A DNA stretch of 64,000 nucleotides from Bolinopsis microptera. Its lineage: Eukaryota; Ctenophora; Tentaculata; Lobata; Bolinopsidae. The notes under the pieces were generated by a model. That model ran no database searches, was not told where the DNA came from, and was given only the letters and a program-made list of their open reading frames with translations. Shown piece by piece: positions 1-64,000 of the stretch (positions are counted from its first letter, which is position 1; every line of letters starts with the position of its first letter). The stretch covers positions 20,081,240-20,145,239 of the forward strand of contig NC_087074.1 in the NCBI RefSeq assembly GCF_026151205.1, written 5' to 3'. The position numbers and the translations under genes were made by a program.

Positions 1-12
1 GACCCTAACACG

Positions 13-459
13 ATGTCATGTGATTGTTCGTCTAGTACCTTTAGGGATAATCACTTTAAACATGTTATTACAGGAGACCTCAGTTTAATTAAAGATGATA
101 AGTTACGAACTGTTTTATCTAAAGGACTTAATTATCGTGATCAAGCACCCCCTTCGACTGATCTAGCTTTTAAAGCTGCTAAAAAAGCGATTAATGATTA
201 TTGTAGTAAAATGTCGGAGCGATATAAAAAACCTATAGAAATGTTTGCTGAATGGAAAGCACTTATATTAGAACAAGTAAAGAGACAGTTAGAGAATTGT
301 AAACCTTTTCCTTATAATACTACTCTTTCTGATGAGAACGTGAAACACGAACTTGATATTTTGCATGATGGATATGTGTTAGTACCTACTGATAACGCTG
401 CTAATAATATTACTATTGTATGTAAGAAGTTTTACATTTCGAAGATTCATGAAGAATAA
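13..459 (+). CDS. retroelement polyprotein fragment (putative)
   Basis: This is an open frame of 148 codons starting at an ATG. Its C-terminal part carries the motif VPTDNAANNITIVCKKFY at residues 123-140. From memory, that motif resembles a conserved segment just before the reverse transcriptase region of multicopy proteins in cnidarian and sponge genomes; I cannot confirm the family. No catalytic residues are present, so at most this is an N-terminal piece. Codons 85-127 are repeated almost exactly at 1501-1629, which fits a multicopy element. The frame stops at 457-459 without reaching an RT core. It could equally be an exon of an unknown domesticated gene. Confidence 0.4.
   Translation: MSCDCSSSTFRDNHFKHVITGDLSLIKDDKLRTVLSKGLNYRDQAPPSTDLAFKAAKKAINDYCSKMSERYKKPIEMFAEWKALILEQVKRQLENCKPFPYNTTLSDENVKHELDILHDGYVLVPTDNAANNITIVCKKFYISKIHEE
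264..392 (+). repeat. 129 bp direct repeat, copy 1 (copy 2 at 1501-1629)
   Basis: The 129 bases from TATATTAGAAC to CCTACTGA recur at 1501-1629 with about three substitutions. The copies lie 1237 bases apart and bracket the zinc-finger/transposase-like ORF at 731-1447. Copy 2 keeps only this internal slice of the retroelement-like ORF, so it is a fragment rather than a second gene. Confidence 0.9.
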
Positions 460-730
460 GCTTCAGATAATTTCGAGATGATTGACAGGTCAGTTGAGGA
501 CACTGTCCAAGAACATGAAAAGTTTATGTTAAAATATGGGATTAAATTATTACCTGAAAATCGTAAATTACCTATTTATATATTACCCCTAAACAGCATA
601 AATCGCCAGTGGGTTTTAGATTTATTACTTCAGGTGCTGCATGTAGCTTACAGCAACTTTCTAAATATATGGGAATTTAGCTTAAATCTTTATTACATTC
701 AGCTAAAGATAGGTCACTTTATGATAATAA

Positions 731-1447
731 ATGTCGGAGTTTATAGATAAAGTGGATCCTATCTATATTTGTGCCCATTGTTCTGCCCGGATAATGAACT
801 TATCCCAAATAACGAACTTATCCCAAATAACGAAGCACTATCAATTGGCTCACAAGGGAAAAGAGTTGCAACGAAGGTTAACTACATTTGAGTTTAAAAA
901 CTTCGTGTCAATAAAGAATACTCAGTTCTACAATGTCATTGGCCTGCTACCAGAAAAAGTATCAGAGAAAACTTCACCAGAAAATCTTCTTACAGAGTAT
1001 CAACAGTTTAAGGAGACTTTTCATCAAGCCACCTTAATGGTGAAAGGACAGAACTTGAAACCGAAATTGCAAAACGTGATAAAGTGCTTCTTCTCGACGG
1101 ATTATTTTAAAAAGGTTCCAAAAACTATTTCCATGCTTATTCTTCGTCTGGTAACGATTCCTGTAAGTGAAGCTGTGTGTGAATCTTTTGGTAGTGTCAT
1201 GGAGAGATATCACCAAAGATTCACACACAGTGATGTTGACGATAAGCAAGTACAGAAGGAAATGTTCCTGTATCTCGTTGGACCCCCACCCAACACTCCT
1301 GCTGGGGAATCCTTGGTGCTTAGAACTGTGTCAAAGCAAAACAACAAGCATGTTCTATCCGAGTATGCCCGTTTTTACAAATTGGGTGGAAAAGTGATCA
1401 ATAGGCTGGAGAACCAGAAATATAATTTTCCTTTCAAATTTTCTTAA
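731..1447 (+). CDS. zinc-finger protein with hAT-like C-terminus (putative)
   Basis: This 238-codon ORF opens with a C2H2-like finger. It has C-x2-C near residues 14-17 and H-x4-H near residues 36-41. The loop is lengthened by an in-frame 18 bp tandem duplication that repeats NLSQIT. The C-terminal part (about residues 143-190) has PVSEAVCESFGSVMERYH, which resembles the hydrophobic dimerisation region at the end of hAT-type transposases; this resemblance is from memory and moderate. No DDE residues can be placed with confidence. It lies between the two copies of the 129 bp direct repeat, as expected for sequence inserted into a retroelement fragment. It may be a transposase remnant or a domesticated derivative. 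Confidence 0.35.
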   Translation: MSEFIDKVDPIYICAHCSARIMNLSQITNLSQITKHYQLAHKGKELQRRLTTFEFKNFVSIKNTQFYNVIGLLPEKVSEKTSPENLLTEYQQFKETFHQATLMVKGQNLKPKLQNVIKCFFSTDYFKKVPKTISMLILRLVTIPVSEAVCESFGSVMERYHQRFTHSDVDDKQVQKEMFLYLVGPPPNTPAGESLVLRTVSKQNNKHVLSEYARFYKLGGKVINRLENQKYNFPFKFS

Positions 1448-1500
1448 GTGATTACAGATACTTTGATTATTGATTTCAACATTCTAGTTTTACTAATAGG

Positions 1501-1629
1501 TATATTAGAACAAGTAAAGAGACAGTTAGAGAATTTTAAACCTTTTCCTTATAATACTACTCTTTCTGATGAGAACGTGAAACACGAACTTGATATTTTG
1601 CATGATAAATATGTGTTAGTACCTACTGA
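1501..1629 (+). repeat. 129 bp direct repeat, copy 2
   Basis: This is about 98% identical to 264-392. It is truncated on both sides relative to the ORF at 13-459. Confidence 0.9.
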
Positions 1630-1668
1630 ATACTGATCCGTTTGTCTAACCTTCTATCCCTATTTTAG

Positions 1669-1945
1669 TTACTCTATTCATTATGTCAAGAGATCTGCTC
1701 AAGGCGGTCGCCTCCCTTATATTAGCAGTGCTTACACAGACGATCTGCGGGAGCTTGATGAGCTAAGGAAACGATTGAGACGAGCAGAAAGAACTATACG
1801 AGATCTGCGAGTAGAAATCGAGTATATGGCCGAACAGGCGGCTAATGCGGAGGTGAGGATGGACACGCAGCCCCCTCCGTATTATAACAGCCCCTCCTCC
1901 CCTAGTACTGAACCGAACTCGTCACCTAACCCACAGAGGGCGTGA
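1669..1945 (+). CDS. terminal exon of a coiled-coil protein, unrecognised
   Basis: An acceptor (CCCTATTTTAG) precedes an open frame beginning YSIHYVKRSAQGG, with its codons in phase with position 1685. The frame continues into a charged heptad-like stretch (LRELDELRKRLRRAERTI, then LRVEIEYMAEQAANAEVRM) and ends in a Pro/Ser/Asn-rich tail before TGA at 1943-1945. An ATTAAA signal at 2028-2033 fits a 3' UTR. The design (basic coiled coil, then a low-complexity tail) matches the terminal exons at 44088-44567, though homology is not proven. The upstream exon is not identified. Confidence 0.45.
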
Positions 1946-2027
1946 GCCCCAGTCTCAAGAAGTTGTCTTCATTTGTCATTGTGCATTTCATTTTTATTTT
2001 GTATTTGGTTTTTATTATTTTTATTAT

Positions 2028-2033
2028 ATTAAA
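2028..2033 (+). promoter_or_regulatory. putative polyadenylation signal ATTAAA
   Basis: It lies 83 bases after the stop of the coiled-coil exon in a T-rich 3' region. It is a variant hexamer; support is positional only. Confidence 0.35.
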
Positions 2034-2247
2034 GTGTTTTATTTGTACTCATTCGTGTGAAGTGGAAATGAGGATCTAAAAAGATTAAAAGAAAGGAGAA
2101 AGACGGGGAAGAAAGGAAAGTATTATAAAGAATGGTATTGGATTTTATATAATTATCCGGCAAAGTAATAGCGTTTCCATTGGAAGGATCTATCCTCTCA
2201 CCCTCTCGTTAACTTCATCCTCGTGCAAAGGCAGGACATTATTATTA

Positions 2248-2297
2248 TAAATCTTCATCTTAGTCAGAAAAATGTTATATATGTTGTATCCTACTGA
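2248..2297 (+). repeat. conserved intron segment, copy A
   Basis: These 50 bases upstream of the exon at 2312 match 2391-2440 with three substitutions. See the finding on exon/intron conservation. Confidence 0.85.
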
Positions 2298-2311
2298 ATA
2301 AAAAATTTCAG

Positions 2312-2390
2312 AACGGGGACCTAATTGAAGGCATTGCCGCCACTACGAATGGGTATGTAACCCTGAATATAAGATACTTTAATGAATAAA
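2312..2390 (+). CDS. duplicated exon, copy A
   Basis: After the acceptor AAAAAATTTCAG the frame reads NGDLIEGIAATTNGYVTL and then NIRYFNE before TAA. It pairs with the exon at 2482: 17 of 18 leading codons give the same residue, although 13 codons differ in sequence. No clear donor follows. Copy A could be a short alternative terminal exon or a degraded duplicate. GGGTATGT within it (2350) could act as a donor but would cut the conserved part. Function unknown. Confidence 0.5.
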
Positions 2391-2440
2391 CAAATCTTCA
2401 TCTTAGTCAGAAAAATGTTATCTATGTTGTATCCAACTGA
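2391..2440 (+). repeat. conserved intron segment, copy B
   Basis: This is 47 of 50 identical to 2248-2297 and lies upstream of exon copy B. Confidence 0.85.
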
Positions 2441-2481
2441 GAGAAAAGAACATGTTTTCTCATGAGTAAAAAAAATTTCAG

Positions 2482-2648
2482 AACGGGGACATGATCGAGG
2501 GTATCGCTGCCACAACAAACGGCTACGTAACTTTAAAAGTGTACGAAAAGGAACCAGCTGCCCATGTCACTAGTGCCCCGGCTATAAAGAAAAAACGAGC
2601 ACCCCGAGTACCCGCAGCAACCACTGCACTAGCAAGGGAAAGTCCCTT
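2482..2648 (+). CDS. duplicated exon, copy B
   Basis: Bounded by acceptor AAAAAAAATTTCAG and a strong donor (CCCTT|GTGAGT). It encodes NGDMIEGIAATTNGYVTLKV and then a basic, Ala/Pro-rich stretch (IKKKRAPRVPAATTALARES). It is the fuller member of the tandem pair with 2312. The nearly silent pattern of differences between the two is strong evidence that this frame is or was translated. No known domain recognised. Confidence 0.6.
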
Positions 2649-2944
2649 GTGAGTAACTAATTGTTTTCGTTCTAAACTAGTTTTTTCATGACTTTGTAAC
2701 AAAGCACATATGTATATAATACACAAGTAATACAATTATATTGACTTTTATTCAGAATGAGTTGAATTTATTATAATTCAACTATAGTATACTTATTTCA
2801 AATAATATTCTTAAACCCGGTTATATATTTCAGGATTTCAACGCCTTTTTGGACATTGATTTTTAGTTTAACCCCGCTGCCGTATCCCGCTGCCCGAAAC
2901 AACCTTCTACAACCCTGTTGTACAACTAGGTAATTGGTCTCAGG

Positions 2945-3073
2945 CAAGAAAATGTAAAGTCTTCCTCTGACATTAAAAGTGTATTTAATAAATATGCTGA
3001 AAAGATAGCTGAAATACAAGCTGTTAATTTGAAAAATCTTGTTGTTGTATGTATGTCCGCTGCTACCCACTAA
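2945..3073 (+). CDS. exon fragment with QENVKS-DIK-FN module
   Basis: After TTGGTCTCAG the frame reads QENVKSSSDIKSVFNKYAEK and continues to TAA at 3071. The core is repeated in other frames at 3547-3595 (QENVKSPTDIKPLFNNM) and in part at 4488-4530 (YYPLNDIRRVFNNM). The region therefore carries several partial copies of one small-exon gene. Product unknown; possibly a helical segment. Confidence 0.4.
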   Translation, partial: QENVKSSSDIKSVFNKYAEKIAEIQAVNLKNLVVVCMSAATH

Positions 3074-3156
3074 ATGTATCCATTTGAATAAAAGAGTTAA
3101 CTTCAACTGTCAGAACCTCTTATTTCTCGTCATAATTTGTATGTGGCTGGTAGTAA

Positions 3157-3552
3157 TCTTACACAACCTCATCAGCATATTCAATCAGCGCTCCAGAAAA
3201 CAGTAGAATTGTCACCCCGCAGTCTAAAAGAGTAGGGGATAGTGCGGCCGAGGATATACCTTCCAGTTCCAGACGGAAGCTGTGTCTTCAAAAAGAAGAA
3301 AGTATCAGTGTTAGCCAGGTTTGCAATTATCTTATTCACACCCAGCTTCTCCCTGTCAATTTTGGTGTAACACTGGTCCAGGGATTTCCCGGCTTTGCTG
3401 ACGAGAACGGGCTGCTAAGCCAGCACTTGTCAAGAAAGCTGACCAAGTTCATGAAACCCGACTACTTGCACCTAAATTGGAAGGGAGTTGCTAAGTTAGC
3501 AGCAGTTCTAAAGAATACTATCCTCTCAATGACATTGGGCAAGAAAATGTAA
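3157..3552 (+). CDS. unrecognised open frame without ATG (candidate exon)
   Basis: The frame stays open for 131 codons from after TAA at 3154 to TAA at 3550. It includes PENSRIVTPQSKRVGDSAAE, VCNYLIHTQLLPVNFGVTLV and LLSQHLSRKLTKFMKPDYLH, and reads like real protein. There is no start codon, so it would have to be an internal exon. The last 20 codons overlap a different frame that matches the SKEYYPLNDI module at 4488, so the exon probably ends earlier than the open frame. No family recognised. Confidence 0.4.
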   Translation, partial: SYTTSSAYSISAPENSRIVTPQSKRVGDSAAEDIPSSSRRKLCLQKEESISVSQVCNYLIHTQLLPVNFGVTLVQGFPGFADENGLLSQHLSRKLTKFMKPDYLHLNWKGVAKLAAVLKNTILSMTLGKKM

Positions 3553-4472
3553 AGTCTCCCACTGACATTAAACCTTTATTTAATAATATGATCTAACGAC
3601 TACAATATTTTGGTTCCTATTTCAGTTGTCACTGAAGAGATCATGTTTTGATTGAAACATTTGTTTGACGTAACCCGTCGTTTCAATTTGTATTATATTT
3701 ATATTGCTTATTATCAATAATAGTCAGTAAGAAAATTATCTTAAAACAACAGAAAGTAGAAGTTAAATATTTCATATCTGATTATTTGTTTTCTTGGAAT
3801 TGATAATTAAATTGAAGTATTAAAATAAACTTATAACGTTGAGACATTTAATTCATTAATAAAGTTTATATCGTAGCGTATAATTTGCTGGCAGAAAGTA
3901 AGCAAAAAAAGCAAAAAAAGGAAAACTAAGCAATATTTACTACTAAGTTTCATTTCGGAAAGGACCCCCAGAAATGGAATAAAACAAATGATATTGGATT
4001 TTCAAACGGTTTATAGAATATGATGTTCAGACTTCTCACCAGGCTGAGGACGATCCGACCAAGAGCAAAACACTGATTCATCAGTCATGTCTACATTTAA
4101 TTTCTCGAATTGTAACGTGTCGATCCGTGGCGACCCTCCCAGACCGAGAAGCCGGACTGGCGGGTCTGGGAGGAGAAACCGGCCAAGACTCTGTTTTCGG
4201 TACGTTAAACTTTTGTTGTAGCAACTAACATGTAATTACTAAATACTAACTCCAGTCTTCTGTCATTTTCTAGATTTAATGTTTATATTCTACCATTGCA
4301 AGTTGAGGTGACTGGTGACCTATGCCAAGCCAGAATGTATACAAAAAACAACTCAAAGATACAAATTTTATTATTTAGGCTAATGGAATAATTAATTTCA
4401 GCTGTCAGAGACCGGGACACCTCATCAGGGACTGTGTTCAACCCTATCCCTCCCGCCAACCCGCCAACCGTC
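3494..4472 (+). repeat. tandem segmental repeat, copy A
   Basis: Starts at AGTTAGCAGCAGTTCTAAAG. Copy B (4473-5264) and partial copy C (5265-about 5562) follow head to tail. The copies differ mainly by single-base indels in short runs. Confidence 0.85.
4003..4199 (+). pseudogene. CCHC zinc-knuckle exon 1, block copy A
   Basis: The 3' end reads NRPRLCFR and splices (CG|GTACGT) to the exon at 4402, forming CFRCQRPGHLIRDC. That is an exact CX2CX4HX4C zinc knuckle split by an intron. Compared with copy B, small insertions and deletions (CGATCCG for CGTCCG; altered G runs) break this frame upstream. The start is approximate. The knuckle would bind single-stranded nucleic acid. A host RNA-binding protein and a gag-like protein are both possible. 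Confidence 0.45.
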
Positions 4473-4582
4473 AAGTTAGCAGCAATTCTAAAGAATACTA
4501 TCCTCTCAATGACATTAGACGTGTATTTAATAATATGATCAAACGACTACAATATTTTGGTTCCTATTTCAGTTGTCACTGA
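4402..4582 (+). CDS. CCHC zinc-knuckle exon 2, block copy A
   Basis: Acceptor AATTAATTTCAG. It supplies the second half of the knuckle (CQRPGHLIRDC) and continues in the same frame through VQPYPSRQPANRQ and SKEYYPLNDIRRVFNNM before stopping near 4582. This copy is in frame across the histidine and last cysteine, unlike copy B. The shared SKEYYPLNDI module ties it to the exon fragments at 2945 and 3500. Confidence 0.5.
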
Positions 4583-4804
4583 AGAGATCATGTTTTGATT
4601 GAAACATTTGTTTGACGTAACCCGTCGTTTCAATTTGTATTATATTTATATTGCTTATTATCAATAATAGTCAGTAAGAAAATTATTTTAAAACAACAGA
4701 AAATAGAAGCTAAATATTTCATATCTGATTATTTGATTTCGGAAAGGACCCCCAGAAATGGAATAAAACAAATGATATTGATTTTCAAACGGTTTATAGA
4801 ATAT

Positions 4805-4989
4805 GATGTTCAGACTTCTCACCAGGCTGAGAGAGGACGATCCCGACCAAGAGGCAAAACACTGATTCATCAGTCATGTCTACATTTAATTTCTCGAATT
4901 GTAACGTGTCGTCCGTGGCGACCCTCCCAGACCGAGAAGCCGGACTGGCGGGTCTTGGGAGGGAGAAACCGGCCAAGACTCTGTTTTCG
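4805..4989 (+). CDS. CCHC zinc-knuckle exon 1, block copy B
   Basis: The frame is intact through CRPWRPSQTEKPDWRVLGGR and NRPRLCFR to donor CG|GTACGT. It supplies the first cysteine pair of the split knuckle. Its partner exon at 5193 has an extra G (AGGGGACTG against AGGGACTG) that destroys the last cysteine. So copy B is good in exon 1 and broken in exon 2, and copy A is the reverse. The start is approximate. Confidence 0.45.
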
Positions 4990-5192
4990 GTACGTTAAAC
5001 TTTTTGTTGTAGCAACTAACATGTAATTACTAAATACTAAACTCCAGTCTTCTGTCATTTCTAGATTTAAAGTTTATATTCTACCATTGCAAGTTGAGGT
5101 GACTGTGACCTATGCCAAGCCAGAAATGTATACAAAAAACAACTCAAAGATACAAATTTTATTATTTAGGCTAATGGAATAATTAATTTCAG

Positions 5193-5264
5193 CTGTCAGA
5201 GACCGGGACACCTCATCAGGGGACTGTGTTCAACCCTATCCCTCCCGCCAACCCGCCAACCGTC
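5193..5264 (+). pseudogene. CCHC zinc-knuckle exon 2, block copy B (frameshifted)
   Basis: Same acceptor as in copy A. One inserted G after CTCATCAGG shifts the frame, so the final cysteine of the knuckle is lost. This may be true decay or a consensus error in a repeat. Confidence 0.45.
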
Positions 5265-5562
5265 AGTTAGCAGCAATTCTAAAGAAATGGAATTGATAAT
5301 TAAATTGAAGTATTAAAATAAACTTATAACGTTGAGACATTTAATTCATTAATAAAGTTTATATCGTAGCGTATAATTTGCTGGCAGAAAGTAAGGAAAA
5401 AAGCAAAAAAAGGAAAACTAAGCAATATTTACTACTAAGTTTCATTTCGGAAAGGACCCCCAGAAATGGAATAAAACAAATGATATTGGATTTTCAAACA
5501 GTTTATAGAATATGATGTTCAGACTCCTTACCAGGCTGAGGACGATCCGACCAAGAGCAAAA
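5265..5562 (+). repeat. tandem segmental repeat, partial copy C
   Basis: Begins with the same AGTTAGCAGCAATTCTAAAG, then jumps to sequence matching about 3796-4068 and ends after GACCAAGAGCAAAA. Confidence 0.8.
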
Positions 5563-5644
5563 TAAAATTAAAGCTAAAGTTTTCGGGGAGTGGAATTTCG
5601 TACCCGCCTAAAGTAACGGTAAGTCATTATTAAATTTTCACCTA

Positions 5645-5752
5645 ATGCAGCAGGTGACGTCACGTGATGCAGCAGGTGACGTCACGTGATGCAGCAGGTG
5701 ACGTCACGTGATGCAGCAGGTGACGTCACGTGACGGCAGGTGACGTCACGTG
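5645..5752 (+). repeat. 22 bp tandem repeat of overlapping CRE and E-box palindromes
   Basis: Four 22 bp units starting ATGCAGCAGGTGACGTCACG (5645, 5667, 5689, 5711) plus a 20 bp variant at 5733. Each unit holds CAGGTG, the palindrome TGACGTCA (CRE core) and CACGTG (E-box) overlapping within 15 bases. In animals TGACGTCA is bound by CREB/ATF bZIP proteins and CACGTG by bHLH-Zip proteins. A donor-like GTAAGT lies at about 5621. It could be an enhancer-like array or merely a minisatellite. Confidence 0.85.
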
Positions 5753-5834
5753 ACACCGTGACTTCTCCAACTAATCAATCGTGTTAAAGTCTACTAATTA
5801 GTTCCTTTAAAAGCACTCAATTGTCTTCACAGAA

Positions 5835-6006
5835 CAAATCAAAATCCCTCCTGGCCCTTCCAAATATGTGGTGCCAGGGAGCACGGTAATTACAGATATG
5901 TGGACGGTTATTCTTCAGGATTACGGATACATACTCTTTGCTGTTATGTAAATCATTCAAATTGGCAACACCCGTTTGTCGACCCGAGGACTGGCACGAA
6001 CTCGTG
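5835..6006 (+). pseudogene. Merlin/ISXO2-like transposase remnant
   Basis: One frame reads VVPGSTVITDMWTV and DYGYILFAV and stops at 5949. A second frame from 5951 continues NHSNWQHPFVDPRTGTNS. Together they match the pattern of the ISXO2-like (IS1595-type) transposase core (PGS/T-x-I-x-D-x-W, GY, VNHS, FVDPxTGxxT), which in animals occurs in Merlin DNA transposons. The second catalytic D is in TDMW. The frame change at 5946-5951 and TGA at 6004 break it, and the terminal E is not found. An acceptor-like CTTCACAG at 5825-5832 may be coincidence. Family assignment is from memory of the motif. Confidence 0.6.
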
Positions 6007-6417
6007 ATCAACAAATTGGCCTTATCATTAATAGTCATAAAGAAAATTATCTCAAAAGTCAAAACAGCTAAACCTACATTGATAAAACTGTCGGACGAAA
6101 ATGGAAAAGTCAGCACTCCGGCAGCAGTAGCAGAAAAATTAATGATCACTTCTCAAACATCCCTCCTTCTGGTGGGACCTAGGGGACACTTCGCAGCCCT
6201 TCTCCAAACAGTATCTCTACATCAATATACACACGATATCTAATCTTGTGTGAGTTTTTGACTTTGAATAGATAATACTTACTATACCTTTGTGTCACTG
6301 TTTAGGCCGGCTCTCTCACTTTTTCAACCTTTCTTGATTGATTGAAATTCAGCACAGACAGGATGATATTAGGCAAACTTAGGATTGTTATATTTTACTA
6401 ACGTCTCCCCACTTTAG

Positions 6418-6713
6418 CAAATATGCATTCTCGATCCAGATCTCGTACTACCAGATCAAGATCACCCAGACCCAGAAGAACCCGCTCCCCCTCACCCAAT
6501 GGATCTCGGCATCGCAGCAGGTCACCCGGCGCGACCCGAGACAAAGAATGGACTGAGGCAGGCAGAAGCCGGAAACACCGGCCGGCAAAAGATACAGGAA
6601 AGTCAAATGATAGGTTATCGGTTGCAGGATCCAGCAAGGATAGGAGGGCAAGTAGGGTGATCAGGGTTTCCGCTGGTCACGTTAATGTGATCAGAGGAAC
6701 AGGCGGGAACTTG
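6418..6713 (+). CDS. RS-rich exon, SR-like protein
   Basis: A textbook 3' splice site precedes it: branch-point consensus TACTAAC at 6396-6402, then a pyrimidine tract and CAG-like TTTAG at 6417. The ATG at 6423 opens a frame dense in Arg-Ser and Ser-Pro dipeptides (SRSRSRTTRSRSPRPRR, then RHRSRSPG). The acidic/basic tail runs to a donor (AACTTG|GTAATA). RS domains mediate interactions among splicing factors in the nucleus. No RRM is visible here; it would have to lie in other exons. It could also be a repetitive Arg/Ser-rich protein unrelated to splicing. Confidence 0.5.
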
Positions 6714-7043
6714 GTAATATATTTTTGAGTAAACATTGGTTGGTACTTCGGGCGGGTCCCCAACAAAAAAGTTTTGACTTAATATTTCAACTATTCCAGA
6801 ACTCAAAAACATTGACGAAAGAATCAGATAAACGGAAAGTAAAGTTGACTTGAATTTTGAAGATGTAAAAACGGCCTTAGGGAATTTTTCAATTATTTTT
6901 CAATTTAACCCTATTTCTCGTTGCATTTTTACTCATATGTTTATTGGTTGTATCCATAAAATTATGTAAGTGTTGCCTTAGAGATGAACGTTATCTCGAC
7001 TTCGATTATGTATGCTAATTTTTACGGATATTGATTTTCCTTC

Positions 7044-7107
7044 GAGAACAATGTATTATGTATTTTTATAATAACTATTATTAGACTAATTTTATTATTA
7101 CATATTG
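7044..7107 (+). repeat. 64 bp direct repeat, left copy
   Basis: GAGAACAATGTATTATGTAT and what follows recurs at 7343-7406 with a few changes. The pair brackets the helicase exon fragment. Confidence 0.85.
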
Positions 7108-7109
7108 TA

Positions 7110-7320
7110 ATATCAAGTGCTCCGTCCGAGGCAGGGAGTGCAAACGTGTAGCCATTCTCACAAAACTTAGTGATGTTGTAAGCCTCATCAAACACTATAA
7201 AAGAGTTGTTAATCAGGGACTTGAACCTGTGTTGTAGGTTCCTATCTGTTAGATAATTGTAAGGGAGGAGCACTACATCAGCGCTCTGCGCTAAGAACTG
7301 CGCGGAGTAGTACGGACACG
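7110..7320 (-). pseudogene. RTEL1/FANCJ-type helicase exon fragment
   Basis: The minus-strand frame reads CPYYSAQFLAQSADVVLLPY, NYLTDRN and INNSFIVFDEAYNITKFCEN. This is the Fe-S/motif II region of the XPD-like superfamily 2 DNA helicases (RTEL1, FANCJ, DDX11): a Cys of the Fe-S cluster before PYY, then ADxxxLPYNYL, then the Walker B box DEAH. Here the box is DEAY, replacing the normally invariant His. No helicase exons flank it, and 64 bp direct repeats bracket it. It looks like a detached, decaying exon or a captured gene piece. RTEL1 is the best match by eye; a relative is possible. Confidence 0.65.
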
Positions 7321-7342
7321 TCTTATTACATATTGACAAAGG

Positions 7343-7406
7343 GAGAACAATGTATTATGTATTTTTATAATATCTATTATTAGACTAATTTTATTATTAC
7401 AAATTG
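7343..7406 (+). repeat. 64 bp direct repeat, right copy
   Basis: Pairs with 7044-7107 around the helicase fragment. Confidence 0.85.
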
Positions 7407-7680
7407 TTTGGACATCTCAGAACAATATAGAGGATAATTTGGCCTGCTCTAAAACAGAGCCACAGTGACGTCATAATATATAACGGCCGCTACAAGGTTA
7501 TGAGAATGATTATTAGTAGTAAACTAGTAATTATTGCTTAATCACTCTCCGTTATTTTAAAATAGGTAGTTCTTAAGTTCGCTAGCATTTGGTTAGCTCT
7601 GTCATCTTCTTTTATTAACAAGTAGTTTTATATTATTTCATATTATAATCGATCACCCTCAAATAGCCAACAGTATTGAG

Positions 7681-7829
7681 ATGACAAGTACAGAAAGCAA
7701 CGTTGTTATAAAACCGATTGAAATAACTAAGCTTAAGGTAGAGGTGAAAACCTCATCAAGGAAGAGGATCTAAGCACCGTAGAATCATTAACTATTAAAG
7801 AAAACGAAGGATATCCCTCGATTATTGTG
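7681..7829 (+). pseudogene. first exon of a small-exon gene, frameshifted
   Basis: ATG at 7681 begins MTSTESNVVIKPIEITKLKV but hits a stop about 31 codons in. The neighbouring frame takes over (LIKEEDLSTVESLTIKENEG, YPSIIV) up to a strong donor GTG|GTAAGT. A one-base change near 7750 would account for this. Because the ATG, donor and composition are all good, it is probably a genuine or recently genuine first exon. The next exons would be 7975 and/or 8143. Confidence 0.45.
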
Positions 7830-7974
7830 GTAAGTTTGATTGATGGTATATTGTATTATTTACTCTTATTTGCTCTCGATCATCTTAATTGAATGCAATT
7901 TCTTCAAGGTTTTTTATAAACAATTGCATTCGTATTGGTCTGATATATGAATTATAAGTTGTACTCTCTAACAG

Positions 7975-8031
7975 GACTTAAAGACTGTTAGCGATTTATT
8001 ATGGAACAACGAGGAGCCGGCTGCAGACACG
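7975..8031 (+). CDS. tandem duplicate exon 1 (donor lost)
   Basis: Acceptor CTCTCTAACAG. The frame reads DLKTVSDLLWNNEEPAADT and pairs with the exon at 8143 (LQTISDMLWADGEEPVPDS). Its upstream intron end is nearly identical to that of the second copy. The homologous donor position has GG where copy 2 has GT (ACGGGGATTC against ACCGGTAATTC), so this copy may no longer splice out normally. Confidence 0.45.
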
Positions 8032-8142
8032 GGGATTCTATTTTCCAATATAGTTTAATATTTCCATTATTATTATCTAACTTTTAAAACAATCTCGAAA
8101 TAGTAAATATGATATATGAATTATAAGTTTACTCTTTAACAG

Positions 8143-8211
8143 GGGCTCCAAACCATATCAGACATGCTATGGGCCGACGGGGAAGAACCCGTGCCCGATT
8201 CCCGGCAACCG
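8143..8211 (+). CDS. tandem duplicate exon 2
   Basis: Acceptor CTCTTTAACAG and donor ACCG|GTAATT. It encodes GLQTISDMLWADGEEPVPDS RQP. It is acidic and short, with no known domain. The arrangement with 7975 resembles mutually exclusive exons. Confidence 0.5.
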
Positions 8212-8403
8212 GTAATTCTATTCTCGCTGTAATCCACTCGATAATATATATAACAAAGGGCAGACAAGTCAAGGATAGATATCAGTATTAGATTAATCCT
8301 GATCCAGCTTAGAAGAAAGGGATGTAACCGGATACTAATTATCTTATCAGAAGCTGGGGAAATGCTTGGAATTCCACTTTCAAAACTTATTCTCGAGGTA
8401 TAA

Positions 8404-8676
8404 AGTTCCTCCCAAAATGTCTATACCAAAGAAATATCAAGCAAAGTTTCAAGAGATGATATTACAGCTAATTTCAAGACCGATAACTATCTTGAAAATC
8501 CAGCCAACATGTACGCTAGCTATGGAAATTGGAAAACTACCGGGGACTACTCACTACATACAGCTGAAGCATCGTTCAAACCGAATATGGAGAGCCAATC
8601 CAGGAATATTATATCAACTAAAAGCGATTTGGAAAGAAAGATGTACTTTGTGTCGATATCAAAAAATAGATTTTAA
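8404..8676 (+). CDS. unrecognised open frame (candidate exon)
   Basis: The frame is open for 90 codons with protein-like composition: NVYTKEISSKVSRDDITANF, then YLENPANMYASYGNWKTTGD, then YSLHTAEASFKPN, to TAA at 8674. An overlapping 134-codon ATG-initiated frame (8366-8770) is longer but has a less convincing composition. No splice sites are certain and no family is recognised. Confidence 0.35.
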   Translation, partial: SSSQNVYTKEISSKVSRDDITANFKTDNYLENPANMYASYGNWKTTGDYSLHTAEASFKPNMESQSRNIISTKSDLERKMYFVSISKNRF

Positions 8677-8770
8677 AAACAACAGTAGGATCATTAGTGT
8701 GGAACATGGAGCTTTTTCAAGTTTTTCAATTAACTCAATAAATTTAGTAAAAAGCTGTAATCGATTTTGA

Positions 8771-10482
8771 CATGTATAGGATAATAGAAAGAAACGGCTA
8801 CAGATTCTCATTTAAAATATTTAATCTAATTAATTATAACTTTTTGTCTATGCTATTTATAATTCATGATTCTAAAATATATATATTATAACAAATGAGG
8901 ATACAAATTTCAGCAATACCAAATAACCCTAACAGTTAACACTTTATGAACCAGATATATATTGATTACTTATAATATATTGATTACTTATGTATGGATT
9001 TTAATTCTAAATCTTTATAGGGGTTTTATACACACAATGAGCGTTTCACTTCGATGATCGAACCTGACAACGTAATAAAGGACATATCTGAACCATTAAT
9101 TGGGCTTACCTCATCGTTAAAAGCTTTTACAGGTTCAGGAAGGGAGCCCATCTCTCTTGTCATTCCTTGTCAGCTACAAAATACATGCTATCAAAGAGGA
9201 TATGTGTTAAATCTCAGATCAAAACAAATTTTAAGATTTATTTATTATTGAAAAAAGAATTTTATGAACTGGATGTAGATCATGCACAATTGACATTTCA
9301 GTATATCTATATAAAACACAGTTTTACAGGGAAACCTCCAGAAATACTATGGTACTGGGAGTGTCCTGCAATGGGTGGAGTTCTATCCCCCTGCCTCCTT
9401 CACCCCGGCCCCTTCCTAAAAATTCTGTCCCAACTGAGAACTAGACAAAAATATTATGAAAAGCCATGTTCCTGATAGAGATTATCACATATGTTACAAC
9501 AGAGTATGATACCTTATTTCAGTACAGATAAACCACGCCTCATCTTGATTTGCACAACTATGCAGAGTTTCAACAATGAGGAGCATGGCAACGTCATGTA
9601 CTAATTCAATTTTTGGGATAAAAGTGTTGAAAAATGTTTCCACATTTTTCAACACTTTCTGAGTGACTGTGTGGCCATTTAAATTTGAACCTTGGTTAAA
9701 TAAGGTTTATAACTCAAGGGCACTTCTCAAAGGCATCTCAACATACAGGGTAAAACCAGCTAATCTCACAAATTAGGTAGTTTATGAAATTAACAAAATT
9801 AAACTATTGATAGGCAGCCAGGTTAAAATTAATTAAGTGGATGAGTCATCTCGTTTTGCCTTGTATTTACTATTTGTGCCTACTATTAACACTTCTCTAA
9901 TAGCAGATAAGGGTTGTGCAAATTCTTCATTAGATTATTATTAAAAATAAACTAAAATCAAAACTCAATAAATTTTACAGTACATAACTTATTTATGACA
10001 ATTTTCTTGCTCCACAAGAGTTCCTTTCAGCAAAGATGCTTCTCTACACAAGAGAGTCCACCCCTCAGCTTAAAGGAGTACTCTCTCCTCCAGACGATCC
10101 TGTAAGGGATCGTCTCAGCTCAAAAAATGCGGACCTTTAAGTAATCCTTCACATGAAGTTCTTCTAATAATAATGAATCTATACAGTTACATAACTGAAA
10201 CAACCATGTCCTTTATTGTGGGCAAAATGTGTGTACTGTATAATTTATGCTCACTGTAGAAGATTTCAGGGATAAAGCTTAACTGAATCCACATAAATTC
10301 CTAGTGAACGAAAGTGTATCTACTTTATGATATCTATTCAAACTGACCCTATAAGCGCATTTCATCCTTCTAGACAAGTCTCTCAAGGTGTATCTTTCAT
10401 CATTCGGATAGGGCAACATGTTTTAAAATAAATCTTGTAACATGGTATATTTACCACCTTAATAATTTGCTTTGCAACTTGC
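8771..10482. other. no confident gene
   Basis: AT-rich sequence with short frames only. A 65-codon frame at 9054-9251 contains an acceptor-like TTTTACAG but shows no recognisable motif. The stretch ACAGTTACATAACTGAAACA near 10181 recurs near 12899 and belongs to a dispersed repeat. Confidence 0.5.
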
Positions 10483-10950
10483 TTGAAGAGAACTGCTAGC
10501 ACTATCAGTCCCAAAAGTGCAGAGGCCGCTGTTGAGGGCGTCCGGGCGTTATCTGGTGCTTGGAAAAGAAAAGTATTTGGAAATATTGCGCAGAAGTACT
10601 ACAACAGAAGTGGGTTTGCTCTGAGCCAGGTAGTGACAGCTTCAAGACTCCAGGGGTCTGTTGCGTACTGCGTAGATATCGATTTGTTTATGATTATCTA
10701 TAAACTTTGGGAGTCCTGGCGTGCAGCTAGCGGGAGTTGCACTCTGAGGGCACAGCGAGAAGGCTTCCTGCTTACTGCAGGAGGCCAGCGTCTGTTGACT
10801 GTAACCAAGAGAGAGAGATTGCAATATAAAGCAATTGTTATTTTACTCAAACATTTGAATGTAAGCGCATACAGGATCTTTGTGAAATCATGTTACATAC
10901 TGGAAATTTATACAATCAAGGGCTTCCAGGACCCTTTGGCGACCATGTGA
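10483..10950 (+). other. 155-codon open frame inside a duplicated repeat
   Basis: Starts MKRTASTISPKSAEAAVEGV and has no recognised domain. Parts of its DNA (10503-10600 and 10830-10890), and the sequence after it (10940-11110), recur in order at about 11630-11690, 11745-11800 and 11920-12085. There the frame is not conserved. It is therefore more likely repeat sequence than a gene. Confidence 0.3.
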
Positions 10951-11110
10951 TTTGAACTATCTGCTATCATACTGCGCGGCTGAGATTGTACACCTGTGGT
11001 GTCCTATTTCACTCATTTTATAAGTTTCCGTTTTTGTTACACCTGTCGATTTTGTTACACTTGTCGCCTGTTACACATAACATAGGGCACAGGCCCAGTG
11101 TGTTGTGTGT
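10500..11110 (+). repeat. diverged direct repeat, copy 1
   Basis: Landmarks include TACTGCGCGGCTGAGATTGT (about 10970) followed by CACCTGTGGTGTC. The same order appears about 1 kb downstream with interspersed indels. Confidence 0.7.
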
Positions 11111-11629
11111 AAAACATGTGGGCATGTGCTAGCATAATATGGATGGTAAGTTCTAGCTGCAATGTAACATTTGAAATCCTGCCTTACATTAGAATGATTT
11201 ATTTAATTAATTAGCTTTCTGCTGTGGTATTGTAAGCAGTTATCGGCAAATAACCTCTGGCGGTTGGGGGAGCAGCACTACACAAGCCCCTGAGCCACCT
11301 ATGCAGAGTGCACACTACGACAATAAATTCTTTGACAGACAGGATAGCGAGATAGTTCGTCATCATAGTTGTTGAGTGCTCATTGCTCATGGATCTACCT
11401 CAACTTTTGCACTAATACCCAGAGGATTATTTAATCTAGCACTAACTCCTGTGGTCAACTTGGCTGGAAGTTGGGAAAATCCGTGTTAGAGAGTTAGAGA
11501 TTTAATCTAAAAGGGGAAGCTGCTAAAATATCTTTGATCTGCCAAGGATACCATTCAATACACATGTAGGGCATTGTATGTACATTGTACAATGAATATC
11601 ATGAGTACCCCATGAAGCGAGAAATATTA

Positions 11630-12085
11630 AGGGGAGTTCAGAGGCGGCTATTGAGGGCCCATCTGGTGGCTGGTGTTAAAAAATAGAAATAGTAATTGGT
11701 AATACTGTTCGGAAATAACTTATCGCAATACGATGCTCTTTATTCACTCAAACGTTTGAATGAAATCGCACGCATGATCTTTGTGAAATTTTGTGTTGTT
11801 GGTTGTCCAATCCTATGTTTGGACGACTAAGCCGCGCAGTTTTAACATATAGTTAATTGTAAACGGTACAAAGCACATCAAGCGCATCCCACTACAGGTA
11901 ATCTATATGATTTGCTCGTCCAGGACACCTTGCAATTTGAACTATCGACTGTTATGATACTGCGCGGCTGAGATCGTACACGTGTGGTGTCTTGTTTCAC
12001 CCATACTGTAAGTTTTTGTTTTTGTTTGCTGTTGCCTGTGAAGTGTAACACATTACATACATGAGGCCCTGTGTGTGATGCAATC
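11630..12085 (+). repeat. diverged direct repeat, copy 2
   Basis: Shares TACTGCGCGGCTGAGATCGT and neighbouring blocks with 10500-11110, with large gaps. Confidence 0.7.
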
Positions 12086-12199
12086 GGTAGTTTGGAGGGA
12101 GCTTGGGCCGGCCCCAAGTTGAAGTCCCCCCACCCCCTCCCCTCCCCAGTCCGTCGATTGGACACGCAACAAAACTGCCAGCCACCTCCCAAGAGCCGC

Positions 12200-13120
12200 C
12201 TCTGGGGGAGTTATCCCATAATTTTCAGAAGAGACTATTTGTGGGTTTGGCAGTAAAACCAAAGTAATATCGTCTAAACCAAGCTAAAATGATCTATATC
12301 AATGTATAGTAATCTAGGTAAACTATAGGTAAAAATATAATATTAATCATAAGCTAAAATGTACTAATCTTTGTATTCTAAATGGGGAAAAGAAGAAACA
12401 TTGTCAGTCAGTCGAGAAAATTGTCAGTCAGGCTATATGGCAGCTTTGTAGATGTTGTGACTATGCTAGTAGTGGTCCCAGGCTTGCGACTGGAATTGCG
12501 GTGTTAAATCGATTTAATGGTATACCAACGATCCACCTCCCACTTGTTGTTTGGTACTTAGCATTAATAGTGTTAGCTGTAGCCATTTATAGCAAGAATA
12601 TTAAAACTAAAGGGGATGACAAGGAAAAGAGGAAGGAAAAAGAATAACGGAACAAACAATTAATTAAAGTATTTATTGGAGCATTAGTTATTGTAATTAC
12701 AAGCTTCAATAATAAATCACTGAGTACTGACCAAAAAATAACTCTGACCAAATAATAACTCTAGCCAATCTGAATAACTCACAATACTTCTTCAAAGAGT
12801 TAAAAAAAACAGAAACGCTTGACGGAGAGAAAGTAACTCACCAAGAAAGCTCCGTCAAAGGATCGTAATAATAATATTAATAATAATAATAATTCTAAAC
12901 AGTTACATAATTGAAACAATTATGGCCCCTTATTGTGGGGAAGGATCGTAAGCTCTAGCAGGTTTCTAGAGTCTGTAAAACAACCATGCTTAAGGAAAAC
13001 ATGGGGTTACAGACTTCCACAGAAGCTGCCGAAATTGCTTCTCAGGAGACTAGTATCTTCATCATCATGAGAGGCTGCACAAAGGACTAACTTTAAGAGC
13101 CTCCTTAGCAATTAAGAAAA
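12200..13120. other. no gene seen
   Basis: AT-rich. It contains a second copy of the ACAGTTACATAAYTGAAACA motif (about 12899), also present near 10181, and a short (TAA)n run near 12870. Confidence 0.5.
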
Positions 13121-15200
13121 GACAATTTTCGCCAATATCTCGTCATGGGAGCATTTTAACCCTATCTCATGGGGGTGATTCGGAATCAACGTCCAAAATT
13201 ACATCGATTGAAGTTGGATTTTGTTGGCTACTACTGGCTAGATCGGCGAGAGGCGCTACTGTGCCGCGCCGAGCTGCCATGAATTGACATCGTCAATTAA
13301 AGTTGGATTCAACTAAACTGTCGGGGGCCCTTTTAGAACAATCTCGAAAATCGACTGTAGAGTGATTTAATACGCTCGATATTGGTGGCAATATGCAAGG
13401 GTCCATTTCAGCTGCCTAATGTATTCTGCTCTGCCAACTGCAACACTCGATTTCATTGTATGTATATAATGTTTAAAGGACCCGGTAGTATTTAAGGAAT
13501 TTCTTCATAGAAAGTTTATTTCTTCAAGAGCTTATGTAAAATGGAAGGTCATTTACTAGGCTTCCAGTCTTCTTATTTAGTCCCCCTTGATGGTTAAGGC
13601 TTTATTGTAGATTTACAACCTACCAGGACGCGCGCCGAGTTGGACTCGTCGACGGTTCCAATATATGGAACAGATATTTTACGAGTATCACCCGTTAAAG
13701 GCTTTACCGCTTCTCTACAAATGATTTTCCACAAAGCCCCAAGAAAATAAATTTCTAGAAGAAGCACGTTTAATGGGTTGTATTCTGTAAAATATTCAAA
13801 TAAGATTAAACGCTAATAAATTTTATCTTGGCACTTACAAATACAATTTTAAAAAATAACCGCAGGCGAAGCGCTCGATTAAATAAAAAGATGTATAGAT
13901 GAACAAACAATAAAAATATGCGCGGCGTGAATATAATTTTGTGTTTTATTCAAACTTACCTTGTATCACGTCGTGACACCCATTGTCGTTTAACTTACAA
14001 TATAGGTGAGCCGCGCACTCGTGCGCAGCGGGTCATACAACGTATAACAAAATTTACCAAGCGGCGCTCAGCATGTCACTCAATCCACTTTCCAAAAATT
14101 GCTATGAAGGTCTGATCGTTTTTTAAAGTGTTCCGAGTGATTTGCATAATATTTTGCATAATATATAAAAGGATATATATATTTATGTTTTTTATATATT
14201 ATATTTTATACCTGGGGACCCAGTTATATTGATACATGTTTCGTATATCCCAAATATCGGAGGCGCGCGCTTCGCTATATTTGCAGGATACGTGCAATTT
14301 GGTCATCAGTCATGGTATGTTTGTAAATGTGTTCATTGTTAAATATGGATTGACCCGGTGCGAGCTACTTGTTAGCACTTGCCTAGAAAAGAAAACGGTA
14401 CGTGCTTCTTCACTTAAAAATTTGTTTCATTTAAAAACTTCTTCGAAAAAATGTGTAAAAATATCATCTGTCAATTGTAAATGTTACCTGGGGACCCCAG
14501 GCTATTATGTATTACTATTATGTTCATTAATATAGAGAATTAGGCGGAATGACAGGCTGAGCGCGGCCCAGTAATTGTAAATGTAAACAAGCATTTTATT
14601 AACAATAAATTGTAAATATTTGAAGACTTTGCGGCTTCGACGCGCGCCACGCAAACTAGCATTCTTGTTTTGCATCAACGTTATAAAACTGCTATATAAC
14701 TTAAATAATTTGAGTTCAGGGAAAATATGTCGTAGTAAAATAAAATACCACACAGGGCAAAGGTATTCAGATGTTCACATAGCCATGTGTATACGCGTAC
14801 TGTGTGACGCGCTTGTTTCACGGCGGTCGCGCGCTACTGCAAGCGAGAGGGCTCTGGTCGCGCTACAATGCAATTCATAACTGCTCATATGATATAAACA
14901 GAAATATAATTACTAAATTCAGGTATGGAATACTTAAGTTACCGATTTTGGAGATCATGTTTGTATTGCTGTCTATACAATGACGTAGTAGTGATGCAGA
15001 ATTATGACATTTGAAGTTGACACACGCTGCAACCCCTTTTGATTGCGCGCGAAATTGTAGGTTTATAACCTACCAGGACGCGCGCCGAGTTGGATTCGTC
15101 GACGCGGTCCTGGATATGGAACAGATATTCAACGAGTATCACCCGTTAAGCGCGAAAGGCCGCAAAAGGCCGGCGTGCACGAAAGGTATACAACGTGTCG
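13120..15200. repeat. cluster of dispersed repeat modules with GCGC-rich cores
   Basis: At least five modules here recur elsewhere in the window. CCAATATCTCG...GATTCGGAATCAACG (about 13130) matches 30250-30340 in reverse. CGCGCGCCGAGTTGGA (about 13630) recurs at about 15080. GTGAGCCGCGCACTCGTGCG (about 14005) matches 31230-31310 in reverse. GGCTTCGACGCGCGCC (14633) matches about 30821. CATAGCCATGTGTATACGCG (14777) matches 31110 and 31405. Open frames here are not gene-like. Confidence 0.7.
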
Positions 15201-15205
15201 TGTAG

Positions 15206-17931
15206 CAAGACATCACCATGCAAACTTGTTAGTTATAGGCAAGTTTCCACAATTATTATTTTCTATATTCTGCAATAATAATCGCCTAATACATAATAAG
15301 CGCTTTTTTGGCAGTCTGAGCGCGATCAAGTAAGTTTCATTTCATGCAAGGTTTTCTGGAATTAATTATTATTAAATTAGAGGTTGACGTGGTAATTATG
15401 CGATGAAATTATAATTTACAATTCTCACTTTGACCTTATTCATCAAAACACGAAAGTTATTTCGCAGTTATTTTCAGACCGTATAGTGACCAGGTCGTCT
15501 TAACCCTTAAATTAATTTCTGTCTAACATGTACATTATTCCCACCCAAATATATAATAAAACGATATTATTTCATCTAATTTTAAAATAACACAAAATTT
15601 TGTTATCGTATTATATTAACATGCAATACATCATACAATTCCATTCAAAATGATATGTAACAATGATGTGAGAGAAGAAATATTGAAGTTAAATCATTTA
15701 AGACGATTGCAAAAATAAATATTCCTATTATAACCTGAAATAATAGTTCGTGAAGATATGTAACCGGTAACTTTAATAAGTTTAAATCATGCTAAGAATA
15801 AATATTTTATCACGGTAAGTTCGTCATCCAAAAAGGAATGGAATTTGAAAAACTTGATCGTGATAACAAACGGTGGTCCGTGTTATTCATTATTGAGTCA
15901 AGAATATGCTGATAAGAATTAACTGAAAAATCAAGATTTTTTCCACATTAATAAGTTTAACTTTGAGTAAGAACTTAAACGTGGCATCAAATAAATAAAG
16001 AAAAATAAAAACCCAGATTAAATAGCGGAGAATTGAAATGCGCCATTTAAAACCGCAAAAATATGCGACCTATTCAGCTACTTTAATTAGTTAAGATTCA
16101 CAGCTGCGTGGTCAATAATAGTTGTATCATACAAGGATAAATTAAAATAAAAGTAAACAATTAATGTTAATGATATTTATAATTCGGATTACACACCAAT
16201 GAAACTCTATACAATTGACAAGCTACCATAGATGCTAACAATATGCAACAACAACAAAACGATAAATTAGATGCATCAAACCAGGTTAAATTGTACATTT
16301 TCAAAAACTGAGTAAATGGTAAAACTAAATTACATCCTATTCCTAGCTGATAAAACCGTCAACTTATGATACATCTTACAATCTGGGCATAATGAAATAA
16401 AATGATAACCAGTATATTGTTTACCTGTGAAATATAATCGTTAATATGGTCAAAATTAACTATTTGCCATTTTCAGTTTAATCCAGTATATAGTGATGAA
16501 GTCAAATGATAATTGTCGTATTTGATCCCAAATAATGATAAACAAGTGTGACATTCGTTAGTTTATCTTAATACTGATCTCAATGACCTAGATGGTCAGT
16601 GGGTGTCCCTTAACAACATTCTCATTGACTCCTATGACAGTGAGCTAGTTTCCATGTGTCGCTCACTTTGTGTAGTACTCTTGTTTCACTCCAGCGTTCT
16701 GTTGTCGTCATGTTAGTTGTACTGAAACACAAGGAAATATTTTATAGGTTCGTTTGTTTTTATAAATTGTAATTAACATTTTAAAGGGTTATTAAAAATG
16801 CAAGGTCAAGGTTGTTCATGAAACATTAGCATGATTTTAAACATCTGTAGATTAGTTCTTGGTGGAGCAACTAACAATATCATATAATCTGCACTAATTT
16901 TCTCTAAAAACTAGTTAATTATGATAAATCGCTCAGCTTACCTGTTTGTGCACTGGACTAGACGAATATAGCTGACAACAGCAGCGTCAGCTCCGAGCAG
17001 TTGCACGTGCGGCGCTATCATCGTGCAATTTACTTTTGGTCTGTCCCGTTCTGTGGGGAAATTTCTAGTTATATTATATTGGGGCGGTTTTTATCATATT
17101 CACATTTTGTAAGTTCACTCGTTTGAGCTGTGATTGATTATTATACATAGTACTTTTAAAGGGAATAACGCTACATAAAGTGTTCAAACTAAATCATCAT
17201 CCGCTCAAATAACTGCAATTATAGGGAATGAATTAGTAGACTTACTGGAGTTCTCAAACATGAACTGATGAAACTGCGTCCCCTCAATAAGCTGCCCTTT
17301 TGTTTCAGGTTCAAAACAGGTCATAGTAGGTAACACCATCTCTCTGATAATGGTTATTAAATATATTGAATAAAACTCACATTAGATATTCCAATCAATT
17401 TTATTCAGTTTGATTTAAGGTTGATTAATTAGTCTCTAGTTTCGAATGTTCCTGATAATAAGCTCCTAACTCACTGATAAGCATCAAGATCCCCAACACA
17501 GATGTAATAAAGGAGAGAATGGACTTTTGAGAGGACCTCTTTCTTCGTCAACAACACCGCCTCTGCAACCAATTTGAAGTTGAAATTGATGAGAAAATAT
17601 GAGCATACCAGCTGAGCTTCACAGCTTAATTGGCAATTAAGTGCCAATTAAGTGCCAAGCCCAAAATTGAACAACAGAAATCTGGAAATCATACGCCTCT
17701 TTATCCCAGTATCATTGAATTACTGACACCAATTTATTTGCAGGCCTGGGAACCAGCCTGCATTTCTACACGACACCAGAGTCAAAGTAATTACCAGCTA
17801 TTATTATAGGCCACTGTGAGACCACTTACAGCGGTTAACAACATTTCTCTGGCCATGCCAAGATTGTTTAAGTTAAATATGTAATTAATGTTGGTTATAT
17901 TTTGTATGATGGGACATTTTATGGCCAAATT
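15206..17931. other. AT-rich, no gene seen
   Basis: No frame of interest, no repeat of note and no recognised RNA gene. A frame open around 16560-16714 has no motif. Confidence 0.5.
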
Positions 17932-18008
17932 TTAATTAATTACGAAATCCATGCAATCCAATTGACTGGGCCAAAAAGTGTGTGATTCGCTTTTTAAAAT
18001 GATCTTAC

Positions 18009-18167
18009 CGTCGACGTCTTCGAATATGGGCGGCTGACTTATCTGAACAACCTGAGATAATTTAAGTGACTTTTCTGAAGAAAAATAAAGGTATCCTGAC
18101 AAATGCTTCTCCGACAGCTCAAGAAATAATTTAAATCGTGACATATTGACGATTGGAAGTGTCGAGA
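18009..18167 (-). CDS. 159 bp symmetrical exon, unrecognised
   Basis: On the minus strand, acceptor ACAAACTCAG and donor GACG|GTAAGA enclose an open frame. It contains STLPIVNMSRFKLFLELSEK, SSEKSLKLSQVVQISQPPIF and EDVD. Both splice phases are 1, so it could be included or skipped without a frame change. A related string, VIQIYQPDLF, lies in the minus frame near 18765-18800. No family recognised. Confidence 0.45.
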
Positions 18168-18595
18168 CTGAGTTTGTCACTAAATATTTTCCCAGGAAGT
18201 AATCAAGCAATAACCAACGATGAACATAAATGTGCTGAAAACATGATGGTCAAGCAGATTAGGATGCATTAAACATTTTACAAAAATGCGCAATGCTCAA
18301 ACCAATTATTAGATGAATTAAACAGAAAACACTAACTAATTAACATCTCCATTGTTTGAAGATAAATTCAGAATTTTTCCAGAGACAATAATTTAAAATT
18401 GGATGCACACAGAATAAAAAGTGATAAAATGCTGATACCGGTTTTTTCCCCCAAAAAAGCAGTGGTTTTTCTTCTAGAACTTTTGATGTTCATCGTCAAA
18501 AACGTTGAGAAAAATAGATTATTAGGTTGACCGTTGGGTCGACGTGGTTTATCAGTATTTTAGGTTAGCCAACGTTAGCGGCCACCCCAAGTAAT

Positions 18596-18688
18596 TCAAG
18601 AGTGAGGCACCCTGGCTACGTGCCTGTCAAGAGTGAGGCACCCTGGCTACGTGCCTGTCAAGAGTGAGGCACCCTGGCTACGTGCCTG
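18596..18688 (+). repeat. 31 bp tandem repeat, 3 copies
   Basis: Units begin at 18596, 18627 and 18658, starting TCAAGAGTGAGGCACCCTGG. All three are identical; a fourth is cut short at 18689 (TCAAGAGTAAGC). Confidence 0.95.
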
Positions 18689-18902
18689 TCAAGAGTAAGC
18701 AGCCGAATTGGGAATTTCAGGTTCAATATTTGCTTATCTTTCTCTAATTTTTGCCAAATAAATCCGGCTGATAAATTTGGATAACTTCGATTATGATAAA
18801 ACAAAATTTGCTAAAATACATATGATGAGCTGCAATAGCAAAACTACGAGATAAAAAAGAATATTGGACCATTTGGCTGGTAGCAAACACATAAACACTT
18901 AC

Positions 18903-18960
18903 ATCAGCTTGATTCATGGAACTAGAGCTTTTAGAAATGTCTAGCATTTCTAGAAACTTC
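18903..18960 (-). CDS. candidate small exon
   Basis: The minus-strand frame MLDISKSSSSMNQAD ends at a strong donor (GCTGAT|GTAAGT). It may be the first coding exon of the gene that includes 18009-18167. The link is inferred from strand and proximity only. Confidence 0.3.
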
Positions 18961-19084
18961 TAGAACCAGAAAATAATGAAACCCAGGAGCATAACAACAG
19001 TATTAAGCGTGCAGGCGGGATCTGACAAGGAAAAAACGAGGAGCTTAGCGAGGGGGCAAGCGTGCTACATTTCATGCAGAGAGT

Positions 19085-19465
19085 ATGTCACACTCGAGCA
19101 GTGTTACATGTCACACTTGAGCAGTGTTACATGTCACACTCGAGCAGTGTTACATTTCACACTTAAGCAGTGTTACATGTCACACTTGAGCAGTGTTACA
19201 TGTCACACTTGAGCAGTGTTACATGTCACACTTGAGCAGTGTTACATGTCACACTTGAGCAGTGTTACATGTCACACTTGAGCAGTGTTACATGTCACAC
19301 TTGAACAGTGTTACATTTCACACTTAAGCAGTGTTACATGTCACACTTGAGCAGTGTTACATGTCACACTTGAGCAGTGTTACATGTCACAATTGAGCAG
19401 TGTTACATGTCACAATTGAGCAGTGTTACATGGCACAATTGAGCAGTGTTACATTTCACACTTGA
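19085..19465 (+). repeat. 23 bp tandem repeat, 16 units
   Basis: Sixteen AGTGTTACA landmarks occur at 23 bp spacing. Each unit has an inverted ACACT...AGTGT around a variable centre: CTCGAG, CTTGAG, CTTAAG or CAATTGAG. Short open frames across it are an artefact of the repeat. Confidence 0.95.
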
Positions 19466-19469
19466 GCAC

Positions 19470-20470
<1,001 letters not shown>

Positions 20471-20472
20471 CG

Positions 20473-20806
<334 letters not shown>

Positions 20807-21195
20807 CAACGGTTTACGGTGCTAGCGTAACATGACATATCCTCAGAAGCTGTTCTTCAAACCAACGTGGCTATAAAACTATAAGACAGAAATAGCAATG
20901 AAACAAATACCTTGTTTATTATCATCTAGGTAAGTAAAGAAGAATTTGAAAGCGTATGGAATATGGATCACGACGAAGCTTTGTGTACGAACGCCGAATA
21001 ATCGACCAAAGAAAATAGCAAGTAAATTAGTTAGATACGGTGTACTAAGATTAAGATACAAGATACAGCATACTAAAATACAGTGTACCAAAATTAAGAT
21101 ACAAGATACAGTATACAAAGATATAATATATTTGAGGAAGAACGATTTAAGTAAAGAAAGCAGCAATTAGAGGATATAATTGACATAATGAAGTC

Positions 21196-22635
21196 CTGTG
21201 ACAGTGCTCTCCTGCGTGTCTATACCTCTGTGACAGTGCTCTCCTGCGTGTCTATACCTCTGTGACAGTGCTCTCCTGCGTGTCTATACCTCTGTGACAG
21301 TGCTCTCCTGCGTGTCTATACCTCTGTGACAGTACTCTCCTGCGTGTCTATACCTCTGTGACAGTGCTCTCCTGCGTGTCTATACCTCTGTGACAGTGCT
21401 CTCCTGCGTGTCTATACCTCTGTGACAGTACTCTCCTGCGTGTCTATACCACTGTGACAGTGCTCTCCTGCGTGTCTATACCTCTGTGACAGTACTCTCC
21501 TGCGTGTCTATACCTCTGTGACAGTGCTCTCCTGCGTGTCTATACCTCTGTGACAGTACTCTCCTGCGTGTCTATACCTCTGTGACAGTGCTCTCCTGCG
21601 TGTCTATACCTCTGTGACAGTACTCTCCTGCGTGTCTATACCTCTGTGACAGTGCTCTCCTGCGTGTCTATACCTCTGTGACAGTACTCTCCTGCGTGTC
21701 TATACCTCTGTGACAGTGCTCTCCTGCGTGTCTATACCTCTGTGACAGTGCTCTCCTGCGTGTCTATACCTCTGTGACAGTGCTCTCCTGCGTGTCTATA
21801 CCTCTGTGACAGTGCTCTCCTGCGTGTCTATACCTCTGTGACAGTGCTCTCCTGCGTGTCTATACCTCTGTGACAGTGCTCTCCTGCGTGTCTATACCTC
21901 TGTGACAGTGCTCTCCTGCGTGTCTATACCTCTGTGACAGTGCTCTCCTGCGTGTCTATACCTCTGTGACAGTACTCTCCTGCGTGTCTATACCTCTGTG
22001 ACAGTACTCTCCTGCGTGTCTATACCTCTGTGACAGTACTCTCCTGCGTGTCTATACCTCTGTGACAGTGCTCTCCTGCGTGTCTATACCTCTGTGACAG
22101 TGCTCTCCTGCGTGTCTATACCTCTGTGACAGTGCTCTCCTGCGTGTCTATACCTCTGTGACAGTGCTCTCCTGCGTGTCTATACCTCTGTGACAGTGCT
22201 CTCCTGCGTGTCTATACCTCTGTGACAGTACTCTCCTGCGTGTCTATACCTCTGTGACAGTACTCTCCTGCGTGTCTATACCTCTGTGACAGTGCTCTCC
22301 TGCGTGTCTATACCTCTGTGACAGTGCTCTCCTGCGTGTCTATACCTCTGTGACAGTGCTCTCCTGCGTGTCTATACCTCTGTGACAGTGCTCTCCTGCG
22401 TGTCTATACCTCTGTGACAGTGCTCTCCTGCGTGTCTATACCTCTGTGACAGTGCTCTCCTGCGTGTCTATACCTCTGTGACAGTGCTCTCCTGCGTGTC
22501 TATACCTCTGTGACAGTGCTCTCCTGCGTGTCTATACCTCTGTGACAGTACTCTCCTGCGTGTCTATACCTCTGTGACAGTACTCTCCTGCGTGTCTATA
22601 CCTCTGTGACAGTGCTCTCCTCTGTGTCCTATGAG
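21196..22635 (+). repeat. 32 bp satellite, 45 units
   Basis: Units start CTGTGACAGTGCTCTCCTGC and repeat with an exact 32 bp period. Unit 1 starts at 21196 and unit 45 at 22604, with no length change. Nearly all variation is one G/A site (CAGTGCTC against CAGTACTC). One further change (ACCACTG) sits between units 8 and 9. 32 is not a multiple of 3 and TGA recurs, so it is non-coding. Confidence 0.97.
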
Positions 22636-24080
22636 CGTCTTATCGCTCTTTCTCGGCTCTACCACATCGCCCTTATGTTACTCCATTAAGAACAAATGGG
22701 CTGAAATTTAACGAAACCCACACAAGCAAGCGTAACAACACAACATACTCATATAATAGGACTGTATGCTGTAGGATGATTAATTAGATAAACTGCAGGG
22801 GTTACTGCAATAGCTATAGTTACTGATCATTGCTACAAGGTTGTAGTTTAATATCACATGGAAGTCACGTGTACCAATTACCAGGGGCGGTAGGTCAACG
22901 TGAAATTGTTTTGGTTAACAGATGAAATGTACGAAAGTACAGTCTCCTAATGTTGCTCCAACTTTAGCTAGTATCTATATATAGTATATACTGTATATAC
23001 TATATACTATAGTCTATATATAGTAGTAGCTGTATTTACAAAGGCGGCTTTGGTGGCTGGTAGAAGAACTATCCTCGTAACAAGCACAGGTCGGATCACA
23101 TTTAAACTTATGTGATAATATTCCAGTTTTAATACACCATCAACCCTGCCGCCAAGGATGTTGTTGTCGTCTCATTTCTGACCATTAGACGATCACGTAG
23201 TCGGAACAAATGACAAATCAACCATTGGCGGCAGTGCCACACGGCAGCTTAGGTAGTACGGTTGATGTCGCAATTCAAGAATCTGAGAGCTTCATGTTTA
23301 GAAACAGAATTGGATTATGCCCTGATCAAACACAAAATATCAAATAAAAGCGAACTTTTGTGACGGTAGAATTTAGCTACAGTTTGCTTCATATTCTGAG
23401 CTCTGAGCGATAATACTCTTCTTTATAATAATACTCTTCTTTCCACAATGATTTATAGAAGTCTTTCAATATCTCGTGCATATCCCAGAGTGTCCGCCTA
23501 AGTGAAAGGAGGTCTTCAGTCAACTTCTTTCACCATATGGGAGCAGTTCCCCAGTTCCATACAGATAGCTACTATCTTCGATATGATGGTAACCAGCCAC
23601 CAGGTAACCAGGTAACTGTCTCTACTTTCCAGAATGGATGGCTACAGATGGCTACTATCTTCGATATGTAACCAGGTAACCAGGTAACCAGGTCTCTACT
23701 TTCCAGAATCTTGATATCTGTCCAAGGTTTTTGCTCCAACTCAGTTTATCCTCTTCAATTTCAGACACAGATGTCTGGTCTACAAACGAGAAAGAAAGTT
23801 CATTTCAAACATTTGGAGCCAAAACTAAACCGCTCAAACACAACAAGTTGGTTATGATATAAAAGGAGGGTATACAACAAGTTGGTTATGATATAAAAGG
23901 AGGGTATACAACAACAAAAAGAGTAAAGAATTATGATAAGCAGTGTAGTAAGCACTGATAAGTACTGCAGTAAACTCTAAACTGAGTAAACTACACGAGA
24001 TAGACATTATTATCGGCTCGACCAATGGTCTTAGTAGTGGCTACAGTTATTGAGTTACCCGAGCTAGATAACTTTAACGT
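22636..24080. other. intergenic with small repeats
   Basis: Contains an AT palindromic cluster (22976-23030), and a 10 bp inverted pair CTGCCGCCAA / TTGGCGGCAG (23146-23155, 23225-23234) that may bound a tiny MITE. It also has a short duplication with AGGTAACC repeats (23560-23710) and a 38 bp tandem duplication at about 23852-23927. No gene seen. Confidence 0.6.
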
Positions 24081-24085
24081 GATAA

Positions 24086-24355
24086 TATGAGTATTATGTT
24101 GACTGTAAAATCATCGGTTTTGACACGTGCGCGCGGCTTTTAGGCAATCATAATACCGTTGCTGACAAAATAGCTACTGTTTATCCGTCCGAACACGAAA
24201 AGACTCCCAATTACTTAGATAAAAATACAATAGATAATACTGACCCGACTATACCGATTGGTGACCCTATTGTCCAGACTACAATCACCGAAAGAGCCAA
24301 GATACCCTCTCAACTTGGTGGAGGTCCGATCCACCACAATACGGTGCGTGTGTAA
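24086..24355 (+). CDS. unrecognised open frame next to the gap
   Basis: The frame is open for 89 codons without an ATG near the start: YYVDCKIIGFDTCARLLGNH, then VADKIATVYPSEHEKTPNYL, then IPIGDPIVQTTITERAKIPS, ending at TAA 24353. The composition is protein-like (Thr, Pro, Ile). It may be an exon or a fragment of a mobile-element protein. It is on the opposite strand to RER1 across the gap, so it gives no support that the two contigs belong side by side. Confidence 0.4.
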   Translation, partial: YEYYVDCKIIGFDTCARLLGNHNTVADKIATVYPSEHEKTPNYLDKNTIDNTDPTIPIGDPIVQTTITERAKIPSQLGGGPIHHNTVRV

Positions 24356-24405
24356 GATTGTAAAAACTTAAAACGAGTGTAAACGAAGGGTTTAAATTTA
24401 AGGAG

Positions 24406-24505
24406 NNNNNNNNNNNNNNNNNNNNNNNNNNNNNNNNNNNNNNNNNNNNNNNNNNNNNNNNNNNNNNNNNNNNNNNNNNNNNNNNNNNNNNNNNNNNNNN
24501 NNNNN
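24406..24505. other. assembly gap (100 N)
   Basis: Exactly 100 unknown bases, the usual placeholder for a gap of unknown size. Confidence 0.99.
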
Positions 24506-24545
24506 AAGTTAAGTTATTAGTTAAATTATTAGAAAATAACTTTAC

Positions 24546-25380
24546 CAGAATTTGAATTCAGGAAGTCTCCTTATGAAGGGTCTGAATTCTTCGTTGTTGT
24601 TGGTTGGTAAAGCTGGACCATCTTCATCATCTGAAGTTGGTTAACATTGATAAAATTAATAAGTGTCATACTCATACAGACAATTACTATTGAAAACAAT
24701 AAAAATAACTGTTATTTGATCCAAATTGCAGTTAGATGACTTACCAAGCGATTCAGACATTTCAAAGGAGGGGTCGATTTTAGGAGAAAGGAAGGCGATA
24801 AATAGATTGAGATGAAAGATAGCCAATGCGTAACTGGATATATACCAACCCTGAAAATACATAAATGCTAACTATTATCATCTTAATCATGTTAATACTG
24901 AAGTTGAAATGGACAGCTTTACACAATCACAGAACAGAAGGATAATGGTGTTCGACTGTTCACCACACAGAATATGTTGAATGTAATACATTAGCCATTA
25001 ATTTAGGCGACAGACGTGGTATAAATAATTCAACAGTAATTGCTAGAAGATTTAATATACATTCTATACTGTGATTTTCAATAATATGAACAAATCTGAC
25101 TACTGGTAGCCAGAATTTTACCAACAATCACTGACCTCCAGTGCTATTATCCGGTAGATAAAGTAGAATATTATTCCACAAACGAAGAGCCATCTGGGAA
25201 CCAAGAACGGCACAACATCGTCCAAAAATTTCTGATACCGCTGAAAGTGATTTGAAAGATAATTTAATAGGTTCAGATGGATTACAAAACGAGGAACACA
25301 TATAATTGATGTTGTCTTAACTTGCTTATATAAGGTTGTACAGCTAGTACCTGTTTTATAGCGAGTGCAACTTTATCCAT
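24546..25380 (-). CDS. RER1: RER1, partial (exons 1-4)
   Basis: RER1 is a multispanning Golgi/ER membrane protein that returns escaped ER membrane proteins in COPI vesicles. Exon 1 (25351-25380) encodes [10 protein letters not shown]. Exon 2 (25136-25240) encodes [17 protein letters not shown] plus the first membrane segment. Exon 3 (24745-24850) encodes [20 protein letters not shown] plus LSPKIDPS, the family hallmark. Exon 4 (24546-24630) encodes [20 protein letters not shown] plus RRLPEFKFW. All junctions are GT-AG and stay in phase (0, 0, 1). About 109 of the usual roughly 190 residues are present. The last membrane segments and the C-terminus should follow beyond 24545 but fall in or past the gap and are not found to its left. 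An acceptor-like ATATTTTAG ends 13 bases before the ATG. Confidence 0.93.
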
Positions 25381-25971
25381 TCCCGATACCTTCCTAAAAT
25401 ATTAAATGGTAAGTTCTTAGTACAGTTCTTATTTATAAAACAACAAAATGAGTGTTGAATGTAAAATATTAGGTAAATATATAATGAATCAATTTAGAGT
25501 CAGTTTATAAGAAGAGCTTTAGCTATCACGTTAGATTTTTTCGATAATGATATAGATTGAGTTTTAAAAATGATCAAAACCAATCTCACAGATGTACATA
25601 TTTTTGATAAAAAGTTAGAAGCTTCCAAAGGTCACTCAATAGTCAATATGACATATAAAAAGTTCAACAAAAAACCTCATTTTTAGAGATGTTTAACATA
25701 GACATTTTAACTTTAATTTCACAATAGTTTTTAATTCTGTCATCACAATCAATTGAATTTTAAATCGAATCATACAAACAGCCTTAAGGTAATTTCTCAC
25801 TAGCTGAGAAACCATTTGTCCTTTTGACAATTGGCAGTCTCAAAGAAGGTATCTGACCAGTGATCATGTGCAAATTGACTCAGTCCGAATTGAAACGTCT
25901 TCCTTGATATGAGAGTTTAAACACAGAATAACATTATACTGATGAACACAATGCTGGTACTTGCCAATGAC

Positions 25972-26367
25972 TCATTCCAATATTGATACATTAGAATTCG
26001 AATTTTCCACCTCGCCTTTGTAAGCATATGCCAACGTGTGAGATATCTTAGTCATTTCATTTTCCAATGACTTAGCCCAATTGCTCACATCACCAATTTC
26101 CTTCAAAGCCTCGTTAAAGTTATCCAAAAGTTTGAGCCACTGTTCTGATTGCCTTTGAAGGTTTGCACTGTTGTATTGGAGCTGTCTTGTGTGACCTTGG
26201 AGTTTTTTCTGATTGATATATGCACCCTCTACTCTACTATTCATTTTGTCGACAAGCAGCACATTTAGCTGGCTACACAACTGCTGAACCTCTTTTTTTC
26301 TTACTTCTTGAAGATCCCTCTGTATTGACTGCTTTGTCTGATATCGTTTCATAGTTTGGGACATCAT
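25972..26367 (-). CDS. BLOC1S1: BLOC-1 subunit 1 (BLOS1/GCN5L1)
   Basis: An intact single-exon ORF of 131 codons, matching the usual 125-ish residue length. BLOC1S1 is a helical subunit shared by BLOC-1 and BORC, complexes acting in biogenesis and positioning of lysosome-related organelles; it is also implicated in mitochondrial protein acetylation. Hallmarks seen: KQSIQRDLQEVRKKE near the N-terminus, VEGAYINQKKLQGHTRQLQ, and NFNEALKEIGDVSNWAKSLE followed by MTKISHTLAYAYKGE at the C-terminus. All line up with the animal family. The start is the first of two adjacent ATGs, three bases after an acceptor-like CTTTAACTTTTAG (AG at 26371-26372). It precedes RER1 on the same strand, with about 590 bases between its stop and the RER1 ATG. 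Confidence 0.95.
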   Translation of the reverse strand: MMSQTMKRYQTKQSIQRDLQEVRKKEVQQLCSQLNVLLVDKMNSRVEGAYINQKKLQGHTRQLQYNSANLQRQSEQWLKLLDNFNEALKEIGDVSNWAKSLENEMTKISHTLAYAYKGEVENSNSNVSILE

Positions 26368-26375
26368 TTTCTAAA
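26368..26375 (-). promoter_or_regulatory. 3' splice-acceptor-like site just before the BLOC1S1 ATG
   Basis: Minus-strand CTTTAACTTTTAG|AAA-ATG. It could end a 5' UTR intron or receive a spliced leader. RER1 has the same arrangement at 25394-25395. Confidence 0.45.
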
Positions 26376-26540
26376 AGTTAAAGATTTGTTATAATTAATA
26401 TTATCTGTATTCCGGGCAGCACCTGAGACTTGTGGAAATAGATGAATTTGTTGTTGACACTTCAAATAATTTTAAGGCAATAGGCAATTTCAGTTGCCTG
26501 TGCATCACACATTTACTATCTAAATTATCTATATTCATAG

Positions 26541-26754
26541 GCATCCTCACCTAATTTAGAATTCTACAATCAAATTAAACATGATTTTGAACCAGAAACA
26601 TACTTAGGAGTGGTTAAGATCCCTGATGCTCGGAAAAGCTTAACAAAGTTTTGTATTAGCTGCCACAATCTTTACATTGAGAGGGGCCGTTACGAAACCC
26701 CCCTAGTACCAAGAGAACATCAATGGTGCACTTTCTGCTTTTTCAGCAAGGGGC
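26541..26754 (+). pseudogene. LINE-type polyprotein tail, left part
   Basis: The frame reads NQIKHDFEPETYLGVVKIPD, SLTKFCISCHNLYIERGRYE and VPREHQWCTFCF. This pattern (R-x-S-x-H-L-x-IE-x-GRY, then C-x2-C) is the common tail after the reverse transcriptase in many invertebrate non-LTR elements. The frame is interrupted by the foldback element at 26755; the other half resumes at 27661 (EDEIHVLTDCLLY). Confidence 0.65.
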
Positions 26755-27652
26755 TTAAGGGGGCAGGGGGGGGGGGTCCTCATGGAAATTTTCTCAAAAT
26801 CGATTTTTTAGTTGTTTCTAATAGAGGGGAGTGATGTCTATTAGATGCTTTTAATCCCATAGAAAAATATTGTTCTTAGCCGAAATTATTGCCGGTCAAA
26901 GGTCAGCGCTTGTGAGTAATTGTATTGCGCAAGGGATTTTTGATCGCGTCCTGAAAATCGACTCTAAAAATCTATCTTCTCCTACATTTTTTGAGCAATC
27001 ACTCTGAAACTTTCAGGATATGTTCTAGGGACCATTTAGAAGAGATATTGATGATGACAATCTTAAAATAACTGGCTACAATGAGCATTTTATTAACAAT
27101 AAATAGTAAAGATCAAAACTTCAATTTCCAAAAGACTAATAATGTTAAATACCTACCTAACAAAATTACACCCCGTTAAAACGTTATAAAACATCAGTAA
27201 TAGAAGAGATAAGCCGGATGAAATTTTGAGATAGGCCTTTAAAAATTTTTTATTCGATTTTGAAAATCTTGGACCTTTTGAAAATCATCAAAAAACAATG
27301 TCCAAGATTTTCAAAATCGAATAAAAATGTTTAAAGGCCTATCTCAAAATTCCATCCGGCTTATCTCTTCTAAATGGTCCCTAGAACATATCCTGAAAGT
27401 TTCAGAGTGATTGCTTAAAAAATGTAGGAGAAGATAGATTTTTAGAGTCGATTTTCAGGACGCGCGATCAAAAATCCCTTGCGCAATACAATTACACACA
27501 AGCGCTGACTTTTGACCGGCAATAATTTCGGCTAGGAACAATATTTTTCTATGGGATTAAAAGTATCTGATAGACATCACTCCCCTCTATTAGAAACAAC
27601 TAAAAAATCGATTTTGAGAAAATTTCCATGAGGACCCCCCCCCTGCCCTTAA
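26755..27652. mobile_element. foldback element with about 355 bp arms
   Basis: Left arm 26755-27047 plus 27212-27273, right arm 27301-27652, loop about 27 bases (27274-27300). The arms are near-perfect reverse complements. Termini read TTAAGGGGGCAGGG and CCCTGCCCTTAA. CTTAAGGGGGCAGGGG occurs at both outer junctions, so the target duplication is either TTAA (piggyBac/Kolobok-like) or a longer 16 bp repeat. It has no coding capacity. A 154 bp segment (about 27048-27200) flanked by TAGAAGAGATA interrupts only the left arm. Confidence 0.9.
27037..27211. mobile_element. small insertion nested in the foldback left arm
   Basis: TAGAAGAGATA flanks the segment on both sides (27037-27047 and 27201-27211), an apparent target-site duplication. 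The segment contains GCATTTTATTAACAATAAAT, also present at 14589-14608. That ties it to the repeat family around 14.6 kb. Confidence 0.7.
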
Positions 27653-27660
27653 GGGGGCAG

Positions 27661-27912
27661 GGGCCTATTGAGGACGAAATTCATGTTCTAACTGACTGTT
27701 TACTCTACTCCTTAGTTAGAGAAAAATTTAACTTCCACCCCAAAAATATTACTGACCTAGCCGGTTTGCTATCCGATAAAACACTAGACCCTACAAAATT
27801 TACTGCCACAGCAAGAGCAATCCATTCAATTCTCTCTGTGAACGAACATTTTACAGCCTATTATAAGAGCCCAGACTTCCACTCAAATACTGGCCAATGC
27901 ATAATGCTATAG
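27661..27912 (+). pseudogene. LINE-type polyprotein tail, right part
   Basis: GPIEDEIHVLTDCLLYSLVR, then a helical tail, to TAG/TAA at 27910. EDE-x-H-x5-C is the second half of the zinc-ribbon-like tail begun at 26541. The two halves are offset by one base across the insertion. Confidence 0.65.
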
Positions 27913-28010
27913 GACCTCAAAATAAGATCGAAATCTACAAATCCAATCTATTCATAGAAAAATAGTATTATAAAACATTTCTATTTCATACCTACACATT
28001 TGTAAATACC

Positions 28011-28120
28011 TTACTCAGGATTATTATGACCGGGATAAAGTGGCGGGTTTAGGGCAATTTCGCCATATTATTCCCGAACCACATTTTCACCGGTTGTTAA
28101 TAAACCCGCCGTCTCAGCTT
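28011..28120 (+). mobile_element. MITE-like repeat, copy 1 (left end only)
   Basis: Contains CTTACTCAGGATTATTATGA and GCAATTTCGCCATATTATTC, then AATAAACCCGCCG. Copy 2 at about 28915-29330 shares the core and ends with TAATAATCCCGAGTAAGG, the reverse complement of the copy 1 start. Together they define terminal inverted repeats. Confidence 0.65.
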
Positions 28121-28914
28121 TTAGGGTTCCCTAGGGGTATGGGTGCTCATATTTTAATCGTTGTCTTATATTCACTAAAGAAGACTATTGGGACACTTGT
28201 TGTAGGTTTTTCGACTTCATTTGGCTAAAATTGCAAAAAATTCACCTTTTTGCCCAATTCTTGTCACTCAAAGTAAAAGTAACAGTTAAATTAAAACTTG
28301 AATTAATTAAAACTGTCAATAACATGAATCAGTTTCATCAGTCATTTATTCATAATTCTAAACAATGTGAACGATGTATTCTTTCGAAGATTTTCTACAA
28401 ATTGAGTCATAAGAAAAAAGAATATTCAAACAATATACACATAATATAGCAATGGCCAATTGGCTGACTATAAGGTCATGGCCTGAACAAACAATTTTTT
28501 AAAATAGTCAAGTGATGCTAAAGCAGAGCACAAATTGAGTCATAATGGTTATTTGATACACGTAAACATTTAATGCTAATTCAAAACAACGAATTTGCTA
28601 GAGTGCTAGACTACCAACACGTTACTACCAGCAGAAAGGGGATCACAAAAAATTCCTATAAGTAACAACAATCTCACTATCAATAGTCCACAAGTTTATA
28701 AGTCCTTATAAGGATCCTGTTCAGGGAATTGCGTGTAATTAATTGCCTCTAAAATACCAGCTCGACGAAATTCTGTCTACTTTCAACAATTATTGATAAT
28801 TCGACTTGTTTCACAAGTTTTAGCAATGCGAAAATTTCTAAACTTGCTTATCTCTAATAAAGAAATTTACATCTGAGACAAAATTTTTGAATCTAAAATT
28901 GAAAGGTTGGACAC

Positions 28915-29330
28915 CGGTAAAATGGCGACCAGGAAAATGTGGTGGGTTTTGAGCAATTTCGCCATATTTTTCCCGACCCATATTTTAACCAGTGGCGGAA
29001 CGAAAGGCCCTGCTGACCCCGCTGTGCAGGGGGGCGCCGTCTTAGGGGGGCGCCAAATCGTCGTTTGAATGTGGCACAATTTCGAAAACTTAACTAAAGT
29101 ACTAGCAAAACTGCGCGTTTTGCTCTAGATACACACTTTTTTAGAGATTTTACCGGCGTATTCTCTAAAATCACCTAATTTGTTCAATTTTAGGGAGGGG
29201 CACCAAAAGGGGAGGGGGCGCCAACAGGGGGGCGCTTTTTTCGGCAGGGGGCGCCAACAGGCAACGTTACGCCACTGATTTTAACCAGTCGTTAATAAAC
29301 CCGTCGTAATAATCCCGAGTAAGGTAACTA
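28915..29330 (+). mobile_element. MITE-like repeat, copy 2, split by a hAT MITE
   Basis: The core GCAATTTCGCCATATTTTTC matches copy 1. The element is interrupted at 28990-29277 and resumes with TCGTTAATAAACCCGTCG. Confidence 0.65.
28990..29277. mobile_element. non-autonomous hAT-type MITE
   Basis: 288 bp with termini CAGTGGCGGAACG and CGTTACGCCACTG, flanked by a perfect 8 bp target duplication ATTTTAAC (28982-28989 and 29278-29285). An 8 bp duplication and CAG...CTG ends are diagnostic of hAT elements. The interior has several GGGGCGCC tracts and no coding capacity. Confidence 0.9.
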
Positions 29331-29404
29331 TAATTGTGTAACCTTAAATTATTTCAGAATTATAACTATTGTGAATTCAATAAATTGTATCCTTGTATCC
29401 TAGA

Positions 29405-29735
29405 CGTAGCAGGAACCCGTCTAACCCTAAAGTGGTGTCAAGGCTCAAGAGACTGACATAATTATTACCTATTTAATTAGATTTTTTGACACCACTTGGA
29501 GGTCCAAATTTAGGGCACTAAAATTCTTATTCCTTGGCCTATCTTTCTATTTTTCATGCTGATTTGAAAAGCATTAAAGCATTTGACCCAGTCAAAAAAG
29601 TTTCAGTTGTATATCTTTTACAGTTTTCGTGGAAAGTTGCGTTAAAATTGATGCCGTGGTGTCAGTTAAATGGTATGGATAAATGTATATATATATCGTC
29701 TCACTTTATAAATAGTAAGATAATTTGTAATTGAT
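29405..29735 (+). repeat. dispersed repeat, copy 1
   Basis: Runs from GTAGCAGGAACCCGT to CTTTATAAATAGTAAGAT. It matches 53690-54005 in reverse complement over about 320 bp. It contains an inner GGTGTCA...TGACACC pair. The 66-codon frame at 29534 is not conserved in the other copy. Confidence 0.85.
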
Positions 29736-29941
29736 ATTTAATACTATTGTAAAATCTTCAGTACCAAAGAGAAGAATAGTTGACGAAGTATTAGGTTCAG
29801 ATCGAAGTACCAGCACAGAATCAATATATATTTGTAACCCTAAATCGCCTTCATAATCGATATGAAAACAAGAACAGAAACTCTCTTAGAAGACCCTTAC
29901 TCACCCCCAGCTATGCTGCTGTAAGTGTAATAGTAACTAAG

Positions 29942-30196
29942 ATGAAACTGAAAGATGCGAAAGAGGAGCTTTCTGCATGTAACCAGGAAAATAAAGGTGT
30001 TGTAGCCTTGTTAAGACAGAGACTATGGAGATACTTAACTAGGGACTCAGACCAGTCATACGACAAAAGTGGAGAGTTCTTATACTCCCCTGAACCGCCA
30101 CTCTCTGAAACTGCCCCGGTTCCAAACAGCGTTGTATCTCCTACTGAGTTCTGTTTTCATTGCGAGCGTGCAAAATCACTTTACAGTCCATTTTAA
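29942..30196 (+). CDS. SAP-like domain ORF (putative exon)
   Basis: 84 codons. Residues 2-32 (LKDAKEELSACNQENKGVVA followed by LLRQRLWRYL) fit the two-helix SAP pattern, with leucines at L3 and L25/L29 and a Gly before the second helix. SAP domains bind AT-rich DNA. The rest is Ser/Pro-rich. The part after 30200 runs into a dispersed repeat. Domain call is by eye and moderate. Confidence 0.4.
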   Translation: MKLKDAKEELSACNQENKGVVALLRQRLWRYLTRDSDQSYDKSGEFLYSPEPPLSETAPVPNSVVSPTEFCFHCERAKSLYSPF

Positions 30197-30199
30197 AGA

Positions 30200-31360
30200 T
30201 TTTTCTAAAAGGCCGGCTGACCGTCAAAAACTAGCTGGTTTGATGTGTTTTCGAACGCTGATTCCGAATCTCCCCACATGACATAGGGTTAAAATGTTTC
30301 CCCAGTCCTAGCGAGATATCGGCAAAAAACTGTTTTGATCACGTGATATGACCATTCAAGGAAGTTGGTATAATTTCTCGTTAAGGCCAAGGTTAGGGTT
30401 TCAGTATATGCTTCAGTTAGGAATTAGATTAGTGTTTTGAATTATCATTCAGCGTCTGGAAAAGTGTAAAAATATTTACGTGGCAGTCGAGTGTACAGTA
30501 ACTAATTATCATCCTTTACAATGCAGCGATCAATCATTAAGTACTTAGTACTCCCCCCAATAACTCGTTGCGCGCGCAACCGCTAAAGGCGGTTGTAGTG
30601 GGAATGGGGAATGACAGCCGACTAAATCGGTCGCGCGCGCAGCACGATATTTAGCTATGATTAGAGCAACACATTTTGCCGTAAATATAAAATTTCTTAA
30701 TTTCTTGCGCAACAAGTCGAAGATAATTATTTAAATAATATTTTGCACTCGCAACACATGTCTGAAAAAATGGCACTATATTTAGTAAATCAAAATTGAA
30801 TTTATGATTGGAGGACTTTGCCGCTTCGACGTGCCGCGCAAACTAGCATCGTCGATCGTTAATCTGCTGTCTGCTTCGCAGAGCAACGATCTCGATAGGT
30901 TGACACCGTCAATCAAAATTTATGAATGACGGCGTAAATAGTTAAAAATAAAATATAATACAAAGCGCGCGATAATTGAGAGTCGAGACATATTAAATGT
31001 TCAACAAACATTGTCATATAATAGTAAGTAAGTGAATACAAATTATGACCATGACATAACATCATGTCACACATGTCTACAAAGTATCAAATCACTATAT
31101 GGAAAAATATTCACATAGCCATGTGCCTACGCGTACTGCGTGACGCGCTTGTTTCACAAGTAGGATACTACTGCAAGCGAGAGGGCTCTGGTTAGAGCAA
31201 GGAAAAATATTGTCATACGTTGTATGACCCGCCGCGCACGAGTACGCGGCTCCCCCTGTTTCGTAGAAACTCTACTATAGTGAAGCGACAGTGGGGGTCA
31301 CCACGTGATACAAAAATATAAATATCTTACCACCAAATTAATAAATTATTAACTACAACT
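30200..31360. repeat. second cluster of GCGC-rich dispersed repeat modules
   Basis: Modules match the 13.1-15.2 kb cluster, several in opposite orientation. A GC hairpin (TTGCGCGCGCAACCGC) lies near 30564. Confidence 0.7.
31110..31167 (+). repeat. 58 bp inverted repeat, left arm
   Basis: Starts TTCACATAGCCATGTGCCTA. It is the exact reverse complement of 31405-31462. A diverged single copy lies at about 14773-14830. Confidence 0.95.
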
Positions 31361-31404
31361 TTATTAAAAAATTTCAAATAAGTTCAAAAAGCATCCCCAA
31401 AAGA

Positions 31405-31462
31405 TATCCTACTTGTGAAACAAGCGCGTCACGCAGTACGCGTAGGCACATGGCTATGTGAA
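31405..31462 (-). repeat. 58 bp inverted repeat, right arm
   Basis: Perfect complement of 31110-31167 over 58 bp with a 237 bp spacer, suggesting a MITE of about 353 bp. Confidence 0.95.
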
Positions 31463-31931
31463 CCCTATTCATACTTCCCAGAAGAATAAAGATTTGTAAT
31501 CGCGTCAGCTGCGGCTCATGGAGGGGATCACTTTGGAGGTGAAGAGCGTCCAAAGGCCGTTTGCTCGTCTGATTGAAGAGGTGGGTACTCTCCATATACA
31601 TAATACAGCTATATCCATGATACAGCTATCGACTGGAAATTTTTAATTTAACAACAACGGTAGAAGAGGGTTGAATATGTGGTGATCTTATTGAGGTTTT
31701 TAAAGTTATAAGTTGATCGATTACGGCCTGATCTGTTTGGAATGAGCAGATCCGGACTTAATATAGTATCAATAGCCCAGCATCTTGAACTGCAAGGACT
31801 GCAAAGACAAGCTTTGAGTCTCCTAGATTTGTTTATGTACATTTTTTAGATATTTATATATATATATAAACAAAAAACGTGAGTACAATGACAGAGTCCT
31901 AAATGTTGAAAAGGCTTCCTTCACGCCACTG

Positions 31932-32177
31932 GTGTTCAGTACTACAGGAGGAATGGCAACCGAGGCTTCACAGTTCCTAAAACATCTCGCTGAAAAGATC
32001 AGCCTAAAGAAAGGCCAACGGTATTGTGATGTGATGTCATTTGTCAGACGCAGACTGCGTTTTGATCTACTCAGAACCTGTATAATCTCTATCAGGGGGT
32101 ACAGAGGTACCAGAACCCTTCCACCCACAGCAATAAGTGATTTGGACCTTAACCTGATCAACACTCTTAAACCCTAA
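31932..32177 (+). pseudogene. retroelement C-terminal tail, copy 1
   Basis: The frame includes GGMATEASQFLKHLAEKISL, KGQRYCDVMSFVRRRLRFDL and LRTCIISIRGYRG. From memory, this GGM...F...LA..I..K.G..Y..V...R..LRF.LLR....IRG pattern ends many multicopy reverse-transcriptase polyproteins in cnidarian genomes. Only the tail is present. A second tail at 32435 has similar protein sequence but very different codons. Confidence 0.5.
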
Positions 32178-32328
32178 AAGGTCATGGAGTGCTTGTTGGA
32201 TGGTGGTCTAAACTGCTTTTTGTTGTGATGTGATTTAGTGGATTTTACATATATTATTACAAAGGGTTTTATTTTACCTCAGTTTTTAAATTTGTACCAT
32301 TTTTACAGAATTTTTATAATTATAATTA

Positions 32329-32388
32329 TTTTTATATAGGGTCATTGCTATATTATGTGTATATTGTTTGAATAATTCTATTTTTTAG
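32329..32388 (+). repeat. 3' end repeat after tail copy 1
   Basis: TTTTTATATAGGGTCATTGC onward matches 32724-32783 at about 54 of 60 positions. This is far better than the two coding tails match each other. Confidence 0.8.
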
Positions 32389-32434
32389 ATATTTTACTGT
32401 ACTATTTTATATAGTCCTATCAACCACTGGGGGT

Positions 32435-32653
32435 ATGGGAAGGGAAGCTAATAAGTTCTTCAAGAAATTAGCGGATAAACTATCTAGGAAATCAGGCCAA
32501 CGATATAGTGAGGCAATGACATTTATTAGGAAGAGAGTAAGATTTGACCAATTGAGAACAACAATCATAGCTCTTAGAGGAGAGAGAGGGTTGAAAAGTA
32601 GTAGTGCAGTAAAAATAGCAGTATTAGATATAAATTTGGAGCCAGTTCTTTAA
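32435..32653 (+). pseudogene. retroelement C-terminal tail, copy 2
   Basis: GGMGREANKFFKKLADKLSR, SGQRYSEAMTFIRKRVRFDQ and LRTTIIALRGERG. It is AT-rich in codon choice and is followed by the same 3' repeat (32724-32783). It is probably the 3' end of a second, diverged element. Confidence 0.5.
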
Positions 32654-33258
32654 ACTGGTTTAATTATACTACTTAAAGGGTGTTTATAAATTTTATTTAG
32701 TTTTCTATTGAATTTATATTGAATTTTTATATAGGGTAATTGTTATATTATGTGTATATTGTTTGAATAATTTTTTTATTTAAGGACGAAATGATCCCAT
32801 GGGGGACTCCCAACCCACCAAGCAAGATCCATTTTGGTCTACTTGCTGTGAGGTGTCTCAGCTACATGGGCTGGGGGTCCCCCACCCCTTTTTCAGTATC
32901 TAATATAGATGCAGTAGCAATGTGATCAAGAAAGTCCACAGTTCTTTTTTTTTCAGAGAGAGAGAGAAAGAGTGAGACCATATTGGAACAAGCTCCCACC
33001 AGATGTCAAAAATTCTTAGACAGTTTTAAGTTTTAAAGTTAAACTAATATGATTTAAGAAAAATATGATTGCAGTCAACCAGGGCTCATAAAAGCTTAAC
33101 AGCGCCTGGGTCCGTTCACCAACTGTGCTAATGTGAGTGGCGGTGTGGTAAAACCCATTTTAACAGCGTGAATATTTATCAAATACAAGCGCGCTAGCTG
33201 CTAGCATACTTGTATCATTTAATTTTAAATCAGATTTATTCGGATATATATTTATTGA

Positions 33259-33588
33259 TTATGTATTGAATTGGTGATAAATAATAAAATTGTTTTTTCT
33301 CAGAGTAAGTACATATTCTTCTTGCTCATTATGTTCTAAAAGAAATCTGTCAATGAGGTTATTTTTGGTATGTCTCTGATGAAGTCTTTTCTGTACTTTC
33401 AGAGGTACCAATGTGGCAGGAAACCAGGGCTCATGCTGCCGCTGAGCTAAAGCAGTAGAGGGGATGGCGGCTTCTCTAGGATCTAACACGTCCTGAAGCA
33501 GACCAACACTATGTCCCAACGCACTGGTGTTGGGATGTCTGCCCCCGGTGCCTGTCCGGGTCAATAAAGCAGTCAAGCATCGTGTATG
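33259..33588 (-). CDS. unrecognised ORF or terminal exon
   Basis: The minus frame is open from after a stop near 33589 to TAA at 33259, with no ATG at its head. It reads RCLTALLTRTGTGGRHPNTS, ALGHSVGLLQDVLDPREAAI, PSTALAQRQHEPWFPATLVP and LKVQKRLHQRH. Complexity and composition are those of a real protein C-terminus. I do not recognise the family; a cilia-associated or uncharacterised protein is possible. Confidence 0.45.
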   Translation of the reverse strand, partial: HTRCLTALLTRTGTGGRHPNTSALGHSVGLLQDVLDPREAAIPSTALAQRQHEPWFPATLVPLKVQKRLHQRHTKNNLIDRFLLEHNEQEEYVLTLRKNNFIIYHQFNT

Positions 33589-34129
33589 TTATGTTGAGCA
33601 TTCTCAACCAGCATGAGCAGATGTGGGAACTCCCACAAAAGACCGAAACAGATCTAAAGAAACAGTTAGCAAAATCGGAAAAATAGACTTGAATTTTTTT
33701 ATATAATTTATAAAGCGTATGTTATTGCCCACGTTAAGGGGCCTGTTAATAATTAATTAAATTATTAGCTATTTAAGATTTAATAATAATATAATAAAGA
33801 AAATCTTATTGAATATCTTCGGTGGAATTCACACGTTGCAAAGAAACGTTTTATAAACTTATATAGTAGTGGAAAGTATATAAATTGGGCAAATTTGTAT
33901 TACTGGGTCTAAGAGTATACTGTACAGATCTGAATATTTATTTTATTCAAATGTTAAATTTTTGTAGAAATATTCCTTATGACGTGTGATGATTTTGTTT
34001 TACTTTAAAAAAAAAAAAATAAACACATAACATCCATTACTGTAATAGTGATTTTGCAAATTTATTGATTTCTTAATTACTATTACTATATAATAGAATA
34101 TTACTATAATATAATATTATCTTTTATAG

Positions 34130-34232
34130 TCATGCCAAGAATCCAGTATTATTGTTCGATCTGTGGTTTTAAAGGAAGACAAGGAACAGGATTCCCCTGG
34201 AAAAATAGGGAACCCCATATAGCCAAGCATCG
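34130..34232 (+). CDS. C2H2 zinc-finger first exon
   Basis: Acceptor CTTTTATAG, ATG at 34132, donor CATCG|GTAAGT. It encodes MPRIQYYCSICGFKGRQGTG, then FPWKNREPHIAKHR. C-x2-C and H-x3-H make one C2H2 finger. It ends in phase 2. Joining it to the Pro-rich frame at 34416 needs an acceptor I could not place, so membership in the same gene is inferred from proximity. Confidence 0.5.
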
Positions 34233-34415
34233 GTAAGTCATTGTGATAATGTACTATTTTGCTAGGCCTAAGTCAGTATAATGTATTATATACTAAAAAC
34301 TTTCTTTTATCAATTTATACAGTTCCATACAAAAGTTTTGATAGATCTGCTACTATGATCAAACCTAGATTATCTTCAGAAGGACAAGCAATCCTCCTAC
34401 GGTACAGTGGATTGA

Positions 34416-34820
34416 GTCCAAATTGCTGCTGATGAGCTCAATTGGGGCATCAGCACAACCCATCTTTGCCTACATGAGGGCAGGCCCCATCTGTCCCAGA
34501 CCCTCCCTCACCACCTCTTCCTGCCCCCCCTAGTCCTCCAGCTGGGGCCTCTGTCGCAGCCCCCCTTAGAGGCCTCAGTCCTACAGCCCCGCCCTCAGCC
34601 GCCCACAGTCCTCCAGCTGGGCCCTCTGCTGCAGCCCCCCCTCAGCCCTACAGCTGGGCCCTCTGGCGCTAGTTCTACAGCCACCGCCATCCTCCCTACT
34701 CCTCAAACAGCAGACTTTACCTCTGTAGCTGGCCCCTCTGGCGTGATTACCATCAGTAATACCTTCAGTAACCCCAGGGGTATACACAGAGCCTCCAGGG
34801 CTCCAGGATCCCAGCAAACA
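34416..34820 (+). CDS. Pro/Leu/Gln-rich exon
   Basis: A single frame with no ATG runs from after TGA at 34413 to donor CAAACA|GTATGA. It contains two repeats of VLQLGPL-QPPL (about 34533 and 34608), then SSTATAILPTPQTADFTSVA and NTFSNPRGIHRASRAP. It ends in phase 0 and joins in frame to the exon at 34991. The left boundary is unknown. Looks like a disordered linker. Confidence 0.45.
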
Positions 34821-34990
34821 GTATGAATTGTTCCTTATTACCTATTAGAAGTTTCATGTTCATTGTCATCAATACGTGTAATAAAAGTTAGAATTTATTA
34901 TTTATTATAATACTATATAATTTATCAAAGTTTTTGATGCAAAGTGGTATAATGATTACCCATTAAAAATGTGATTAATTTCTTTTTCAG

Positions 34991-35250
34991 TGGATGACGG
35001 ACGTGATGAAAGAGTTGAGCTCCTTGAGACAGGAGGTCTTAGCACAGAACCAGCAACCCCGGACTCCATCAGCAGCAACAGCAAGTTATCAGACATTCCC
35101 TGATTTGAAGTCTGTATTCAAGGGAGTAAAAACGAACCCCTTATTCATCTTCCACCCGTAGTCCCTAGTGGTGACAACCACCCATGGCCTAAAACCGGCC
35201 CCCTTCAAGGAGAACGCTAACATCAGAGGAAGAAGGAGGGGCATTTGGAG
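34991..35250 (+). CDS. internal exon with an in-frame TAG
   Basis: Acceptor TTTTTCAG. The frame reads WMTDVMKELSSLRQEVLAQN and TASYQTFPDLKSVFKGVKTN, then meets TAG at 35159. It remains open in the same frame (LVVTTTHGLKPAPFKENANI, RGRRRGIW) to a strong donor TGGAG|GTAAGT. The stop may be an alternative end, decay, or a sequence error. The 60 bp around YQTFPD recurs at about 45268. The phase-2 donor fits the acceptor at 44088. Confidence 0.5.
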
Positions 35251-35759
35251 GTAAGTGTAGTAATTATGCTGACTGCATTTGGTCGATATATTTATTGATG
35301 AGGTCTAGGAGTCGTTCATATACAATATAACTCTATGATACTTCAGTACAAGGGCAATTCCACGGTAAGGTTCCACTTGGTGAAAATGAAAAATGTTAAG
35401 ATAAGCACCTAATTTTGGTTAAAATATGTTCATTAGACTCTTAACCTTACAGGCCAACAAAAGTTTTTTGTTTCATATTGCATTAACTTTTGATTTTTCT
35501 CATTTAAAGGAACACTACTCGGAAATGAAAAAATCATTCAAATTTTCAAAGGGCCATAGTTTGGGTATGCAGCAATATTTCTCTATAAAATTCCATACAC
35601 TTAGGCATAGGCATAAGAATGAGAGCTATGCAAAGTTTCAAAACCGTTACTCAAATACTTTTTCAAAAAAATTTCCACAAAGATGGTGTCGCGTCTGTCA
35701 CAAAATTAAGCAAAAAAGTTTTTTCAGAGCCACATAGTGCTATTTAAATATTAAAAAAA

Positions 35760-36990
35760 CCACTGTAACCTATCTCTTCTGAAGGTAAGGGAGTACAGTA
35801 AAAATTATCAGGCTTGTATCTTTTAAGAAAAAATTTTTTCTTAAAAGAAACTCAACTTGTCGCGTCCGTCACATTTTTTTGAAAATGCTCCAGAATATCT
35901 TTAAACAGACTTTAAATGCATTTTTCTTAAAGCTGAGGCCGTCCTCAACACAACTATGTCGTCAAATCGAAAATTGGACAGAAAATGACCGAGTTATGTA
36001 TAATTTTGTATATGCCCAATTAGTGTGTAGTGTGTGTAGCTTACGTTGCAATTATCAAGCTCTCTTATCTTTTGTAACTTTGCGATAAATTCAGTTTGCT
36101 GCTACCGCGTAGTAAGCCTTTGCGTGTGTATACTTGTACATTACTATACAATGTACACCACGGAGGATGATTCACATTTGACCCGATCTCAGAAGAAACT
36201 CAAGGCAGTGACTGTAATTTTCTTCAACAATTACTGAATTATCCATCCATAAAGTGATTTACAAAATGACACCTAAACCTCGTGTTTCGGTGTTCACTTA
36301 AACGGTACTTGGCGGCTGAACTGTGGTGTCTGACGTTTGCAGCTAGATCGGACTCTGCATGATATTGTATTAGCAAATTTGTATAGTGTATAATTGTTTA
36401 GTGTTTATGATACTCTGCAACCTGGTAGCACGGCTGACACAAAAACAAAATGTTGGCCTGGCTTGTGCATAACCAAGTAAATAACACGCACTCCGATAAA
36501 AGCCGTCTGGAGAAACTCCGCAAAATGTTCATTGTAGTCAACGGGCACAAAGAAGCACTACTAGCAATTGTGTCCTTTACCCTCCTACATAATTTGAACA
36601 TTTTTGTGGCTAACTCATTGAACAACATCTGAATTAAAATGTGTCTAGTATTAAAAGATTCAGTAAGTAATTTTTTCATGTACGCTGTACACTGTAGTTA
36701 GTAAATCAAATCAAACTTTTTCGATCAGCCGCGCGCTGAACCAGTGTTGCACTAGGTAAAAATTGTGTATATTTTGTTCATTTTTGAGTGTAAATTAATT
36801 TATTAATTTATCACAAATTATTTTATTATAATATAACCACTTATGTGAAATGGTTATTTTGACTTTAAATATTTGAACTAAATATGAATTGATTGTGGGT
36901 ATAAAATAAAATTTGTTTTACTAAAAATTTGTTTTACTAAGGATTTCAACTATGAAGAAAAGGAAGATGTAGAGGGCTGTGCTGATAGAT
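35760..36990. other. no confident gene
   Basis: AT-rich interior of the possible insertion. The motif GTCGCGTCCGTCACA (about 35859) is shared with 43.6-44.0 kb. Open frames lack motifs. Confidence 0.45.
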
Positions 36991-37001
36991 GGTTCACTTC
37001 G

Positions 37002-37808
37002 ATGGCAAGACAACTGAAATTAGAAAACTTCGAAATTCGTGGAGATATGGACCAAGAAATACTCATGTCTCCGTCTATCTATAAAAGGTATATGGCAGAA
37101 TGGGTTATGCAAGCAACAGACCTCGTACGACGGCAGAGTAGTCAGATGAGCGCTATGATGGAAATTGTTGAGTGCCTCAAGACGGAAGCACTAGCAGACA
37201 AGGAAAAGATGGTCAGGTTGCAGGACCAGTTGCTAGTGCAGAAGGACGAACAACTACAGTTGTTAAAGACGTCAGTTGAAGAGACAGTACAAACAACGGT
37301 GGAGACAGGGATTAAGAGCTACAGTGCCGCTGTACAAAAGAACAGCACAAATGGCGCGGTCTGCAACAGTAAAATTCTGAAGAATGTAATGAAGAGTGTG
37401 GCTGCAGAGGAGGACAGGAGCAAGAATCTGATAGTGTTTGGACTGAAAGAAGAGGATGGAGAACAGCTTCCAGCTCTGGTAACCGCAGTATTGGAGGAGA
37501 TCGGGGAGAAACCTCATTTTGAAGCGACTAGAGTCGGCTGGAAGAGGCCAGGTATCACGGCTATCCGACCAGTCAAGATCACCGTCCCAAGCTCAACAGC
37601 AGTTCATCAGATTCTGATGAAAACAGGGAGACTGAGGATGGCTGATGCACACAAAGATGTATGGATCTGTCCTGATAGATCCAGTGAAGAGCGTGCAGCA
37701 AGGAAGAACGTGGTAACTGACCTGAAGAAGAAGAGGGCTGAACAGACTCATCTCGACCACTACATCCGTAACGGGAAGGTCTGTAGCCGGGTTAAGAAGG
37801 CACCATGA
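37002..37808 (+). CDS. LINE ORF1-like protein (coiled coil plus RRM-like)
   Basis: 268 codons. Residues about 40-100 form a charged coiled coil (EIVECLKTEALADKEKMVRL). Residues about 140-215 match the RRM-like core of CR1/L2-type LINE ORF1 proteins: RSKNLIVFGLKEEDGE, ATRVGWKRPG, RPVKITVPSSTAVHQILMK. The basic C-terminal part WICPDRSSEERAARKNVV then IRNGKVCSRV is also typical. Such proteins bind element RNA as multimers. No ORF2 follows, so this is an orphan ORF1 or a domesticated copy. The frame stays open about 95 bases upstream of the ATG. Confidence 0.6.
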   Translation: MARQLKLENFEIRGDMDQEILMSPSIYKRYMAEWVMQATDLVRRQSSQMSAMMEIVECLKTEALADKEKMVRLQDQLLVQKDEQLQLLKTSVEETVQTTVETGIKSYSAAVQKNSTNGAVCNSKILKNVMKSVAAEEDRSKNLIVFGLKEEDGEQLPALVTAVLEEIGEKPHFEATRVGWKRPGITAIRPVKITVPSSTAVHQILMKTGRLRMADAHKDVWICPDRSSEERAARKNVVTDLKKKRAEQTHLDHYIRNGKVCSRVKKAP

Positions 37809-38400
37809 TGACGTAATTCATGTTTCTCGGACTCCGATCAGTATAATATGTACTTGTAGAGTTGTAGGAGTATTTTAAGAGTTTACGGACGTTATCTGTA
37901 TTTGAGAGACAATTATATTATATAAATACATTATTATTTGATTGTTTCACACTTTTCACGTTTCATAATTTTATTACTAGGTGGAGGTGATGTTATTGAG
38001 ACTTTGGGCGGCCAACAAAAAACTCCCGTTCTGAAAGTTGTCCTCTGTACTTGTTTCACTGACCCACGCTTTTTAGCATTTATACATTTCGGCCCATTTT
38101 ATATGTTTGTTCGAATTGCTGTACATTTGTATACTTGCTATTTTGTAAAAGTTTCAAATCAAATCAAATCATATGGGCGTACGGTAAGGTTTTTTTTTTA
38201 CATATTTGATAGATTTACAGATCTGGCTTGACAAAAATTTTCAGAAAAAATCATGTTCGCGGGAAGCAAAAATCCGATGAGTTTTTTAGGGGGGAGGGGT
38301 AGGGGGTTGACTGTTGAGGGGGGTTGGGAAGGGTTGTCACATGACGAGAAATTGTTTGCAAAAAGTAAACAATCTTTATTTGTTGATATTATTCACCCCT

Positions 38401-41400
38401 GTTGCCTAGAGTGGTGGGTCTGCACTTGAGAAGAGTGGGTCTGGCCGCTAGAATGGTGGGTCTGCAATCTAGAAGTGAGTCTGGCAACCAGAATGGTGGG
38501 TCTGCAATCTAGAAGTGGGTCTGGCAACCAGAATGATGGGTCTGTACCTTTAAAGAGTGGTCTGACAACCAGAGTGGTGGGTGTGCACTTGAGAATAGTG
38601 GGTCTGGCAGCTAGAATGGTGGGTATGCAATCTAGAAGTGGGTCTGTTAACCAGAATTGTGGGTCTACACCCTTGAAGAGTGGGTCTGACAACCAGAATG
38701 GTGGGTCTGCACTTGAGAAGAGTGGTTCTTGCGGCTGGAATGGTGGGTATGCAATCTAGAAGTTGGTCTAGCAACCAGAATTGTGGATCTGCATTCGAGA
38801 ATAATGAGTCTTCACTCTAGAAGAGTGGGTCTGACAACCAGAATGGTGGGTCTGCACTTGAGAAGAGTGGGTCTGGCGGCTGGAATGGTGGGTCTGCAAT
38901 CTAGAAGTTGGTCTAGCAACAGAATTGTGGATCTGCATTCGAGAATAATGAGTCTTCACTCTAGAAGAGTGGGTCCGGCAACCAGAGTGGTGGGTCTGCA
39001 CTTGAGAAGCGTGGGTCTGGCCGCTAAATGGTGAGTCTGCACCCTTTAAGAGTGGGTCTGACAACCAGAGTGGTGGGTCTGGACTTGAGAAGAGTGGGTC
39101 TGGCAGCTGGAATGGTGGGTCTGCAATCTAGAAGTTGGTCTGGCAACCAGAATGGTGGGTGTACGTACACCCTTGAAGAGTGGGTCTGACAACCCGAGTG
39201 GTGGGTCTGGACTTGAGAAGAGTGGGTCTGGCAGCTGGAATGGTGGGTCTACACTTGAGAAGAGTTGGTCTGGCAGCTAGAATGGTGGGTCTGCAATCTA
39301 AAAGTGGGTCTTGCAACCAGAATGGTGTGTTTGCATTCTTGAAGAGTGGGTCTGACAACCAGTGTGGTGGGTCTGCACTTGAGAAGAGTGGGTCTGGCAG
39401 CTAGAATGGTGGGTCTGCAATCTAGAAGTGGGTCTGGCAGTTAGAATGGTGGGTCTGCAATCTAGACGTGGGTCTGGCAACATGAATGGTGGGTCTGCAC
39501 CCTTCAGGCTTAAAGAGTGGGTCTGACAACCAGAGTGGTAGATCTGCACTTGAGAAGTGTGGGTCTGGCAGCTGGAATGGTGGGTCTGCAATCTAGAAGT
39601 TGGTCTGGCAACCAGAATGGTGGGTCTGCACCCTTCAGGCTTCAAGAGTGGGTCTGACAACCAGAGTGGTGGGTCTGCACTTGAAAAGAGTGGGTCTGGC
39701 AGCTGGAATGGTGGGTCTGCAATCTAGAAGTTGGTCTGGCAACCAGAATGGTGGGTGTACGTACACCCTTGAAGAGTGGGTCTGACAACCCGAGTGGTGG
39801 GTCTGGACTTGAGAAGAGTGGGTCTGGCAGCTGGAATGGTGGGTCTGCAATCTAGAAGTTGGTCTGGCAACCAGAATGGTGGGTGTACGTACACCCTTGA
39901 AGAGTGGGTCTGACAACCCGAGTGGTGGGTCTGGACTTGAGAAGAGTGGGTCTGGCAGCTGGAATGGTGGGTCTGCAATCTAGAAGTTGGTCTGGCAACC
40001 AGAATGGTGGGTCTGCACCCTTCAGGCTTCAAGAGTGGGTCTGACAACCAGAGTGGTGGGTCTGCACTTGAAAAGAGTGGGTCTGGCAGCTGGAATGGTG
40101 GGTCTGCAATCTAGAAGTTGGTCTGGCAACCAGAATGGTGGGTGTACGTACACCCTTGAAGAGTGGGTCTGACAACCCGAGTGGTGGGTCTGGACTTGAG
40201 AAGAGTGGGTCTGGCAGCTGGAATGGTGGGTCTGCAATCTAGAAGTTGGTCTGGCAACCAGAATGGTGGGTGTACGTACACCCTTGAAGAGTGGGTCTGA
40301 CAACCCGAGTGGTGGGTCTGGACTTGAGAAGAGTGGGTCTGGCAGCTGGAATGGTGGGTCTGCAATCTAGAAGTTGGTCTGGCAACCAGAATGGTGGGTG
40401 TACGTACACCCTTGAAGAGTGGGTCTGACAACCAGAGTGGTGGGTCTGGACTTGAGAAGAGTGGGTCTGGCAGCTGGAATGGTGGGTATGCAATCTAGAA
40501 GTTGGTCTGGCAACCAGAATGGTGGGTGTACGTACACCCTTGAAGAGTGAGTCTGACAACCCGAGTGGTGGGTCTATACTTGAGAAGAGTTGGTCTGGCG
40601 GCTAGAATGGTAGGTCTGCGATCTAAAAGTGGGTCTTGCAACCAGAATGGTGGATCTGCACTTGAGAGGAGTGGGTCTGTCAGCTGGAATGGTGGGTCTG
40701 CAATCTATAAGTGAGTCTGGCAGCTAGAATAGTGGGTCTGAAATCTAGAAGTGGGTCTTGCAACATGAATGTGGGTCTGCACCCTTGAAGAGTGGGTCTG
40801 GCAATCAGAATGGTACGTCTACACTCTAAAAGAGTGTGTCTGGCAACCAGAATGGTGGATTTTCGCCCTAGAAGGGTGAGTCTGGAAACCAGAAAGGTGG
40901 GTCTACAATCTGGAATAGTGGGTCTGGCAACAAGAATTGCGGGTCTGCATTCTAGAATAGTGGATCTTCACTCTAGAAGAGTGGGCCTGGCAACCAGAAT
41001 GGTAAGTCTACACTCTGTCAACTAGATTTGGGGGTCTATAAACTAGAATATAGGAGATATGGCTACCAGAATTGTGGGTTTGGACAACCCGAATGGTGGG
41101 TCTTCACTCTAGAATAATAGGTCTGGTGGGTCTACACTTTAGAAGAGTGGGTCTGGCAACTAGATTGGTGTGTCTGCAATCTATAAGAGTGGGTCTGGAA
41201 ACCAGAATAGTGGGTCTGCAATCAAGGGAATCAAGATGAGTGAGTCTGGCAATCAGAATAGTGGGTCTGCACCTTAGGGTAGTGGGTCTGGAAACAAGAA
41301 TGGTGGGTCAGAATTCTTGAATAGTGGGTGACCTTCACTCTAGCTAAGAGTGGGTCTGGCAACAAGAATGGTGGGTAAAAATTCTAGGATAGTGGGTCTT

Positions 41401-41812
41401 CACTCTAGAAGAGTGGGTCTGGCAACCAGAATGGTAAGTCTACACTCTGTCAAGTGTCAACCAGAATTGGGGGTCTAAACTAGAATATAGGATAAATGGC
41501 AACCAGAATTGTGCGTCTGGAGTCTAGAGTCTAGAATAGTGGGTCCGGCAACCCGAAAGGTGGGTCTTCACTCAAGAATAGTGGGTCTGGCAATCGGAAT
41601 GGTGCGTCTACACTCTAGAAGAGTGGGGCTGGCAACCAGAATGGTAATTCTTCACTCTGTCAACCAGAATTGGGGGTCTATGAACTAGAATATAGGAGAT
41701 ATGACAACCAGAATTGTGGGTCTGGACTCTAGAATAGTGGGTCTGGCAACCAAAATGTTCAGTCTGCACTCTAATAGAGTGGGTCTGGCAACTAGAATGC
41801 AGACACGTAGCC
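38401..41812 (+). repeat. about 42 bp satellite with 128 bp higher-order repeat
   Basis: The base unit is about 42 bp (AGTGGGTCTGGCAACCAGAA then TGGTGGGTCTGCA...). From about 39170 to 40570 it is organised as a 128 bp trimer, and part of that as a 387 bp block repeated at 39635 and 40022. 42 being a multiple of 3, long frames appear on both strands but keep breaking. The left and right thirds are more diverged. Confidence 0.95.
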
Positions 41813-41999
41813 AAGGGGAAGACCCACGGAAAAAAAATTGAACCCCAAAAAAAATAAACCCCCTAGTCCCCATGGTCGCCTGGTAAGTGGGCTGTGTTTA
41901 TGACTGTTTGATTAAACGACACGACAGGCAATCGACTTTAGCATTTCGTAAATTATTCCCAAATCCCACTATACAATATGTACTTATTCCATTCAATGT

Positions 42000-42900
42000 G
42001 ACAAGTACTGAGTTCCCCCCTAGCCCCCAACTTTGTATTATTGTGATGTCTGAAATTACAAATTTCTAATGCCAAATGTCGTCTGAAACACCCTATTTCT
42101 CAAAAATTTTCCGGGGGCTGCACCCCCAACTTTGTATTATCGCCGTACTACAAATTTCTTTAATGCCTAATTTCGTCTAAAACAAATAATTTCTAAAAAT
42201 TTTCTTGGGGGCTGCGCCCCCCCCCCCCCCAAGTCCCCCAACTTTATATTATTGTGATGTCTGATTATTACTGCGCCCCCCCAGCCCACCAACCTTGTAT
42301 TATTGTAATGTCTGATTATTGCTGTCCTACAAATGTCGTCTGGAACACCCTATTTCTCAAAAAGTTTCCGAAGGCCAGGGCTGCGCCTGCCTAGCCCTCC
42401 AACTTTGTATTATTGTGATGTCTGATTATTACTGTCCTACAAATTTCTTTAATGCCAAATGCCGTTTTAATCACCCTATTTCTCAAAAATTTTCCTGGGG
42501 GTTCGCTCCCCTAGCCCACCAACTTTATATTATTCTGATGTATGATTATTGCTGTCCTACAAATTTCTTTAATGCCAAATGTCGTCTGAATCACCCTATT
42601 TCTCAAAATTTTTCCGGGGTTGCGCCCCCCAGCCCACCAACCTTGTATTATTGTAATGTCTGATTATTGCTGTCCTACAAATGTCGTCTGGAACACCCTA
42701 TTTCTCAAAAATTTTCCGAAGGCCAGGGCTGCGCCCCCTAGCCCCCCAACTTTGTATTATTGTGATGTCTGATTATTACTGTCCTACAAATTTCTTTAAT
42801 GCCAAATGTCGTCTAAAACACATAATTTCTCAAAAATTTTCTGGGGGGCTGCGCCTTCCCCCCTCCCTAGCCAACCAAAGGAGCTTCGCCCCGGCTACGT
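42000..42900 (+). repeat. about 118 bp tandem repeat, 7-8 copies
   Basis: Units contain CAACTTTGTATTATTGTGAT, CCTACAAATTTCTTTAATGC, CCCTATTTCTCAAAAATTTT and a C-rich run. Copies differ by indels. Frames across it are repeat artefacts. Confidence 0.9.
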
Positions 42901-42949
42901 GTCGTGTCGGGCTACGTGCCCAGAATCGAAAAAACTTAATCTTTAAATG

Positions 42950-44047
42950 AATAACGGAACCTTCATTATGAAGTTACGAGATGATAATATAATTGGGAGG
43001 CAAAGTGGGTATCGGGCTTGGGGCTCAAAATTTGGCCGCTGTCGAGTGGGTCTGCCTAAAATTCACAGATCTAGCTATGGGTCTGAGACATTTGTAAAAA
43101 AAAAACCTTAGCGTACGGCTCACTTTTTAGCCATTTTTATCCATATTTCCATTATTTTGACTAAAACCAAGACAAATAGAAGTCAAATAAGGTTGGATTG
43201 TGTTGACTATGTTGACTAGACTATCAAATAACATCATAATATGCAATTCAATAATTAAATTTACTGAGTTTTTGCCATTTTATTTGCTTACAACTTTTTC
43301 AGAGGTAAAAGGCACAAAAAATGAACTTTACCCTATTTTCGCATATTTTTGTAGTAAAAATTCAATATCTTCCACATTTTAAACACTAAAGTAATGAAAC
43401 TTTTAGGAGATGGTCTCAACAGTATGATGCGCTGAACAGTGACGAATGTTTTACCAGAGATATAAATTTGTTCAAGTTGAGAAATAATTGATGCCCCTAG
43501 ACTGATACCCTAGCGTATGCCCAAAATGGACGATTTTGGCTATTGCAGACCTCTTGGGGGTATTTGAGGCCTAAAAATTGGCATGAATACAGAGTAGATG
43601 TCACTGAACAAGATAAAAGTGTCAAGTGGAAGATTTGGAAAAATTGGAAAAAAACGTGTGTCCGTCACAGTCGCGTCTGTCACAATTTGAAAATGGCACC
43701 ACACAAACAAAAATTGAGCAATCTCCAAGAAAATGGCATCTTAGAAATCCCTAAACCTTCTTCTATCATTGTAATTCCAAATTAGAGACAATAGATAACT
43801 TTTTGAGATAAATTTGGGTACCATCTGAGTAGACACCCAAAAAAAGTGTCATATTTAAGTCGCATCCGTCACAGGGGTGCTATCTCAGAAAGTAATAATG
43901 GTAGGGGTCTGAAATTTTCACACAACCTGTACCTGTAGAAAGGTTAAATGTGGACTAATAAACAGTTGGAGCTGATAAATAAATAACATCTCGAGTACAA
44001 CATTCGTTTGAACTTTTAAAAACAGCAAAATCGTGGTGTCCGTCACG
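42950..44047. other. right interior of the possible insertion, no gene
   Basis: Contains repeated CGTCCGTCACAG-type motifs (about 43665, 43863, 44038) shared with 35.7-35.9 kb. No coding signal. Confidence 0.5.
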
Positions 44048-44087
44048 GTGGAATTGCCCACAAATTTATATATTTCACACTTCACAG

Positions 44088-44324
44088 GTGGCTACTGAGA
44101 CAGCTTACACGTTACGGGCTTGAGCAAAACAGGGAGAAGTCCCTACGGATGTCGACAATTGGGCGAATTCTGCCCCGGTATCTCAGGCTTGACAACGGCC
44201 GGGGGGTCATATCGTTGAACAGACGATATGGCCGGACAAAGAGGGAGCGGGCCTCTCGGCAAGTCCGAATGGACAAATTAGCCGCACAGATAGTGCAGCT
44301 ACAAACACAGTACCGGCTGTTAGA
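44088..44324 (+). CDS. Arg-rich coiled-coil exon
   Basis: Acceptor CACTTCACAG, donor TTAGA|GTAAGT. The frame reads WLLRQLTRYGLEQNREKSLR, GRILPRYLRLDNGRGVISLN, RRYGRTKRERASRQVRMDKL and AAQIVQLQTQYRLL. It starts in the phase left by the donor at 35250 (AG|G = Arg) and ends in the phase of 44438. Basic first half, coiled-coil second half; possibly nucleic-acid binding. No family recognised. Confidence 0.6.
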
Positions 44325-44437
44325 GTAAGTTTAAATTTAAAGTCAATATTGAAATAACGTTACACATATTTGTACTAGCAATCTAGAAGTAATTCATACA
44401 AAATGACAAAAATGTAAAGTGTTATATTATTCCTCAG

Positions 44438-44567
44438 AGAAGAGGCAGCCACAGAAAGAGCAGCAGAGGTTGCCAACAATACAGAGCCCTCGCATGATGA
44501 CCACTTACGATCCCCGACCAGTGAATTTGAAATAATTTCGTTGTGCTTGAATAAAATAAGTTGTTAG
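44438..44567 (+). CDS. terminal exon of the same gene
   Basis: Acceptor TTATTCCTCAG. Continues in frame as EEEAATERAAEVANNTEPSH, then DDHLRSPTSEFEIISLCLN, to TAG at 44565. AATAAA overlaps the end of the frame at 44550-44555. Acidic end after a basic start. Confidence 0.55.
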
Positions 44568-44836
44568 TAACATTCGACAGTATAGAATCTTAGAATGTCT
44601 TTTATGGAAAAATCACGAAAGAGCTAATGAAAAAAGTTGAAGATAATAAACCCCTGGAAACATCAATGTGAGTAAAGCTAAAGTTTAACATAAACTCCTG
44701 ATAAAACATATAATCAAATCAGTAAATTAGTCCGTTAATTAATACTTCATTAGTGAACTGTATTTTTCCCTCAAGACCGTCTAAAATGTAAATTAAAAGT
44801 TTTGTAAAAGTTGTCGAATTGTTGTCTAGTGTTACC

Positions 44837-45000
44837 ATTTTTATATTATCAGAGTACGGCATGAATCCGCAACACCTCCCCCTCGATCACCCACCCTATC
44901 CTATCGATCAACACCTCCAGCCCCTCGATCAACACCTCCCCCTCGATCGCCCACCCCATCCACTCCTACACCAGTGCACCACAGCCGCTACCAGAAATGT
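44837..45000 (+). CDS. Ser/Thr/Pro-repeat exon (candidate)
   Basis: After ATATTATCAG one frame reads VRHESATPPPRSPTLSYRST, then PPAPRSTPPPRSPTPSTPTP, to TAG near 45000. TPPPRSPT occurs twice. A second frame is also open across it, so the reading frame is uncertain. Confidence 0.35.
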
Positions 45001-45267
45001 TAGTTTTTATTTGTACAGAAATGTTAGAATCAAACTTATAATAACACAGTTCTCATTAGTCGTTATAACGAATAATATAAATATTGTATGTACGTAGAAA
45101 TGAAAACAATTTAAAAGTCTCCAAATTGATGTGTGCTCTCACCATGTTGAATGTTGATATTATCAGAGTGGGTTCAGAACCATTGGCACCCATCATTGCA
45201 TCAACATAGAGGTGCCAATATTTCCGCACACTATGGACTTCTAAGTGTTCTTCTGTAGGGTCAAGAA

Positions 45268-45330
45268 CACTTATCAGACATTCCCTGATGTGAAGTCTGT
45301 ATTCAAGTGAGTAAAAACGAACCCCTTAAG
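45268..45330 (+). repeat. duplicate of the YQTFPD exon segment
   Basis: ACTTATCAGACATTCCCTGA to CCCCTTA matches 35084-35145 with few changes. A TGA (AAGTGAGT) replaces GGA of the other copy. The copia element inserted directly after it. Confidence 0.85.
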
Positions 45331-45579
45331 TGTTATTGGAATAAAACGACTTGATGATGATAAACAATCTGAAAGGAAAATATATCAAACATATAAAACA
45401 TATAAATCATATAAATGAATCCATAACAATTAGCAGGGTGAAATCAAACGAACGAAAAGGTGTGAGTAAACAATTAAATACTTAAACTCACAAACTTACC
45501 ACTGGGTAGATCTCATAAACATTGCTAAAATATAAACAGATTAGATAATTGAAATAATAAGAACTATTTCAATATAACA
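45331..45579 (-). repeat. copia 3' LTR
   Basis: 249 bp, TG...CA ends (TGTTATTGG...TATAACA on the plus strand). Identical to 50828-51076 by eye. Confidence 0.97.
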
Positions 45580-46143
45580 ATCTCCCGCCAAACAAAAGCC
45601 AAATATAAAAAATTGTCTACCCAGTCAAATGCTACAAAAACTACATATCTTCATGTACCCAGAGGAACAGTGATTGTTTAAATTAAAACTTTAGACTTTT
45701 CCCATGAATAAAATATTAAAATAATAATCATGCACAAACAACACACTTACAAGTTGGAAACAACTTGTTTAAAATAAATTAAAAACTTAAGGTTTTACAT
45801 TGAATTACAAATGATCTACTCAAAGTACAACTTTTAAAAGAACAATTCAATTCACTGGATACAACAGTTTTCATCTAAAATTCAGTTTATATTGAAACAC
45901 ATCTATACACTTTATGTAAACCCAAAATATATACTTTAAGTGGAAATCAACAATCTCCTCACAACCAGTCCTCTAAAACAAACCTCACTACTAGTCCATA
46001 ATTCCCACCTCAAAAAAAAATTGAGCCCACACAAATTAAACACGGTGCTTCAACACAACAGAACCAAAATTCTCCTGCAATCCAGTGAAGTGTCTGAACA
46101 GAAACAAAAGAGACTTTTCGAAGACTGATGAAGGAATTCTTTT

Positions 46144-49100
46144 CTACAGCTGGATGTTAAACTCTCCTGTGGTGAGGACATGAATCAATGACTCATTTGG
46201 AGCAGTAGTCTTGGTCAGACAATCAGCCAATTGCAGTTCAGTTGGAGTCCATTTTACTTCTGCAACTTCTTTTAATTCCAGTTGTTCTCTTATTGATGCT
46301 ACTTCTCGTCTCAACTTCAAATCATCAGCTTGGGAAGTTGAATTGATGTTATCCCATAGCGATTTGCTATCAGTTATCCCTATAATAGGAATAAGATCAT
46401 GATTAACTACATCATCTTTTCCAAGATTCATGATCTGCGTCAGAGTTTGCTTTAAATTAATTGCTTCATCTAGGCATTTACCAAGTGCTATACCCTCTGC
46501 ATAGATAATTGTTTTGGCAACTCTCTCTAGTTTTCTGCTACACCAAGACAGTGGTGCCAATTTCCCTTTTCCACTAAGAAATATAACAAAACTGCGAGTA
46601 CTAGATGTTTTGTCTGGTAAATTACTTAGTGCTGCGTCAGAAAATGCAAGGATCTTCAAGTCCCGAACATTACAGTGAGGTATACCGAAATGAATCTTTA
46701 CCGTTGTCTTATTCATTTTCTTCACAACTTTGTTGATCCTTAAGATATCCTTAATGTGAGGCTTGCTAGCCATCATGCTACATTCTAGTACAGGAAACCG
46801 AATATCAGGTCTAGATTGAGAGGATATCCATTGAAGCTTTCCTAGTAACTGTTGGTATAACTTTTTTTCACTTTGGTTGGCTTCGTGATCTGTCTGCTTG
46901 CTCCTAGCTATCGGCAATTCTATCGGTTTGATTCCTGACTGGTACGTGATTTGATCAATCACAATGCTGTTCCTGTCCTGGTTGATGTTCCAACCAACGT
47001 AAGTAAATGTACCTTTGTTTCTTGAACTGATCTCAAATTCTGCTGACAATTTCTCTATTATCTCTTTGTAAAATTTGTCGTTTCCTCCTATTAAAAAATC
47101 GTCAACGTGCAACACACAGAATCCACTCAGTTCATTTTCTACATGATATACATACACCGATGGGTCTAAGGTCAGAGGCTTACAACCATATTCAGTGAGT
47201 TTCTTTTTCATGGTTATGAACCATTTTCTTGCTCCATCATTTAAGCCATATATCGGTTTCTTTATCTTCCACACAATCTCGTTGCTTGTTCTGAACTCTT
47301 TAGGAGGGATCATGAGAACTATTCTATCGAGATCATTTGACTGGAGAAATGCTGCTCTTATATCTAAACTCTCCAATCTCCAGGCTTGAATATTACACAT
47401 AATGATGCACATTCTCATCACACTTTTCTGTGCGGTGGGTGAATCCGAAATCGGTGCGTCTACTTCCTGAAAGCCTCTTGCAACAAGTCGAAATTTGTAT
47501 GTCATCTCGTTTCTTAGCTGTTTCGATTCATTGACCCATCTGCATGACAACAAATCATGGTCTGGGTAGTCACTTTTATTGACTTCTTCATAAACACCAA
47601 ACCTTTTCCATTTCTCAATTTCTTTCTCTTTTGCTTGAATATTATCTCGGGGTTTTTCATCAACGTTTTGAATAAATATTTCCCATGATAACTGGTCTAT
47701 AATGTTAGTTATTTCTTGTGATGTGGCATCTTCTTTGATCCAATCCACTTCATCAAGATTTAATCCAGACATGGCCCCAGACCTCAAGTTCTTCACATTC
47801 CAGTAATTACTGATTGTTCCCGATTTCTTTCCCCCTCTATTAATGACCATTGCTACAACCCATTCTTTTTCTGTGTCAGACATCTTATAGAATATCTTAT
47901 CTCCAGGTTTAACAGTTGATTCCTTTTTTGTTTTTCTTTCAGTTTCAGCATCTGTTCTTCTTTCAATTTGGTTATCAGTTATCCTGATAGTCTTTTGCTG
48001 GTTTGATTCATCGATGACTTCTCTAGTGTTATCTGTAACATTCACTTCCTCACAGGCTTCACTAACACTTACTTCTCCCAAGACTTCATTAACTCTGTCA
48101 ACCTCAGAAACTTCACTTACTTTCTCTTCTTCAGATACCTTTTCAGTATCATCGTCAGACTCGCTGTCGCTTTCTGATGAGGTATCATTTTCTCTTGGTC
48201 TTCTGTCTTTGTTTGCTTTCAAGCACGTTACGTTATTGTTCACTAGCTTGTCATCAGCAACTCGTTTGAGAACTAGTTTACATGGGTGAACCTTGACTAA
48301 TCTACCTGAACCGGATTTAACCAATACTTGGCTCCCATCTTGTGCAATCACTTTGCCTGGTCCCTGCCAGTTCTTCATTTTCAGCCTTTTGTAGTAAACA
48401 GTATCCCCTGAGCAGAATCTTTTGTGAGTGCCTTCATAAACACGTCCCCTAAGAGCCCTTGCAATTCGATCAGAATTTTCTGCTTTAATGTATGCTAATC
48501 GTGCAGTACGTAAACTATTTAGGTGATCAGCAACTATATGGCTGGCTGTCTCCGAAGACAATGCAGGAAGTTTGTTGCTTGAATTTCCCGGTATGTGAGG
48601 ATTGTAACCAAAAACCAACTGATATGGCGAGAAGCCATAGATATTAATCAGTGAATTCTTAGCATGCACTGCCCACATAAGAGCAGTTTGAAGAGAACAG
48701 TCAACATCCTCTATAATCTTTTCTGTCATTTCACCGATCAGAAGATTGTGTCGTTCACACACTCCATTGGAGAAAGGGGCTTCAGCTGCTGTGCTTCTCT
48801 GAACTATATTAAAAGCTTCACATATAGGCTCCCATTTCTCACCCTGAAATTCTCCTCCGTTATCACTCAATATACGTTGGGGAGGCCCAAAAATTGATAC
48901 CCATATCATGAAAAACTTTTCGATTATTTCATTAGGGTCTTTACTCTTGACAACATGTGCTGCTGAGAACCTTGTAAGGTAGTCAATACAATGAAGTACC
49001 CATTTCCCTTTTATCAATTTTAAATCCATAGCTATCAACTCGTTAAATTGGTTTGCTAGTGGTAAGCACACTGTTGGTCTAGGGGATGCTCTTTGGTGTT

Positions 49101-50787
49101 TCAAACAAAAATCACAAGATTTCTGTAATAGTTCTAGTTCCTTCTCAAGCTCTTTATTGCTTTTTCCAGCATTTCTCATTAGTTTGATGATTCTACTGCT
49201 ACTTGCATGGGCAAACCTCCTATGAAGCTTTAAAGCCTTTTTCTTCACGTCTATGTTTGCTTCGTTTACACAGTCAGAAACAGTATTTACATATATCTCT
49301 TGGCTATTACTGCTAAGTGACAACGCATAGTGTCCACTTGATGTTGTTTCAAGGTCAAACATTTGCCCATCTACAGCAACCTTATCTTGTTCAAAATTTA
49401 TCTGCATGCCCATTGTCTTCATTGTTTTAAGGGACAATAATAAAGGAATATCAGTTTCAACAACATGGACTTCTAGCTTGATCTGTTTTTCACATAGTTT
49501 CACAGGAAGGTGAACCATCTTTAATGCTCTGAGTTTCCCTACACCAAATCGGAAAACAGTATCAGATGGGAATTCTTTTAGGTCCTTCTTTGTGTTCTCA
49601 TCCACACTTTCTATGTAACAATCATACCACTCCTTTCCACAAACGGTCTTGCTAGCTCCACTATCCAACACAGCTTTGTTAACTGTTTCTCCTACCAGCA
49701 GTATATCTTCCACTTCATTTCCAACATCAGATTGGAAAAAAACTTGTTTTTCTTGACCATTGTTTGTTTCTTCTTGAGAGTAGTGGAAGTTCCCATCATT
49801 TTCTGGTGACACATTACAATTTTCATCCTCTGCATAAAATGATTCTTTCTCATTGGATCTCCCTCTGTAATTTCGACTGTTTTGGTTATTTCTTGGTCCA
49901 TAACTCATAGGTTTTGAACCCAAGCTTTTTACTAAAGCTTGTAAGTCACGTAAGTGGGGACAGTCCTTAATCCAATGAGTGATATCTCCACAGCCATAGC
50001 ATTTTCTGTTGTTTCCTTTGTTTGGGTGGACACTGGGGCAATCTTTAATCCAGTGGTTTGATTCTCCACACCCATAGCACTGTTTATTGGCCGAATTTCT
50101 GTTCACATAAGGTCGTCTGTTTTGGCTTCCACTCTGATAAAATATGTCATTTTTTTCAGTTTCGTGTCCATAATGAACATTATGAATTCCATAGCCTGTT
50201 TCATTGTACATTGTTATTGGTTGATCATAATCCATTGGTTCCTCTTTTACCTGAATCATGTCTGTGCATTCACCTTTCACAGCATTCCTCCCAGGACATT
50301 TTTCTGTTATTCTCAATAGAGCATCTTTAGCATTAGCAAAAGTCATTGTGGAACATGATGAACGAGCAATCAGGTAATGATTGGGGAGTAAATTCGCAGC
50401 TCTGAGAATCTTGGTTGCTAGGACGATATCAGGTAAAACTACCTTTCCAGCTTTAAGTTCATTTATCTTCTGTTCATATATATGTATGAATTCTTTCATA
50501 TTTTGGTCTTGTCTTCTAAGCAATCGGTCAAATTCATCACATTTCATTGAAAGATCATTGTCCTCCACATAAACTTTATCCATTAAGGCTATCACTTCTG
50601 TAGAAGATACTTTATCCGGGTCTACTGCTAAAGCAATATCTAAAGCCCTTCCTGACATGTTAAGTATTAAAGCGGCTCCTCTTTTGTCTTGGTCAATATC
50701 AGTCACTTTTTCCCACAGGTTAACAAGTAGTTTCCATCGCGTATAGTTTGATCCATCAAACTTTGGCGTTGCATACTTCCGAGACAT
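46144..50787 (-). CDS. copia gag-pol polyprotein
   Basis: 1547 codons, one frame. The gag region (residues 1-230) has two CCHC knuckles at 237-250 and 263-276 (CYGCGESNHWIKDC, CYGCGDITHWIKDC). Aspartic protease DSGA at 375-378. Integrase has zinc-binding H522, H526, C558, C561 and the DD35E triad D588, D642, E678. Reverse transcriptase has LDIRAAF (D1142) and HVDD (1229-1230). RNase H lies in the last 200 residues (AFSDAA..., ITDSKS). The domain order protease-integrase-RT-RNase H defines the copia class. The start is the first ATG, 40 bases from the LTR. All key residues are present, so it looks autonomous. Confidence 0.97.
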   Translation of the reverse strand: MSRKYATPKFDGSNYTRWKLLVNLWEKVTDIDQDKRGAALILNMSGRALDIALAVDPDKVSSTEVIALMDKVYVEDNDLSMKCDEFDRLLRRQDQNMKEFIHIYEQKINELKAGKVVLPDIVLATKILRAANLLPNHYLIARSSCSTMTFANAKDALLRITEKCPGRNAVKGECTDMIQVKEEPMDYDQPITMYNETGYGIHNVHYGHETEKNDIFYQSGSQNRRPYVNRNSANKQCYGCGESNHWIKDCPSVHPNKGNNRKCYGCGDITHWIKDCPHLRDLQALVKSLGSKPMSYGPRNNQNSRNYRGRSNEKESFYAEDENCNVSPENDGNFHYSQEETNNGQEKQVFFQSDVGNEVEDILLVGETVNKAVLDSGASKTVCGKEWYDCYIESVDENTKKDLKEFPSDTVFRFGVGKLRALKMVHLPVKLCEKQIKLEVHVVETDIPLLLSLKTMKTMGMQINFEQDKVAVDGQMFDLETTSSGHYALSLSSNSQEIYVNTVSDCVNEANIDVKKKALKLHRRFAHASSSRIIKLMRNAGKSNKELEKELELLQKSCDFCLKHQRASPRPTVCLPLANQFNELIAMDLKLIKGKWVLHCIDYLTRFSAAHVVKSKDPNEIIEKFFMIWVSIFGPPQRILSDNGGEFQGEKWEPICEAFNIVQRSTAAEAPFSNGVCERHNLLIGEMTEKIIEDVDCSLQTALMWAVHAKNSLINIYGFSPYQLVFGYNPHIPGNSSNKLPALSSETASHIVADHLNSLRTARLAYIKAENSDRIARALRGRVYEGTHKRFCSGDTVYYKRLKMKNWQGPGKVIAQDGSQVLVKSGSGRLVKVHPCKLVLKRVADDKLVNNNVTCLKANKDRRPRENDTSSESDSESDDDTEKVSEEEKVSEVSEVDRVNEVLGEVSVSEACEEVNVTDNTREVIDESNQQKTIRITDNQIERRTDAETERKTKKESTVKPGDKIFYKMSDTEKEWVVAMVINRGGKKSGTISNYWNVKNLRSGAMSGLNLDEVDWIKEDATSQEITNIIDQLSWEIFIQNVDEKPRDNIQAKEKEIEKWKRFGVYEEVNKSDYPDHDLLSCRWVNESKQLRNEMTYKFRLVARGFQEVDAPISDSPTAQKSVMRMCIIMCNIQAWRLESLDIRAAFLQSNDLDRIVLMIPPKEFRTSNEIVWKIKKPIYGLNDGARKWFITMKKKLTEYGCKPLTLDPSVYVYHVENELSGFCVLHVDDFLIGGNDKFYKEIIEKLSAEFEISSRNKGTFTYVGWNINQDRNSIVIDQITYQSGIKPIELPIARSKQTDHEANQSEKKLYQQLLGKLQWISSQSRPDIRFPVLECSMMASKPHIKDILRINKVVKKMNKTTVKIHFGIPHCNVRDLKILAFSDAALSNLPDKTSSTRSFVIFLSGKGKLAPLSWCSRKLERVAKTIIYAEGIALGKCLDEAINLKQTLTQIMNLGKDDVVNHDLIPIIGITDSKSLWDNINSTSQADDLKLRREVASIREQLELKEVAEVKWTPTELQLADCLTKTTAPNESLIHVLTTGEFNIQL

Positions 50788-50827
50788 GGTGACAGTTCGT
50801 TTCTCTCCAACTCCGTTCTGCTACCAA

Positions 50828-51076
50828 TGTTATTGGAATAAAACGACTTGATGATGATAAACAATCTGAAAGGAAAATATATCAAACATATAAAACATAT
50901 AAATCATATAAATGAATCCATAACAATTAGCAGGGTGAAATCAAACGAACGAAAAGGTGTGAGTAAACAATTAAATACTTAAACTCACAAACTTACCACT
51001 GGGTAGATCTCATAAACATTGCTAAAATATAAACAGATTAGATAATTGAAATAATAAGAACTATTTCAATATAACA
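50828..51076 (-). repeat. copia 5' LTR
   Basis: 249 bp, identical to the 3' LTR. It would hold the element promoter. Confidence 0.97.
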
Positions 51077-51427
51077 TTAAGGTCTCGTATTCAGACAAAC
51101 TCATCTGGAGGTAATTATGATTATAATTGTTACTATGTCAATAAAAAGTAAGACTCGGCTTTATTCATAAATTAATGATATTTAAACAATCAATTATGAT
51201 TGATTTTTTTATTGAAATGAACGAAAATTATAACTTGTATCACAAACAAACTGTCAAATTAATGAAAATGTGAAAGAGTTGACTGGGATATTTCTCAGCG
51301 ACATGACGAACGGAGTGAGGAGTGCAAAGCAGTGAAACAGAAATATACAAATGTCAGGGATGCTACTGAATGGGTGAAGACGGAGAAATATGCTTAGTTT
51401 ATTGCTAAGCATGAGGACATGTTTTTG

Positions 51428-51893
51428 TTGTGTCGTGTATTTTACAAAAGTAACTGCGTCAATCATGTCACCAAAAACTTTAGGAAAGAAATAGAAGTAT
51501 TTTCTAAATCTGGGCTCAAAATTGATGGACGACCCGGTCTAAACATGGAATTGGACCAACAGCTATAGCTAAACTATCAAATCAGTCATCATGACAAACA
51601 GAATTGAAGGAAAGCCTCAAGAGTCTGAGGTCAGGACTGCTCAATCAAAGATGAAGTCAGGAATAATGGCCATTCATTACCATTCGAGCATGATTGAAAA
51701 TGATGAAGTAAGACTCCAGTGGTGTCCATGAGGAGAGGAGAGCTGGTGTCCTTGCCAAAGAGGGGTTCAGAATTGGGACGGGGCCAAAACACACCACCTC
51801 TCACCACTCTTGCTACCCCACCTGGTGAAAATATTCGATGCCAGATCAACAGACATATTTCATATTTCAAGAACAAAGGCAAAAATCAAAACA
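51428..51893 (+). pseudogene. Mutator-like transposase remnant
   Basis: Successive frames give NCVNHVTKNFRKEIEVFSKS, GLKIDGRPGLNMELDQQL (stop), then SGIMAIHYHSSMIENDEVRL QWCP, then GEESWCPCQRGVQNWDGAKT HHLSPLLLPHLVKIF. Pattern NHVTK...G.G.L....I...., then H..S......H..CP.G..SWC..Q, is the C-terminal half of a Mutator-like transposase family common in invertebrates (recalled from memory). At least two stops and two frame changes show that it is dead. Confidence 0.6.
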
Positions 51894-52142
51894 TAACGTT
51901 TTTGCATAACACCCTAAATAGGGTTGGGCAAGAATAATAATAGGACCGGTTTTTATCCTGGCGAGGTTTTGTCTGTAGATGGAGATGAGGCTACCATAAC
52001 ATTAATTATGGCACCTGTCAAAGGCTCCACTCAGTTCTGGATTTGGCCAGCCAGGAAGGACACTTAAACACTCAGCAAACTATCAGTGCTAAAAGTACGG
52101 CCGAGATTTTCAAGTTAAGTCCTTAACTTATTAACACGAGTT

Positions 52143-52206
52143 TGATAAGTTAGTTGAACTGGGATACAGTCTAGAACAAGACGTACAAACTTCAAGAAAC
52201 ATCAAC
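52143..52206 (+). pseudogene. DKLVELG exon module, copy 1
   Basis: FDKLVELGYSLEQDVQTSRN, then a stop. It is one of five copies (others at 58086, 58979, 59563 and 60176). Confidence 0.5.
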
Positions 52207-52390
52207 TGATGTTTCAAATTACAGAGAAAAGAAAAAAGACCAGGGCTTCTCTTGAATTCATGGCCAACAGTAAGTTTTTACAGTAAGTTATTTACATTTA
52301 CAAATCCATTCGGTATCGTCATTGGGTATATTTGCTAATACTCTCACACTCAAACCATATCCAATATCGTAAATCTTGCATTTTTAGCAG

Positions 52391-52465
52391 GAATAAATCA
52401 GTCACAAATGGATAAATCGTCAGTGGGATTACGACAGTGCTTACAGGTTAAGGTAAAAGACAAAG
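52391..52465 (+). CDS. 75 bp symmetrical small exon
   Basis: Acceptor TTTTTAGCAG, donor CAAAG|GTAAG, phases 1-1. Reads INQSQMDKSSVGLRQCLQVK VKDK. Belongs to the small-exon gene at 52-60 kb. No known domain. Confidence 0.4.
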
Positions 52466-52712
52466 GTAAGACATTATTATTACGGTAAGCAATATAATAT
52501 AATATATATATTCAGCTTCCAGTACCTCGATTGGTGACTGGTGTCACTCATACTGACCTCACTGATTGGTCACTGGTAAAAAATTCGGTGATTGAACAGA
52601 CATTAAAATGAGCGCTAGGGCCTCAAGAGTCCAATTAATGTCCGTTCAAATGAATTCCGATAATTATGTACGGTATAGTACGTATAAGTTATGACTCAAC
52701 AATTTTTTGCAG

Positions 52713-52808
52713 GTATCATGATCAACGATTAAAGTTATTATAACAGCTATTTCAATGCCAATGGTTCCAGCCACGGGCAACACTTGCAATATGAACCGAC
52801 CGGATATG
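52713..52808 (+). CDS. Tyr/Gln-rich exon, copy 1
   Basis: Acceptor AATTTTTTGCAG, donor GATATG|GTAAGT. The end of the exon reads SYFNANGSSHGQHLQYEPTG Y in the frame shared with copy 2 at 53166. The first part has a stop in that frame, so either an internal acceptor (TATAACAG, about 52742) is used or this copy is damaged. Confidence 0.4.
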
Positions 52809-53165
52809 GTAAGTAGTATTATTTCGAACCTTTTCCTGGGTTTTAATTTCCCCTCTTCCGATCTTATTCATAAAAAATCTAAAGTCTAAATCAAAATTTT
52901 AAAAATGCCATAATATGAACATATCCTTTTTCTGCAACCTTGCTAAAAATTTGGTAATTTTTTAGTAAGGAGATTTCGTCAAATATAAAATATGATATAA
53001 ATACTAAATTTAAGTAGAACAGCTAAATCTAGGACTTAATTTGAACGGACTTAATTTTAGCAGACAATAAAATGAAAGCTATATATAAGGGTCTCCAGTG
53101 TTCAATCAATGTCCGTTTAACTAAAGTCCGATAATGTGATACCTATAACTGAAAACATTTTGCAG

Positions 53166-53229
53166 GTTATGAAAAATCCGAATATGTATACTCCATATTA
53201 CAATCAGTATTCGCAACCGACCGGGTATG
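53166..53229 (+). CDS. Tyr/Gln-rich exon, copy 2
   Basis: Acceptor CATTTTGCAG, donor GTATG|GTAAGT. Reads VMKNPNMYTPYYNQYSQPTG Y (phase 0 in, 1 out). Joins in frame to the exon at 53341. Copy 1 ends in the same QYxxPTGYG. Low-complexity, prion-like composition. Confidence 0.5.
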
Positions 53230-53340
53230 GTAAGTAAAAAGAATCAAGTTTTCAAATTCATTTGCGAGCTGAAAATTGTCTTATCGATTTTGTAGTAGAT
53301 TTCGTCAACTATAAAAAATGATATAAATACTAAATTTCAG

Positions 53341-53422
53341 TTGATCATTTTATGCAATCTCTTCCTGGGGATATAGACATGGAAATTTCTACTACGCCTC
53401 TGAAGTCAACACCGAAGAAAAG
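53341..53422 (+). CDS. DIDMEI exon, copy 1
   Basis: Acceptor ACTAAATTTCAG, donor GAAAAG|GTAAGT, 82 bp, phases 1 and 2. Reads DHFMQSLPGDIDMEISTTPL KSTPKK. Paralogous to 58312-58390 with identical phases. The flanking introns are far more alike than the exons. Confidence 0.55.
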
Positions 53423-53578
53423 GTAAGTTTTGACAAAATTTAAAAAATGTTTTTTAGTTCTAACTTACTTTTTAAATTTATTTCAATCGAATGGGTTGAA
53501 AGTTTTGCTGTGATTTCTATTTTTTTGAACTTAGTTACTGGCATAAATATCAAAATATTTTATGTAATATATTTCAAG

Positions 53579-53675
53579 CGAGTTCGAAGCAATAGATGTA
53601 GATTTACAACCTACAGTTCCTACACCAACTAGAACTCCACTTATATATATAGGTTTAATAAACCTTCCCAACGAA
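53579..53675 (+). CDS. Thr/Pro-rich exon, copy 1
   Basis: Acceptor TATTTCAAG, donor AACGAA|GTAAGC, 97 bp. Continues in frame as EFEAIDVDLQPTVPTPTRTP LIYIGLINLPNE. Its paralogue at 58548 reads GWRTPLVSLEHLSEE. Confidence 0.5.
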
Positions 53676-53689
53676 GTAAGCTTTGTTTA

Positions 53690-54005
53690 TACATCTTACT
53701 ATATATAAAGCGAGACGATATATATTTATCCGTGCCATTTTACTGACACCACGGCATCAATTTTAACGCAAATTTCCGCAAAAACCGTAAAAGATATACA
53801 ACTGAAACCTTTTTGACTGGGTCAAATGCTTTAACGGCCTCCAAATCAGCATGAGAAAATAAAAAATTGGCCAAGAAATAGAAAGTTTTAGAGCCCAAAA
53901 TTTGGTACCCCAAGTGGTGTCAAAAACGCGAATTAAAGAGGTTAATAATTATTTTAGTCTCTTGAGTCTTGACACCATTTTAGGGTTATACGGGTTCCTG
54001 CTAGT
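53690..54005 (-). repeat. dispersed repeat, copy 2
   Basis: Reverse complement of 29405-29735. Plus-strand landmarks: CTATATATAAAGCGAGACGA at the left, ACGGGTTCCTGCTAG at the right. Confidence 0.85.
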
Positions 54006-54060
54006 AATATCTAAATCATAAATATACTCAAAATTAAATTACACTCCCTTTGCTTTCAGA

Positions 54061-54255
54061 ATGATGGAGAAAAACAGTCAGGGTGACAAGGTATCTATTA
54101 ATAAAGAGGTGCCTGTGGCGTACATAGCAGACTGTATTGAGTTTGTGACGAGGGTAATAGATTCCACACCCAAGAACACTCTGTTCGATACAGTGAATCA
54201 CGGTAAACTATGGACTGCTGCCTTCAAGGCTTCATTCAATATACACTTAAAATAA
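54061..54255 (+). CDS. exon of unrecognised protein (transposon-like neighbour)
   Basis: After TGCTTTCAG, MMEKNSQGDKVSINKEVPVA, IADCIEFVTRVIDSTPKNTL and DTVNHGKLW to TAA at 54253. In multicopy invertebrate proteins I recall a GKLW-x(n)-GDKG pattern; GDKGDG occurs in the next open frame at 54496. The intervening 200 bases would then be an intron or insertion. Confidence 0.4.
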   Translation: MMEKNSQGDKVSINKEVPVAYIADCIEFVTRVIDSTPKNTLFDTVNHGKLWTAAFKASFNIHLK

Positions 54256-54470
54256 TATGATTTTCACCACCATTGGCATTTACAGTGTAGATCGGTACAA
54301 ATCGGGAGGTAAATGAATATTATGAGCTGATACATGACCATTTGGGAGCTACTTATCAAAATGATTACGACACTTTATAATTCATATTTCGACATACTGA
54401 ACCATTAGCAGTTTGAGTTAGTAAGCTGCTGATTGCACGAATTGGTAAATTCATTGGAATAACTTTCAGA

Positions 54471-54687
54471 TCAGGTAGTGATAAAGTTTTCGGGAGATAA
54501 AGGAGATGGCAGGACAAATTTATCGTTCTATGTGATGAATCAGATTTCTCCGAATTCATGCGATAAACACTTTATGCTTATAATATATGGAGCAGGTGAC
54601 ACGAACTACAACTTAAAGTCAGCCTTTGACCTTATCAATTTGAAGTTAGTAAAACTAAATATTTTGTTCAATATTACATACACGTGA
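54471..54687 (+). CDS. GDKG-domain exon, likely transposon-derived
   Basis: QVVIKFSGDKGDGRTNLSFY, VMNQISPNSCDKHFMLIIYG and AGDTNYNLKSAFDLI. The signature GDKG-G-T--L---N---PNS ... D---NL is shared, from memory, with many uncharacterised multicopy proteins in cnidarians. Function unknown. May pair with the exon at 54061. Confidence 0.4.
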
Positions 54688-54874
54688 GCTCCATTAAATG
54701 CCCGTTACAAAATTTCCGCGTATCCACTTTTTGCGACTGTTTATCACGGTTCTTTTCAAGTGTCAAATGAATATCTAGCTAATTGTGAACATCAAAGAAG
54801 GTTGTGGATAAATCGAGGATGTTTATCCTATTAATCAGAAAAACCCTTGTTATTTATAATGGTTTATTATAATT

Positions 54875-54888
54875 TATACAACATTATT
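54875..54888 (+). repeat. LINE target-site duplication, left
   Basis: TATACAACATTATT, repeated at 57746-57759. Confidence 0.9.
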
Positions 54889-57745
54889 TTATTTTTTATT
54901 TTTTTTATTTTTTTTTTATTTTTTTATTTTTTTTCTTTAATGAGGAACCTGCCAAACCCCAGGACACCAGGAGGATACCACCGGCAAAGCGGCTAATAGT
55001 ACCCTCCGGTCTGTGTTGTACCGAAGAAGCTGAGTTAATCGATCAAGACTCGGCTTACCAGCCAAGAGGCAAAATCTGAGCGGCACCAAGGGTTCAGAGA
55101 GTGTCATTTCAGCTTCTCCGGTGCTGGATGCCCTGGGGTTTCACATGCGCCGTAGTAAAATAAATATAAAAACACACGCACACAATTTTATTTTTTTTTA
55201 TTTTTTTTTATTTTTTTATTTATTTTTTTTATTCTTTTAGATAATACGTCGAATAAAGTCAGTGGATATAGAGTAATAAAATGCACATAAGATGGAGAGA
55301 AAAAGGAGAGATACTACTGGTTTTAAATATGACTCTATATCAATACTAGTAGTGGAGATAACTCCACTGGCTACAACTTGTGAAATAAAGGGTAAAGGTA
55401 AGGCACGGCTGTAATTTCGAGAGAATAAATAAACAAGAGTGTATAGTGGATCCAGAACTTTGGGTATAAAATGGTCATCAAGGTATAACGTCTTTAAGGC
55501 ACCGTATAATATCCGGTTTTTCACCTAATAAGAAAAGCTTAAGATGTTTAAGATATCGCTCCCAGAATAGGGGTTCCTTGTTCTGGAAACTCCTTCCAAT
55601 AAACCAACAGCAAACCGAATTTATGAAGTTAACACTTTTATCTCTGTGATTTAAGCAAATCAAATAGTGGCGATATGGGTCGTCATAATTTGCGTCAATA
55701 TTCGATCTAATAAACAGATTTACTCCCTGTAGGAAAGAGCTTGTGGCTGGACAGTCAATAAATATGTGAGAGATAGTTTCGAGGTTGTGATTACATAACG
55801 AGCAATTTGGACTATCTTTTTCAATCTTCATTTTATATCTCATGTACCGACAAGTACTAATCCGGTGAAGGAGCTTATATTGGTACTGAATAAGTTTGAA
55901 GTTATTTGAGAAAGAAGTAAAAATATCCGTAAAAATACTAATCCAATCAATATCCGTTAAGGAGAGGTTAGCACTCCAGTTCCTCATTGGAGGAAGGGTG
56001 CTGGGATCTAAACGCTTAGACATGGTATCTCTGATGTTTCTACCTTTGATAGTGAGAGGAGTATCTCTAGAGTTGGGGGTATTCCTACCTCCCCAAAAGC
56101 GAAGTGAAAGTTGGGTATCGATAAATGTAATGTTACTTGTAAACGTATCGGTATTATTAAATCGACGTATTCCCAACTTTATACTCGCATATTGAGTCGA
56201 AGAGATTATACTACTTGTTTGGCCCCACTTTCTCAGAAATTGCTGAAAACTTAAGAGGTTACCTTCCTCTGAAACGAAATCAGAAAGATAGATGATATTT
56301 CTATCAATAAGAATATCGTTCCAGAGCTTGGAGCCAATGTCCGTTATTACGTCGCTTCCCCACACACAGTGGTTGACTGTACTCTTACTTGACTGTGAAG
56401 AAATAGACTTCCAAAGCTTATATTGGCGAAGAAGGTTAAAGGTAAAACCAGTATTCTTTAATGTGAGACAGTTTTCTATACACACAGTTGGTATATTTGG
56501 GTGTAAAAGCTGATTGATGATAATATTTTTCCAGGCATGTTGGAAATTAGGATCGATAACTTTTCCTATAAGTGACACTTTTAAACCTATAATAAAATCG
56601 TTAGTATAGAAGAGACCTAGACCCCCACATTCACGAGGAGAAGTAACAATATCACGTTTCAACTTATCCCTCTTACAACCCCACAAGAAGTGAAATATCA
56701 TAGTGTCTATTTTACTGATGGTGTTAGTATCAGGAGTTTCTAGTGGTATGATAAGGTAAGTGAACTGGGAAAGAATAAGAGATTTAATAATTGTACACTT
56801 TCCTATCAGAGTTAAGTCTCTCTTACTCCAGGTGTTGATAGCGGTGCTGGCGTTACTAAGTTTACTGTGGTAGTTCATTTTGCAGAGATCAGCTCCACTA
56901 GACGTGTTGTCGAACTTGACTCCTAATGCTGTAAACTCGTTAGCTACCATGTCTTCCCCGTATGTACTGGTAAGGTAATTTCGAAGACTAGTGTTGTCTC
57001 TGGTAGCTCCTAAAGGTATGCACTTAGTTTTACTGATGTTGGGCTTACAGCCTGAGTGCTGACCGAACTGGTTGAGCTCTAGGATAACTGCATCTACGCA
57101 AGCCTGGGAGGGATCCAGGTACAGATCCGTGTCATCAGCAAACAGACTCATGAGTATGTCGATACCATTAATGCTGAGGCCTTTAATACAAGGGTTATAC
57201 TGTAGCTTATTACTAAGTACCTGGGACACTAGGAGGAAAAGAATTGGGGAAAGGGGGCTCCCCTGATGGACGCCACGAAGTATGTGAACAGGGCTGCTAA
57301 GGTGTCCGTTAACGTTAGCGTAACTCATACCAGCGTGAAATGCCACTCTCACCAAGTTGATTAAATAATTTCCAAACCCCATACCTTCCAAGACACTGAA
57401 AAGAAACTTATGTTCGACCGAGTCGAAAGCCCGTTGGAGGTCGACCTGCATAATCATACCAGTATCCTCTTGGTTCTCATGGTAATGTTCTAAGGTTAGA
57501 TACATTAAGATCAGATTATCGCTGGTACTCTTCCCTTTTTGAAACCCGGATTGGGCTGTACTAATAAGTGTTGGAAGTGAACTTAAGATCCTATTTTTTA
57601 TAATATGAGTGAATATCTTATAGTCTACATTCAAAAGGGTGATTGGTCGCCAGTTCTTTATATAGTTTAACTCAATGGGGGTTTTAGGTTTCGGGATAAG
57701 TGTTATAATTCCTAGACGTTGTGAAGGTGACATATGAAGGTGACA
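54889..57745 (-). mobile_element. 5'-truncated Tx1/L1-like LINE
   Basis: Inserted on the minus strand between 14 bp target duplications. The 3' end is an A-rich tail of AAAAAAT-type repeats (54889-54940). The 3' UTR is 54941-55190. A second, internal A-rich run lies at 55190-55230. The 5' end is cut within the polymerase domain. A 12 bp duplication (GAAGGTGACATA twice) sits at the 5' junction. Truncation and target duplication indicate target-primed reverse transcription. Confidence 0.93.
55478..57733 (-). CDS. LINE reverse transcriptase (N-terminally truncated)
   Basis: 751 codons open. Contains NWRPITLLNVDYKIFTHIIK (motif 1), QSGFQKGKSTSDN, catalytic D98 in MQVDLQRAFDS, GVHQGSPLSPILF at 154-166 and FADD at 198-201, so the catalytic aspartates are present. 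A Cys/His cluster CSLCNHNLETISHIFIDC lies near the C-terminus. Sequence style fits the L1/Tx1 group. The endonuclease domain is missing, so it cannot be autonomous. The ATG at 57733 is created at the truncation junction and is not the native start. Confidence 0.92.
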   Translation of the reverse strand: MSPSQRLGIITLIPKPKTPIELNYIKNWRPITLLNVDYKIFTHIIKNRILSSLPTLISTAQSGFQKGKSTSDNLILMYLTLEHYHENQEDTGMIMQVDLQRAFDSVEHKFLFSVLEGMGFGNYLINLVRVAFHAGMSYANVNGHLSSPVHILRGVHQGSPLSPILFLLVSQVLSNKLQYNPCIKGLSINGIDILMSLFADDTDLYLDPSQACVDAVILELNQFGQHSGCKPNISKTKCIPLGATRDNTSLRNYLTSTYGEDMVANEFTALGVKFDNTSSGADLCKMNYHSKLSNASTAINTWSKRDLTLIGKCTIIKSLILSQFTYLIIPLETPDTNTISKIDTMIFHFLWGCKRDKLKRDIVTSPRECGGLGLFYTNDFIIGLKVSLIGKVIDPNFQHAWKNIIINQLLHPNIPTVCIENCLTLKNTGFTFNLLRQYKLWKSISSQSSKSTVNHCVWGSDVITDIGSKLWNDILIDRNIIYLSDFVSEEGNLLSFQQFLRKWGQTSSIISSTQYASIKLGIRRFNNTDTFTSNITFIDTQLSLRFWGGRNTPNSRDTPLTIKGRNIRDTMSKRLDPSTLPPMRNWSANLSLTDIDWISIFTDIFTSFSNNFKLIQYQYKLLHRISTCRYMRYKMKIEKDSPNCSLCNHNLETISHIFIDCPATSSFLQGVNLFIRSNIDANYDDPYRHYLICLNHRDKSVNFINSVCCWFIGRSFQNKEPLFWERYLKHLKLFLLGEKPDIIRCLKDVIP

Positions 57746-57759
57746 TATACAACATTATT
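57746..57759 (+). repeat. LINE target-site duplication, right
   Basis: Same TATACAACATTATT as at 54875-54888. Confidence 0.9.
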
Positions 57760-57769
57760 AAGAGCCACC

Positions 57770-58200
57770 TGACTACACTAGCATATTAAGTGTGATCTTC
57801 TTCTTATTCTGCTTTTTTTCTGTAGGATTTGTGGTGCAGTGTTCCATACTCGTCTATCATTATCTGGATGTCGAGGAAAGTTGACTTCCCACTGGTTTGT
57901 GTCCTCGTTTGAGATGGACTCTTCGGACCTTTTTCTTTGTGTCTCCGGTAGAATGAGACGTGTAGATCAGTATAGATAAATAAACAATAATATTCAGTAT
58001 GTTTCAGGATGGGACAAGGCCCACAACCACATCACCTTTCAGTTAGAAGAAGCAACCACCTGCACCCAGCACTGCACCTCGCGAGGTTGATAAGTTAGTG
58101 GAACTCGGAGACAGTCTAGAACAAGACGTAAAAACTACAAGAAACATCCTAACTATGAGGCACAGGTAATAATTAGGAATGTTTTGTTTAAGGGTAAGAC
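57770..58200 (+). repeat. about 890 bp tandem duplication, unit 1 part
   Basis: ACTACACTAGCAT...GTTTAAGGGTAAGACAGTTC is repeated at about 58660-59110 at roughly 95% identity. The DIDMEI-type exon at 58312 lies between. Confidence 0.85.
58047..58165 (+). CDS. DKLVELG exon module, copy 2 (intact)
   Basis: Acceptor CTTTCAGTTAG, donor GGCACAG|GTAAT. Reads KKQPPAPSTAPREVDKLVEL, then GDSLEQDVKTTRNILTMRH (39 codons, phase 2 out). It is the best preserved of five copies. Short amphipathic helix likely in DKLVELGDSLEQDV. Confidence 0.5.
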
Positions 58201-58311
58201 AGTTCTCTTCCGCTAGAACAGTGGTAAAAGAAGGTTTTATCGAAGTTTTTGTAATACATTTAGTAGTAGGTTTCGTCAAGAATGAAAAATGATATAAATA
58301 CTAAATGTCAG

Positions 58312-58390
58312 TTGTGCAGCCTCTCCCTGTCCCTGCAGATGATGTTCCCATGGAGATTCAGATAACACCGGTTAAGGGGCTAAAGAAATC
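58312..58390 (+). CDS. DIDMEI exon, copy 2
   Basis: Acceptor ACTAAATGTCAG, donor AAATC|GTAAGT. Reads VVQPLPVPADDVPMEIQITP VKGLKK. Same phases as 53341-53422; DxPMEI-TP-K is shared. Confidence 0.5.
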
Positions 58391-58547
58391 GTAAGTTTTA
58401 ACAAACTTAAAAAATGTTGTTTAGCACTAACTCACTTTTTAAGTTTATTTCAATCGAATGGGTGAAGATTTTGCTGTGATTTTTATTATTTGAAAACTTA
58501 GTTACTGGTATAAATATCAAAATATTTTATGCAATACATTTCAATAG

Positions 58548-58598
58548 GACCGGGGATGGAGGACTCCACTGGTATCGCTAGAACATCTTTCCGAGGAA
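58548..58598 (+). pseudogene. Thr/Pro-rich exon, copy 2
   Basis: Acceptor TTTCAATAG, donor GAGGAA|GTAAGT. The frame matching copy 1 is GWRTPLVSLEHLSEE, but it is not in phase with the exon ending at 58390. Either another acceptor is used or this copy is broken. Confidence 0.35.
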
Positions 58599-58659
58599 GT
58601 AAGTTTTGTTTATATTTATAATGGTTTATTATACAGATTCATTATTAAGAAACAATATT

Positions 58660-59110
58660 ACACTACAAGACTACACTAGCATGAAGTGTGATCTTCTTCT
58701 TCTACTTCATTCTGTAGGATTTGTGGTGCAGTGTTCCCTGCTCGTCTATCATTATCTGGGTGTCGAGGAAAGTTGACTTCCCACTGGTCTGTGTCCTCGT
58801 TTGAGATGGACTCTTCATACCTTCTACTTTGTGTCTCCGGTAGAATGAGACGTGTAGATCAGTATAGATAAATAAACAATAATATTCAGTATGTTTCAGG
58901 ATGGGACAAGGCCCACAACCACCTTTCAGTTAGAAGTAGCAACCACCTGCACCCAGCACTGCACCTCGCGAGGTTGATAAGTTAGTGGAACTTGGATGCA
59001 GTCTAGAACAAGACAGTCTAGAACAAGACGTAAAAACTACAAGAAACATCCTAACTATGAGGCACAGGTAATTATTAAGAATGTCTTGTTTAAGGGTAAG
59101 ACAGTTCTCT
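58660..59110 (+). repeat. about 890 bp tandem duplication, unit 2 part
   Basis: Second copy of 57770-58200. Confidence 0.85.
58934..59067 (+). pseudogene. DKLVELG exon module, copy 3
   Basis: Same exon as 58047-58165, with TAG at its second codon and an in-frame 15 bp duplication giving SLEQDSLEQD. A downstream acceptor (GAAGTAG) could avoid the stop. Confidence 0.45.
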
Positions 59111-59562
59111 TCCGTTAGAACAGTGGTAAAAGAAGGTTTCTACCCATTGATGTTTTATAAAAATTTAATTTAAACAAATACCAGCTTTTTGACAATTGAT
59201 AAACTTTGTCTGTCACATTTTCTGATAAATCAGTCTCTTAGTGAGCATTCCAGACTTGGAGTATCCTAATCTCCAGGTGGAACACGATAATATTCTTTAA
59301 TTAAACCTATCGCACCAGGGGATGAATCTCTCTTATTTTTCAGGATCATAGCCTAGCTATCTTTTTTCTACATGAAGTCGGAACAATCTTTTGATGATCA
59401 TCAGAGTAATCAGTAATGATCCAGAATCTCTTGAAACCTTTAATATAGTTCAGAATTATGTAGTGTAACGCGATGGAAGTATTTTAAGCGGGCATATCCT
59501 GTCCAAACCCAGGATGCACGACATAAAGAATTTGTTTTAACTTGTTTGTATGAAAAGCATCA

Positions 59563-59632
59563 ATAGATAAGTTAGTTGAACTAGCATGCAGTCTAGAACT
59601 AGACATGGACACTACAAGATATATTTCTGATT
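59563..59632 (+). pseudogene. DKLVELG exon module, copy 4
   Basis: DKLVELACSLELDMDTTRYI without clear splice sites. Confidence 0.35.
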
Positions 59633-60175
59633 TTTTATGAAATTAGAAATATATGTTGGTGTATATTGATGTTTTGGGACAAAGTGAGAGTCCCCAAACA
59701 TCAATTATATGATCGACAATTAGTCATCGCGCAACGAAATTTAGTCTTTCCGCAATTTACACGCCAAGTTAGGTTTCCATTGTTTTCAGTCTAAATTTAC
59801 AAACCTTTCATTTTGATATAATGAGGTACAAGTTGTTAATAATATTTTGTTTGTACTGGGATGTTCCACCGACTTGGCACCAGATAATTTAATTAAATTT
59901 GTTTTGATGAGGTTTATGTTGCCGTGACAGGGTTTTTATTGGACTGTTTTGATATGTTTTGTATGGTATTATGTTACTTTGGAAACCAAGTACTATTGCC
60001 TACAATAGATTTTACCTCGAGGAGTTTGGTTAATATTCAATTTTACTTTCGTCATAATGTACATATTTGGTTTTTGTTCAATCGACTGACATTGATTATA
60101 TAATCGACCCACTCAAAAGAGCGAAAACAGATTATTAATGAAATTAAAAATACTTATTATTCTGTTTATTTTATG

Positions 60176-60245
60176 GATAGATAAGCTAGTTGAACTCGCA
60201 TGCAGTCTAGAACAACGCATGGACATTACAAGATACATTTCTGAT
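60176..60245 (+). pseudogene. DKLVELG exon module, copy 5
   Basis: DKLVELACSLEQRMDITRYI lies inside a 67-codon frame (60138-60341). It shares TACAAGATAYATTTCTGATT downstream with copy 4. Confidence 0.35.
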
Positions 60246-60437
60246 TTATTATGCAATAAAAATACTTATTATTCTGTTTATTTCATGGAAAATATAATAT
60301 GTTTGGACGAATTAAATGATGTTGTTGAAATTATTTTGTAGAATATCTTGATATTTTGTCTCTATGTCTGATTTTCATTATAATATGTTTCCTCGCCGAC
60401 TTTCACGACTAGCAGATTACAAATTTATTTGTAAAAT

Positions 60438-60497
60438 TTAAGCTCATATAGTGCATTTAAGCTCATATAGTGCATTTAAGCTCATATAGTGCATTTA
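60438..60497 (+). repeat. 20 bp tandem repeat, 3 copies
   Basis: TTTAAGCTCATATAGTGCAT repeated three times. Confidence 0.9.
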
Positions 60498-60499
60498 CA

Positions 60500-63380
60500 A
60501 AATTTGGAGAAGATAGGCGGAAGGATTCCCTACTGCTAATTAAAGTAAGTACCAGTAGGTATAATTAAATAAGATGGTATAACCTCGTATCTGTTACAGT
60601 ATAAATTTTATAGACAAATGAATGAATCTGATCCAGCAAGTTCTTTCTCCTTACAAAGAACTAGGAAACTCCTTGTTGTAGCGACGAGTCAGAAGAATTC
60701 TGATAGAAAGGTACTGATAGAAAATAAACGTTATTCTTATTTGATTCGTTAATTATTTAGTCGTAATCAGACACATGGGATCCAAGAAACTTGACCATTC
60801 CATGTGGAATTTAACCCACTTACCTGGAAAATGCTCATGATTATCTTCTCCAAAAGAAGTTATCTTCTCCAAAAGAAAGGCGATGAGGTACAGGTTCCAG
60901 TTTCCTGCTACTAAGCAACCTGAAAATATGGACAGAAGGTCACTTTGAAGACCTTTGAAATTTGCTGCTTTTCTCTTTTAGCATCAAGGGTCCCAACATC
61001 GCGGTTTCTCAACAACAACGCAGTTTCGCATATTACCTGTTTATCAAAGAATGCGGTGAGCGATTGGGGAATTTGTCGTTATCGTACAGATTAAGCTGTC
61101 TCATAACAGAATTTAATTCCTCGGTTTAAGTTGAATTCCACACGGAATGGTCCGGCTTCCGAATACTAACCCCTTCTCACGCGAGAAATCTCGATATGGG
61201 CCGGTCCTCGTAAAATAGTTTGTATTTGTAACGCGCGAAAATATTATACCGACAAAATATTAAGGTTTGCAGTTGTAACCTTGACAGAAAGGCGCGTCGT
61301 AATGCGCGCTATGTCTTATTTCCCGGTTTTTTTTCAGAACCCATCTCAACATTTTTGGCGGTGACGCACGTTCTCATGGTTTTTGATAAGTCTTCTATCT
61401 TGTGGTACCTTAGCTATCATGAGCTGTCACCTGACCAATGGAGGTTGAACTGACTGTTACTGGAGTACAACGCTGTTACAAGCCTAGTCCAGGACAGATC
61501 GACCTTTCTAATTCTCCCTAGGATGCTAGTGGACCCTTTTTAACTCTTGATAACACGTAAGTTGATACTGTCACTTGTTTTGTTTTTAGAATGTATTAAG
61601 TTGGTTGTCTGTGAACCCTGAGCCGGGCTACCGCAAAAACATTCGTCTAATTTTAGCGCACGAAGAAATCTGAGGGTTGGACCACATGTGTCGACATATC
61701 ACATTTAGTGATTATACTGAAACATTTTCACACATTTGAAAGTTTTCTCTTTTTCTGAAACTTTTTTACTCTCCCCAAACTTTTGATTGCCCATTTTTAT
61801 TTCTTCATACCAACTGTCCATGTCGCTTGAATGACGTGAATGTAAATCTTCTTTGGGTACATGTTGAAGTGGGTAATAAATGATTTTATTTATCTTCGTT
61901 ATTTTCCTACTGGAACCTGCTATCGCAATTTGCACTTTTGCAGGCTATAACTTCCTATAGAAAGACGTACGTGAAGTATGCTAAGCTTCGAAGGCTTTGA
62001 AAATGTTCCCATATAAGCCATGTTTACATACATCTTGTGAAATAAAAATACTTACATTACGAGTTATAGATAGAAGATTAGAGGCAGAAACGGCGATATA
62101 TTCCTTTGAAGCAAAATAATCTTTTTATTTCATACTTTCAACAGCCCCGTAGTTAATGACAGGAAACCATCTTGGTAGTGACTGTTAAAAGGTAACCAGA
62201 CTGTCCTCGCCCGGGGCTCCGCTCATAGTATAGAGTGTATCATTTACTCAAGTAGCCCTGTTCGCTGTTTAGTCCTAATCGCGGTTGTCCGATCATTTGG
62301 CTGAATGAAGCTTTGTGAGCTTTATAAACCAACAGATTACGTATCCCACAGCAAGGATTGACTATTGATATAATATATATTTATATTAGGACACTACAAA
62401 CTACTTGAATATCCATACGAACTCTGTTGGGTTCTAAGCCAAATGATCGGGAAGTGCATCTCAGTCCGTGAGTCCGTAATACGGGTTAAATAAGAAGCTG
62501 GTAGTGAGTAGCCTGAAGCGAATACGGTTTGGTTCTCACTATCTTAAACGTGCCTCGCATGATCCTCCGTCAGTTGCTTATGTACTGAATAGAAGAGCAT
62601 AAACTAAAAATAATCATTTAATTCAAAGGTTTTGTCTGAGAAGGGGCAACACTTTTAAGAACTGAGTTTTTTCTTTCATTTACAAAAGTACAAAGTAACA
62701 TGTGAAATGTTAGCCTCTCTGGAGTATATTTATCTCAGAACCTCTCAAAAAATAAGCCTTCGAGCCTCGAGGGCCTCAGTTAATTCAAATGTTGTATAGA
62801 AATATATTGACCAATGTGAACACTTTGCACGTCTATCTTAAAACCTCGTAAAGTCGTAACCTAATTTACCACATGTATTTTTGTGGGAAGGGTATTGTAG
62901 ATGAATTCAGAGAGTTATGCCCATGATATTGAACCTTATTGACCCAGAACTTTGGGCAGCAGTCCAGTGCGGAGAAACCGTAGCTGAATTATGCACAGAT
63001 GGTCATAGTAATTAATTCATTTTCCCTAACTGAAAGTCTGAAAGACAGAAAGTTCCAAATTTTTGCCTAGAAGCAGACTTTCATAACAATGGCCACGTAT
63101 GGTAACAGTATGTTTAAGTTTCTAAAGAGTATTATATCTCCACCTCTGTAGACTTGAGCAACAGGCATTGTGCTATAATACTATATAATATATACTGTAT
63201 TGTCCAATACTACTAGCAGTGGGCCCTGTTTTACATTACAATCCCCTGTAATGTAGAGTAACGACGTTACATTGCTCATTAGTAAACCTCCCCCCACCTC
63301 TGTACCTTCTGAATAACAAGGTACACGCGGCCATCAAAGGTTATTAAAACACTGTACTAAAACCAAGAATATACTGCCCC
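60500..63380. other. no confident gene
   Basis: Short frames only. A 14 bp inverted pair, CCGATCATTTGGCT (about 62291-62304) and AGCCAAATGATCGG (about 62439-62452), may bound a small MITE. A 19 bp duplication lies at about 60846-60883. Confidence 0.5.
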
Positions 63381-63395
63381 CTAAAACCCCTGAGT

Positions 63396-63507
63396 CACGT
63401 GCTGCTGCTCCCACGTGGTCCGCCCACACGTGCGCGGCTCACCGACTCTTATTGGCCCCTCTGTTCAACACCACCAGAGCACGTGCGCGGCTCCACCAGA
63501 GCACGTG
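63396..63507. promoter_or_regulatory. CpG-rich patch with five CACGTG E-boxes and a CCAAT box
   Basis: CACGTG at 63396, 63412, 63427, 63480 and 63502, plus ATTGG (CCAAT reversed) at 63451. The local GC content stands out from the AT-rich surroundings. It may be a promoter for a gene reading left (63595-63987 lies on the other side) or right. Confidence 0.4.
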
Positions 63508-63594
63508 CGCGATACGCGACAGTCCCGTGGTTTAAGAGAGCCATTATATGTGGTGAGCTGACTGGAAGTGTAGCGGGGGAAGCAGTGCAATTGT

Positions 63595-63987
63595 TTAACT
63601 AGTGTGTATACATGGCTCATGAGAGAGAGAGAGTTGGAGAGAGGGCAGCATGGGTGTAAGGCCCTTGTTCACCGCTCCTTGTTTTTTGTTGTACTCTTGT
63701 GGACTGTGGAGCTCACTTCTAGCATATTCTAAAGGAGTAAAACTCTCGTTTTGTAAGCCACTATTGTAGTAGTTAGATGTATTGTCGGATACTAAAGCTC
63801 TCTTCTCGTCAGTCATCTGACGAGCACAGTGCCAAATTGAACCAGGTCTTCTCAGATACTTAGTGCGTTGGCACATTGAATGGGTAGTTCTCTTCTGATC
63901 TGCCGTCATCTTACTACAGTATCTTGTTATCCCTGTCGTCCCGTGTTTGTGCGTTTCGTGTAGGTTGTGCAATTGTAAACATTTCAA
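63595..63987 (-). CDS. unrecognised 130-codon ORF at the window edge
   Basis: Starts MKCLQLHNLHETHKHGTTGI. A middle stretch, RQMTDEKRALVSDNTSNYYN then EYARSELHSPQEYNKKQGAV, looks moderately protein-like. No domain, signal peptide or membrane segment. The neighbouring E-box-rich patch lies downstream of it on this strand, so that patch is not its promoter. Confidence 0.25.
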   Translation of the reverse strand: MKCLQLHNLHETHKHGTTGITRYCSKMTADQKRTTHSMCQRTKYLRRPGSIWHCARQMTDEKRALVSDNTSNYYNSGLQNESFTPLEYARSELHSPQEYNKKQGAVNKGLTPMLPSLQLSLSHEPCIHTS

Positions 63988-64000
63988 TCGCCTAATTTGA

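Follow-up and report, generated by a model that had tools for sequence, protein, structure and literature searches.

Results

A broken transposon-associated locus at 53 and 58 kb

Around the short exons at 53 and 58 kb of the window (the whole 64,000-nucleotide stretch of Bolinopsis microptera DNA analysed here), we read the following features.

52592..52663, no strand assigned: MITE-like palindromic dispersed repeat upstream of exon A1 (high-copy matches, several on both strands at one place)
52713..52808, plus strand: exon A1, degenerate first-exon copy with an in-frame stop (alignment with A2; sequence reading)
52843..52950, no strand assigned: high-copy dispersed repeat within the A1 intron (high-copy matches)
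53166..53229, plus strand: exon A2, MKNPNMYTPYYNQYSQPTGY (splice sites; alignment with the C5 copy)
53230..53340, plus strand: intron 1 (GT/AG; common to the C5 copy; tail common to copy 2)
53341..53422, plus strand: exon B1 (alignment)
53423..53578, plus strand: intron 2, 91% identical to copy 2 (alignment)
53579..53675, plus strand: exon C1 (alignment)
53693..54003, minus strand: repeat 86% like window 29407-29721 (within-window comparison)
54061..54202, plus strand: exon D; an ATG opens the frame, and the phase is mismatched to exon C as read (DUF1280 with E)
54470..54648, plus strand: exon E, DUF1280, Chapaev-type transposase (Pfam match)
54890..57745, minus strand: LINE-like element (RVT_1, zf-RVT) inserted in flanking repeat copy 1 (domain matches)
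57745..58237, plus strand: flanking repeat, copy 1, 3' part (repeat comparison, alignment)
58238..58311, plus strand: copy 2 intron 1 tail (alignment)
58312..58390, plus strand: exon B2 (alignment)
58391..58547, plus strand: copy 2 intron 2 (alignment)
58548..58598, plus strand: exon C2, frame broken (alignment, sequence reading)
58643..59139, plus strand: flanking repeat, copy 2 (alignment)

The short exons A, B and C sit upstream of D and E in the 53-kb copy; copy 2 lacks exon A and the C5 copy lacks exon C. Hand reading of the frames showed that A1 has an in-frame stop, that the frame of A3 is broken and that C2, read in its inherited frame, meets a stop. The LINE-like element (with a 13-bp duplicated site, ATACAACATTATT, read from the sequence), one more repeat and MITE-like palindromes all interrupt the locus, and a duplicated 0.5-kb repeat flanks the broken copies. 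The inverted arms at 52633-52666 and 53024-53057 were ruled out as terminal repeats of the gene because they belong to a dispersed palindromic MITE-like repeat, as does the longest inverted repeat found at the locus.

Exons D and E together matched PF06918 (DUF1280) with an E value of 4e-13 (49.8 bits against a cut-off of 25; profile positions 113-208 of 220), and exon E alone matched at 34.1 bits; neither exon D alone nor exons A-C had a Pfam match. The genome yielded no DUF1280 match other than exon E, and this match is partial; we found no continuation after it and no complete transposase gene. The D and E match is the likeness to Chapaev (DUF1280) transposases as covered by the available part of PMC3985635; by contrast with those, the locus has only about 95 residues, one genome match and no terminal repeats that we could find. 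The locus is debris of low-copy, Chapaev-linked, transposon-associated duplicates, not an intact gene family. Very probably, the remains of a small-exon gene are tied here to a Chapaev-like (DUF1280) transposase, part-duplicated on C3 and with pieces on C5 and C2. The original prediction had proposed this gene as an undescribed system; we found a low-copy, broken, Chapaev-linked remnant instead. In their very short exons the copies resemble schistosome micro-exon genes, whose products, in the available part of PMC10526429, are secreted; here the exon lengths (82, 79 and 97 nt) are not multiples of three. By eye we noticed no signal peptide, and no hydrophobic leader in exon A2.

The intron end had also been reported at about 52990 with no exon following. 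We confirmed the recurrence and the missing exon B, but the spelling was one base off: the motif at about 52996-53013 is ATAAATACTAAATTTAAG and forms the end of a degenerate exon A plus intron 1. A whole-genome search with the 24-nt motif (up to three mismatches) gave six places against one for the reversed control, comprising three gene copies, the 52996-53013 remnant and two weak unread places. About four occurrences of the intron signature are present in 265 Mb. Intron matches outside genes, as of an ordinary transposon, had been named as grounds for rejecting a gene family; the elements are indeed transposon-like, but every intron match read was flanked by homologous exons or lay within pieces of such exons. 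A mobile intron (introner) was rejected on the same grounds, as we did not find the same intron at many non-homologous sites.

Introns are more alike than exons at the 53/58-kb locus

Exons B1 (53341-53422, 82 nt) and B2 (58312-58390, 79 nt) are phase-matched, as had been noted: both lengths are 1 mod 3, and the phases read from the sequence are equal. Their alignment has 45 identical and 23 different positions (23/68) and four gaps of 9, 2, 9 and 5 nt, leaving about half of the columns identical. The intron tail 5' of B1 matched that of B2 at 55 out of 62 sites (7/62 differ), in line with the 45/50 first estimated, and the introns 3' of the two exons matched at 139 out of 153 sites (14/153 differ), as expected from the claim of a roughly 150-bp intron near 90% identical. 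With sites treated as independent, the exon and the introns differed at P = 1e-5 (Fisher test). The predicted pattern of alike introns and diverged exons at 53.3-58.3 kb is confirmed.

B1 and A2 together differed from the C5 copy at 23/112 exon and 17/209 non-coding sites (P = 0.002). The exon excess was not significant for B2 versus B3 of the C5 copy (5/70 exon, 6/190 non-coding; P = 0.17), and A1 and A2 had substitutions without an exon excess (exon 11/59, upstream 19/98). Among the three B exons, dN was about three times intron K. In the alignment B2 was more similar to the C5 copy than to B1 and hence is no simple tandem copy of B1, and tandem duplication was ruled out as a complete account of the locus.

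Two unrelated dispersed families show the same inversion

The pairs reported at 2.3 and 8.0 kb proved real; each is part of a dispersed family of its own, the two families are unrelated, and both show the inversion. The second family, a 117-aa gene, has two features at 2.3 kb.

2312..2354, plus strand: truncated type I copy of exon 2 (copy alignment)
2482..2648, plus strand: exon 2, type II (copy alignment)

Mutually exclusive exons were ruled out, the upstream copy being a truncated type I fragment. The 117-aa protein had no solved-structure relative at E up to 10, no Pfam match at E up to 1 and one PHROGs match at E 0.1. There were 22 DNA matches, each with the intron tail; 12 were obtained as loci, and nine further stretches were added. 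We aligned 18 copies (excluding L054, L055 and L064), of which 13 entered the pair table (L056, L065, L083, L087 and L088 left out). Values of about.5-.8 for introns 0 and 2 mark non-homologous sequence in truncated or rearranged copies and were unused.

Types I and II differed by 12-17% in exon 1 (22-25% in pairs with L058, where the start of exon 1 is rearranged), by 26-29% in exon 2 and by 2-5% in intact introns. Types III and IV differed from the others by 35-49% in exons and 8-17% in intron 1. L057 and L059 gave an exon/intron contrast of P = 2e-16. Comparing three copies of type I with two of type II (fewer for introns 0 and 2), we counted fixed differences at 56/321 exon sites and 7/392 non-coding sites. 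For 18 chosen pairs we computed NG86 estimates. The six I versus II pairs had dS of 1.2-1.7, dN of 0.08-0.14 and intron 1 K of 0.02-0.05, so that synonymous sites ran at 31-58 times the intron rate; in five out of six pairs within one type dS/K was 0.7-4.8, with 23.8 for L057 versus L058. At dN/dS of 0.06-0.08 the change between types I and II is mostly synonymous, and the protein is far more conserved than synonymous sites. The suggested dN/dS check on paralogous exons thus speaks against a gene family diversifying at the protein level; B2 versus B3, a tiny comparison with 0.5 synonymous and 4.5 nonsynonymous changes, is the sole one that looks protein-diversifying.

Of the four splice edges open to good judgement, three showed a step up in divergence, and synonymous differences were present only a few bases away from splice sites. 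In the deeper pairs (43/123 over seven pairs), intron 0 diverged at about exon level in its last 18 bases. Within-intron evenness was compared for types I, II and III: types I and III hardly differed in one block of intron 1, and divergence was uneven in one of two such comparisons (P = 0.01; 0.31 in the other), and intron 2 diverged evenly between these types in one comparison. In type IV pairs, intron 1 diverged less than intron 2. L056, L062 and L063/L065 (the latter two alike) have mosaic exons. In the type II copies from the window, from L055 and from L058, exon 3 and the 3' end are type I-like but exon 2 is not; L056 is type II over most of exon 2, but its exon 3 is different. Across twelve between-type pairs, dN/intron K was roughly constant at 2.5-4.6. 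At C7:6301208-6301510 a protein match of 56% identity crosses the junction of exons 1 and 2, which suggests an intronless copy; the matched stretch contains two TAA codons.

The third family has four features at 8.0 kb.

7755..7829, plus strand: exon X (copy comparison)
7830..7974, plus strand: conserved 145-bp intron (copy comparison)
7975..8056, plus strand: exon Y, first lineage (copy comparison)
8144..8230, plus strand: exon Y, second lineage, GLQTISDMLW (copy comparison)

L067 and the second unit of L079 differed at 0/144 intron sites (plus two small indels) but at 11/75 and 15/30 sites of the two exons. The copies wA and L067 differed at 18/75 sites in exon X but at 1/30 in exon Y, so adjacent exons have discordant histories. 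In two pairs the exon/intron contrast reached P of about 1e-5. Because this family departs from a constant dN/intron ratio, we dropped that ratio as proof of a single history.

A fourth family (CCHC zinc-knuckle) showed a similar pattern by eye, unquantified. Introns are normally the fast-evolving part of a gene. In one tandem DEG/ENaC pair, our host control, exons were alignable and introns were not, and these paralogues look normal, judged by eye. The inversion is almost certainly real and common to three unrelated multicopy families touching the window, in copies found mostly by DNA similarity, a search that under-samples intron-diverged members, and in intron comparisons that leave out some listed family members. 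The idea of a genome-wide process is partly supported by these three families, but the 53/58-kb signature itself occurs only about four times.

Discussion

Parts of this pattern have precedents. In the available part of PMC3213168, primate L/M opsin genes have synonymous and nonsynonymous exon divergence above intron divergence, as here, with conversion tracts mostly in introns; opsins, however, form a single array of two gene types that are known to stay distinct for a protein-level reason, whereas our genes are dispersed, multicopy and transposon-like, belong to three families and show near-saturated synonymous change and a stronger effect. Snake three-finger toxins have introns more than 85% alike and exons radically different through accelerated segment switch, by a mechanism given as not understood (PMC2711939, in part); those are venom genes changing at the protein level, whereas change in our best-sampled family is mostly synonymous. 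Spider silk genes share intron homogenisation in a repetitive family (PMC9779670, in part), but their introns are homogenised within a gene and diverge between genes, unlike the present families. A literature search of partial coverage did not find the pattern reported for transposon-like genes.

Our preferred reading, tentative at a probability of roughly 0.4, is that ectopic recombination and conversion homogenise introns, and that old exon lineages survive alongside. Several dispersed transposon-like gene families would trade sequence among their own copies; recombination and conversion would hold each family's introns nearly uniform and reshuffle exons among copies, and old, strongly diverged exon lineages would persist. 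Exons already diverged probably block exchange tracts, so that most splice sites would show a rise in divergence. The traces of this exchange would be the mosaic exons and the discordant histories of adjacent exons; both the role of conversion as the homogenising force and the cause of the persistence of exon lineages are inferred. The opsin genes carry the same signature with a conversion explanation in the available part of that source. On the other side, the splice-edge synonymous differences are sharper than random tracts leave unless diverged exons block them, the copies lie on different chromosomes, L056 combines a mostly type II exon 2 with a different exon 3, the constant dN/intron K in the second family and the B exons looks like one history with two rates, and B2 versus B3 and A1 versus A2 lack a significant exon excess.

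Ordinary duplication and decay, with exon divergence due to chance or misalignment, fits the broken 53/58-kb copies, their duplicated flanking repeat and the comparisons without significant excess (B2 versus B3; A1 versus A2), but is barely conceivable given P = 1e-5 at the target, 0.002 for copy 1 versus C5, 2e-16 in the second family and about 1e-5 in two third-family pairs, and given that B2 is closer to C5 than to B1; for the pattern as a whole it is refuted. Another possibility is that regulated splicing or an intronic RNA strongly constrains the introns and the exons are ordinary old paralogues. The exons do look ordinary (low dN/dS, near-saturated dS), and both the unchanged intron 1 block and the slower intron 1 of type IV would fit. 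We regard this as highly improbable: intron 2 diverged evenly between types I and III, four intron stretches had no stable RNA fold (z -0.97 to +1.66), Rfam had no match at four loci holding introns of the first two families, and the constraint would be needed independently in three unrelated families. Exchange templated by spliced RNA or cDNA, in which the spliced copy of one lineage replaces individual exons in a second lineage and leaves the introns, would place steps at splice sites and give the exon-wise exchange of the third family, and the C7 match is a putative intronless copy. It is nevertheless improbable, since it imports variation but creates none, requires diverged donors and meets an intron tail in all 22 second-family matches.

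Selection on the mature mRNA is also unlikely. Sequence-specific silencing (endo-siRNA or piRNA) would favour any protein-tolerated nucleotide change in the spliced transcript, with introns drifting neutrally. The mostly synonymous I versus II change, the steps at splice edges and the much weaker excess within types would follow, and the ctenophore Mnemiopsis, in the available part of PMC6211395, has no miRNAs and abundant endo-siRNAs. Yet exon 3 and the 3' end are also in the mRNA, and there the type II copies from the window, from L055 and from L058 have not diverged from type I; the end of intron 0 reaches about exon-level divergence in the deeper pairs; synonymous change at 31-58 times the intron rate would be required; and discordant exon histories would need exchange anyway. 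Its broader form, quite unlikely, is that RNA interference drives multicopy genes to rewrite their mature mRNA until synonymous sites near saturation, with untargeted introns almost unchanged, so that the exon/intron rate ratio would be a fossil record of silencing.

Whatever the cause, the inversion would mislead dating of transposon copies by exon alone or intron alone, and families whose synonymous sites run so far ahead of their introns offer a direct test of a non-coding homogeniser and of coding-lineage separation.

Exon and intron divergence in the target gene

The exon coordinates in the original prediction proved correct, as did its claim of near-90% identical introns around diverged exons:

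53341-53422, plus strand: exon B1, copy 1
58312-58390: exon B2, copy 2

In our alignments, B1 and B2 were identical at 45 of 68 aligned bases, plus four gaps, compared with 55 of 62 (89%) in the tail of intron 1 and 139 of 153 (91%) in intron 2. This exon-versus-intron difference was significant (P = 1e-5, given independent sites), and copy 1 showed a similar exon excess against the copy on contig C5 (P = 0.002). B2 and B3, the B exon of the C5 copy, were mutually close, B1 being distant from both; between B2 and B3, the 5/70 exon and 6/190 intron differences were not significantly unequal (P = 0.17). Exons A1 and A2 showed no excess, with 11/59 substitutions versus 19/98 on the upstream side.

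Structure of the target locus

Exons were predicted from splice signals and homology, and lie in the plus-strand order A1, A2, B1, C1, D, E. A1 is degenerate, with an in-frame stop, and the reading phase of C does not fit D. A Pfam search with exons A-C gave no match, and A-C and D-E may represent one gene or two. Exon E alone matched PF06918 (DUF1280) at E = 3e-8 and D and E joined at E = 4e-13; elsewhere in the genome no DUF1280 match was found. PMC3985635 describes DUF1280 as a domain of putative Chapaev transposases, in the same clade as RAG1.

Copy 2 (B2 and C2) begins within intron 1 and is flanked on both sides by a 0.5-kb repeat; a LINE-like element sits in the first of the two repeat copies. 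The third copy, on C5 (locus L007, C5:13958001-13968000, minus strand), carries A3 and B3. An insert of about 3.9 kb breaks its intron 2, and similarity stops inside that intron. The inserted element bears CGGGTA at its ends and has a TA site. Around A3-B3 lie what we take to be Mutator-like transposase fragments. An exon A scrap occurs on contig C2. An exon-like stretch (DKLVEL..SLE...) also occurs five times locally, one copy having a 15-bp in-frame duplication:

52137-52203
58082-58148
58969-59050
59566-59619
60177-60264

Other elements in the window were as follows:

45331-51076, minus strand: Copia-like retrotransposon, a recent insertion, whose 249-bp ends are identical and whose open frame spans 1558 codons
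19085-19471, 21196-22628 (64-bp period), 38406-41799 and 42015-42878: long tandem arrays
25972-26370, minus strand: open frame that presumably resembles BLOC1S1

Two further gene families

The gene near 2.3 kb (family two) encodes about 117 residues without a match in Pfam or among solved structures. Searching by DNA recovered 22 matches, spread over seven chromosomes, and searching by protein 66 exon-level matches (E up to 1). Throughout the analysis, copies were mostly found by DNA similarity, which biases the sample toward conserved introns. The copies comprise at least four exon types. Types I and II differed by 12-17% in exon 1 (22-25% in pairs with the L058 copy, where the start of exon 1 is rearranged) and 26-29% in exon 2, compared with 2-5% in intact introns. 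Across six such pairs, dS was 1.2-1.7, dN 0.08-0.14 and intron 1 divergence (K) 0.02-0.05. Fixed differences between types I and II occupied 56/321 exon sites versus 7/392 non-coding sites. In pairs with types III and IV, synonymous sites were at or near saturation and intron 1 differed by 8-17%. Within types, the excess was much weaker but still present: among six pairs, dS/K was 23.8 for L057 versus L058 and 0.7-4.8 for the remaining five; dN/dS ranged from 0.3 to nearly 2 (small counts), as expected for dead copies.

Divergence changed sharply at three splice sites. Over seven non-independent pairs, 18-base edges differed at 48/126 positions at the end of exon 1 versus 4/108 at the start of intron 1, 16/105 at the end of intron 1 versus 41/126 at the start of exon 2, and 38/124 at the end of exon 2 versus 7/108 at the start of intron 2. 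The start of exon 1 showed no sharp step (43/123 in the last 18 bases of intron 0 versus 50/96).

The 8.0-kb gene (family three, exons X and Y) is a starker case. Among six units, including the near-identical copies L070 and L071, the 145-bp intron had 0-10 differing sites, whereas maximum differences were 27/75 in exon X and 16/30 in the opening 30 bases of exon Y. When L067 was compared with the second L079 unit, the intron had no substitutions and two small indels, while the exons differed at 11/75 and 15/30. Units wA and L067 had similar exon Y (1/30 different) and dissimilar exon X (18/75), and thus these exons have separate histories.

Host genes need not obey this inversion: in one tandem pair of DEG/ENaC paralogues on contig C8, judged by eye, exons aligned readily and introns were unalignable.

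Possible explanations

Constraint on the introns is unlikely. Of two intron 1 comparisons between types I and III, one gave uneven divergence, but divergence was even in intron 2, four stretches contained no RNA structure and an Rfam search of the target family and family two gave no match. A pure rate difference between exons and introns predicts that dN and intron divergence keep a fixed proportion; dN over intron divergence was indeed roughly constant at 2.5-4.6 in family two and about 3 for the B exons, but not in family three. An RNA-level process would also leave steps at splice sites. Against selection on the whole mRNA, there was little divergence in exon 3 and the 3' end when type I was compared with the type II copies found in the window, in L055 and in L058 (exon 3 of L056 is unlike the others). 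We favor a reading in which exons would reassort among copies while introns become homogenised, with diverged exons possibly acting as barriers to exchange, because exchange between copies is shown by mosaic exons, present in family two, and by neighboring exons with discordant histories.

The original prediction of a genome-wide process held in part. The target intron is rare, with six motif places in the genome, four of them in copies of the target gene; however, the 2.3-kb and 8.0-kb pairs, members of other families, do show exon excess. A tandemly repeated CCHC zinc-knuckle gene (3900-5560; motif by eye) has related copies on C5, and the comparison with C5 showed a similar tendency, judged by eye. 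Two diverged open frames (31881-32180 and 32410-32655) share a TTGGMG motif, seen by eye, and about 40 bp after each matches an inverted copy at 28.41 kb (92-93%), possibly the same exon/intron-type inversion in a 3' flank. Reassortment with intron homogenisation, the reading favored here, resembles what PMC3213168 describes for opsins.
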